Shown: piece by piece, positions 1-35,865 of the stretch
Numbering within the stretch: position 1 is the stretch's first letter
How the letters are laid out: each line of letters starts with the position of its first letter
Assembly: GCA_028717645.1 (NCBI GenBank)
Contig: JAQUNK010000014.1
Coordinates: 1-35,865, forward strand
Direction of reading: 5' to 3'
Length of the DNA: 35,865 nucleotides
Source of the DNA: Candidatus Omnitrophota bacterium
GTDB lineage: Bacteria > Omnitrophota > Gorgyraeia > Gygaellales > JAMWDD01
Made by a program: the position numbers and the translations under genes
The notes under the pieces: generated by a model
The model's input: the letters and a program-made list of their open reading frames with translations, nothing else
Databases searched by the model: none
What the model was told of the DNA's origin: nothing

Positions 1-350
1 TTGCCCTGTTATTTACCATAGTAGTTATGTTTTCGCTTAAAGGCGAATACATCGTCCGGATACCGCTTGATGTGATTAGAATAGCTGTTCCGCTTCTGAT
101 CTACTTTTTACTCATGTTTTTGGTATCCTTTTATATGGGGAAAAAGATCAACGCCGGTTACGCAAAAACGGCGACGTTATCGTTTACCGCAGCAAGCAAC
201 AACTTTGAACTCGCCATAGCGGTTGCAGTGGCTGTTTTCGGGATCAATTCCGGCGCCGCGTTCGCCGCAGTAATCGGGCCGCTGGTAGAAGTTCCGGTAT
301 TAATCAGCCTTGTCAATGTAGCGCTCTACTTTAAAAGAAAATACTTCTAA
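1..350 (+). CDS. ACR3-family arsenite efflux transporter, C-terminal part (5' truncated by the window)
   Basis: Hydrophobic helices with '[49 protein letters not shown]', typical of the ACR3 C-terminus; the frame is open from the window start. Confidence 0.8.
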
Positions 351-464
351 CTTGTTTTTTTGGTCTTTGGTATAAGTGGCGTTATATTGGTTAGTATAGT
401 AGAAAAACCTGCCAAATAATAAAAATCAAGATAGTTTTAAGCCTACCTTGTAACAATAATGTTA

Positions 465-493
465 TTGTGGATAGTATATATATTTGTTATAAT
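465..493 (+). promoter_or_regulatory. Putative sigma70 promoter for the MFS gene (TTGTGG-17-TATAAT)
   Basis: TTGTGG at 465-470, 17-bp spacer, TATAAT at 488-493, upstream of the ORF at 608. Confidence 0.5.
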
Positions 494-607
494 ACAGCCT
501 TTGCCGGCATTAATTTAATTAGATAAAGCCAAATATTTTGACGTTAGAAAAATAGCTGAACTATTTTTATTTAGAAGCATTGTTTTAATTCAAGAGGGAG
601 GCAATTA

Positions 608-2101
608 ATGGAACAAGCGACTGGCCAGCCAAAACACCATCTTACTGCCCGCGAAGACCGTATCCCTGTTTTTCAGAAAGCCATATACGGTATAGGGTCG
701 CTCGTTAATCAATTTCAGGCCGCTGCTATCGGCTCGCTGGTCATTGTTTTAAACCTCGGGTTGGGCATGAACCCGGCTTTAGTCGGTATCCTTGGAGCAA
801 TCCCTCGCCTGATCGATGCCTTTTCCGACCCTATGATCGGCTATAGTTCCGATAATACCCGGACCCGATTCGGGCGCCGCAGGCCTTGGATATTTTTCGG
901 GGCTATTTTTTCAGGGATTTTATTTGCTCTCTTATTCCGCCTCTATAAGGGGCATGGCGAAAGTTTCTATTTTTGGTATTTTTTAGTGGTCCAGTGCCTT
1001 TTTGTTATTTCTTTTGCCTGTTATTCGATACCCTGGATCGCCCTCGGCTATGAAATGACGCCTGATTACCATGAACGGACCCGGCTGCAGGGGTTCAGCA
1101 ACTTTTTCGCCCAAATTGCCTGGCTTGTTGCTCCCTGGTTCTTCAAGATCATGAATAATAAGGCTATGTTTACGGATATCGTCCATGGTGCGCGGTCCAT
1201 CGCTATAAGCGTCGGGGTTTTTATCGTGGTCGGCGGTATCCTTCCGGCCATTTTCAATAAAGAGCATTTTGCTAACTTACCGAGGCCGGAAAGAGAGAAG
1301 GGCCGTTTAAATGTAATAAAAGACCTCTTGCGCAATTGCGCAACTTCTTTTAAATGCCTTCCTTTTGTTAAACTGATTGCGGTAACATTCCTGATTTTCA
1401 ACGGATTCATGCTCGCTTCTGCTTTTACTTTGTATGTTATTGTCTACTATGTGTTTGGCGGCGATTGGCAAAAAGGCGGCACCTTACTTGGTTGGTTTGG
1501 CACGCTCAGCTCCGTCTGTACTTTAATCGCTATTTCCTTAACTGCATGGGTTGCCACAAAGATCGGAAAGCGGACAACCTTTTTGATCGCTATGTGTTTG
1601 GCTATATTGGGCTATGCTCTTAAATGGATAGGGTATAATCCCCGCTATCCATATTTATTGATGATCGCTGCACCATTTTTGGCATTTCACCTCGGAGCAC
1701 TCTTTACTATCGTTCCTTCCATGGTTGCTGATGTATGTGATCTGGACGAATTACAAAGCGGTACCCGCAGGGAAGGCATGTTTAGCGGTATCTATTGGTG
1801 GATACAAAAACTAGGCCAAGCCGGTGCATCAATTCTTTCCGGTATACTGCTCAACGTGACTGGTTTTAAAGTTGCATTGGGCTCTGCACAAACAGCCAAA
1901 ACTTTATTGCAGATGAGGCTTTGTGATATCGGTATCCCGATCATTACCTCTTTAGTGGCTCTGTACATTATCATGACCTTTGAAATTACCGAAAGCAAAG
2001 CATATGATATCCGTCAGCAAGTCGAAAGGCGAAGAGAAGAAAGAAGAAGGGAAGAAATACGCGTGGGAGAAGAAAGAAGGGGCGGAGAAAGACGAACCTA
2101 A
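608..2101 (+). CDS. GPH/MFS-type sugar:cation symporter
   Basis: 12-TM-like protein with 'DAFSDPMIGYSSDNTRTRFGRRRPWIFFGA', a GPH symporter signature; RBS gagggaggc before ATG. Highly charged C-terminal tail. Confidence 0.85.
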   Translation: MEQATGQPKHHLTAREDRIPVFQKAIYGIGSLVNQFQAAAIGSLVIVLNLGLGMNPALVGILGAIPRLIDAFSDPMIGYSSDNTRTRFGRRRPWIFFGAIFSGILFALLFRLYKGHGESFYFWYFLVVQCLFVISFACYSIPWIALGYEMTPDYHERTRLQGFSNFFAQIAWLVAPWFFKIMNNKAMFTDIVHGARSIAISVGVFIVVGGILPAIFNKEHFANLPRPEREKGRLNVIKDLLRNCATSFKCLPFVKLIAVTFLIFNGFMLASAFTLYVIVYYVFGGDWQKGGTLLGWFGTLSSVCTLIAISLTAWVATKIGKRTTFLIAMCLAILGYALKWIGYNPRYPYLLMIAAPFLAFHLGALFTIVPSMVADVCDLDELQSGTRREGMFSGIYWWIQKLGQAGASILSGILLNVTGFKVALGSAQTAKTLLQMRLCDIGIPIITSLVALYIIMTFEITESKAYDIRQQVERRREERRREEIRVGEERRGGERRT

Positions 2102-2146
2102 GAGTAATAATATAGACTTTACTGTTTATGGTGATAATAAATTCCC

Positions 2147-2178
2147 AAAAAGACCGAGTAAGAAAGTTCGGTCTTTTT
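2147..2178 (+). terminator. Rho-independent terminator
   Basis: AAAAAGACCGA (2147-2157) / TCGGTCTTTTT (2168-2178), 11-bp stem with T tract. Confidence 0.85.
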
Positions 2179-2355
2179 GTTAGGTGCATAGTTAAGGAAG
2201 TACTTCGCATGAAGAGAGCCGATTTCTATGAAACGATTTTTTAACTGGTAGATGATACTCACCTTAATTCTTATTTCCCTATCTGGTCTTTTTTATTTCA
2301 TCCACTATCTTATTTTTCGAGACATACACCATATTTTTCAAAGGAGAAGATTGCA

Positions 2356-2943
2356 ATGAAGAATATCGCAATGACATTTTCGCTCGCGTTTCTGCTTTGG
2401 ATCCCCGTCGCCTGCACCGGGATGGAATTAGGGGACTGGAAGTCCTCTTCTAATCAGAAGGATTTTTCCCTCAATCATCAGCAGATACTAAAACATCTGA
2501 GGACGGCCACCGAGGCCGCCAAGGAAGCGGTGGAATCCGGTCACCCACCCTTTGGCGCAGTGCTTGTGGCGCCGGATGGTGAGACGGTGCTGATGAAACA
2601 GGGAAACGTGAGTTTGATGGATCATGCTGAAACGGTGATCTCGCGGTTGGCATTTGCGAAGTACGACCCTGACTACTTGTGGAAATGTACCCTGGTGACG
2701 ACGGTTGAACCGTGTGCCATGTGCTCCGGGAACATCTATTGGGCCAACATCGGAAACGTGGTCTATGGCGTTGAGGAAATCACAGTGAGGGAACTGACCG
2801 GCGCCGACAAGAGAAACCCTACGATGGACCTGCCGTGTCGTACAGTCTTCAAGGCAGGTCAGAAGCCCATCAGGGTAGTGGGCCCCATTCCGGAAATGGA
2901 AGACGAGCTACTCGCTACCATAAGGGCCTACTGGAAACGATGA
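2356..2943 (+). CDS. CMP/dCMP-type nucleoside deaminase with N-terminal signal or lipoprotein-like sequence
   Basis: Zn-deaminase motifs 'DHAETV' (HAE) and 'EPCAMC' (PCxxC); hydrophobic N-terminus 'MKNIAMTFSLAFLLWIPVACTG'. Confidence 0.8.
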   Translation: MKNIAMTFSLAFLLWIPVACTGMELGDWKSSSNQKDFSLNHQQILKHLRTATEAAKEAVESGHPPFGAVLVAPDGETVLMKQGNVSLMDHAETVISRLAFAKYDPDYLWKCTLVTTVEPCAMCSGNIYWANIGNVVYGVEEITVRELTGADKRNPTMDLPCRTVFKAGQKPIRVVGPIPEMEDELLATIRAYWKR

Positions 2944-3082
2944 GGGTGTTGAGGTCCAGCGACCAACGGGTATGACACTAAAAGGGCGGAATAAAATGAA
3001 ACAATGGTATGAGGCATTATTTGAGAATTATGCTCACAAATACGACAAGGAATGCTTTGTCCGGGGGACTGTGGGTGAATGC

Positions 3083-3299
3083 GATTTTATCGAAGAGGAT
3101 CTGGATGCAACTGACAGAAAAGGGTTGCTTAGGCTTCTTTTTGACTATATAGTTATTAGTGATGGTAAAATAAAAGAGTTTGAGCTTTATGAACCTTTTA
3201 AGAGTCTGTATGAAAGAAAGGGTATAAAATGGCAACTCAAAGAAAATCAACGGGTTCTGGAAAAACCGGCCTGCGTTTCTACATACGCACATTCGGATG
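3083..3299 (+). repeat. Direct repeat copy 1: LSR 3' end plus miaB 5' end (left att-type junction)
   Basis: Near-identical to 18402-18618, including 'atggcaactcaaagaaaatcaacgggttctggaaaaaccggcctgcgt' and 'tacatacgcacattcggatg'. Confidence 0.95.
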
Positions 3300-3358
3300 A
3301 ACGTTGGCGTAAGTATCGAGAGATGATTTTGGGCATTCTGAAGAGATTAAGTGATTGT
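3298..3358 (+). repeat. Element left arm, copy 1
   Basis: 61 bp 'tgaacgttggcgtaagtatcgagagatgattttgggcattctgaagagattaagtgattgt', repeated at 8637-8697 with one mismatch. Confidence 0.95.
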
Positions 3359-3374
3359 GATAAAAAGGATTAGG

Positions 3375-4424
3375 ATGAAATTGCTTACTTATCAGGAAGT
3401 TGTCGATTCGCTAAACAAGAAAAAAAGGACAAAACATCTTTTGTTGGGTAACGGCTTTAGCATGTCTTATGATAAGAAGATATTCTCTTACAATGCTCTA
3501 AGCGATTTTGTGACTAAGACTAAGGATGAATTACTGCACAAGCTTTTCAGCATTATTGACACGGCTAATTTTGAGACAGTTATGCGAGAGCTTGACCTTT
3601 TTTATAAACTTGCCTCTGAATTTTCTGAAGATAAGAAATTAGCAAGAAAAATCAATAAGGCACGAGATTCTTTAAAAAAGAATATGGTGGATGCCATAAC
3701 CGAGTTACACCCAGAGCATGTTTTTAAGATACCTGCAAAATCAAGCAGTAAGTGCGCAGAGTTTTTGAAAAGTTATCTTGATTCTAATGGGCATGTTTTT
3801 TCTACTAATTATGATTTGTTGTTGTATTGGGTTCTTATGCGAAACCAAGGCCAAATTACAAACATAGTTGATGGTTTCGGTAAAGAATATATCTCAAAAG
3901 ATTCAGACGAATACGATCCAGATTATGAGCCAGAGTTTGGTGATTTAGAATGGGGTCCAAACCAAGCTGATCAGCATGTGCACTATGTGCATGGGGCTTT
4001 GCATATTTTCGACGAAGGAGTATCGATAATTAAAGAAATATATGACGAGAACTGTTTATTAGAAAATATAAAAAAGAGGATAAATAATAAAGAATATCCG
4101 GTTTTTGTAACAGCTGGTGATGGTAAGCAGAAACTTGCCCATATTTTGCATAATCAATATTTAGAGTATTGTTATAAGACGCTATCCGGCATTACTGGCT
4201 CTTTGGTCGTATTTGGGTTTGGGTTTGGAAAATATGATGAACATATTATCGATGCTATTAATAACGCGGCTAAAGGAAAAAAAGTAGATAAATTTGATAA
4301 GCTTTGGAGCATATACATTGGGATATATTCTAAGGATGATGAAAAACATGTAAATTCGATACTTGGAAAATTTAAATGCAAGAAAGTTCACTTATTTGAT
4401 TCAAAGACAGTTAATATTTGGTGA
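3375..4424 (+). CDS. DUF4917 / SIR2-like domain protein (putative defence component)
   Basis: 'HLLLGNGFSMSYD', 'FSTNYDLLLYW', 'HYVHGALHIF', 'GSLVVFGFGFGKYDEHI', a Rossmann SIR2-like pattern. The ATG at 3375 (after aaggat) is more likely than the tracked GTG at 3351, which lies inside the repeat arm. Confidence 0.65.
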   Translation: MKLLTYQEVVDSLNKKKRTKHLLLGNGFSMSYDKKIFSYNALSDFVTKTKDELLHKLFSIIDTANFETVMRELDLFYKLASEFSEDKKLARKINKARDSLKKNMVDAITELHPEHVFKIPAKSSSKCAEFLKSYLDSNGHVFSTNYDLLLYWVLMRNQGQITNIVDGFGKEYISKDSDEYDPDYEPEFGDLEWGPNQADQHVHYVHGALHIFDEGVSIIKEIYDENCLLENIKKRINNKEYPVFVTAGDGKQKLAHILHNQYLEYCYKTLSGITGSLVVFGFGFGKYDEHIIDAINNAAKGKKVDKFDKLWSIYIGIYSKDDEKHVNSILGKFKCKKVHLFDSKTVNIW

Positions 4425-4485
4425 TAGTGGTTAGAATTTAAATTGTGTCAGAATGCAGAAATTAAGTTATTAATGAGGTAAATGT

Positions 4486-5304
4486 ATGCCTTGGTCATCG
4501 CGACATCTTAAATGGCTTGTTGATACTGGGGAGCGGCTTAAAACTATCGATGGAAAGATTGTTGAAATTTGGGAGCTCCGACACAAGAAAGATGATGAGC
4601 TTTTATCGTTGTGGGCAAGACATTTTAGAAATCACTATTGTCGCGATGCCGAGATTGATTTCTTAAGAAATGGGACTGGTTATTCTCGGAAAGAGTATCT
4701 GGAAAGAATTAAATTCCCCGACGTAGCAGCTGCTCCTGGGCCTAGCATCAGGTCGGGTGATTTTGGGGAGATCCTTGTTGCCGATTATCTTCAATATCTG
4801 CTTGGTTATTGGGTTCCTCGTAGTCGTTATGCGAATAAGGCGGTTCGCAATGAATCAACCAAGGGGTGTGATATTATCGGCTTTAAATTTCTAAATAATG
4901 GTAAAGATGAAAATGACGATATAATGGCTATCTTTGAATCTAAAGCACAATTTTCTGGTACGAGAGCTACTCCTCGATTACAACTTGCCGTAGATGGATC
5001 CGCAAAAGATCTTGTAAGAAAAGCAGAGTCTTTAAATGCTATTAAACAAGATCTTTTTAATCATGGCTTGTTGGTAGATGCAAAAAAAGTGGAAAGATTC
5101 CAGAATTTAGAAGATCGTCCTTATCATGAAGTCTATGGAGCTGTTGCATTATTTTCTACTGAGGTTTTTGATAAAACTGAAATAGCCAAAACTAAAACAA
5201 AAACGCATCCTTTTTCTAAAGAACTTTTTTTGATTGTCATTCGTGGCGATACCATGATGTACCTTGTTCATGAGCTCTACAGGAGAGCAGCAGATGAAGC
5301 CTGA
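4486..5304 (+). CDS. HamA-like (DUF1837-like) PD-(D/E)XK nuclease
   Basis: 'SGDFGEILVADYLQYLLG', 'GCDIIGFKF', 'MAIFESKAQF' fit an E...D...ExK nuclease core; overlaps the downstream helicase gene. Confidence 0.55.
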   Translation: MPWSSRHLKWLVDTGERLKTIDGKIVEIWELRHKKDDELLSLWARHFRNHYCRDAEIDFLRNGTGYSRKEYLERIKFPDVAAAPGPSIRSGDFGEILVADYLQYLLGYWVPRSRYANKAVRNESTKGCDIIGFKFLNNGKDENDDIMAIFESKAQFSGTRATPRLQLAVDGSAKDLVRKAESLNAIKQDLFNHGLLVDAKKVERFQNLEDRPYHEVYGAVALFSTEVFDKTEIAKTKTKTHPFSKELFLIVIRGDTMMYLVHELYRRAADEA

Positions 5305-8300
5305 ACAAAGATCGAAAAATTTACTGGGTATTACTCGGTCGCAAGCAAAAATGTATGAATATAGCGTCCCTTCCCAGTACCATATTGCAATATCACGTGA
5401 TCCAGCGCGGCTTTTTCCTTTAACTATAGGTTTAATTGGTGATTTTGCTTCACAAATTTGTTCAAAAAGTAAGGATGAAGGATTGTTCATTGAATCACAG
5501 AATCATCTTAATTTTGCTGCCTATTTTTTCGATGCATACCTCGAATCAAAACTAAATCGATATTTAGATCCATACACTGGAGTTATGAGCTCAGCAGCCT
5601 ATTATTTATGTGATTTACCTGGTAGTTCTCACGTTTTAGCTAAACGTATTGATACAGAAGCGTTAGATCTGGATTGTCAGGGCTTAGAACGACTCATGGC
5701 ATGGTTATTGAAAGGAGATTTTACTGCCACTCTCGATAGACTAGACGGAGTGTATGGTGAATATATCAATGAGTTTTCTTCTAGCCTTATTGGTTACTAT
5801 GTAAACGGATCTGGAGAACAGCGTTGCCATGCTGCATTTGAAGGATTGAGAACGTATGTGTATAATAGCGGAACCCCTAGACAGCTTCTTTTCGCAGATA
5901 TCCTCTGTGCTTTGGGGAAGAAGCGCTTAGTTAATTCGACTTGGTATTGTCTTCCTAGATATTCAGGCCTTTCGCTTCCCGAGTGGCTGCCGATACTACA
6001 AAAGAAAGATTTCATAAAAGAATTGTGGCCAGCTCAGCATCTTCTCGGTGCTCAAGGGGTTTTCCAAGGTAAATCTGCTGTGGTTCAAATGCCGACAAGT
6101 GCGGGCAAAACGCGGGCTACGGAAATAATTATTCGCAGCGCCTTTCTTTCTAAGAGGACGGTCTTAACAGTGATAGTGGCTCCGTTTAAAGCCCTATGTC
6201 ATGAAATTAGAGATAATCTTGGTGAGGCATTTCGTGATGAGTCAGTTGATATTAATGAGCTTTCCGATGTTCTGCAAACAGATTTTGAGATAGATATTGC
6301 GTCGAAAAGGAATGAAATTCTAGTCATAACTCCGGAAAAACTTCTTTATGTGCTTAGACATATTCCTGAGCTAGCGAAGAAAATCGGCCTTTTGATTTAT
6401 GATGAAGGGCATCAATTTGATAGTCCGACACGCGGGGTAACATATGAATTGCTTCTTACATCGTTGAAAACACTAGTTTCAGATTCTGTTCAAACGGTTT
6501 TAATATCAGCTGTTATTAGTAACGCCGAATCTATTAACAATTGGCTTAATGGTGGAGATGCGCAAATAGTCTCGGGAACAAACCTAAATCCGACATATCG
6601 CACGTTGGCATTTACGAGCTGGCTAGATCAATTGGGGCGCCTAGACTTTGTTTCTCCAGAAAATCCAGAACAGCTAGATTTTTTTGTGCCTAGGGTAATT
6701 GAACAGTTTGATCTTAACCTTAGGCATAGGGAAAGAAAGCGGCGTAAATTTCCCGAAAAGGAGGATGGTCGTTCAGTCGCATTATACTTAGGGCTTAAAT
6801 TAATGCAAAATGGTAGTGTTGCAATCTTTTGCGGGACTAAAGCCACTGCTGCTGGATTTTGTGAGAAAATTATTGAAGCATACGACAGAGGATTATCTTT
6901 AAGAAGTCCAGATGGTTTTTCCGATCCGGGTGAGTTGCGTCGTCTCTGTTTCTTATATGAACGCAGCCTAGGGCCAGAATCCCCGGCTACTTTAAGTGCA
7001 AAGCTAGGGGTTTTTACTCATCACGGGAACACTCCGCACGGTATTAGACTTGCAGTGGAATATGCCATGAAAGAAGGATTGATACGGTTTGTAGTCTGTA
7101 CTTCGACTTTGGCGCAGGGAGTTAATCTTCCTATCCGATATCTTATCGTTGCAAGCATTTATCAGGGAGTGGACAGGATTAAAGTACGTGATTTTCATAA
7201 TTTAATAGGTCGTGCGGGTCGTTCAGGGATGCATACCGAAGGGAGCATAATTTTTGCCGATCATGAAGTTTATGATAAGAGGTATTCTAGAGACGATAAA
7301 TGGAAGTGGGTACAAGTCAGGAATCTTTTAGAACCAAAAAATTCTGAACCATGCGTGAGTACATTGCTATCTATTTTCGAACCCTTACGTAGTGATGATG
7401 AAAGATATACTATTCGAATGGAGCCACTTGATTTTGCCAAAACATACGTTGATAATCCGTCTGAATTAAATGATTTACCTGTGCAGTTTGCTAAAGAGCA
7501 TGCTGATAAAGGATTCTCGCAAGAAGGATTAGAAAGGCAGATTAAGGGGAAGATTCATATTATTGCTGCAATTGAAAGTTACTTAATGGCGCACTGGGAT
7601 GAGTCCGGGTCGAATATATCACAAGATAACATTGATGTATTGGCACGAGGGACGTTAGCCTATTATTTATCAGATGAAGAAAATCGCAATCGTTTAATAG
7701 AATTATTTCGACTTCTTGCAATAAATATCGAAAAGAAAGTAACAGATGCGGTGAGACGTAAAGTATTTGGGATTACTTTGTACGGTATTTCAGATTCGCT
7801 TATGATTGAGGCATGGGTTAATGAAAACATTGAACAGCTCATAGCAGCTGAGAGCCATGAGCAGCTTCTCGAAGTTTTATGGCCCGTACTAGTACAGCAT
7901 ATTCAGAATTTAACATTTAGAAGGTGCGATAAAGCCCAGGCTTTAAAAGAGCTTGCTTTCCAATGGATCCAAGGAGTGCCGTTTTGCGAATTATTTAAGA
8001 TTTTAACAGAAGCCAATTGCAAAATTGGGCATGGGAAGCGCCCACGTAATCCGCAAATAGAGTATGTAGTTGATATCTGCGAGAATGCGTTGTCGTATGA
8101 TGGGATGCTATTAGTTGGAGCTATAACTGAATTCTGTAAATTAATTCACTCAGAAAAGGAAGATTTAATAGAGAATCTTCAGTGGTTGCAGAAAAGACTT
8201 AAATATGGTTTATCGTCTCCAGCAGCAATTTCGTTATATGAATTGGGCTTTGCTGATCAAGTTATAGCAACCGATTTAAGTAGTGTGATAGGTACTGCTT

Positions 8301-8419
8301 TTTCGCGAAGAGAGGCAATCAAGGAAATTAGGAAAAATGAGGATAAAGTGCGAGAGTTGCTTAACAACTATCCGAGATACTTTAATCAATTGTTAAATAA
8401 TCTGCTGTTGGAAATATAG
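5294..8419 (+). CDS. HamB-like / Ski2-like SF2 helicase
   Basis: Walker A 'MPTSAGKT', 'LLIYDEGH' box, 'STLAQGVNLPIRYLIV', 'NLIGRAGRSG'. Start chosen at ATG 5294 (aggagagcagcagATG), overlapping the nuclease stop; the track starts at 5264. Confidence 0.75.
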   Translation: MKPEQRSKNLLGITRSQAKMYEYSVPSQYHIAISRDPARLFPLTIGLIGDFASQICSKSKDEGLFIESQNHLNFAAYFFDAYLESKLNRYLDPYTGVMSSAAYYLCDLPGSSHVLAKRIDTEALDLDCQGLERLMAWLLKGDFTATLDRLDGVYGEYINEFSSSLIGYYVNGSGEQRCHAAFEGLRTYVYNSGTPRQLLFADILCALGKKRLVNSTWYCLPRYSGLSLPEWLPILQKKDFIKELWPAQHLLGAQGVFQGKSAVVQMPTSAGKTRATEIIIRSAFLSKRTVLTVIVAPFKALCHEIRDNLGEAFRDESVDINELSDVLQTDFEIDIASKRNEILVITPEKLLYVLRHIPELAKKIGLLIYDEGHQFDSPTRGVTYELLLTSLKTLVSDSVQTVLISAVISNAESINNWLNGGDAQIVSGTNLNPTYRTLAFTSWLDQLGRLDFVSPENPEQLDFFVPRVIEQFDLNLRHRERKRRKFPEKEDGRSVALYLGLKLMQNGSVAIFCGTKATAAGFCEKIIEAYDRGLSLRSPDGFSDPGELRRLCFLYERSLGPESPATLSAKLGVFTHHGNTPHGIRLAVEYAMKEGLIRFVVCTSTLAQGVNLPIRYLIVASIYQGVDRIKVRDFHNLIGRAGRSGMHTEGSIIFADHEVYDKRYSRDDKWKWVQVRNLLEPKNSEPCVSTLLSIFEPLRSDDERYTIRMEPLDFAKTYVDNPSELNDLPVQFAKEHADKGFSQEGLERQIKGKIHIIAAIESYLMAHWDESGSNISQDNIDVLARGTLAYYLSDEENRNRLIELFRLLAINIEKKVTDAVRRKVFGITLYGISDSLMIEAWVNENIEQLIAAESHEQLLEVLWPVLVQHIQNLTFRRCDKAQALKELAFQWIQGVPFCELFKILTEANCKIGHGKRPRNPQIEYVVDICENALSYDGMLLVGAITEFCKLIHSEKEDLIENLQWLQKRLKYGLSSPAAISLYELGFADQVIATDLSSVIGTAFSRREAIKEIRKNEDKVRELLNNYPRYFNQLLNNLLLEI

Positions 8420-8585
8420 AAGGTAAATTCCAGCATGTTTTAGTGGAATAATTACGAGTTTTCTTGGGACGGTAATTATGGAATGGCTTCATTCGGGAGT
8501 GGAACCGATGAACGTACGTGACATTTCAGGCCTTTTTTGACCGAAATCTGCGACATTACGTGATGCTAAAAATATATATAACACT

Positions 8586-8639
8586 ATGATTAATAAAGAG
8601 ATAACAAAAAAGAAAGTTTTTCTCCGCACCTTCGGTTGA
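8586..8639 (+). pseudogene. Truncated miaB 5' end of divergent sequence (MINKEITKKKVFLRTFG*)
   Basis: ATG at 8586, in-frame TGA at 8637-8639 at the crossover point; the peptide ends in RTFG, matching RTFG-CQMN of the resident MiaB, with different codons and upstream sequence. Confidence 0.7.
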
Positions 8640-8697
8640 ACGTTGGCGTAAGTATCGAGAGATGATTTTGGGCATTTTGAAGAGATTAAGTGATTGT
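8637..8697 (+). repeat. Element left arm, copy 2 (internal att-like junction)
   Basis: 60 of 61 bp identical to 3298-3358. Confidence 0.95.
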
Positions 8698-8724
8698 AAA
8701 TAGGTCTTAGAAAATAAATAATAG

Positions 8725-9261
8725 ATGAGAAGAACGCAGAGATATATAAAGAAATTACGCCTCAAGGTTACAGAAGCTAGATCAAAAGGCCATACTTATG
8801 AGGCTATACGCAAGAAATATGGTTGTTCTCCTGCTACGATTTCAAAATGGAGCAAAGGGATACAGCCATACAGATATTGCGTAAACTGCGGGGAAATAAA
8901 TTCTGAAAAACTCGAACAGTATCATCCGGATAAAACAAATAAACCAGATTATATCGTAACGTTATGTTCAAACTGTCGTTTAGCTATTTCCAGTCACCAA
9001 TTTAGAGAAAAAATAGAAGAATCGAAGGGCATTCTTAAACAAATCCAACTAATTTTACCTCTTCAAGCCGAATCTAAGTCTCAAATACTCCCAATTTCAT
9101 TAAATCCCCAAATTACTAGAGAGCTTAGCAAGGGGGCGTTATCTTTAGCTGCTGTTTCTTTGAGCGTAGGAGCGCTTTTAGATAAAGAAGTTCCCTTCTC
9201 TATAAGGATTTTGGCCAGCCTAGCCGCAGTCCAGTCTTTTAAGAAAGCCATAAATCTATAA
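8725..9261 (+). CDS. HTH protein with CxxC...CxxC zinc-finger-like segment and hydrophobic C-terminus
   Basis: 'SKGHTYEAIRKKYGCSPATISKWSKG' HTH; 'CVNCGEINSEKLEQYHPDKTNKPDYIVTLCSNC' HNH/Zn-like; C-terminal 'ALSLAAVSLSVGALLDKEVPFSIRILASLAAV'. Confidence 0.5.
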   Translation: MRRTQRYIKKLRLKVTEARSKGHTYEAIRKKYGCSPATISKWSKGIQPYRYCVNCGEINSEKLEQYHPDKTNKPDYIVTLCSNCRLAISSHQFREKIEESKGILKQIQLILPLQAESKSQILPISLNPQITRELSKGALSLAAVSLSVGALLDKEVPFSIRILASLAAVQSFKKAINL

Positions 9262-9406
9262 CTTACCTAATTTTTTTAAAAGATCATTGCTTCATTTTTA
9301 CTACATTTAACACTACAAATAGTAGTATAAATTGTAATATAGTTTCATTTTAGCTATTTTTAAATTTGCTTAAATTATTAGAGATAAATCACCAATTAGG
9401 AAAAAC

Positions 9407-9435
9407 TTGACACAATACAGAATATAGTATATACT
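9407..9435 (+). promoter_or_regulatory. Putative strong sigma70 promoter of the CBASS-like operon (TTGACA-17-TATACT)
   Basis: TTGACA 9407-9412, 17-bp spacer, TATACT 9430-9435. Confidence 0.75.
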
Positions 9436-9441
9436 TTGTAA

Positions 9442-9548
9442 TAAGATACAACTAACAGTGGTGAGTTTGGAGAGGGAACCTCCACGGTAAAAAAGTAAAA
9501 TCTCCACGAGCCTAATGCTCCTGCATTTTTGTGCTTGTGGAGTTTTTT
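9442..9548 (+). ncRNA. Structured leader RNA / candidate attenuator or short ncRNA
   Basis: Lies between the promoter and an intrinsic terminator. Hairpin TGGAG(9468-9472)/CTCCA(9480-9484); two copies of CTCCAC (9480-9485, 9502-9507) can compete for GTGGAG (9537-9542). Confidence 0.55.
9502..9548 (+). terminator. Intrinsic terminator upstream of the patatin gene
   Basis: CTCCACGAGC (9502-9511) pairs with GCTTGTGGAG (9533-9542, one G-U), inner hairpin AATGC/GCATT, then TTTTTT 9543-9548. Confidence 0.8.
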
Positions 9549-9567
9549 ATATTTATAGGTAAAAAAT

Positions 9568-10494
9568 ATGCCTACGGGAGAAATATTCAGAATTTTGGCA
9601 ATCGATGGTGGAGGATACCGCGGTGTTTATGCCGCTTATATATTAAAACGTATTGAGGAAGAATATGGTGTTGACTGGTTGAAGAAAATTAATCTAATAG
9701 CCGGAACTAGTACAGGAGCAATTATTGCGGCAGCATTAGCCTGCAATGTGCCTGCGAGCAAAATATTAGATTTTTATAAGAAATATGGTCAACGGATTTT
9801 TAAGAAGCGATTTCTTCATTGGTTAGGATTATTTGCGAGCAGATACGACAATAAGGAATTAGAAAATATCTTAAAAGATCTCTATGGCGATGAGCGAAAA
9901 TTAGGCCAAATTGACATACCTTTAGTTTTGCCTGCATCTGATATTAGGAATGGCTGCGTCCACGTACTTAAATCTTCGTACGATAAAGAATTTTATCGTG
10001 ATAAAAATAGACTAGTATATAAAGCAGTATTAGCTTCTTGTTCTGCTCCTACTTATTTTGACCCTTATGATATGGATAATTATCTTTTAGCAGATGGAGG
10101 ATTATGGGCGAATAATCCAGCTCTTATTGCTGCTATTGAAGCTAAGCGCCGCCTTAGCCAGAATATGGATAATTTAATGATTCTATCAATTGGCACAGGC
10201 GAAGGGAGAAAATTCTATTCGCAGGATGGACATTGGTGGAAAAAATTTTTGGGATGGGGATTTTTGACAAGGTGGGGAAGGCAAAAATTCATCGAGATGC
10301 TTTTCAGCCTACAGTCTCAAACAACTAATAATATGATTGGACTTTTATTTGAACCAAGTCAGATATTGAGGATTAATTTTAAATCGGATAAAACTTTAAA
10401 ATTAGATGATCCCAATGAGTATAACGATTTAATTTGTTTAGCTGATAAAGACTTTACATATAATTCACAAAGAATCCAAGAATTCTTGGATTAG
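9568..10494 (+). CDS. capV: Patatin-like phospholipase, CapV-type CBASS effector
   Basis: 'AIDGGGYRGVYAAYIL', 'GTSTGAIIAA' (GxSxG), 'ADGGLWANNP' (catalytic Asp); directly followed by a CD-NTase gene. Confidence 0.85.
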   Translation: MPTGEIFRILAIDGGGYRGVYAAYILKRIEEEYGVDWLKKINLIAGTSTGAIIAAALACNVPASKILDFYKKYGQRIFKKRFLHWLGLFASRYDNKELENILKDLYGDERKLGQIDIPLVLPASDIRNGCVHVLKSSYDKEFYRDKNRLVYKAVLASCSAPTYFDPYDMDNYLLADGGLWANNPALIAAIEAKRRLSQNMDNLMILSIGTGEGRKFYSQDGHWWKKFLGWGFLTRWGRQKFIEMLFSLQSQTTNNMIGLLFEPSQILRINFKSDKTLKLDDPNEYNDLICLADKDFTYNSQRIQEFLD

Positions 10495-10511
10495 AGTATA
10501 GGAGGTCAGAA

Positions 10512-11714
10512 ATGATACAAGATGATCGTATGGTATTATTGGATGATGTATTAGAGAAATATGTCGATTCCTTAAAAATTTCCGATTCTCAGTTTGAAGA
10601 AGCAAGGCTTCGATACGAATCGGTAGGAAAATGGTTACGAGAAAGCTCTGCATTAAAGGATCGGAGACCTGAAATATATACGCAAGGGTCTTTTCTTTTT
10701 GGTACGGTAGTGAGACCTTTAACAGAAGAAGATAGGTATGATATTGATTTAGTATGCCGTTTAAACTATCTTAAAAATGAAATTTCGCAGAAGGATTTAA
10801 AAGAAAAATTTGGTAAGGAATTGACTGATTACGCTCTTGCTAAGCAAATGAAGAGCAATCCTAAGAAAAAAAGACGCTGTTGGACGATAGAATATGAAGA
10901 TGATATCCATTTCCATATGGATTTTTTACCTTCTATTCCAGATCAAGATATGCGCTACAGAAAATATTTGTTGGAATCGGGCGTGAGAGAAGCTTTAACA
11001 CAGACAAGTATTTGTATTACTGATGATACATTGGATAATTATAGCCGTATTGACGATGATTGGTTAAAAACTAATCCTAAGGGGTATGCGGAGTGGTTTA
11101 AGTCCAGAATGAGACTTATTTTCGAGAAGGGAGCTGTATCTCTTCTTGAAAAACGTCTATATGCTTCAGTAGAAGCTATTCCTGTTCATAAAATTAGAAC
11201 ACCTCTGCAAAAGACTATTCAGCTTCTTAAGCGGCATCGTGACATTATGTTTGAGAATGAGCCTAAGAAAAAGCCAATTTCGATGATTATAACCACTTTA
11301 GCAGCGCATGCCTATCAGAATGAAGCAAGATTGATTGATGCATTGAAGCGTGTAGTAGATGATATGGATAAATATATTGAGAAAGATGGGGCTACTAAAA
11401 CGGTTATAAGAAATCCAGTTATGCCTGATGAAAACTTTGCAGATAAATGGGTAGAGGATCCTGCGCTTGAGAAAAATTTTTATGATTGGTTAGGGAAAAT
11501 CAGGAAAGATTTACAGGAGCTTATGACGAAGACATCATCTAGAGATATGATTGAATATCTGGGTATTCCGCTTGGCAGCAAAGTTATGGGGAAAGTCCTC
11601 GAGAAATATGGTTATGGTGCCGATATCCAGAGGGCCACGCCTGTAAAATCTTATCCTGAGGTTAAAATTAATCCTTCACAACCATGGAGTAGCAATGGCA
11701 GGTGTTGGTTATGA
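10512..11714 (+). CDS. CD-NTase (SMODS/DncV-like nucleotidyltransferase)
   Basis: 'YTQGSFLFGTVVRPLTEEDRYDIDLVCRL' (GSF...DxD) and third acidic residue in 'FHMDFLPSI'. Confidence 0.85.
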   Translation: MIQDDRMVLLDDVLEKYVDSLKISDSQFEEARLRYESVGKWLRESSALKDRRPEIYTQGSFLFGTVVRPLTEEDRYDIDLVCRLNYLKNEISQKDLKEKFGKELTDYALAKQMKSNPKKKRRCWTIEYEDDIHFHMDFLPSIPDQDMRYRKYLLESGVREALTQTSICITDDTLDNYSRIDDDWLKTNPKGYAEWFKSRMRLIFEKGAVSLLEKRLYASVEAIPVHKIRTPLQKTIQLLKRHRDIMFENEPKKKPISMIITTLAAHAYQNEARLIDALKRVVDDMDKYIEKDGATKTVIRNPVMPDENFADKWVEDPALEKNFYDWLGKIRKDLQELMTKTSSRDMIEYLGIPLGSKVMGKVLEKYGYGADIQRATPVKSYPEVKINPSQPWSSNGRCWL

Positions 11715-12345
11715 TGAGCTTATTCAGAAGCAGTTTCAAGAGCTGCATGTTAAATATCCAAGCTTAAGTCTTAAGCAGATTGATAATAACTATTATCTTA
11801 TTGGTTTCTTAGGTTTTTCCTCAGAATTCAATGGGGTAAGAATTCAAGACGGGTTCGAGTTATTTATTACGATCCCATGTGAGTATCCAAATCGAATGCC
11901 CGCCATTAAAGAAATAGGCGGACGAATACCAATAGATTTTCATCATAGTGGAGACGAATTATGTTTAGGTACACCGGTAGATAATTGGATAAAATTTTGT
12001 AAACGTAAAACTCTTATGGGATTTATTGAACTTTTAGTGATTCCATTTCTTTTCTCATTTTGTTTTAGGGAAAAAACAGGTCGTATGCCGTTTGGTCAGC
12101 GTTCGCATTATGGAAGAGGAATTATGGAATTCTATTGTGAATTGTTTAAAATAAAAGATTTTATTGCCGCTCAGAAGTTTCTTAAAATATTAGCCTCTGG
12201 AGAATATAGTCAAGACAAGAGATGCCCATGTAATTCGGGAAGAAGACTTAAAAAATGTCACGGATCAATGATTCTTGAAGCCATGAACACGGTTCCGTTA
12301 GAATACTTTCAATATGAGTACAAGCAAAGTTTATCTCCAGGATAG
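11695..12345 (+). CDS. E2-like conjugating enzyme domain with C-terminal SEC-C motif (short type II CBASS accessory)
   Basis: 'PCEYPNRMPAIKEIGGRIPIDFHHSGDELCLGTPVD' resembles the E2 H-x-N...CL active-site region; 'KRCPCNSGRRLKKCHGS' is SEC-C; overlaps the CD-NTase stop by 20 bp. Confidence 0.75.
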   Translation: MAGVGYDELIQKQFQELHVKYPSLSLKQIDNNYYLIGFLGFSSEFNGVRIQDGFELFITIPCEYPNRMPAIKEIGGRIPIDFHHSGDELCLGTPVDNWIKFCKRKTLMGFIELLVIPFLFSFCFREKTGRMPFGQRSHYGRGIMEFYCELFKIKDFIAAQKFLKILASGEYSQDKRCPCNSGRRLKKCHGSMILEAMNTVPLEYFQYEYKQSLSPG

Positions 12346-12378
12346 GCCGTAGTATTACAATTGTACAAAGGAGAGGTT

Positions 12379-13014
12379 ATGAAACGAATAATTTTTGCCA
12401 TCCATGGTATCAGAAGCCCAAAGCAAGGGAACTGGATATATGATTTTACTAATTTCACTGAACAAGACCCGAGGTTTAAAGATGATATTTTCGTGCCTTA
12501 TTATTATGGGTTTGTTTTAGCTACCGTATCTGTCTTTCCGGTTTTTAAATATGAGAAAGTTAAAGAAGTTAAAACAGTATTAAGAAAAATAATTAATGAT
12601 AACCCTAATTGTGAGCTTAATATAGTAGCGCATAGTTATGGCACTGAACTAAGCTTTTGGGCAATAAAAACTAGCGGTGAAGATGGAAAGCCGCCTATAA
12701 TTGCGAATAAAGTCATACTTGTCTCTAGCGTTGTATCTCGTTTTAATGAAATTCCATATAATTCTACTTTAAGAGCAGGAAAAATAAAACAGTTACATTG
12801 TTATTGTAGCTATAAAGATAAAGTATGTAATTTTGCTCCTTTTGGACATTCAGGATGTTTTGGTTTCTCAAGAGATAGATATGATACTAGGTGTTATCCA
12901 AAGCCATTCGATGACTTAGAAATTTACAATCATCAAGTCGAAAGCTTGGGACATTCTGCTTATTTCGAAGATGTTAAATACTTCAAGGAATGGTTAGGCA
13001 TAATAGCGAGTTAG
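12379..13014 (+). CDS. Alpha/beta hydrolase (lipase/esterase-like)
   Basis: 'IFAIHGIRSPKQGNW', nucleophile elbow 'NIVAHSYGTELSFW', late His in 'SLGHSAYF'. ATG 12379 follows aaaggagagg. Confidence 0.65.
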   Translation: MKRIIFAIHGIRSPKQGNWIYDFTNFTEQDPRFKDDIFVPYYYGFVLATVSVFPVFKYEKVKEVKTVLRKIINDNPNCELNIVAHSYGTELSFWAIKTSGEDGKPPIIANKVILVSSVVSRFNEIPYNSTLRAGKIKQLHCYCSYKDKVCNFAPFGHSGCFGFSRDRYDTRCYPKPFDDLEIYNHQVESLGHSAYFEDVKYFKEWLGIIAS

Positions 13015-13021
13015 ACAGATA

Positions 13022-13228
13022 ATGTCATACTCTAAAGAGCTTATCCAGAAAACATTAGATTATTGGGGACCCAAGTATGCTTTGATTGGCCAGAATCTAA
13101 CGGCGGAAGATGCAAGGGAAATATTAGATAATCTATGCGGATTAATTGAATATTTGGCAGAATTAGACAAGAAGTTTAATCAAAGTATTAAAAACGAGGT
13201 ATTAGATGGCTTAATGCAACAGGAATAG
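13022..13228 (+). CDS. Small conserved-looking protein of unknown function (mobile-element type)
   Basis: 68 aa 'TLDYWGPKYALIGQNLTAEDAREILDNLCGLIEYL'; starts 7 bp after the hydrolase stop. Confidence 0.5.
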   Translation: MSYSKELIQKTLDYWGPKYALIGQNLTAEDAREILDNLCGLIEYLAELDKKFNQSIKNEVLDGLMQQE

Positions 13229-13336
13229 TGGTAAGCCATGAACTTATCCTATCTGCGCTATTTTGAAAAGCACAATTATATACTTGACAGGATCAAATGA
13301 ATATGATAAAAATAAGCCAAGAACTTAAATTAACCG

Positions 13337-13600
13337 TTGAAGGAGTCCATGTCTAGATTTAGAAGCGAAGTGCCCAAGGGCCTATTTAGAGTACCGATAT
13401 CCATTACAAAAGAAATGGAATCTTGGCTTCAGGATTTAAGCAGCAAGATGAAGTCTTCGGGCGGCTATAAATTGCCTAAATCTTACATCATAAGGGCGCT
13501 GCTAGATGCAGCTATGAGCCTTAAAATTGATGTATCTCAAGTGAAAACAGAAGAGGAGCTGGTAGAGAGGATCCTTAAAGCGATAAAGCAGTATAAATAA
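13337..13600 (+). CDS. Small putative RHH/CopG-like DNA-binding protein, paralogue 1
   Basis: 'VPISITKEMESWLQDLSSKMKSSGGYKLPKSYIIRALLDAAMSLKIDVSQVKTEEELVERIL', alignable by eye to the next ORF. The ATG at 13349 (ATGTCTAGA, after aaggag) is the more likely start. Confidence 0.5.
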   Translation: MKESMSRFRSEVPKGLFRVPISITKEMESWLQDLSSKMKSSGGYKLPKSYIIRALLDAAMSLKIDVSQVKTEEELVERILKAIKQYK

Positions 13601-13606
13601 TAATTA

Positions 13607-13633
13607 TATTTTTTTTAACATTGAAAGGCACAA
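13607..13633 (+). repeat. Upstream repeat 'TTTTTTTAACATTGAAAGGCACAA', copy 1
   Basis: Repeated at 13884-13907; degenerate copy 'ATTTTGAAAAGCACAATTATATAC' at 13260-13283. Confidence 0.8.
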
Positions 13634-13655
13634 TTGAACAATACGAGGAGAAGAT

Positions 13656-13883
13656 ATGTTTAAGAAAGTCTGGACTAGTGTAAATCTGAGTAAGAAAGAG
13701 ATATGTTTTCTTGATGAGATATCTAAAAACTGTAAGTTCTCCGGAGGAAGAAAATTACGTAGAACTTCTATACTTAGAGCATTGTTGGTCGCAGGCAAGA
13801 GGTTAAATATTGATGTAAACAGAGTCAAAAGCGAGAAGGAGCTTAAAGAAAGAGTACTGGTATCTTTTAAGAAGCTGAATTAA
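13656..13883 (+). CDS. Small putative RHH/CopG-like DNA-binding protein, paralogue 2
   Basis: 'FSGGRKLRRTSILRALLVAGKRLNIDVNRVKSEKELKERVL'; RBS gaggag. Confidence 0.5.
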   Translation: MFKKVWTSVNLSKKEICFLDEISKNCKFSGGRKLRRTSILRALLVAGKRLNIDVNRVKSEKELKERVLVSFKKLN

Positions 13884-13907
13884 TTTTTTTAACATTGAAA
13901 GGCACAA
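13884..13907 (+). repeat. Upstream repeat 'TTTTTTTAACATTGAAAGGCACAA', copy 2
   Basis: Same sequence as near 13610-13633; lies just upstream of the methyltransferase gene. Confidence 0.8.
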
Positions 13908-13931
13908 AACAACATTACAAATACTGCTAAT

Positions 13932-15164
13932 ATGAATAAGTTAATCTGCGGAGATAATTTAGAGGAATTGAAAAAGATTGAAAAGGAAAGCGTTGATCTT
14001 ATTTACATTGACCCGCCATTTTTTTCAAATAAACAATATGAAGTAGTATGGAGGGATGAAGCAGAAATACGGAGTTTTGAAGATAGATGGGAAGGCGGGA
14101 TAGAGCATTATATCGGGTGGATGAAGCCAAGAGTAGAGGCGATGTATGAAGTTTTAAAACCCACTGGCTCATTTTATCTGCATTGTAATTGGTATGCAAA
14201 TGCTCATTTAAGGATAATGCTGGATGAGATATTTGGAGAAAGCAATTTTCAAAATGAAATAATCTGGGATTATGGGGCAAGGGCAACAGTTAGAAAGTCG
14301 GGTTTTCCCAGAAAACATGATACCATCCTTTTCTATGCTAAAAGTAAAAATTATACCTTTAATCTTTTGTATAAACCTTATAAAGACCCTTTGATGGAAA
14401 GATATAACAAAATAGATTCTAAGGGAAAGCGGTACGCCTTAATAAAAAGAAAAAGAACTGATGGTACTATATATTACGGTAAATGTTATCCAAAAGAAGG
14501 AGCTCCAGAAACCGATGTCTGGAATATTTCTTTAATGGCTTCTACTTCTAGAGAGCGATTGGGATACCCCACTCAAAAACCAGAAGCATTATTAGAAAAG
14601 ATAATAAAAGCATCTTCAAATAGAAATGATACGGTTTTAGACGCTTTTTGCGGTTGTGGTACTGCTTTAGCTGCGGCACAAAAATTAGGGAGGCAATGGA
14701 TAGGAATAGATATATCCCCGACCGCTATAAAACTAATAGAGCGGAGATTAAATCAATTAGGGACAAAGAAAGACACAGACTATATAGTTGCAGGAACACC
14801 TACTACTGTAAAAGATTTGTTAAAATTGAAGCCATTTGAATTTCAGAATTGGGTTATTGATGCATTAGGAGCAAAGCATAGCCGAAAGAAAATCGGGGAT
14901 ATGGGGCTGGATGGTCATTTTGATAAAGATATTTTTCATAAAGATGCTGGTATTCAAGTCAAGCAATCCGAAGATATTGGAAGGAATGTAATTGATAATT
15001 TTAAGTCTGCCCTTGAAAGGGCAAAATATAAAGAAGGCATTGTTGTAGCTTTTAGTTTTGGCAAAGGTGCGTGTGAAGAAGTGGCGAGGCTTAAAAACTC
15101 TGGAGAGATAGATATTAAATTAATAACGGTAGAAGATTTACTACATAAGAAAGTAAAGCTATGA
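13932..15164 (+). CDS. Beta-class DNA methyltransferase fused to an Mrr-like PD-(D/E)XK domain
   Basis: Motif IV 'DLIYIDPPF' precedes motif I 'VLDAFCGCGTALAAA'; C-terminal 'KPFEFQNWVIDALGA...MGLDGHF...AGIQVKQSEDIGRNVIDNF' Mrr-like. Confidence 0.75.
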   Translation: MNKLICGDNLEELKKIEKESVDLIYIDPPFFSNKQYEVVWRDEAEIRSFEDRWEGGIEHYIGWMKPRVEAMYEVLKPTGSFYLHCNWYANAHLRIMLDEIFGESNFQNEIIWDYGARATVRKSGFPRKHDTILFYAKSKNYTFNLLYKPYKDPLMERYNKIDSKGKRYALIKRKRTDGTIYYGKCYPKEGAPETDVWNISLMASTSRERLGYPTQKPEALLEKIIKASSNRNDTVLDAFCGCGTALAAAQKLGRQWIGIDISPTAIKLIERRLNQLGTKKDTDYIVAGTPTTVKDLLKLKPFEFQNWVIDALGAKHSRKKIGDMGLDGHFDKDIFHKDAGIQVKQSEDIGRNVIDNFKSALERAKYKEGIVVAFSFGKGACEEVARLKNSGEIDIKLITVEDLLHKKVKL

Positions 15165-15616
15165 TGCTAAAATGCAAGGGAACTCAATTTTTAATTTATA
15201 AAGAGGGAATAAAATCTATTTTACTTTTTTTGGGAGGCAGTAAAATTTTTTTCTTTCCAGTTTTTCATAAATGTCCTTTTTATCGCAAGCCCTTTTTGAG
15301 AAGGATTATAACTGAGTTTATAGTGAGTACGGGTATAATTATGACAGTTATAAGATTCTATTTAGCTTATAGAATGAAAAATGAAATTTTGGCTGATCTA
15401 TTTTTTGCGGGTATGGTTGTAATTAGTATAGAATTTAGACGAGTAATAAGTAGAATCGAAGAGAAGTATTATGAAGTTCTCATTCCCCTAACTAAAAATC
15501 CCCACTATCCTGAGTTAAAAGATTTAATACAGGCCTTCAACGGCCTTACCAAATCTTCGCTCGAAGAGGTTCTCAATCCTTCCGCGGAAGAACGTATTAA
15601 AGCAATAAGAGGGTGA
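15161..15616 (+). CDS. Hypothetical membrane protein
   Basis: Overlaps the MTase stop by 4 bp; TM-like 'IITEFIVSTGIIMTVIRFYLAY...LADLFFAGMVVISI'. Confidence 0.4.
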   Translation: MMLKCKGTQFLIYKEGIKSILLFLGGSKIFFFPVFHKCPFYRKPFLRRIITEFIVSTGIIMTVIRFYLAYRMKNEILADLFFAGMVVISIEFRRVISRIEEKYYEVLIPLTKNPHYPELKDLIQAFNGLTKSSLEEVLNPSAEERIKAIRG

Positions 15617-15731
15617 AATAGAAGGTAAAAGTAGTGAAGAATTTTATTCTTAATGCTATAATAAATAATAGTAGTTCAAAAATATCCAGCCTTATTTAGA
15701 CAAAAAGACTTAAAATCTAAAGGAGGGTGCG

Positions 15732-16073
15732 ATGGCCAAGTTAACTACAGAAGAGGCTATGCAAGACCTAAAACGCGTTGAGTTAGGACTATCATTCCTG
15801 CTAAGAAGATGCAAGAGAAGAGATGGCAAGGTATTCAAAGGGTTTATATCCTGCATTGACACATCAAATAAGGAATTACGGAGAATTTATGAAAATTGGG
15901 AATGGTGGAATGTAAAGAATCCTTTTTATTTTCCTATGCATCTTACGCCTCTACTTAAAATCTTAGATTGCGCTACGATTATATATACAGGACGAAAAGA
16001 TCATAAAGTCATTGAAGCGCTATTGGCAAAGTCAATATACCGGTTAGACGATATTATAGATAATTTAGGCTGA
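15732..16073 (+). CDS. Hypothetical protein
   Basis: 113 aa ORF with strong RBS (aaaggagggtgcgATG). Confidence 0.5.
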   Translation: MAKLTTEEAMQDLKRVELGLSFLLRRCKRRDGKVFKGFISCIDTSNKELRRIYENWEWWNVKNPFYFPMHLTPLLKILDCATIIYTGRKDHKVIEALLAKSIYRLDDIIDNLG

Positions 16074-16163
16074 AAAAATAACTATCTAAATCCGCAGTTT
16101 GATCAGTTATATAATTTCCCACCAATTTTAGACAATAACTTTTTAAATATGTCTACATTATAC

Positions 16164-16192
16164 TTGACAAATCTGTATTATTGTCGTATAAT
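16164..16192 (+). promoter_or_regulatory. Perfect-consensus sigma70 promoter (TTGACA-17-TATAAT)
   Basis: TTGACA 16164-16169, 17-bp spacer, TATAAT 16187-16192; next ATG at 16202. Confidence 0.85.
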
Positions 16193-16201
16193 TTATTTAA
16201 G

Positions 16202-16963
16202 ATGAAAGCGAGAGATCTTACTAACCAGAAGACTTTTTTAAGAGAATTGCTTGAATACCTTGATTGGACTCCGGCAAGGCTGGCGGGAGAACTTCGCGTT
16301 TCTGAAAAAAGTGTTATGCGCTGGTTGGGTGGCGAAGTAAGTCCTCATCCGCCGGTCTGGAAAGAGCTAGAGAATATCTTAAAGAAAATGCCGCTAGAAA
16401 AAAAAGTTAAAAAACGCCTTCAGGACATTAGCCTTCCATACATAGTTAATCCACATAAACTAACTGCTGAAGAGATATTTACTACTTTGGAGAAAGGGGA
16501 TATAGCCGACCAATTTAAGAAAAGGATTGAAAAGGAATTTCCTGATTTAGCTTCCGTCGATTTTAGAACTGCTTTTGCAGAATATGTGAGGCGAAAGTCT
16601 GGCGTAGCAGAAAGGATAGTTGCTGCGGAGATTGCGGAAGGGAAACAGCAATTTAAAATCCACTCAATAACAGGAAGTACTCGCCAAAGATTCCCAAAGA
16701 CAAGGAAAGTTAGCCTTCAGCAGCTAAATAAGCCACAGAAAATATTACATTCAGGGTCGAGCTCTAAACGTTCTGATTCGTCTTCCAAATCGAATTCTTC
16801 AGGTGGTAAAAGCGAAAATAAAAGTGCAGATGATGGCGGGGAAGGGGATGGTGAAGGCGCCCTGGATATACAGAGACAGAAGATTAGGCTGTATGCCTTA
16901 TTTGAAATTTTGCTCGAAGCAGACATGTTTCGCTTAAATAGGTTACTCCAAAAGAAAGATTGA
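16202..16963 (+). CDS. XRE-like HTH regulator with Ser/Gly-rich linker
   Basis: 'WTPARLAGELRVSEKSVMRWLGG' HTH; 'SGSSSKRSDSSSKSNSSGGKSENKSADDGGEGDGEG' linker; start moved from 16181 because that codon lies inside the promoter. Confidence 0.6.
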   Translation: MKARDLTNQKTFLRELLEYLDWTPARLAGELRVSEKSVMRWLGGEVSPHPPVWKELENILKKMPLEKKVKKRLQDISLPYIVNPHKLTAEEIFTTLEKGDIADQFKKRIEKEFPDLASVDFRTAFAEYVRRKSGVAERIVAAEIAEGKQQFKIHSITGSTRQRFPKTRKVSLQQLNKPQKILHSGSSSKRSDSSSKSNSSGGKSENKSADDGGEGDGEGALDIQRQKIRLYALFEILLEADMFRLNRLLQKKD

Positions 16964-16964
16964 T

Positions 16965-18626
16965 ATGAAAGCCGCAATTTATATAAGAGTAAGCACAGAA
17001 GATCAAGCACGAGAAGGCACTTCTCTTGAAGTGCAGCGGGAGTTTCTTGAAAGCTATGCCAAAAGAGAGAACTGGGAGATTTATTATCCTGAAAAGGATA
17101 ATATTTACAATGATGATGGCTATTCTGGTTATACCCTTGAAAGGCCCGCTCTATCTAGGTTACTTAAAGATGCGAAGCTTAAGAAATTTGATGTAGTCGT
17201 TGTTTACAAAATTGACAGGTTTGCGCGAAATAACCGTCTTTTGCTTAATCTTGTTGAAGAACTCAATAATGCAGGGATCGGGTTTAAATCTGCAACAGAG
17301 GCATTTGATACTGTAAGCGCCGCAGGAAAATTGGCCTTGAGCATGCTTGGCACTGTTGCGCAATTCGAAAGAGATAGAATTATCGAAAGAGTTTTTCCAG
17401 GCATGGTAAAAGGAGCGGAAAAGGGCAATTGGCAGGGCGCAAGATATTCTCCTTATGGCTACAGCTATAACAAATTTGATTCCGACAAGAAATTAAAAGT
17501 CGTTAAGGAAGAAGCTGATATTGTAAAACTGATATATACATTATATCTTTCTGGACAAAGCACTACTCAGATCGCAGGTTATCTCTATAAGAGAGAATAC
17601 AAGACAAGAAGCGGAGGTAAGTTTCATTCAAAACTTGTTTGTGATATTCTGAAAAATCCTATTTATACCGGAAAGATAATATGGAATCGCCATCATTATG
17701 ATAAAAAACAGAAGACTCTGAGGGGATATAAATACGTAAAGAATGATCCTTCGGAAGTTGTTTCTGGCATGGGTAAGCATGAGCCAATAATTAACGAAGC
17801 AGAATTTGAAGCAGTGCAAAAGAAGCTTGAAAATAACAGAAAAGGTATGATGGTAAGAAAAGGTAGTCAGGAATATCCGCTTACCGGTATTTTGATATGC
17901 GGAAACTGCGGGCATAAATTACAAGGTTGTCTAAGTATCGCGTCGAGAGAAAACAAGAAGACAAAAAGTAAGAGAAGGTATTACCGCTGTAGTGGAAGGG
18001 CAACACATTATGTTGACTGTCACGAGCCTTATATACAGTCGGAAAATATCGAAGAACAGATTTATGCGATTATTGACGTAGTATTGAATTATCCAGAACT
18101 TGATGAACGAAGAATAAGCAATCTCATAGAAATGGCAGCGACAACAAGAAATGATAATATCGAAGATGAGATAAAGATTATTGACGGAAAAATTAAAGAG
18201 AACGTTACGAAGCAGGAGAAACTTGGCAAGGCTTTTGCAGAGGATTCGATTGCTGAAGGTGCCTTCAAGAATCTCATTTTGCCCTTGAGGGATGAGCAGA
18301 AGTCTCTTGAAGGGAAGAAACAGAAGCTGAAATTAAATCTGATTAAACGGGAACGCTCGGGAGAATATCAAAAAATACTTAATATGGTTATTAATCATTT
18401 TGATTTTATCAAAGAGGACTTGGATGCAACTGGCAGAAAAGGGTTGCTTAGGCTTCTTTTTAACTATATAGTTATTAGTGATGGTAAAATAAAAGAGTTT
18501 GAGCTTTATGAACCTTTTAAGAGTCTATATGAAAGAAAGGGTATAAAATGGCAACTCAAAGAAAATCAACGGGTTCTGGAAAAACCGGCCTGCGTCTCTA
18601 CATACGCACATTCGGATGCCAAATGA
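16965..18626 (+). CDS. Large serine recombinase (integrase of the island)
   Basis: 'AAIYIRVSTEDQAREGTSLEVQREFLE', 'KIDRFARN', 'GTVAQFERDRIIERV', zinc ribbon 'CGNCGHKLQGC...YYRCSGR...C', coiled-coil region; 3' end overlaps the miaB 5' end by 79 bp. Confidence 0.9.
   Translation: MKAAIYIRVSTEDQAREGTSLEVQREFLESYAKRENWEIYYPEKDNIYNDDGYSGYTLERPALSRLLKDAKLKKFDVVVVYKIDRFARNNRLLLNLVEELNNAGIGFKSATEAFDTVSAAGKLALSMLGTVAQFERDRIIERVFPGMVKGAEKGNWQGARYSPYGYSYNKFDSDKKLKVVKEEADIVKLIYTLYLSGQSTTQIAGYLYKREYKTRSGGKFHSKLVCDILKNPIYTGKIIWNRHHYDKKQKTLRGYKYVKNDPSEVVSGMGKHEPIINEAEFEAVQKKLENNRKGMMVRKGSQEYPLTGILICGNCGHKLQGCLSIASRENKKTKSKRRYYRCSGRATHYVDCHEPYIQSENIEEQIYAIIDVVLNYPELDERRISNLIEMAATTRNDNIEDEIKIIDGKIKENVTKQEKLGKAFAEDSIAEGAFKNLILPLRDEQKSLEGKKQKLKLNLIKRERSGEYQKILNMVINHFDFIKEDLDATGRKGLLRLLFNYIVISDGKIKEFELYEPFKSLYERKGIKWQLKENQRVLEKPACVSTYAHSDAK
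18402..18618 (+). repeat. Direct repeat copy 2: LSR 3' end plus miaB 5' end (right att-type junction)
   Basis: Matches 3083-3299. Confidence 0.95.
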
Positions 18627-19711
18627 ACGTCCGCGATTCGGAGGTGATTTGCGGGCTTTTGCAAAAGGCTGGATACAAAATAACCGAAGATGAACAAAAG
18701 GCAGATGCAGTAATTTTTAATACTTGTTCCGTGCGGCAGCATGCCGAAGACAAGGTTTGGTCTGCGGTCGGTAGATGTAAAGTCGGGATCATTGGTATTT
18801 CCGGATGTATGGCGAATAACTATCGTGAGGCGATCTTTGAAAAAGCACCAAGAGTGGATTTTGTGGTCGGTACACGCGATATCGCGAAGATCCCCGCAAT
18901 TTTAAAAGAGATAGAGAGGCATAAGGGTAATCCTTTATTAGAAAAGAAAATCTATGAAACGGATGCTGAGCTGCGTGAAGACGAAATATACCATACCGGT
19001 TTTCACCTAGACGATAAACATGCCTTTGTGGTGATCTCCGAGGGCTGTGAAAATTACTGCGCATATTGTGTTGTGCCTTATGTGCGGGGCACTTTGCATT
19101 TTCGCGATCATCAGGATATCCTGAAAGAGATAAAGGAAGATATTGCTAAAGGGATCAGCAAGATCACCCTTCTAGGCCAGAATGTGAATGCCTATAAATA
19201 CAAAGACAATGATTTTATTGGCCTGGTCCAGCTGGTCAATTCGGTTAAAGGGTTAAAAGAGTTCGGGTTCATTACTTCGCATCCTAAGGATACAAGCCTG
19301 GAATTATTCAAGGCACTGGCTGAATGTAAAAAGTTCAATAAATATCTGCATTTGCCGGTTCAATCCGGCTCTGACAGGATCTTAAAGCTGATGAACCGCG
19401 GATACACCAGAGAATTTTATTTGAATTTGGCGGCCAGTTATCGTAGAATAATCAAAGACGGCACTTTAAGCACAGACATCATCATCGGTTTTCCTTCTGA
19501 AACAGAAAAAGACTTCCAGGATACTTACAACCTGGTTAACGACATCCAGTTCGATAAGGCCTATATTTTCAAATATTCCGTGCGGCCGAATACCAAAGCG
19601 GCTGAGTTTACCGACGATGTAGAAAAAGCAGAAAAAGAACGCAGGCATAAATTGATCTTGGACCTGCAAAAATCCATCTCGAGGAAAAAGAATGCGAAGA
19701 AGAATAATTAG
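18548..19711 (+). CDS. miaB: tRNA-2-methylthio-N6-dimethylallyladenosine synthase MiaB
   Basis: 'IRTFGCQMNVRDSEVICGLL', radical-SAM 'GCENYCAYCVVPYVRG', 'HLPVQSGSDRILKLMNRGYTR'. Confidence 0.95.
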   Translation: MATQRKSTGSGKTGLRLYIRTFGCQMNVRDSEVICGLLQKAGYKITEDEQKADAVIFNTCSVRQHAEDKVWSAVGRCKVGIIGISGCMANNYREAIFEKAPRVDFVVGTRDIAKIPAILKEIERHKGNPLLEKKIYETDAELREDEIYHTGFHLDDKHAFVVISEGCENYCAYCVVPYVRGTLHFRDHQDILKEIKEDIAKGISKITLLGQNVNAYKYKDNDFIGLVQLVNSVKGLKEFGFITSHPKDTSLELFKALAECKKFNKYLHLPVQSGSDRILKLMNRGYTREFYLNLAASYRRIIKDGTLSTDIIIGFPSETEKDFQDTYNLVNDIQFDKAYIFKYSVRPNTKAAEFTDDVEKAEKERRHKLILDLQKSISRKKNAKKNN

Positions 19712-20453
19712 CTTAAGTATACTGCTTTCTATATTTTTTATTTCTGCCGTTGCATACAGCGATAATTTTCACGACATCCGGGTCAGTTTCTTAAAAGGCG
19801 ATTATACTGCCTGCATCGATGAAGGAGAAAAGGCCTTGGTAGATGCGTACCACTCTAAAAATGCCGATGAGTTGTATTATCTTCTAGGAGAGAGCTATTT
19901 AAAATCGGGAAATTTCTTGCGTGCGGCAGATATATTTGAAATATTGGTCAAAGAATTCAAAAATTCCAAGTTCCGCAATGACGCCTATATTGGATTGGGT
20001 GACGCGAGTTTCCTCGAAGGCGACTTTGCGGCTGCCGAGGCAAAATACAGGGAGTTATTGAAGAGCGATCCTTCCACAAAATTAGCTTCTCTGGTTGATT
20101 TTAAACTCGCCCAGGTCTTGCTTAAACAGGGAAAATGGGATGAGGCAAAGAAATACCTGAATAAACTTCAGGAAGATTTTCCCCGGAGCCTGGAACAGCA
20201 GATGGCTAAACTCGCCTGGACAAACGATTTTTATTTTACCCTTCAGGTAGGTTCTTTTTCTACCGAGAAAAACGCCCTGGCCTTGCAGAATAAATTAACC
20301 GAAAAGGGCTACACCGCCTTTATCCAGGAATCTCAGGGCCCGGATAAGACCGTCTATCGCGTGCGCGTAGGCAAATTAAATACCCGTCAAGAAGCAGAAG
20401 AACTGGAAAAAACCCTAACCTCTCAGGGCTTTCCCGTAAGAATATTCCCCTAA
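19692..20453 (+). CDS. TPR/YbgF-like repeat protein with C-terminal SPOR domain
   Basis: TPR-like repeats; 'FTLQVGSFSTEKNALALQNKLTEKGYTAFI...VYRVRVGKLNTRQEAEEL' SPOR. Confidence 0.75.
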   Translation: MRRRIISLSILLSIFFISAVAYSDNFHDIRVSFLKGDYTACIDEGEKALVDAYHSKNADELYYLLGESYLKSGNFLRAADIFEILVKEFKNSKFRNDAYIGLGDASFLEGDFAAAEAKYRELLKSDPSTKLASLVDFKLAQVLLKQGKWDEAKKYLNKLQEDFPRSLEQQMAKLAWTNDFYFTLQVGSFSTEKNALALQNKLTEKGYTAFIQESQGPDKTVYRVRVGKLNTRQEAEELEKTLTSQGFPVRIFP

Positions 20454-21371
20454 GTGAAGCCACTGGTCATATTTTTAGTTGGTCCCACAGCCAGCGGTAA
20501 AAGCGAAATTGCCGTGGAGCTCGCTCGGCACCTTAATGCTGAGATTATCTCTTGCGATTCCATGCAGGTTTATAAAGGAATGCGGGTCCTCAGTTCTCAG
20601 CCTACAAAACGTGCGCTAAAAAAAATCAAGCACCATCTTTTAAGCATAAAATCTCCTAAAAGCGAATTCAATGTTTCTGAATACCGTGAGTTTGCCTTAA
20701 AAAAGATCAAAGCCATCCATAAAAAAGGGAAAATCCCCTTGCTTGTCGGCGGGACAGGTTTTTATATGAGTATTTTGCTGGATGGAATATTCCCCGAAGT
20801 GGGAGCGAGCGAAGAGATAAGAAAGAAACTGTATAAACAGGCAGAGAGGCTGGGCAAGGAGAAACTTTACGCAAAGTTAAGAAAGGTCGATAAAGAAGCT
20901 GCTTTAAAGATCCATCCAAATGACTTAAGGCGCGTGGTCAGGGCCCTGGAGGTTTATGAAAAAACAGGCAGGCCGATTTCCGAATGGCAGAAAAAAAGAA
21001 AAGGGATCTATGCTGATTATGCCGTAAGGATCTTTGGCATACAGAGAAATAAGGCCGCACTTATTAAAAGGATAAACGCGCGGGTCAACGCAATGCTCGC
21101 CGATGGCCTAGTCGCCGAAGTCAAGAAACTATCAAGGCAAAAATTGAGCCGTACGGCAAATTGTGCCATAGGTATAAAAGAAATCAAAGGTGAGCTTCAG
21201 GGCGAATATGGCCTGGCTGAAGCAATAAGGCAGATGCAGCATAATACCAGGCTCTACGCCAAGAGGCAGATGACTTGGTTTAAAAAGGATAAAAGGATAG
21301 ACTGGGTCGAGGTAGGCGAAAAAGATAACCCGGCTAAAATTGCAAAGGCGATATGGAAAAAGCTCTCTTAG
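20454..21371 (+). CDS. miaA: tRNA dimethylallyltransferase MiaA (GTG start)
   Basis: 'GPTASGKSEIAVELARHLNAEIISCDSMQVYKGM', 'LVGGTGFYMSILLDGI', 'MTWFKKDKRIDWV'. Confidence 0.95.
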   Translation: MKPLVIFLVGPTASGKSEIAVELARHLNAEIISCDSMQVYKGMRVLSSQPTKRALKKIKHHLLSIKSPKSEFNVSEYREFALKKIKAIHKKGKIPLLVGGTGFYMSILLDGIFPEVGASEEIRKKLYKQAERLGKEKLYAKLRKVDKEAALKIHPNDLRRVVRALEVYEKTGRPISEWQKKRKGIYADYAVRIFGIQRNKAALIKRINARVNAMLADGLVAEVKKLSRQKLSRTANCAIGIKEIKGELQGEYGLAEAIRQMQHNTRLYAKRQMTWFKKDKRIDWVEVGEKDNPAKIAKAIWKKLS

Positions 21372-22612
21372 TTACTATCAGGTTTGATTCGGACAGGGAT
21401 GAGTGGAAAGTCCAGGACCTGGCCAACGAGTTGGAACAGCTGGTGAATTCCTGCGGCGCAGAAATTGTCGACCACATTATATCTCGTCCGGATAAACCAC
21501 AGGCAACTTATCTTATCGGCATGGGCAAGGCGGAAGAGATCGCGGATGCCTGTCATCAGGCGGATATAGATACGGTAATCTTCAGCCATGATTTTAGCGG
21601 AACGCAACAGAGGAATTTAGAAGATATTATCGGTAAGAAAACTATTGACCGTACCCAGCTCATCCTGGATATCTTCGCCAGGCATGCCCGTTCTCCGGAA
21701 GGGGCGCTGCAGGTAGAGCTGGCCCAGTTGCAATATCTCCTGCCGCGCCTTACCGGCAAAGGCATTATTCTTTCGCGGTTGGGAGGCGGTATCGGTACAC
21801 GCGGCCCGGGCGAACAGAAACTGGAAGTGGATAGGCGTAGGATCAGAAAACGCATTGATAAACTAAGAGATGACCTGAAGCACCTGATGGTCCATCGTTC
21901 TACGATGCGTAAAAAAAGAAAAGACGAGGCCTTGCCCACGGTTGCCCTGGTTGGATATACCTCTGCCGGAAAATCGACACTGCTCAATCTTTTGACCGGC
22001 GCGACACAGCCGACGAAAAGCACCTTATTTACCACACTCGACCCGCTTTCGCGCCTCTGTGAATTACCTGACGGAGAAAAAATAGTCCTTTCCGATACGG
22101 TAGGTTTCTTGCACCAGTTGCCGCATCATTTGATCGAGGCTTTTAAAGCGACACTCGAAGAAGTAATCGAAGCCGATCTCCTGATCCATGTCCTGGATAT
22201 CAGCCACAAAATGAGCGAGGAACACGCTAAGGCAGTATATGCGGTGCTGAAAGAACTGGGCGTAGATACAAAGCCGATGATCACCGCGTTAAATAAAGTT
22301 GATCTTTTGGAAGATAAGTCCTGGGCCCGTGTTTGCGAAAAGAGTATTTCCGAATCCATAGCTATTTCCGCTAAAACAAGGGAAAATATCGATGTCTTGC
22401 TGAAGAGGATCCAGGAAGAGTTTGCCTTCAGGCTAGTCAATCTTTATTTAGAGATCCCCATGAAAAGGATGGACCTGGTGGACTTATTTTATCGTAAAGG
22501 CAATGTCCGCGAAATAAAATATCAGGAAAAAAATATCAAAATTAAGTTAAGCCTGCCCAAAAGTATTGCTTATAACATTCTCCAGGATAAAGAGATAAAG
22601 AAAATCGCTTAA
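21353..22612 (+). CDS. hflX: GTPase HflX
   Basis: 'LSRLGGGIGTRGPGEQKLEVDRRRIRKRI', G1 'GYTSAGKSTLLN', 'DTVGFLHQLPHHLIEAFKATLEE'. Confidence 0.95.
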   Translation: MEKALLVTIRFDSDRDEWKVQDLANELEQLVNSCGAEIVDHIISRPDKPQATYLIGMGKAEEIADACHQADIDTVIFSHDFSGTQQRNLEDIIGKKTIDRTQLILDIFARHARSPEGALQVELAQLQYLLPRLTGKGIILSRLGGGIGTRGPGEQKLEVDRRRIRKRIDKLRDDLKHLMVHRSTMRKKRKDEALPTVALVGYTSAGKSTLLNLLTGATQPTKSTLFTTLDPLSRLCELPDGEKIVLSDTVGFLHQLPHHLIEAFKATLEEVIEADLLIHVLDISHKMSEEHAKAVYAVLKELGVDTKPMITALNKVDLLEDKSWARVCEKSISESIAISAKTRENIDVLLKRIQEEFAFRLVNLYLEIPMKRMDLVDLFYRKGNVREIKYQEKNIKIKLSLPKSIAYNILQDKEIKKIA

Positions 22613-22627
22613 ATTATCATACTTCAA

Positions 22628-22654
22628 TTAGCAGTCAGGGTGCGAGAGTGCTAA
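22628..22654 (+). promoter_or_regulatory. CIRCE element (HrcA operator)
   Basis: TTAGCAGTC-N9-GAGTGCTAA, one mismatch from TTAGCACTC-N9-GAGTGCTAA; TTGACA at 22663-22668 follows; upstream of hrcA-grpE-dnaK. Confidence 0.9.
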
Positions 22655-22733
22655 TAAATAGATTGACAATGCGGATCTTTTATGATAATTTTAAGATTCA
22701 AAATAAATCAATAAAAGTAGGGTTTTAAAAACT

Positions 22734-23471
22734 ATGGTAAAAAACATCGATCACGAACAGAGAAAAAGGGACATTCTTACTGCTACTATTAACCGCTATA
22801 TCCAAGAAGCCATACCGGTTGCCTCGGATGATTTAGCCGAAGATTTTGAGCTAAGTTCTGCGACTATCCGTAATGCCTTTGCGGACCTGGAAAAAGACGG
22901 CTTTCTGATGCATCCTTATACTTCAGGCGGAAGGATCCCTACCAATAAAGGCTACCGTTATTACGTAGATTTTCTGCTTTCCCAGATGGAACTGGTCGAT
23001 GCGGAAAAGGAACAGATCATCCGGGAATATAAAGAAGAGATCAGGAGGCTGGAAGATGCATTAGAGAAAACTTCCCAGATTATTTCCGAGATCACGCAGT
23101 ATACCGGCATAGTTTCATTTCTCGAATGGCAGGACAAACTTTTCTATAAAGGCATGAGCCTGGTTTTAGAGCAGCCGGAGTTCCGGGATTACGAAAAGAT
23201 GCGCCTCTTGATCAGGATGATCGAGGATAAAAAGCGGCTCATCGATATCATCAACCGCGATTTCTCGGGAACTACCAGGGTTTATATCGGGGAGGAACTG
23301 GGTTGTCCGGAAATGGATAACTGCTCATTGATCGTTTCCAGTTATCAATTCAAAGATAAACCTTCAGGAAGAGTCGCCGTCCTTGGCCCTAAGCGCATGA
23401 AATACAAACACACAATTTCCGCATTAGAGTATATCTCCGATATTTTGCAGGAAGTCTTAAATAAGATTTAA
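22734..23471 (+). CDS. hrcA: Heat-inducible transcription repressor HrcA (short form)
   Basis: '[68 protein letters not shown]'. Confidence 0.9.
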
Positions 23472-23476
23472 CCGAA

Positions 23477-24028
23477 ATGAATAATAAGCCGGAAAGCAAT
23501 AAACAGAATAATAAGTTTCCTCAAGCGGATAACCGCGAAGCCAAGGTCGTTACCCTGGCAGAAGAGGACTACGCAAAATTAAAACAAGAGGCGGATAAGG
23601 CCAAAGAATATTGGGACAAATTGTTGCACCTGCAGGCGGATTTCGAGAATATGCGTAAACGCCAGGAAAAAGAAAAGCAGGACTTCGTAAAATTTGCCAA
23701 CGAGGGGCTGATCCTGGAGCTTTTAAATGTTTTGGATGATCTTGAGCGCGCAGTAAGCCTGGCCGAATCAAAGCATGAAGATCTACCTGCGTTCCTTAAG
23801 GGTGTAGAAATGATCCTGGTGCATCTGTATGAGATGCTCAAGGAGCAGGGCCTGAAGCCCATTGAAGCAGAGGGGAAGATCTTCGACCCGCATTTACATG
23901 AGGCGTTGATGCAGGCGGAAGATAAGAATTTACCGGAGCATACGGTAGTCGAGGAGCTGCAAAAAGGATATTTATTGAATGATAGAGTGATCAGGACGGC
24001 AAAGGTCAAAGTTTCCAAAAAACCATAA
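23477..24028 (+). CDS. grpE: Nucleotide exchange factor GrpE
   Basis: '[18 protein letters not shown]', '[12 protein letters not shown]', '[10 protein letters not shown]'. Confidence 0.95.
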
Positions 24029-24055
24029 GAATTTATTTAGAGGGAGGGTTTAAAA

Positions 24056-25969
24056 ATGGCTAAAGTGATCGGTATTGACTTGGGCACATCGAATTCCGCG
24101 GCAGCGGTAATGGAGGCAGGCCGGCCGGTGATCATCCCGTCGGCAGAAGGCGCAGGTGTGGCTTCCGGGAAAGCGTTTCCTTCTTACGTCGCTTTTACTA
24201 AGGATGGACAGCGCCTGGTCGGTGAACCTGCAAGGCGTCAGGCAGCGATCAACGCCGAAGGGACAATACAAGCGGCAAAGCGCAAGATGGGTACGGATTA
24301 TCATTTTAAAGTTTTCGGCAAAGAATATACGCCGCAGCAAATTTCTGCTTTTATCCTGCAGAAGATAAAGCAGGATGCTGAAGCGTATTTGGGCGATAAA
24401 GTTGAAGAAGCGGTTATTACCTGTCCGGCCTATTTTGACGATAACCAGAGGACTGCGACCAAAGACGCCGGAGAGATCGCCGGTTTGAAAGTATTGCGTA
24501 TTATCAATGAGCCGACAGCCGCGTGTTTGGCTTACGGCCTGGAAAAAGCCGGAAAAGAATTAAAGATATTGGTTTTTGATTTCGGCGGCGGGACACTCGA
24601 TGTTACCATAATGGAGATGTGGAAAGAAGGCGGATTTAAGGTTATGGCTACCTCCGGCGATACGCAGCTGGGCGGTACGGATATGGATAATACATTGATA
24701 GATTATATCGCCAATCAATTCAAGCGTGACACCGGCATTGATCTGAAAAATGACAAAATGGCCATGCAGCGCCTGCGCGAAGCAGCGGAAAAAGCAAAGG
24801 TTGAACTTTCCTCGACCATGGCCACGGATATCAATCTTCCTTTTATCACTGCCGATGCCAGCGGGCCAAAGCATTTGACCATGTCCATTAACCGCGCAAA
24901 ATTAGAAGAGTTGATCGGGCCGATCATTGATCGATGTAGGCATCCATTGGAACAGGCGTTAAAAGATGCCAAAGAAGCCTTTAAGAAAGAAGGGGTGGAA
25001 TTAGGCGATAAAGGGATCGATAAGATCATTATGGTCGGCGGCCCGACGAGAATGCCTATTGTGCAGAAATTCGTGGAAGATTATTTCGGTAAAAAGATCG
25101 AGCGCGGGATCGACCCGATGGAATGCGTCGCCTTGGGTGCGGCCATACAGGCGGCGATCATCAAGGGCGAAGTAAAAGACGTTTTATTGCTGGACGTCAC
25201 CCCGCTTTCTCTGGGTATTGAGACTTTGGGCGGCGTAAATACGAAGTTGATCGACCGTAATACCACTATTCCGACCAGGAAAAGCCAGGTTTTTTCTACT
25301 GCTGCGGATAATCAGACCGCAGTAACCATCCGCGTGCTCCAAGGCGAACGTTCCATGGCTAATGATAACGTGGAATTAGGCAGGTTCGATCTAGTGGGTA
25401 TTCCTCCTGCGCCGCGTGGAGTGCCGCAGATCGAAGTTGCTTTTGATATCGATGCCAACGGCATCGTGCATGTTACGGCCAAGGACCTGGGCACGAGCAA
25501 AGAGCAGTCTATCCGTATTACTGCTCCGAAAAAGCTTTCCAAAGAAGAGATCGATAAGATGGTCAAGGATGCGGAAAAATTCGCCGGCGATGATGCCAAG
25601 AAAAAGGAAGAAGTGGAAGTAGTGAATCAGGCAGACAACCTGGTTTATGCTACGGAAAAATCGCTTAAAGATTATGGCGATAAGGTCAGCCAATCTGAAC
25701 GTGCGGACATCGAGGTAAAGATCAACGACCTGAAGACCGCGATAAAAGATAAGAATGTGGACAGGATCAAGAAAGGCATGGAAGACCTGACTAAAGTATC
25801 GCATAAGTTGGCTGAAGAAATATATAAACAGAGCGCACAAAAACAGCAGTCACAGCAGCAAGGTCCTGGGCCAGGTGAAGCAGGCCAGGAGACCAAAGAA
25901 GAACCTAAGGAAAAGAAAGAAGATATTATCGACGCTGAATATAAAGAAGAAGACGATGATAAGAAATAA
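24056..25969 (+). CDS. dnaK: Chaperone DnaK
   Basis: '[19 protein letters not shown]', '[13 protein letters not shown]', '[15 protein letters not shown]'. Confidence 0.98.
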
Positions 25970-25972
25970 AAT

Positions 25973-27130
25973 ATGAGTTCCAAGCGCGACTATTACGATA
26001 TATTGGGTGTGCAGAAGAGCGCTTCTCTTGAGGAAATAAAAAAGGCCTACCGCGAGATGGCGCTGCGTTATCATCCTGATCGCGTGCCTGCGGAGCAGAA
26101 AAAAGAGGCGGAAGAGAAATTTAAAGAGATCTCTGAGGCCTATGCCGTATTGTCGGATTCGCAGAAGCGCGCCTTATATGATCAGTATGGGCATTCCGGT
26201 ATCGACCAGAAGTACGCCTACGAAGATATTTTTAAGGGCGCAGACTTCAGTTCTATTTTTCAGGATATGGGCGAATATGGAATGGGCAGTGGGCTCTTTG
26301 ATGAAATATTCAGCGATTTAGGCTTTGATATTTTTGGCGCAAGAGGAAGGTCGCGTTCCAGCCGGGGCCGCCGCGGCCGGGACCTGCAGATCACCATAGA
26401 TATAACTTTGGAGGAGGCATTTACCGGCACGGAAAAAACAATTACCGTGCCGCGCTACGAAGCCTGCTCGACCTGCTCTGGTACAGGTGCCAAACCGGGT
26501 ACAAAAAAAGCTACTTGTCCGCAGTGCCGGGGTGCGGGCCGCACAGTCGTCTCGAACGGTTTTTTTCAGATCGCCCAAACCTGTCAGCGTTGCCACGGCG
26601 AAGGTTCGGTAATACAATCGCCTTGCCCTGAATGCCGCGGCGAAGGAAGGGTAAAGGTAACACGTAAAATCAAAGTGAAGATCCCTGCTGGCGTGGATAC
26701 AGATTCGCATTTGAGGATCAGGGGCGAAGGAGAACACGGCCCCAGCGGAAGTGGCGACCTGTACGTGATCATCAACGTAGTGGAACACAGGATATTCAGC
26801 CGTCAAGGAAATGATATCTTGATCGAAGAAACCATTGGTCTTGCCAAGGCGGTATTGGGCGGAGAACTGGAAGTCCCGACCTTGGAAGGTAAAGTAGAAA
26901 TGAAGATCCCTGCCGGGACACAGAGCCATCGTGTTTTCCGGCTAAAAGGCAGGGGTATGCCGGACGTGCATGGACGTGAGCCCGGAGATGAGCTGGTGAG
27001 AATAATCGTTGAGATACCGGCCAAGCTTACTTCAGAGCAGCGTAGACTCATGGAAGAATTCGCCAAGACCACGGGCGAGGATGCCGGGCGAGAGAGCTTT
27101 ACCGATAAAATAAAGCGGTCGTTTCGCTAA
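25973..27130 (+). CDS. dnaJ: Chaperone DnaJ
   Basis: J domain with 'HPD'; four CxxCxGxG zinc repeats. Confidence 0.97.
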
Positions 27131-27215
27131 GATAAAATTGTATCTTGCGTAAATATAATATGGAATTTCTTGATATTTACTATATAATAATAAGTCTTAA
27201 ACCGAGGTAAATGAA

Positions 27216-27467
27216 ATGCCTACTTATGAATATGAATGTTTAAAATGCGGCCATCATTTCGATCTCTTGCAAAGCATGGCCGCTAAACCGATAGACAAAT
27301 GCCCTAAGTGCACTGGAAAGGTCAAGCGGTTGATCGGTTCGGGTTCCGGCCTGATCTTTAAGGGTACGGGATTTTATGCCACTGATTATAAAAAGAATAA
27401 GGGCGGCCATAGCCACGGCAGCGGCAGTTCGGGCTGTGCAGGTTGTCCGCATACAAAGAAAGACTAA
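27216..27467 (+). CDS. FmdB-family zinc ribbon protein
   Basis: 'MPTYEYECLKCGHHFDLLQSM...CPKC...GSGSGLIFKGTGFYATDY'. Confidence 0.9.
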   Translation: MPTYEYECLKCGHHFDLLQSMAAKPIDKCPKCTGKVKRLIGSGSGLIFKGTGFYATDYKKNKGGHSHGSGSSGCAGCPHTKKD

Positions 27468-27473
27468 AAAATA

Positions 27474-28754
27474 ATGGCAAAGATAAAGCCCTTTTCCGCG
27501 GTAACTTTCAACCTTGAGAATACCCCGGATATTTCCACGCTAGTTTGCCCCCCTTACGATATTATCTCGCCTGATGCACAGGAAATGTATTATAAACTGA
27601 ATCACCACAATTTTATTCGCCTGATCCTTAGCAAGGATACTCCTGAAGAAGATAGGTATAAGTCCGCCGCCAGGGTCTTTAAAGAGTGGCTGGATAAAGG
27701 CGTCTTGGTCCAGGAGAAAGAACCGGCAATATATTTTTATAACCAGACCTACAGTATTAAGGGCGAGAAAAAGAGCCGGCTGGGTTTTATCGCCCTGCTC
27801 AGGCTGGAGAACGAAAAGAGCACCATTTTTCCCCATGAAAATACGCGCACAGAGCCCAAGGAAGACAGGCTCAGGTTGCTAAAAGCGGTAAAGGCCAACC
27901 TCAGCCCCATCTTTGTCTTGTTTTCGGATATAGCCAGGATAATCCAGAGGACCGCAGAGAAATTTCTTAATGATTCATCGGCTTTTATCGATATCGTAGA
28001 TAAAGAAGGAGTGAGGCATCAGCTCTGGAGAGTTACCGATAAGGATATCCTGGATAAAATAGTTTCGCAGATGCAGGATAGGCAGATATTTATTGCCGAC
28101 GGCCACCATCGTTATGAAGTGGCCATGAATTTCCGCGACAAGATGGTTAAAATGGGCCATCTTGACCCGGAGGCCGATTTTAATTACGTCATGGCTTATT
28201 TTACCAATACGGAAACAAAGGGCCTGAGCATCCTGCCCATACACCGCCTGGTCCGTTGCCCACGCGGGTTTAACCTGGAAAATTTCGTTGTGGAACTTGA
28301 GAAATATTTTGATATCGAAGAAATACAAGATAAGAATAGATTCCTTTTCCTGATGCAGAAGGCCGGCGAGAGGCAGAATACGCTGGGGATGTATAAAGAA
28401 GGGAAGTTCTACCTTTTACGCATTAAAAGTATCAAGTTATTGGAAAAGGTCGCCGATCCGGATAAACCAAAAGAATACCGGTCGTTGGATATCTCCGTCC
28501 TGAATTCCCTGATCCTAAAGAAGATACTGGGAATGGATATAGAAGATAAGGAAAGGATACGCTTTTCGCACGACGAGGAAGAGCTGATCGAGGAAGCAGA
28601 TGCCAATAAGAATGATATCGTATTTTTGCTTAATCCCATCAAGATAGAGCATCTGATCGCAATAGCCAAACTGAATGAGCGCATGCCTTCAAAATCCACT
28701 TTCTTTTATCCCAAGGTCATTTCCGGGCTAGTAATTAACAAATTAAACGTTTAG
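27474..28754 (+). CDS. DUF1015 family protein
   Basis: 'CPPYDIISPDAQEMYY', 'FIADGHHRYEVAMNFRDKM', 'RFSHDEEELI'. Confidence 0.85.
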   Translation: MAKIKPFSAVTFNLENTPDISTLVCPPYDIISPDAQEMYYKLNHHNFIRLILSKDTPEEDRYKSAARVFKEWLDKGVLVQEKEPAIYFYNQTYSIKGEKKSRLGFIALLRLENEKSTIFPHENTRTEPKEDRLRLLKAVKANLSPIFVLFSDIARIIQRTAEKFLNDSSAFIDIVDKEGVRHQLWRVTDKDILDKIVSQMQDRQIFIADGHHRYEVAMNFRDKMVKMGHLDPEADFNYVMAYFTNTETKGLSILPIHRLVRCPRGFNLENFVVELEKYFDIEEIQDKNRFLFLMQKAGERQNTLGMYKEGKFYLLRIKSIKLLEKVADPDKPKEYRSLDISVLNSLILKKILGMDIEDKERIRFSHDEEELIEEADANKNDIVFLLNPIKIEHLIAIAKLNERMPSKSTFFYPKVISGLVINKLNV

Positions 28755-29594
28755 ATGGCACTATTTGGTAAACCAAAATACACGATTGTCAGGTTAAAAA
28801 GGAAAGAGATCCCCGACGGCCTGTGGACCAAATGCGAAGATTGCGGTACGCCCATCTACAACAAAACCTTGGAAGAAAATTTTAAAGTCTGCCCCAAGTG
28901 TAATTACCATTTTGTCCTGGAGGCCGCGGAGCGGATAAAATTACTCATCGATGAAGGGACCTTCCAGGAATTCGATAAGGACCTTTTATCGCAGGACCCT
29001 TTGGAATTCAAAGGGCCGAAGACCTATGCAGAAAAAATAGTCCAGGACCAGAATATCACCGGTATGAAAGAAGCGGCGATAACCGGGGAGGGCTTGCTGG
29101 ATAGTAAAAGGACGGCCTTTACGGTTACGGATTCCCGTTTTATCATGGGTTCAATGGGTTCGGTAGTTGGTGAAAAGATCACCCGCTGTATCGAGCGGGC
29201 GACGGAAGAAAAATTGCCTTTGATCATTGTCTCTGGTTCCGGCGGAGGTGCCAGAATGTACGAAGGTATGTACAGCCTGATGCAGATGGCCAAAACATCC
29301 ATGGCTATTTCGCATTATTGCCAGAAGGCCGGGCCGTATATTTCAGTATTGACCAACCCTACGATGGCCGGGGTCATGGCCTCTTTTGCCGGGTTAGGCG
29401 ATGTCATCGTGGCCGAGCCTAATGCCCTGATCGGTTTTACCGGGCCCAGGGTAATCGAGCAGACCATCAAACAGAAATTACCCAAGGGTTTTCAGCGTTC
29501 GGAATTTTTGCTCGAACACGGACTGATCGATATGATCGTGCAGCGTAAGAGCTTGAAGCAGACCCTGTCTGAGTTGATTGAGTATCTTAGTTGA
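28755..29594 (+). CDS. accD: Acetyl-CoA carboxylase carboxyltransferase subunit beta
   Basis: Zn finger 'CEDCGTPIYNKTLEENFKVCPKCNYHF'; 'SGSGGGARMYEGMYSLMQMAKTS'; 'GFTGPRVIEQTI'. Confidence 0.95.
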   Translation: MALFGKPKYTIVRLKRKEIPDGLWTKCEDCGTPIYNKTLEENFKVCPKCNYHFVLEAAERIKLLIDEGTFQEFDKDLLSQDPLEFKGPKTYAEKIVQDQNITGMKEAAITGEGLLDSKRTAFTVTDSRFIMGSMGSVVGEKITRCIERATEEKLPLIIVSGSGGGARMYEGMYSLMQMAKTSMAISHYCQKAGPYISVLTNPTMAGVMASFAGLGDVIVAEPNALIGFTGPRVIEQTIKQKLPKGFQRSEFLLEHGLIDMIVQRKSLKQTLSELIEYLS

Positions 29595-29629
29595 CAGAAT
29601 ACGGTTTTTGAACAGGAAATGAGTAGAGC

Positions 29630-30736
29630 ATGGCGCAGGTAAGTCTAAAAAATGTATCCAAGGCCTATAAGGGCGGGGTAAAGGTAGTAAACTCCGTTAA
29701 CTTGGGTATTGAGAACAAAGAATTTTTGGTGTTAGTCGGTCCGTCGGGGTGCGGTAAGTCTACTACCTTAAGGATCATTGCTGGCCTTGAAGAGGCTTCC
29801 GAGGGCGATGTTTATATCGCTGACAAAAAAGTAAATGACGTTCCGGCAAAGGACCGCGATGTGGCTATGGTCTTTCAGACCTATGCACTTTATCCGCATA
29901 TGTCCGCTTTTGAGAACATGTCCTTCGGATTAAGGCTGAGAAAATATCCCAAATCGGAAATTACCCGCCGTGTCAACGAAGCGGCAGACGTCTTAGGGAT
30001 AAGGCATTTATTGGGCCGGCGTCCGGCAGAACTATCGGGCGGTGAACGGCAGAGGGTGGCGGTAGGAAGGGCTATAGTGCGCAAGCCCCTGGTTTTTCTT
30101 TTCGATGAACCTTTAAGCAACCTGGATGCTAAACTGCGCGTACAGATGCGCACGGAAATACATAAACTGCATATTCGCCTGCAGACAACGATGATCTACG
30201 TTACCCACGACCAGGTGGAAGCTATGACCATGGGCGATAGGATCGCCGTAATGAAAGACGGGCTGATCCATCAGATAGATACGCCGATGAACATTTATGA
30301 CCACCCGAAAAATAAATTCGTGGCCAGTTTTATCGGTTCTCCGCCTATGAACTTTATGGATGGCCGTATTATTAAAAAAGATTCTAAACTTTATTTCGAC
30401 GATGGTTCACGGATAAAGGTAAAGATCGTCGAAGAGATGTTCCCTAAGCTGATGCCTTATCTGGATGGGGAGATTACTTTTGGTATCCGCGCGGAAGATA
30501 TTTACGATAAGCTTTTTGTTTCTGTAGCACCTCCGGAAAATGTTGTCAGGGTGCATTGTGAGGTATTTGAGCCGATGGGCTCAGAGGTTTACCTATATTT
30601 GAATTCAGGAAAGCACACGTTTATTGCTCGTGTAGGCGCTCACGACCGGCCGCAGATAAATCAGGATATCGATTTGGTTTTTGATATGAGCAAGGTGCAT
30701 TTCTTTGATAAAAACACTGAAGAAACTATTATTTAA
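29630..30736 (+). CDS. ABC transporter ATP-binding protein (MsmX/UgpC/MalK type)
   Basis: 'GPSGCGKSTTLRIIAGLEEASEGDV', 'LSGGERQRVAVGRAIVRKP', 'IYVTHDQVEAMTMGDR', TOBE-like C-terminus. Confidence 0.93.
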   Translation: MAQVSLKNVSKAYKGGVKVVNSVNLGIENKEFLVLVGPSGCGKSTTLRIIAGLEEASEGDVYIADKKVNDVPAKDRDVAMVFQTYALYPHMSAFENMSFGLRLRKYPKSEITRRVNEAADVLGIRHLLGRRPAELSGGERQRVAVGRAIVRKPLVFLFDEPLSNLDAKLRVQMRTEIHKLHIRLQTTMIYVTHDQVEAMTMGDRIAVMKDGLIHQIDTPMNIYDHPKNKFVASFIGSPPMNFMDGRIIKKDSKLYFDDGSRIKVKIVEEMFPKLMPYLDGEITFGIRAEDIYDKLFVSVAPPENVVRVHCEVFEPMGSEVYLYLNSGKHTFIARVGAHDRPQINQDIDLVFDMSKVHFFDKNTEETII

Positions 30737-32048
30737 TAATCACAAGCCTCGCGACGTAGTACCTGCGTTGTCCCCGCTTAATATCGTCGTATCCGTCGTT
30801 GTCTTCCTTTCTTTTTACGTAGTCATACCGGTATACCTTACCCGTAAAATAAACCCTGCCCACACAGCGCTGATCTTATTTCTTTTTTTCCTCATCTGCA
30901 TCATCGCTGCAGTATATCTGTTCAATATGCACCTCAGCCGCCTGCGCGCGCTGTCCCTGGAAGGCCAGGACCTGGAAGAAAAAATAAATAAGGCCTCTTA
31001 TGACGCGTTGCAATCGGAAAAACTGAAACCCCAGTTGATCAAGAAACTCGGACGCTACCGCGAACTGAAAAGCATGGTCGAGCTGATCAACAAAGAACTT
31101 TCCCTGGAATATGTGGTAAATACGCTGGTTTCCATTGCCTTTGATGTGGTGTCCGATAAAAAAGGCGTGGCCTGTATTTATCTGGTTGACCCGGCCGCAG
31201 CCAAGTTAAAATTATTCAGCGTCAGGAAAGAGCATGAGTCTACCGTGATCAAGGCCAAAGAAGGGGATATCTTCGACCATTGGGTATTAAAACACGTGCA
31301 GTCCCTTTTTATTGAAGACATAAACAAGGATTTCCGCTTTGACGTGGAAAAATTAAAAATCGCAGACGCGCGCCCTGTCGCTTCTTTAGTCGCCGCACCC
31401 TTTACCAGCGAAGAGCGTATTTTAGGCATCTTAAGGCTGGACAGCCCCCAGCCGAATTTCTTCACGCAGGAAGACCTTGCTTTCTTAAGCACGTTATGCG
31501 ACCTGGGCGCGGTGGCCCTGGAGAACGCCTCGCTTTATTTAAAGACCAAAGAATTGGCCATTCACGACAGCCTGACACTTCTTTACACAAAAGGGTATTT
31601 TATGGAACGTTTCAGGGAGGAATTCGAACGCGCAGCGAGGCAGGCGCTAAAACTTTCTTTATTGATAATGGATATCGATTATTTCAAGGAATATAACGAT
31701 AAATACGGCCATTTGGCCGGAGATATTATCCTGAAAAACATCGGCATATTGCTGGCTGAATATTTCGAAAATAAAAATGCCATGCTCTGCCGTTTTGGCG
31801 GAGAGGAATTCGTCATACTTCTGCCCGGTACAGACGCAAAACAGGCAAAGGCCTGGGCCGAAGAGCTGAGGCAAAAGATAGAGGCGAGGAAATTCATGAT
31901 CAGAAGGAAGGAAACGGCGATCACCGCATCCATCGGCGTAGCTTCTTTGTCTGGCCAAATACTCGATGAACAGGATCTCTTGAGGAAAGCGGACGCGGCG
32001 CTCTACACGGCCAAGCAAAAAGGAAGAAACAGGGTATGCTCTACTTGA
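30705..32048 (+). CDS. GAF-GGDEF diguanylate cyclase with N-terminal TM helices
   Basis: 'HDSLTLLYTKGYFMERF', 'RFGGEEFVILLPGTD', 'ITASIGVASL', 'KADAALYTAKQKGRNRV'. Confidence 0.88.
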   Translation: MIKTLKKLLFNNHKPRDVVPALSPLNIVVSVVVFLSFYVVIPVYLTRKINPAHTALILFLFFLICIIAAVYLFNMHLSRLRALSLEGQDLEEKINKASYDALQSEKLKPQLIKKLGRYRELKSMVELINKELSLEYVVNTLVSIAFDVVSDKKGVACIYLVDPAAAKLKLFSVRKEHESTVIKAKEGDIFDHWVLKHVQSLFIEDINKDFRFDVEKLKIADARPVASLVAAPFTSEERILGILRLDSPQPNFFTQEDLAFLSTLCDLGAVALENASLYLKTKELAIHDSLTLLYTKGYFMERFREEFERAARQALKLSLLIMDIDYFKEYNDKYGHLAGDIILKNIGILLAEYFENKNAMLCRFGGEEFVILLPGTDAKQAKAWAEELRQKIEARKFMIRRKETAITASIGVASLSGQILDEQDLLRKADAALYTAKQKGRNRVCST

Positions 32049-33040
32049 TCGGTTATTTCATTTTATTGTGCTTTGTGCTTTACCGCTACATCGAAAATAT
32101 TTTTTCCGAAAATATCAAACAGGCCACTTTGTCTTTGGACCTGACTAAAAAAGATTTCAGCCGGATCAATGCCAGGATACAACAGTTAAGCGAGGATAAT
32201 AAAGGGGTGAATAAAGAAGTGGAAGAGACCCAGACGCTTTATGAATTAACCAAGGATATGTGCAGGTTCTTCGACGAGGATAAGATCTTTAACGTTTTTA
32301 AAGATGCGACCGGAAAGTTCGTGAAACTTAAAGACAGCCAGTTCGTTAAGCAGGATAAGCTCGAGTCTCTCGGCCCTGAATACCGGCTCATTCCCCTGGA
32401 TATGGAGAATAAGAACCTGGGGTACCTGGCGGTTAACGGCTTATCTGAAGCCGATGAAGAAAAATTTTCTATTCTCACACAGCAGTATCTTTTGGCTGTG
32501 AGAAGAGCGGTATTGTATAAAGGAATCCAGGAATTAGCCATTACCGACAGCCTTACCGGTGCACTCAGCCGCAGGTACTCTGCGGAAAGGCTGATCGAGG
32601 AGGTCGACCGCTCCAACAGGTTTAAGCTGGAATTTTGCGTATTGATGGCGGATATCGACCATTTTAAAAAATATAACGACCAATACGGCCACTTAGTCGG
32701 CGATGCCGTATTAAAAGAGGTAGTCGGGATAATCAAGGAAAACCTGCGCCATATCGATCTTGTATCCAGGTATGGGGGAGAAGAATTCCTCATGCTTCTA
32801 CCGGAGACATCTAAAGAAAACGGCACCTTGGTCGCAGAACGTATCCGCGCTAAAATCGAAGCGCATAAGATCTATGCTTATGATGAGACCATCCAGGTGA
32901 CTATCAGCATAGGCGTGGCCAGCTTTCCTGAGGACTCGCGCGATGTCCAGGAATTGACCGATAAGGCAGACTGGGCGCTTTACCGCTGTAAAAATACCGG
33001 CCGCAACCGCGTCTGCGCCTATAAGGTCTACAAGGAATAG
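32036..33040 (+). CDS. GGDEF diguanylate cyclase
   Basis: 'TDSLTGALSRRYSAERL', 'RYGGEEFLMLLPETS', 'VTISIGVASFPED'. Confidence 0.88.
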   Translation: MLYLIGYFILLCFVLYRYIENIFSENIKQATLSLDLTKKDFSRINARIQQLSEDNKGVNKEVEETQTLYELTKDMCRFFDEDKIFNVFKDATGKFVKLKDSQFVKQDKLESLGPEYRLIPLDMENKNLGYLAVNGLSEADEEKFSILTQQYLLAVRRAVLYKGIQELAITDSLTGALSRRYSAERLIEEVDRSNRFKLEFCVLMADIDHFKKYNDQYGHLVGDAVLKEVVGIIKENLRHIDLVSRYGGEEFLMLLPETSKENGTLVAERIRAKIEAHKIYAYDETIQVTISIGVASFPEDSRDVQELTDKADWALYRCKNTGRNRVCAYKVYKE

Positions 33041-33086
33041 AATTCTGCTTGCAAACTTGCCGCTATTAATATAATATAGTAACAAT

Positions 33087-34013
33087 ATGTTAAAGAAATA
33101 TATTATCGCCATTGATCTGGGCGGGACAAACCTGAAAATAGCATTATTGGATTTAAATTTCAGGATAAAAGCCAGGCAATCTTTCCCCACCGGCCGCCTC
33201 AAAACCAAGTTTAAGCTTATCGCTAAGATCAAGAGTTCTGTTACGGAAATCCTTTCGGCTGAAAAAATAAGCAGATCGGAAGTTTTGGGTATTGGTATTG
33301 GCGTACCCGGACCGGTAGATTACGGCTCGGGAAAAGTACATTTTTTCCCGAACATACCGGGTTGGAAGGACGTAGCGTTAAAGTCGATCTTAGAAAGAAT
33401 GATCAGGTTGCCGGTCCTTATTGATAACGACGCCAATCTGATGTGCCTGGCTGAGGCGCGCCTGGGCGCAGCGAAAAAAAGCAAAAATGCCGTTTGCCTT
33501 ACCCTGGGTACGGGAGTGGGCGCAGGTTTGCTCATCAATGGCGATTTATATCGTGGCAGTGGTTTTGCTGCGGGAGAGATCGGGCATATGCCGCTTAATG
33601 AAGAGGGGCCGCGTTGCAATTGTGGAGGCAGGGCCTGCCTGGAAAGATATATCGGTAATAAGGAAATTTTAAAGAGCGCAAAAAAATATTTTAAGAGGAA
33701 CATAACCCTTGAAGAATTAAGCAGTTTGGCAAAAAAAGGTAATAAAAAAGCCAAAGAATTATGGTATAATGTCGGGATTAAGCTAGGCATTGTTTTGGCC
33801 GGCGTGGTCAATCTCATTAATCCTGATCGCATGGTCATTGGAGGTGGCGTAGCTGACGCAGGAAAGATTTTGTTCAGTGCTGTAATACAGACTATAAAAG
33901 AGCGTTCGATGCCTGTGCAGGCAAGATCGGTGAAGGTCCTAAAGGCAAGGCTGGGTAGTTCTGCAGGCCTGATCGGAGCGGCGATCCTTTTGAAGGAAGG
34001 TCTTAATAAATAA
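33087..34013 (+). CDS. ROK-family sugar kinase (glucokinase-like)
   Basis: '[16 protein letters not shown]', '[29 protein letters not shown]'. Confidence 0.92.
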
Positions 34014-34657
34014 TGCAAATATTCATTGATACGGCAAATGTTAACGAAATAAAACAGGCCAAATCCTGGGGCGTGATCGATGGCGTAACCACTAATCCTA
34101 CGCTTATCTCAAAAGAGAATAAACCGGCCAAACAACTCTTAAAGGAAATATCCGGGCTCTTGGACGGGCCAATAAGCGCTGAAGTGATCGCCCTGGAGAC
34201 AAAGGGTATGATCGATGAGGCAGTTGAGCTTTCCAAGATCGCTTCGAACATCGTGATAAAAATACCTCTGACCAAAGACGGGCTGGCTGCAGTAAGAGTT
34301 CTTGCGCAAAAAGGTATCAGGACCAATGTTACGCTTTGCTTTTCACCGGTACAGGCATTACTGGTGGCCAAGGCAGGCGCCGATTACATCAGCCCATTTA
34401 TCGGCCGGCTCGATGATATCAGCACAAGGGGCATGGACCTGATCGAGCAAATAAAAAAAATTTACCAAAATTATAATTTTAAGACAAAGATCATCGTGGC
34501 CAGTATCCGTAATCCCGTACATGTCCTGGACGCAGCACTCGCCGCCGCCGACATCGCTACCGTGCCTTTTGCGGTAATCGAACAGTTGATCAGGCATCCT
34601 CTTACGGATATCGGCATCCAGAGGTTCCTGGAAGATTATAAAAAAATACCGAAATAA
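34013..34657 (+). CDS. Transaldolase-like fructose-6-phosphate aldolase
   Basis: '[35 protein letters not shown]', '[32 protein letters not shown]'. Confidence 0.93.
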
Positions 34658-34660
34658 AAT

Positions 34661-35865
34661 ATGAAACGTTTACCACTCATTCCTTATTCCTTGTTATTCC
34701 TACTTTTGTTTGTTCTCCTGCCGGTTTTTTCTTTTGCCCAAGATAAGAAAGAGAAAGAGCCGATCGTAGTTAACGGCGACCAGCTGGAATATTCCCAAAT
34801 AAAAAGCGAAGTGACCGCTATCGGGCACGTGGTGGTGACCTATAAAGATTCGAAATTGATCTGTGATAAGGCCACGGTAAATATTCTTACCAAGGATTGC
34901 ATGGCTGAGGGCAGGGTCAAGCTCGTGGATAAAAAAGGTGAAGTGGAAGCAGAGTCCATGATGTATAACTTTAATACGCATAGCGGAGAGTTGATCCAGG
35001 CGCGGCTGATATCCGACCCGATCTTTGGGAAAGGCTCAAGTATCAAGCGCATCGGAGATAACGAGTATAAGGTCGAAGACGGCTATGCGACTACCTGTAG
35101 TTTCGATAAGCCGCATTTTAGGATAGGCGCCAAAGAACTGGAATTTTATCCCAAAGATAAAGTTACGGCAAAGGGCATCACACTTTACGTGGCCGATATG
35201 CCCATATTCTACATACCGACCTTTTCGCATAGCCTGAAAGATGCATATACACCGGTGCAGATACAGCCCGGGAAGAACAAAGATTGGGGATATTACGTCC
35301 TCACTTCTACCAGGCTCAATATCTCCGATAATGTCAAGGCCAGGATCCTGCTTGATGGCCGTTCGAAATTGGGCGTTTCAGAAGGTTTCCAGGTCAATTA
35401 TGAGAATACGCCCGTCGGTAAAGGCGATGTAAAATTCTATTATACCAACGAACGGCTGAGCAAGCCTTTGCCGGACGGCTCGGATAGTTACGACCGCTTC
35501 CTGGCGCGTTGGCGCCATATCTGGCAGATCACCGATAATGATCGCCTCACTGCGGAGTTTTATAAGATCAAAGATTCTAAAGTAAGGCATGATTCAAGCG
35601 CCAATTTCCTGAAGGATTATTTTTACCGCGAGTTTGAAAAAGACGAACAGCCGAAGACCTATCTTTTATACAACCATATTTTCCCCAATGCCAGTTTCAA
35701 TTTCTTCGTGCGTAAGCGCACTACAACATTCTTCGAGCAGGTAGAAGAACTTCCGGAAATGTCTTTGAACCTGCCGGCTTACCAGATCGGGGCATCGCCT
35801 TTTTATTTTAGGACCGATACTTCATTTGCCAATATGCGTAACCAGGGTATTGATGCGATACCTAC
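34661..35865 (+). CDS. lptD: LPS-assembly protein LptD/OstA-like, N-terminal part (runs off the window)
   Basis: Read from sequence, absent from the ORF track because no stop is reached: 'MKRLPLIPYSLLFLLLFVLLPVFSFAQDKKEKEPIVVNGDQLEYSQIKSEVTAIGHVVVTYKDSKLICDKA...', then an LptD-like 'KGITLYVADMPIFYIPTFSH'. Confidence 0.8.
   Translation, partial: MKRLPLIPYSLLFLLLFVLLPVFSFAQDKKEKEPIVVNGDQLEYSQIKSEVTAIGHVVVTYKDSKLICDKATVNILTKDCMAEGRVKLVDKKGEVEAESMMYNFNTHSGELIQARLISDPIFGKGSSIKRIGDNEYKVEDGYATTCSFDKPHFRIGAKELEFYPKDKVTAKGITLYVADMPIFYIPTFSHSLKDAYTPVQIQPGKNKDWGYYVLTSTRLNISDNVKARILLDGRSKLGVSEGFQVNYENTPVGKGDVKFYYTNERLSKPLPDGSDSYDRFLARWRHIWQITDNDRLTAEFYKIKDSKVRHDSSANFLKDYFYREFEKDEQPKTYLLYNHIFPNASFNFFVRKRTTTFFEQVEELPEMSLNLPAYQIGASPFYFRTDTSFANMRNQGIDAIP

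What the first reader, a model, noticed from the sequence alone, without database searches (positions are those of the whole stretch)
3375..8419. Candidate three-gene defence unit: DUF4917/SIR2-like + HamA-like nuclease + HamB-like helicase
The nuclease/helicase pair resembles Hachiman (HamA DUF1837 nuclease, HamB SF2 helicase): GDFGE...GCDIIGFKF...FESKAQ next to a 1042-aa DEGH-box helicase with overlapping stop/start. The SIR2-like DUF4917 gene directly upstream, in the same unit bounded by att-like sites, is not part of canonical Hachiman as I know it. It may be a third component such as an NAD-acting effector or regulator.
Basis: partly seen in the sequence, partly recalled or inferred. Interest (0 to 1): 0.75.

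Follow-up and report, generated by a model that had tools for sequence, protein, structure and literature searches.

The report
Stacked phage-defence cassettes beside miaB
The three genes are real, but they are two separate known defence modules (a lone SIR2-type gene and an ordinary two-gene Hachiman system) carried together on mobile DNA that a site-specific recombinase has stacked at the start of the bacterium's miaB gene.

Summary
The three genes are present as described: DUF4917 (3375-4424), HamA (4486-5304) and HamB (5294-8419). HamA and HamB match PADLOC Hachiman models at 371 and 1368 bits, and HamA keeps its D/E/K catalytic residues. DUF4917 is PADLOC's single-gene candidate PDC-S21. 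Its AlphaFold model matches the SIR2 subunit of SIR2-HerA (E 1.5e-10), so "SIR2-like" holds. "Third Hachiman component" does not. Of 80 related HamA loci, 79 have HamB beside HamA and none has DUF4917 nearby. Plasmid and viral DUF4917 records lack HamA, and the closest DUF4917 (74% identical) stands alone. At genome level, 1 of 49 HamA genomes has DUF4917, against a background of 9 of 384. The att-like sites are real and mark a larger structure. A large serine recombinase (16965-18626) sits at the 5' end of miaB, with its stop codon inside miaB in 14 of 14 loci examined. Core sites at 3286, 8625 and 18605 divide the window into a recombinase-less 5.3-kb segment (DUF4917-HamAB) and a 10-kb recombinase element (CBASS, a methylase-Mrr fusion). 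Similar stacks, some with recombinase-less segments, occur at miaB in related genomes and often carry defence genes. Whether those segments move in trans is untested.

The parts
2972..3373 (+). Fusion ORF: N-terminus of a SAM methyltransferase (about 2996-3082; in relatives this gene precedes miaB) joined to the 3' end of a second, otherwise lost, recombinase gene (3083-3299), reading through the core into the right half-site
   Evidence: 217-nt 97% match to 18402-18618; 76-82% DNA match of the 5' part to methyltransferase genes of G063, G051 and G079
3286..3358 (+). Site A: core CGCACATTCGGATG plus right half-site (P' arm); left arm is a recombinase 3' end
   Evidence: 73-nt direct repeat with 8625-8697, 96%
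3375..4424 (+). DUF4917 / PDC-S21, SIR2-fold predicted NADase, 349 aa
   Evidence: PF16263 139 bits, PDLC04960 357 bits; AF2 pLDDT 85 and Foldseek to SIR2 of SIR2-HerA E 1.5e-10
4486..5304 (+). HamA, Hachiman nuclease, 272 aa; D129, E151, K153 present
   Evidence: PF08878 above cut-off, PDLC00161 371 bits; residues invariant in 81/81
5294..8419 (+). HamB, Hachiman SF2 helicase, 1041 aa (PTSAGKT, DEGH, GRAGR motifs)
   Evidence: PDLC00188 1368 bits; 8VX9 HamB E 5e-51; motifs
8586..8636 (+). Displaced miaB-type start (MINKEITKKKVFLRTFG), left arm of site B
   Evidence: 84% DNA match to the equivalent site in G069 and 78% to G129; pattern absent from 2.5 Mb of control strands
8625..8697 (+). Site B: core CGCACCTTCGGTTG plus P' arm; right border of the DUF4917-HamAB segment
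8725..9261 (+). HTH / zinc-finger-like protein, first gene of the recombinase element
   Evidence: weak HTH_23 match
9568..13014 (+). CBASS: patatin effector (9568), DncV-like cyclase (10512), E2-like protein (11695), plus an alpha/beta hydrolase (12361)
   Evidence: PADLOC and NCBIfam CBASS matches for the first three
13932..15164 (+). DNA methylase fused to an Mrr-type nuclease domain
   Evidence: PF01555 180 bits and PF04471 36 bits
16965..18626 (+). Large serine recombinase; its stop codon lies inside miaB
   Evidence: PF00239, PF07508, PF13408; frame analysis
18605..18618 (+). Site C: core inside the miaB reading frame (right border of the recombinase element)
18548..19711 (+). miaB (target gene) with a rebuilt 5' end overlapping the recombinase 3' end
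   Evidence: MiaB-family matches in 26/26 relatives

Best explanation
The 3.4-8.4 kb stretch holds two independent defence modules that travel together. DUF4917 is a stand-alone SIR2-fold protein that probably destroys NAD+ when triggered by infection (fold and conserved residues shown, activity inferred). HamA and HamB form a canonical Hachiman complex: HamB senses damaged or ended DNA and releases the HamA nuclease, which clears the cell's DNA (inferred from the characterised homologues). Both are cargo of DNA inserted by large serine recombinases at a fixed site in the 5' coding part of miaB. Each insertion displaces the old miaB start to its left and supplies a new one on its right, so miaB stays whole and further insertions can stack (sites shown, order and movement inferred). 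DUF4917-HamAB is a recombinase-less segment between sites A and B; the neighbouring element between sites B and C carries CBASS, a methylase-Mrr protein and the recombinase.
For: Families. SIR2 fold; conserved GNGFS, N145, H206, D288 across 20 homologues. HamA catalytic triad intact. No co-occurrence of DUF4917 with HamAB; lone closest DUF4917. Different base composition: DUF4917 33.8% GC, HamA and HamB 39-40%, flanks 45-46%. Recombinase-miaB arrangement. Recombinase stop codon inside miaB in 14/14 loci. Empty miaB loci in G328, G051, G063. Stacked sites in G079, G069, G412, G335: with 0 pattern hits in 2.5 Mb of control strands. Defence cargo at miaB elsewhere.
Against: No experiment. The 61-nt gap with no promoter-like match and the same orientation would allow co-transcription of DUF4917 with HamAB, so some cooperation here cannot be excluded. 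The recombinase-less segment could be a decayed element rather than a mobile unit. The contig is from an unnamed, fragmented assembly, so the join at 3083 could be an assembly error. The site pattern was written after seeing the sites.
Confidence: 0.82

Rival explanations
1. A three-gene Hachiman variant in which DUF4917 is a dedicated NAD-acting effector or regulator of HamAB.
For: Same strand, 61-nt gap, same att-bounded segment. Three-gene Hachiman systems exist (HamMAB, PMC12799240).
Against: 0/80 HamA loci, 0/13 plasmid and 0/5 viral HamA records with DUF4917; genome-level 1/49 against background 9/384. HamA catalytic residues intact, whereas in virtually all protease-HamA (HamMAB-type) systems they are lost. 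DUF4917 is listed as a single-gene candidate in PADLOC and stands without HamAB in many records.
Confidence: 0.05
2. A recent, lineage-specific pairing: independent modules by origin, but transcribed together and mutually reinforcing here (for example DNA clearance first, NAD loss as back-up).
For: Close spacing; no promoter-like match in the gap.
Against: Only one genome shows the pairing; no relative of the pair was found.
Confidence: 0.12
3. About the carrier rather than the genes: the DUF4917-HamAB segment is the decayed remainder of a recombinase element whose recombinase end was lost, with miaB restored by recombination and old half-sites left behind.
For: A recombinase 3' end remnant is fused to the methyltransferase at 3083, so decay has happened at this locus. 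Site B's left arm resembles native miaB starts.
Against: Four recombinase-less segments in three genomes all end exactly at a core preceded by a miaB-type start, which repeated decay would have to produce each time.
Confidence: 0.4
4. Assembly chimera: the repeat copies were joined wrongly and the segment lies elsewhere.
For: 58-contig draft assembly; repeats at all three sites.
Against: Copies differ at 3-4% of bases, so an assembler need not merge them; the same kind of site arrangement recurs in other genomes.
Confidence: 0.06

Closest known systems
Hachiman (HamAB; ECOR31 structures 8VX9, 8VXA, 8VXC, 8VXY; PMC12278908)
   Same: HamA and HamB families, gene order, overlapping stop/start, intact D/E/K nuclease motif, helicase motifs
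   Different: No difference in architecture found; sequence is distant from ECOR31 (HamA E 0.01, HamB E 5e-51)
PDC-S21 / DUF4917 (PADLOC single-gene defence candidate)
   Same: 357-bit full-length match; stand-alone gene in defence surroundings elsewhere
   Different: Here directly upstream of Hachiman; no functional test of the family found
SIR2 subunit of SIR2-HerA / Nezha, and KomBC
   Same: SIR2 fold, conserved N and H
   Different: No HerA partner; about 15% identity; TM about 0.6
HamMAB (protease-HamA plus HamM nuclease; PMC12799240)
   Same: A third gene beside HamAB
   Different: There a protease is fused to HamA and HamA's own active site is nearly always lost; here neither holds
Staphylococcal cassette chromosome (Ccr large serine recombinases at rlmH; general knowledge, not tested)
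   Same: Large serine recombinases, one chromosomal gene as target, stacked cassettes, some lacking recombinase, defence cargo
   Different: Target is the 5' coding part of miaB and each insertion supplies a new start for it; the recombinase gene itself ends inside the target gene
dusA 5'-end genomic islands (PMC4482086)
   Same: Islands at the 5' end of a tRNA-modification gene
   Different: Different integrase family and target gene

Membership tests
Hachiman | HamA (DUF1837) with D...ExK nuclease motif | tested here: met
   PF08878 above cut-off; D129/E151/K153 invariant in 81 sequences
Hachiman | HamB SF2 helicase encoded directly downstream | tested here: met
   PDLC00188 1368 bits; 11-nt gene overlap; 79/80 relatives share the arrangement
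Hachiman | DNA clearance on sensing damaged DNA; phage protection | not testable with these tools
   needs experiment
Three-component Hachiman with DUF4917 | DUF4917 recurrently adjacent to HamAB | tested here: not met
   0/80 genome loci, 0/13 plasmid and 0/5 viral HamA records
HamMAB-type Hachiman | HamA active site lost, effector supplied by extra gene | tested here: not met
   HamA motif intact (contrast)
PDC-S21 / DUF4917 | full-length profile match | tested here: met
   PDLC04960 residues 1-349, 357 bits
SIR2 NADase effectors | SIR2 fold with conserved N and H | tested here: met
SIR2 NADase effectors | NAD+ hydrolysis | not testable with these tools
   needs assay
Large serine recombinase integrative element | recombinase with resolvase, recombinase and zinc-ribbon domains | tested here: met
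Large serine recombinase integrative element | left and right half-sites at a conserved chromosomal target, empty target in relatives | tested here: met
   sites B and C; empty miaB loci G328, G051, G063
Mobile recombinase-less cassette | excision or integration in trans | not testable with these tools
   only the static sites are seen

The most novel reading that the evidence does not exclude
miaB in this order of (probably) Omnitrophota is a landing site for a cassette system. miaB-specific large serine recombinases stack elements, and small recombinase-less cassettes (here DUF4917-HamAB; elsewhere a SIR2-like gene plus GIY-YIG, a 365-aa gene, a ClC-type channel) are moved in trans, each bringing its own replacement miaB start. 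The recombinase gene spans the crossover core, so its C-terminus is short when integrated at miaB and longer in the circular or stacked state, which could act as a switch.
Probability: 0.35. Interest if true: 0.66.

Novelty: new variant of a known kind. Interest (0 to 1): 0.42.

Why it matters
It removes a false lead (a third Hachiman component) and replaces it with a testable one: a defence-rich landing site in a little-studied phylum, with precise borders, that shows how unrelated defence genes come to sit side by side. The recombinases have an exactly placed target (the conserved GCQMN codons of miaB) and are candidates for DNA-integration tools. Neighbouring genes inside one att-bounded segment should not be read as one system without co-occurrence data. 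The defence genes themselves are ordinary members of known families; the 'new variant' rating refers to the miaB stacking arrangement.

Tried and rejected
A single-sequence HamA scan of genome contigs found nothing; the alignment scan gave 80 loci. Rfam: no match. PDB sequence search with the DUF4917 profile: only chance matches. Searching HamA's upstream neighbours for a recurrent partner: mixed defence genes (BrxA in 4, pAgo in 3, type I restriction, KwaB), no DUF4917. Reading site B simply as a second recombinase junction was dropped: its left arm is a miaB-type start, not a recombinase end. Literature: no paper in the library on DUF4917 function or on miaB as a serine-recombinase target.

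Full report
What is there. Three + strand genes lie at 3375-4424, 4486-5304 and 5294-8419. DUF4917 matches PF16263 (139 bits) and PADLOC PDC-S21 (357 bits). The second gene matches HamA (PF08878 above cut-off; PADLOC 371 bits) and the third HamB (PADLOC 1368 bits). The nearest solved structures are the ECOR31 Hachiman chains: HamB E 5e-51, HamA only E 0.01. The three catalytic HamA residues D129, E151 and K153 are invariant in 81 sequences, and HamB has its Walker A, DEGH and GRAGR motifs.

DUF4917 is SIR2-like. An AlphaFold model from 20 homologues (pLDDT 85, pTM 0.86) matches the SIR2 subunit of E. coli SIR2-HerA (E 1.5e-10, TM about 0.6) and, more weakly, KomBC, ThsA and sirtuins. GNGFS, N145, H206 and D288 are conserved. 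That it cleaves NAD+ is inference.

It is not a Hachiman component by co-occurrence. I collected 80 HamA relatives (48-70% identity) from the GTDB genome collection. HamB sits beside HamA in 79 of them; 70 have at least 1.5 kb of upstream DNA; none carries DUF4917 within the flanks held, an upper 95% bound of about 4%. On plasmids, 13 HamA and 33 DUF4917 records share none. None of 22 viral DUF4917 loci has HamA or HamB and none of 5 viral HamA loci has DUF4917. In 384 genomes of the phylum, 4 have HamA and 9 have DUF4917; only the window's genome has both. Among 49 HamA genomes, 1 has DUF4917, on another contig, which equals background. The closest DUF4917 (74% identical, G197) has no HamA or HamB near it. 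Elsewhere DUF4917 stands by restriction genes. GC content differs between DUF4917 (33.8%) and HamAB (39-40%). Three-gene Hachiman does exist (HamMAB, PMC12799240), but there HamA is fused to a protease and has nearly always lost its active site; here it has not.

The att-like sites are real and belong to a larger structure. The 73-nt repeat at 3286-3358 and 8625-8697 consists of a core plus a right half-site. A 217-nt copy of the recombinase 3' end lies at 3083-3299 and at 18402-18618. The large serine recombinase 16965-18626 overlaps the start of miaB at 18548. Members of the same recombinase family sit directly before miaB in other genomes of the order. In all 14 such loci, window included, the recombinase frame runs through the core and stops at the TGA formed by the conserved miaB codons ATG-AAY. 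Empty miaB loci exist in G328, G051 and G063, the latter two with a methyltransferase upstream; the 5' part of window ORF 2972-3373 is the start of that methyltransferase, cut off and fused to a recombinase remnant. The phylum is probably Omnitrophota: G373, of the same class, holds a contig with the same length as the Omnitrophota record L050.

Stacking. Site B's left arm encodes MINKEITKKKVFLRTFG, a miaB-type start, 84% and 78% identical in DNA to the equivalent sites of G069 and G129. A pattern for such sites finds them upstream of miaB, on the coding strand (plus two hits on the miaB-less contig of G415, one of them on the reverse strand, and one chance-like hit in G335), and never in 2.5 Mb of control strands; the pattern was written after the sites were seen. 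Several sites in a row occur in the window, G079, G069, G412 and G335. Segments without a recombinase are the window's DUF4917-HamAB (5339 bp), two in G079 (about 1.3 and 1.7 kb; one holds a SIR2_2 gene) and one in G069 (about 1.5 kb, a ClC-type channel judged by eye only). Cargo at miaB elsewhere includes type II and type I restriction systems, DSR1-like proteins, a caspase, and NsnA-like and ThiF proteins. Where a recombinase end meets a right half-site (window site A, G412, G415), its frame continues past the core and gives a longer C-terminus.

Interpretation. Shown: gene identities, lack of co-occurrence, sites, recombinase-miaB geometry, recurrence. Inferred: that DUF4917 is an NADase, that HamAB works as in ECOR31, the order of insertions, and that recombinase-less segments move. 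Two histories fit the DUF4917-HamAB segment: a cassette moved in trans, or a decayed element. I put them near even. The closest known parallel is the staphylococcal cassette chromosome (general knowledge); dusA islands (PMC4482086) are a parallel for the target type. No paper on a miaB-specific serine recombinase was found in the library searched.

Noticed in passing
window 9568-13014: Short CBASS operon (patatin effector, DncV-like cyclase, E2-like protein with SEC-C motif) followed by an alpha/beta hydrolase of unknown role.
   Followed up: partly
window 13932-15164: N4/N6 DNA methylase fused to an Mrr-type nuclease domain: a methylase and restriction domain in one chain.
   Followed up: partly
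14 recombinase-miaB loci; window 3083-3373; L160/L161; L165: The recombinase gene spans the crossover core: stop codon inside miaB when integrated, longer C-terminus at stacked or circular-type junctions.
   Followed up: partly
L153 (G079) upstream of miaB: Three displaced miaB-type starts in a row, with two recombinase-less segments, one holding a SIR2-like gene; one half-site is about 80% identical to the window's.
   Followed up: partly
L008 (E. coli plasmid CP083496.1): HamA 62% identical to the window's; the helicase downstream is annotated as three separate ORFs (6809-9966), possibly broken.
   Followed up: no
window 13607-13644 and 13881-13918: 38-nt direct repeat (87%) around a 236-nt gap before the methylase gene; unexplained.
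   Followed up: no
window 9460-9550: Inverted repeat ending in a run of T just before the CBASS operon, seen by eye; no Rfam match.
   Followed up: partly
L004 / L026 (G373): Another HamA of the same class has a LexA-type repressor gene (by eye) shortly upstream, which would fit damage-linked control.
   Followed up: no

Follow-up and report, generated by a model that had tools for sequence, protein, structure and literature searches.

How bacteria hold abortive defense systems in check while keeping them poised to act is still poorly understood, and the known solutions are DNA-binding repressors. For example, CapW/CapH-type repressors are DNA-binding proteins that control CBASS at the promoter. 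The leader studied here is alike in that a dangerous defense operon would be kept low until needed, but RNA folding in the element takes the place of a DNA-binding protein at the promoter.

Among regulatory RNAs, the preQ1-I riboswitch forms an H-type pseudoknot with an A-rich L3, and its Bacillus subtilis type controls termination (PMC11625349). It shares with the present element a hairpin (P1), a pairing of the loop with a downstream strand (P2), the A-rich L3, a very small size, and a terminator platform (PMC11625349). However, the element has no Rfam match and no queuosine genes among its downstream families. The direction also differs: the ligand-bound fold of the B. subtilis preQ1-I riboswitch terminates transcription (OFF), whereas the pseudoknot of the element would destroy the terminator (ON). 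In the fluoride (crcB) and ZTP/pfl transcriptional ON riboswitches, a pseudoknotted aptamer likewise competes with a downstream intrinsic terminator (PMC11077080, PMC7337938). Their sequence and fold are different, and their targets are ion or purine/one-carbon genes, whereas those of the element are defense and DNA-repair genes. The HMP-PP (thiS) riboswitch has a terminator-embedded aptamer (PMC6478431) with a shared strand, as here, but its sequence, ligand, and genes are unrelated to the element.

AbiF RNA RCd22 and the type III toxin-antitoxin RNAs are structured RNAs that lie beside an anti-phage gene and control it (PMC12373285), an arrangement that the element resembles. They neutralize one toxin protein by binding, whereas the element precedes dozens of unrelated proteins and, unlike these RNAs, carries a switching strand within a terminator or a Shine-Dalgarno (SD) site. 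In addition, type III RNAs accompany one toxin family, usually as tandem repeats, whereas the proteins downstream of the element span 89 different Pfam families.

Here, the leader of a CBASS operon is compared with these systems. It very probably belongs to a class of cis-acting RNA switches, apparently undescribed so far, in which a pseudoknot competes with a terminator. In kind, the element would resemble transcriptional ON riboswitches built on an H-type pseudoknot, and its membership among the riboswitches is putative and unproven. The unusual part is the regulon, i.e., one shared RNA element over many unrelated anti-phage systems. When the window and eight loci were scanned against Rfam 15 at gathering score (4227 families, including preQ1, SAM, ZTP, fluoride, and AbiF), the element had no match, and sub-threshold scans of three members gave scattered chance matches alone. 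No such element was found described in the open-access literature searched.

The CBASS operon and its leader

The window, meaning the whole stretch of 35,865 nucleotides that was analyzed, contains a CD-NTase, an effector, and an E2-like protein side by side, the combination that defines a short type II CBASS. The features of the leader and the operon are as follows.

9407-9435, + strand: sigma70-type promoter TTGACA-17-TATACT, 11/12 match, near consensus (TTGACA 9407-9412, 17-nt spacer, TATACT 9430-9435); predicted start ~9442
9458-9465, + strand: predicted P1 5' strand, GTGGTG-A-G, with U9462 unpaired opposite U9481 and A9464 bulged (covariation in alignment A7)
9468-9473, + strand: predicted P2 5' strand in the P1 loop, TGGAGA, partner 9501-9506 (compensatory to CGAAGG/CCUUCG in relatives)
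9479-9485, + strand: predicted P1 3' strand, CCTCCAC, including the first CTCCAC
9486-9500, + strand: A-rich loop L3, GGTAAAAAAGTAAAA, conserved in A7; site of hairpin insertions in some relatives
9501-9506, + strand: predicted switching strand TCTCCA, both P2 3' strand and terminator 5' arm (CTCCA)
9502-9548, + strand: intrinsic terminator, CTCCACGAGC...GCTTGTGGAG-TTTTTT (sequence and folding)
9557-9570, + strand: likely ribosome-binding site (AGG) and patatin ATG, both past the terminator
9568-10494, + strand: patatin-like phospholipase, the CBASS effector (PF01734, 2.6e-29; PADLOC Effector/Phospholipase PDLC00758, 3.5e-90)
10512-11714, + strand: CD-NTase, an oligonucleotide cyclase (PF21654, PF18144; PDLC00770, 1.8e-132)
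11695-12345, + strand: E2-like protein of short type II CBASS (PDLC00871, 2.2e-86)
12361-13014, + strand: alpha/beta-hydrolase-like protein, probable last gene of the operon (PF05990, weak, 3.2e-4; spacing 15 nt)

The promoter is the top-scoring promoter-like site within 8500-14500, and the predicted transcription start lies about 15 nt before P1. The leader of ~105 nt folds at -33.4 kcal/mol (z = -3.35), beating 200 of 200 dinucleotide shuffles. Its terminator closes with the U-tract at 9543-9548, which leaves 20 nt to the patatin ATG at 9568. A simple terminator scan did not pick up this terminator, whose hairpin loop exceeds the length that the scan's pattern allows; the silence of that scan is uninformative, since it missed a real terminator. 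The initial annotation had placed the promoter, two CTCCAC segments (9480-9485 and 9502-9507), TGGAG at 9468-9472, GTGGAG at 9537-9542, and the patatin ATG, and every letter and coordinate of these is correct. A rival start downstream of the terminator has no sequence support, as the scan found no further promoter-like site on the + strand from the window promoter up to 10058.

Other defense genes surround the operon. A Hachiman system (HamA, PDLC00161, 8e-112; HamB, PDLC00188, E = 0) occupies 4486-8419, preceded by a PDC-S21 candidate with DUF4917. The Hachiman system itself has no copy of the RNA switch before it. Behind CBASS, at 13932-15164, a single protein joins an N6/N4 methyltransferase to an Mrr-like nuclease domain at its C terminus. 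The 3' end of a serine recombinase gene (16965-18626) recurs as direct repeats (217 nt, 97%; 73 nt, 96%) at 3083-3358, 8625-8697, and 18402-18618, where they bracket one module with the PDC-S21 candidate and Hachiman (3351-8419) and another with CBASS and the methyltransferase (~8700-18400). The pattern suggests that insertions occurred one after another at a single site, duplicating the recombinase 3' end. That end overlaps the start of a miaB-like gene (overlap 18548-18626; gene 18548-19711), so the integration site may be the miaB start.

The RNA family, its fold, and its platforms

When the leader was used as a BLAST query in 40 genomes of the order, a 46- to 50-nt core, GTGGTG.GTTYGAAGGGGGAACCTCCAC-A-rich-CCTTCG, was found in three genomes. 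Each of these homologues follows a sigma70 promoter, with a terminator next, and they precede cas3-like, MBL-fold, and DinD/BRO-like genes. Two other BLAST matches (L004 and L006) were set aside as a promoter-like stretch alone and an unrelated stretch, respectively. A covariance model built from the window leader and the three homologues (R1) had matches in 59 of the 128 genomes searched for the order and in 131 of 386 phylum-wide at E ≤ 1e-5. An aptamer-only model, with the terminator excluded (R2), matched 213 of the 386 genomes searched for the class with a cutoff of E ≤ 0.05, and most of these matches had far lower E values. The searches covered one phylum, from which all homologues come, and a blastn search of phage and plasmid records with the consensus element gave no match. 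Genomes carry up to about ten copies. About 140 copies were taken with their flanking DNA as the working set, from which three weak R1 matches without the full element (L037:2073 minus, L084:2831, and L066:802) were excluded. The window's own genome has two other copies, one before a DNA-repair-type radical SAM gene (G000:C11) and one before a gene of unknown function (G000:C19). The latter contig also bears an nhaA-I RNA (Rfam RF03057; L076 1402-1461, minus strand; 47.5 bits, above the gathering score).

The predicted fold shared by the copies is a hairpin, P1, whose loop pairs with the terminator 5' arm (P2) to give an H-type pseudoknot that excludes the terminator. As judged from the 126 aligned aptamer copies of A7, P1 is proven by covariation. 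In total, 99.7% of its cells are paired, and three pairs covary with 33 to 58 double-sided changes each (column pairs 4-32, C-G 67/G-C 58; 5-31, C-G 67/G-C 56; 7-29, G-C 92/A-U 33). The covariation score was reached by none of 500 shuffles and was lost when the partner was slid. The inner mismatch 6-30 tracks 7-29, being U.U or C.C with G-C and U-G with A-U.

For P2, 93.5% of cells are paired, and the little variation that exists is mostly compensatory. The window has U-A, G-C, G-C, A-U, G-C, and A-U where the majority has U/C-G, G-C, A-U, A-U, G-C, and G-C; its double changes are G-C for A-U at 16-56 and A-U for G-C at 19-53, plus U-A at 13-58. Further variants are CAAAGG/CCUUUG (L164), AGAGG/CCUUU (L157), and GAGG/CCUC (L161). 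Because the core letters AAGG/CCUU seldom vary, few sequences carry the covariation signal of P2. In ~13 of 136 copies, A-C or C-C stands at pair 15-57, so P2 does not depend on its outer end. In L163, L166, and L168-L179, whole hairpins are inserted between P1 and the A-rich strand, with AAAGUAAAACCUUCG kept, and the copy on G000:C11 also carries a long L3 insertion. Such insertions are expected if the loop crosses a groove and can bulge outward. A conserved 5' motif, CAATTAG/CAATTTG, is present in only about one-quarter of the copies.

The initial annotation had suggested conditional read-through by mutually exclusive folds. This idea was borne out for TGGAG(A) at 9468-9473 with (T)CTCCA at 9501-9506, a pairing that excludes the terminator and shows compensatory change in relatives. 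Covariation in homologous leaders, the proposed check, is strong and recurs across hundreds of genomes, which puts the element well outside what chance would give. Relatives do not preserve the pairings proposed for TGGAG with the first CTCCA or for GTGGAG with the first CTCCAC. The first CTCCAC is instead the P1 3' arm and pairs with GTGG at 9458-9461. In many relatives P1 is GUCC/GGAC and the terminator is CCUUCG/CGAAGG; because these sequences differ, the two CTCCAC copies are a coincidence of the window's P1 and P2 sequences.

P2 and the terminator are mutually exclusive, as the P2 3' strand is the terminator 5' arm. When the six-letter P2 strand was deleted, the median terminator energy changed from -15.1 to -3.3 kcal/mol, and that of the window from -21.5 to -9.3 kcal/mol. 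As in an attenuator, the shared strand is kept by compensation (UGGAGA/UCUCCA/(U)GGAG in the window vs CGAAGG/CCUUCG/CGAAGG in relatives). In L068, L082, L102, L122, and L193, a copy with a terminator is followed 17 to 20 nt on by a second aptamer without one. In these five second copies, CCUUCUUU pairs with AAAGGAGG 4 to 6 nt before the start codon, and the CCUUC strand masks the SD site. The genes behind these five pairs encode small membrane or secreted proteins of unassigned function. Tandem copies with terminators also occur (L041, L042, L049, L050, and L075).

One aptamer on interchangeable transcription and translation platforms is a hallmark of riboswitches. The predicted aptamer is modular, given a terminator platform in most copies, SD masking in five, and one switching strand; the same aptamer would serve transcription or translation control, with CCUUC always the strand that switches. 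As in riboswitches, the conserved structured aptamer lies in the 5' leaders of diverse genes, and its fold excludes an expression platform that is interchangeable. Since formation of the pseudoknot would break the terminator or free the SD site, we infer that the pseudoknot is the ON state in the cell.

The placement of the copies was also consistent. A promoter with at least 9/12 matches lies upstream in 86% of 136 relatives (28% of shuffles), and one with at least 10/12 in 69% (4% of shuffles). The -10 end is typically 16 to 26 nt before P1, and the element begins ~10 to 13 nt after the sigma70 start site; from this spacing, the switch sits near the extreme 5' end of the transcript. A gene on the same strand comes next in 129 of 137 copies (median distance, 39 nt; half within ~40 nt), which argues for cis control.

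Genes behind the element

In a Pfam search of 113 first downstream genes, N6/N4 methylases (15), D12 methylases (10), and C5 methylases (6) were found, a sum of up to 31 of 113 with possible double counting of a few proteins. The search also gave RadC-type proteins (6), Cas3 (~5), SIMPL (5), ORF6N (4), Bro-N (3), and DpnI (2). NCBIfam added DNA modification/repair radical SAM proteins (TIGR03916; 5 to 6), PcrA/UvrD, and a DinG/YoaA-like helicase, and it labels one downstream protein an anti-phage 6A-MBL enzyme. A UmuD-like gene was read by eye in L126, and other copies read in the same way precede a C5 methyltransferase, a toxin-antitoxin-like pair, and an Abi_2-like gene, the last of these followed by a possible restriction subunit of large size. 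The operon partners include the restriction enzymes NgoFVII, AlwI, and EcoO109I, Cas5d, Csd1, Vsr, and two DncV-like CD-NTases. One of these CD-NTases belongs to a second CBASS (L055), with a TIR protein, a SAVED-HNH effector, and a cyclase. The initial annotation had read the leader as a mode of CBASS control; this was too narrow, as CBASS lies downstream of only two sampled copies, but its suggestion of conditional read-through stands.

As a control, the immediate upstream neighbors of these copies were examined (114 genes). No DNA methylase family was among their top 25 families, and their largest family groups, LexA/S24 being one such group, had three members. In L078, L086, and L118, the gene next to the switch on its upstream side is LexA-like, a possible link to SOS. 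Within the order, the element is found at only 2 of 15 C5 and 2 of 30 N6/N4 methylase loci. RadC was rejected as a target family, as none of 30 housekeeping RadC loci of the order carries the element; with so few such loci carrying it, methylase and RadC genes are not accompanied by the element as a rule. The RadC genes behind the element are mostly long (326 to 605 amino acids) and resemble RadC-methyltransferase fusions. Some targets have no evident defense or repair role, namely SIMPL/DUF541 (5 of 113), small membrane proteins, a permease, and TPR proteins. The SIMPL/DUF541 membrane protein, of ~249 amino acids, follows the copies L044, L047, L059, L020, and L015.

Proposed mechanism and alternatives

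Starting from the features established by sequence comparison (P1, P2, the exclusion between P2 and the terminator, promoter placement, the SD-masking platform, and the defense/repair gene context), the leader would work as follows. After transcription starts, the nascent RNA would fold P1 (9458-9465 with 9479-9485), and the loop letters TGGAGA would pair with TCTCCA (9501-9506) across the A-rich strand to form the H-type pseudoknot. When a signal stabilizes the pseudoknot, the terminator would be blocked and the polymerase would read through into the CBASS operon (ON). When the signal is absent, the terminator would displace P2, and only the ~105-nt RNA would be made (OFF). That a signal stabilizes the pseudoknot is inferred from this scheme. 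The mix of defense and DNA-repair targets suggests a signal of infection, foreign DNA, or DNA damage. As the putative signal, a small molecule is favored over a protein, which would make the element a riboswitch. The CBASS cyclic nucleotide is unlikely as the ligand because nearly all copies control non-CBASS genes. The broadest reading, put forward tentatively and at somewhat less than even chances, is a putative phylum-wide riboswitch in which one small molecule of infection or DNA damage turns on CBASS, restriction-modification, CRISPR-Cas, and Abi systems together with DNA repair.

LicT/BglG and PyrR are proteins that act in a similar manner on their own RNAs. A dedicated RNA-binding protein, made or activated on infection or DNA damage, might likewise hold the pseudoknot, and this is the main alternative, although a rather unlikely one. 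A short conserved RNA overlapping a terminator suits proteins equally well, and scattered targets suit a global regulator. However, no common regulator gene adjoins the copies, and the targets are mostly single defense operons; the SD-masking version and the densely conserved unpaired loop letters are typical of ligand pockets, yet compatible with a protein. Sensing of S-adenosylmethionine or its product, which would tie methyltransferase expression to methyl supply, is very unlikely. About one-third of the first genes use SAM (DNA methyltransferases and radical SAM proteins), but Cas3, CBASS, BRO, ORF6N, UvrD, DinG, and UmuD do not, and the inferred ON direction is opposite to that of the usual SAM switches. 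The SAM-II riboswitch is an H-type pseudoknot. So is SAM-V (PMC6061858), and the element shares this form with both. The resemblance to SAM-II was not upheld by the Rfam scans, in which no SAM riboswitch family appeared even at E < 10 for three members.

A mobile promoter-terminator cassette that gives acquired genes low constitutive expression, with no sensing involved, would explain why copies bring their own promoter and often precede horizontally moving genes. It is quite unlikely, as P1, P2, and the loop letters are kept phylum-wide with compensation, which a plain weak terminator does not need, and one copy precedes the DNA-repair-like radical SAM gene in the window's own genome. The initial annotation had also raised a small RNA. 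The ~105-nt terminated RNA would exist, a strong terminator would end a stable structured RNA, and several copies per genome are found, but a trans-acting product with an incidental downstream gene is highly improbable: the next gene is close and on the same strand in nearly all copies, the bias in gene type is absent upstream, and five copies mask the SD site of the next gene. Ribosome-mediated attenuation through a leader peptide has an almost negligible probability. A GTG at 9458 in the window opens a 10-codon frame ending at TAA 9488; among the relatives, however, the length of the P1 hairpin is spread over all three frames (52/40/34), and the leaders contain no conserved open reading frame, an ATG frame of at least four codons being present in only 24 of 137.

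If one RNA element governs many unrelated operons for defense and DNA repair, these operons would answer a shared signal within reach of RNA, and the identity of this signal would reveal what these bacteria measure under attack. If the tentative phylum-wide reading is true, the element would serve immunity as an RNA-based counterpart of SOS. Although the organism may never have been cultured, purified polymerase would suffice to test the element in vitro. The element also points to uncharacterized genes that probably belong to this response.
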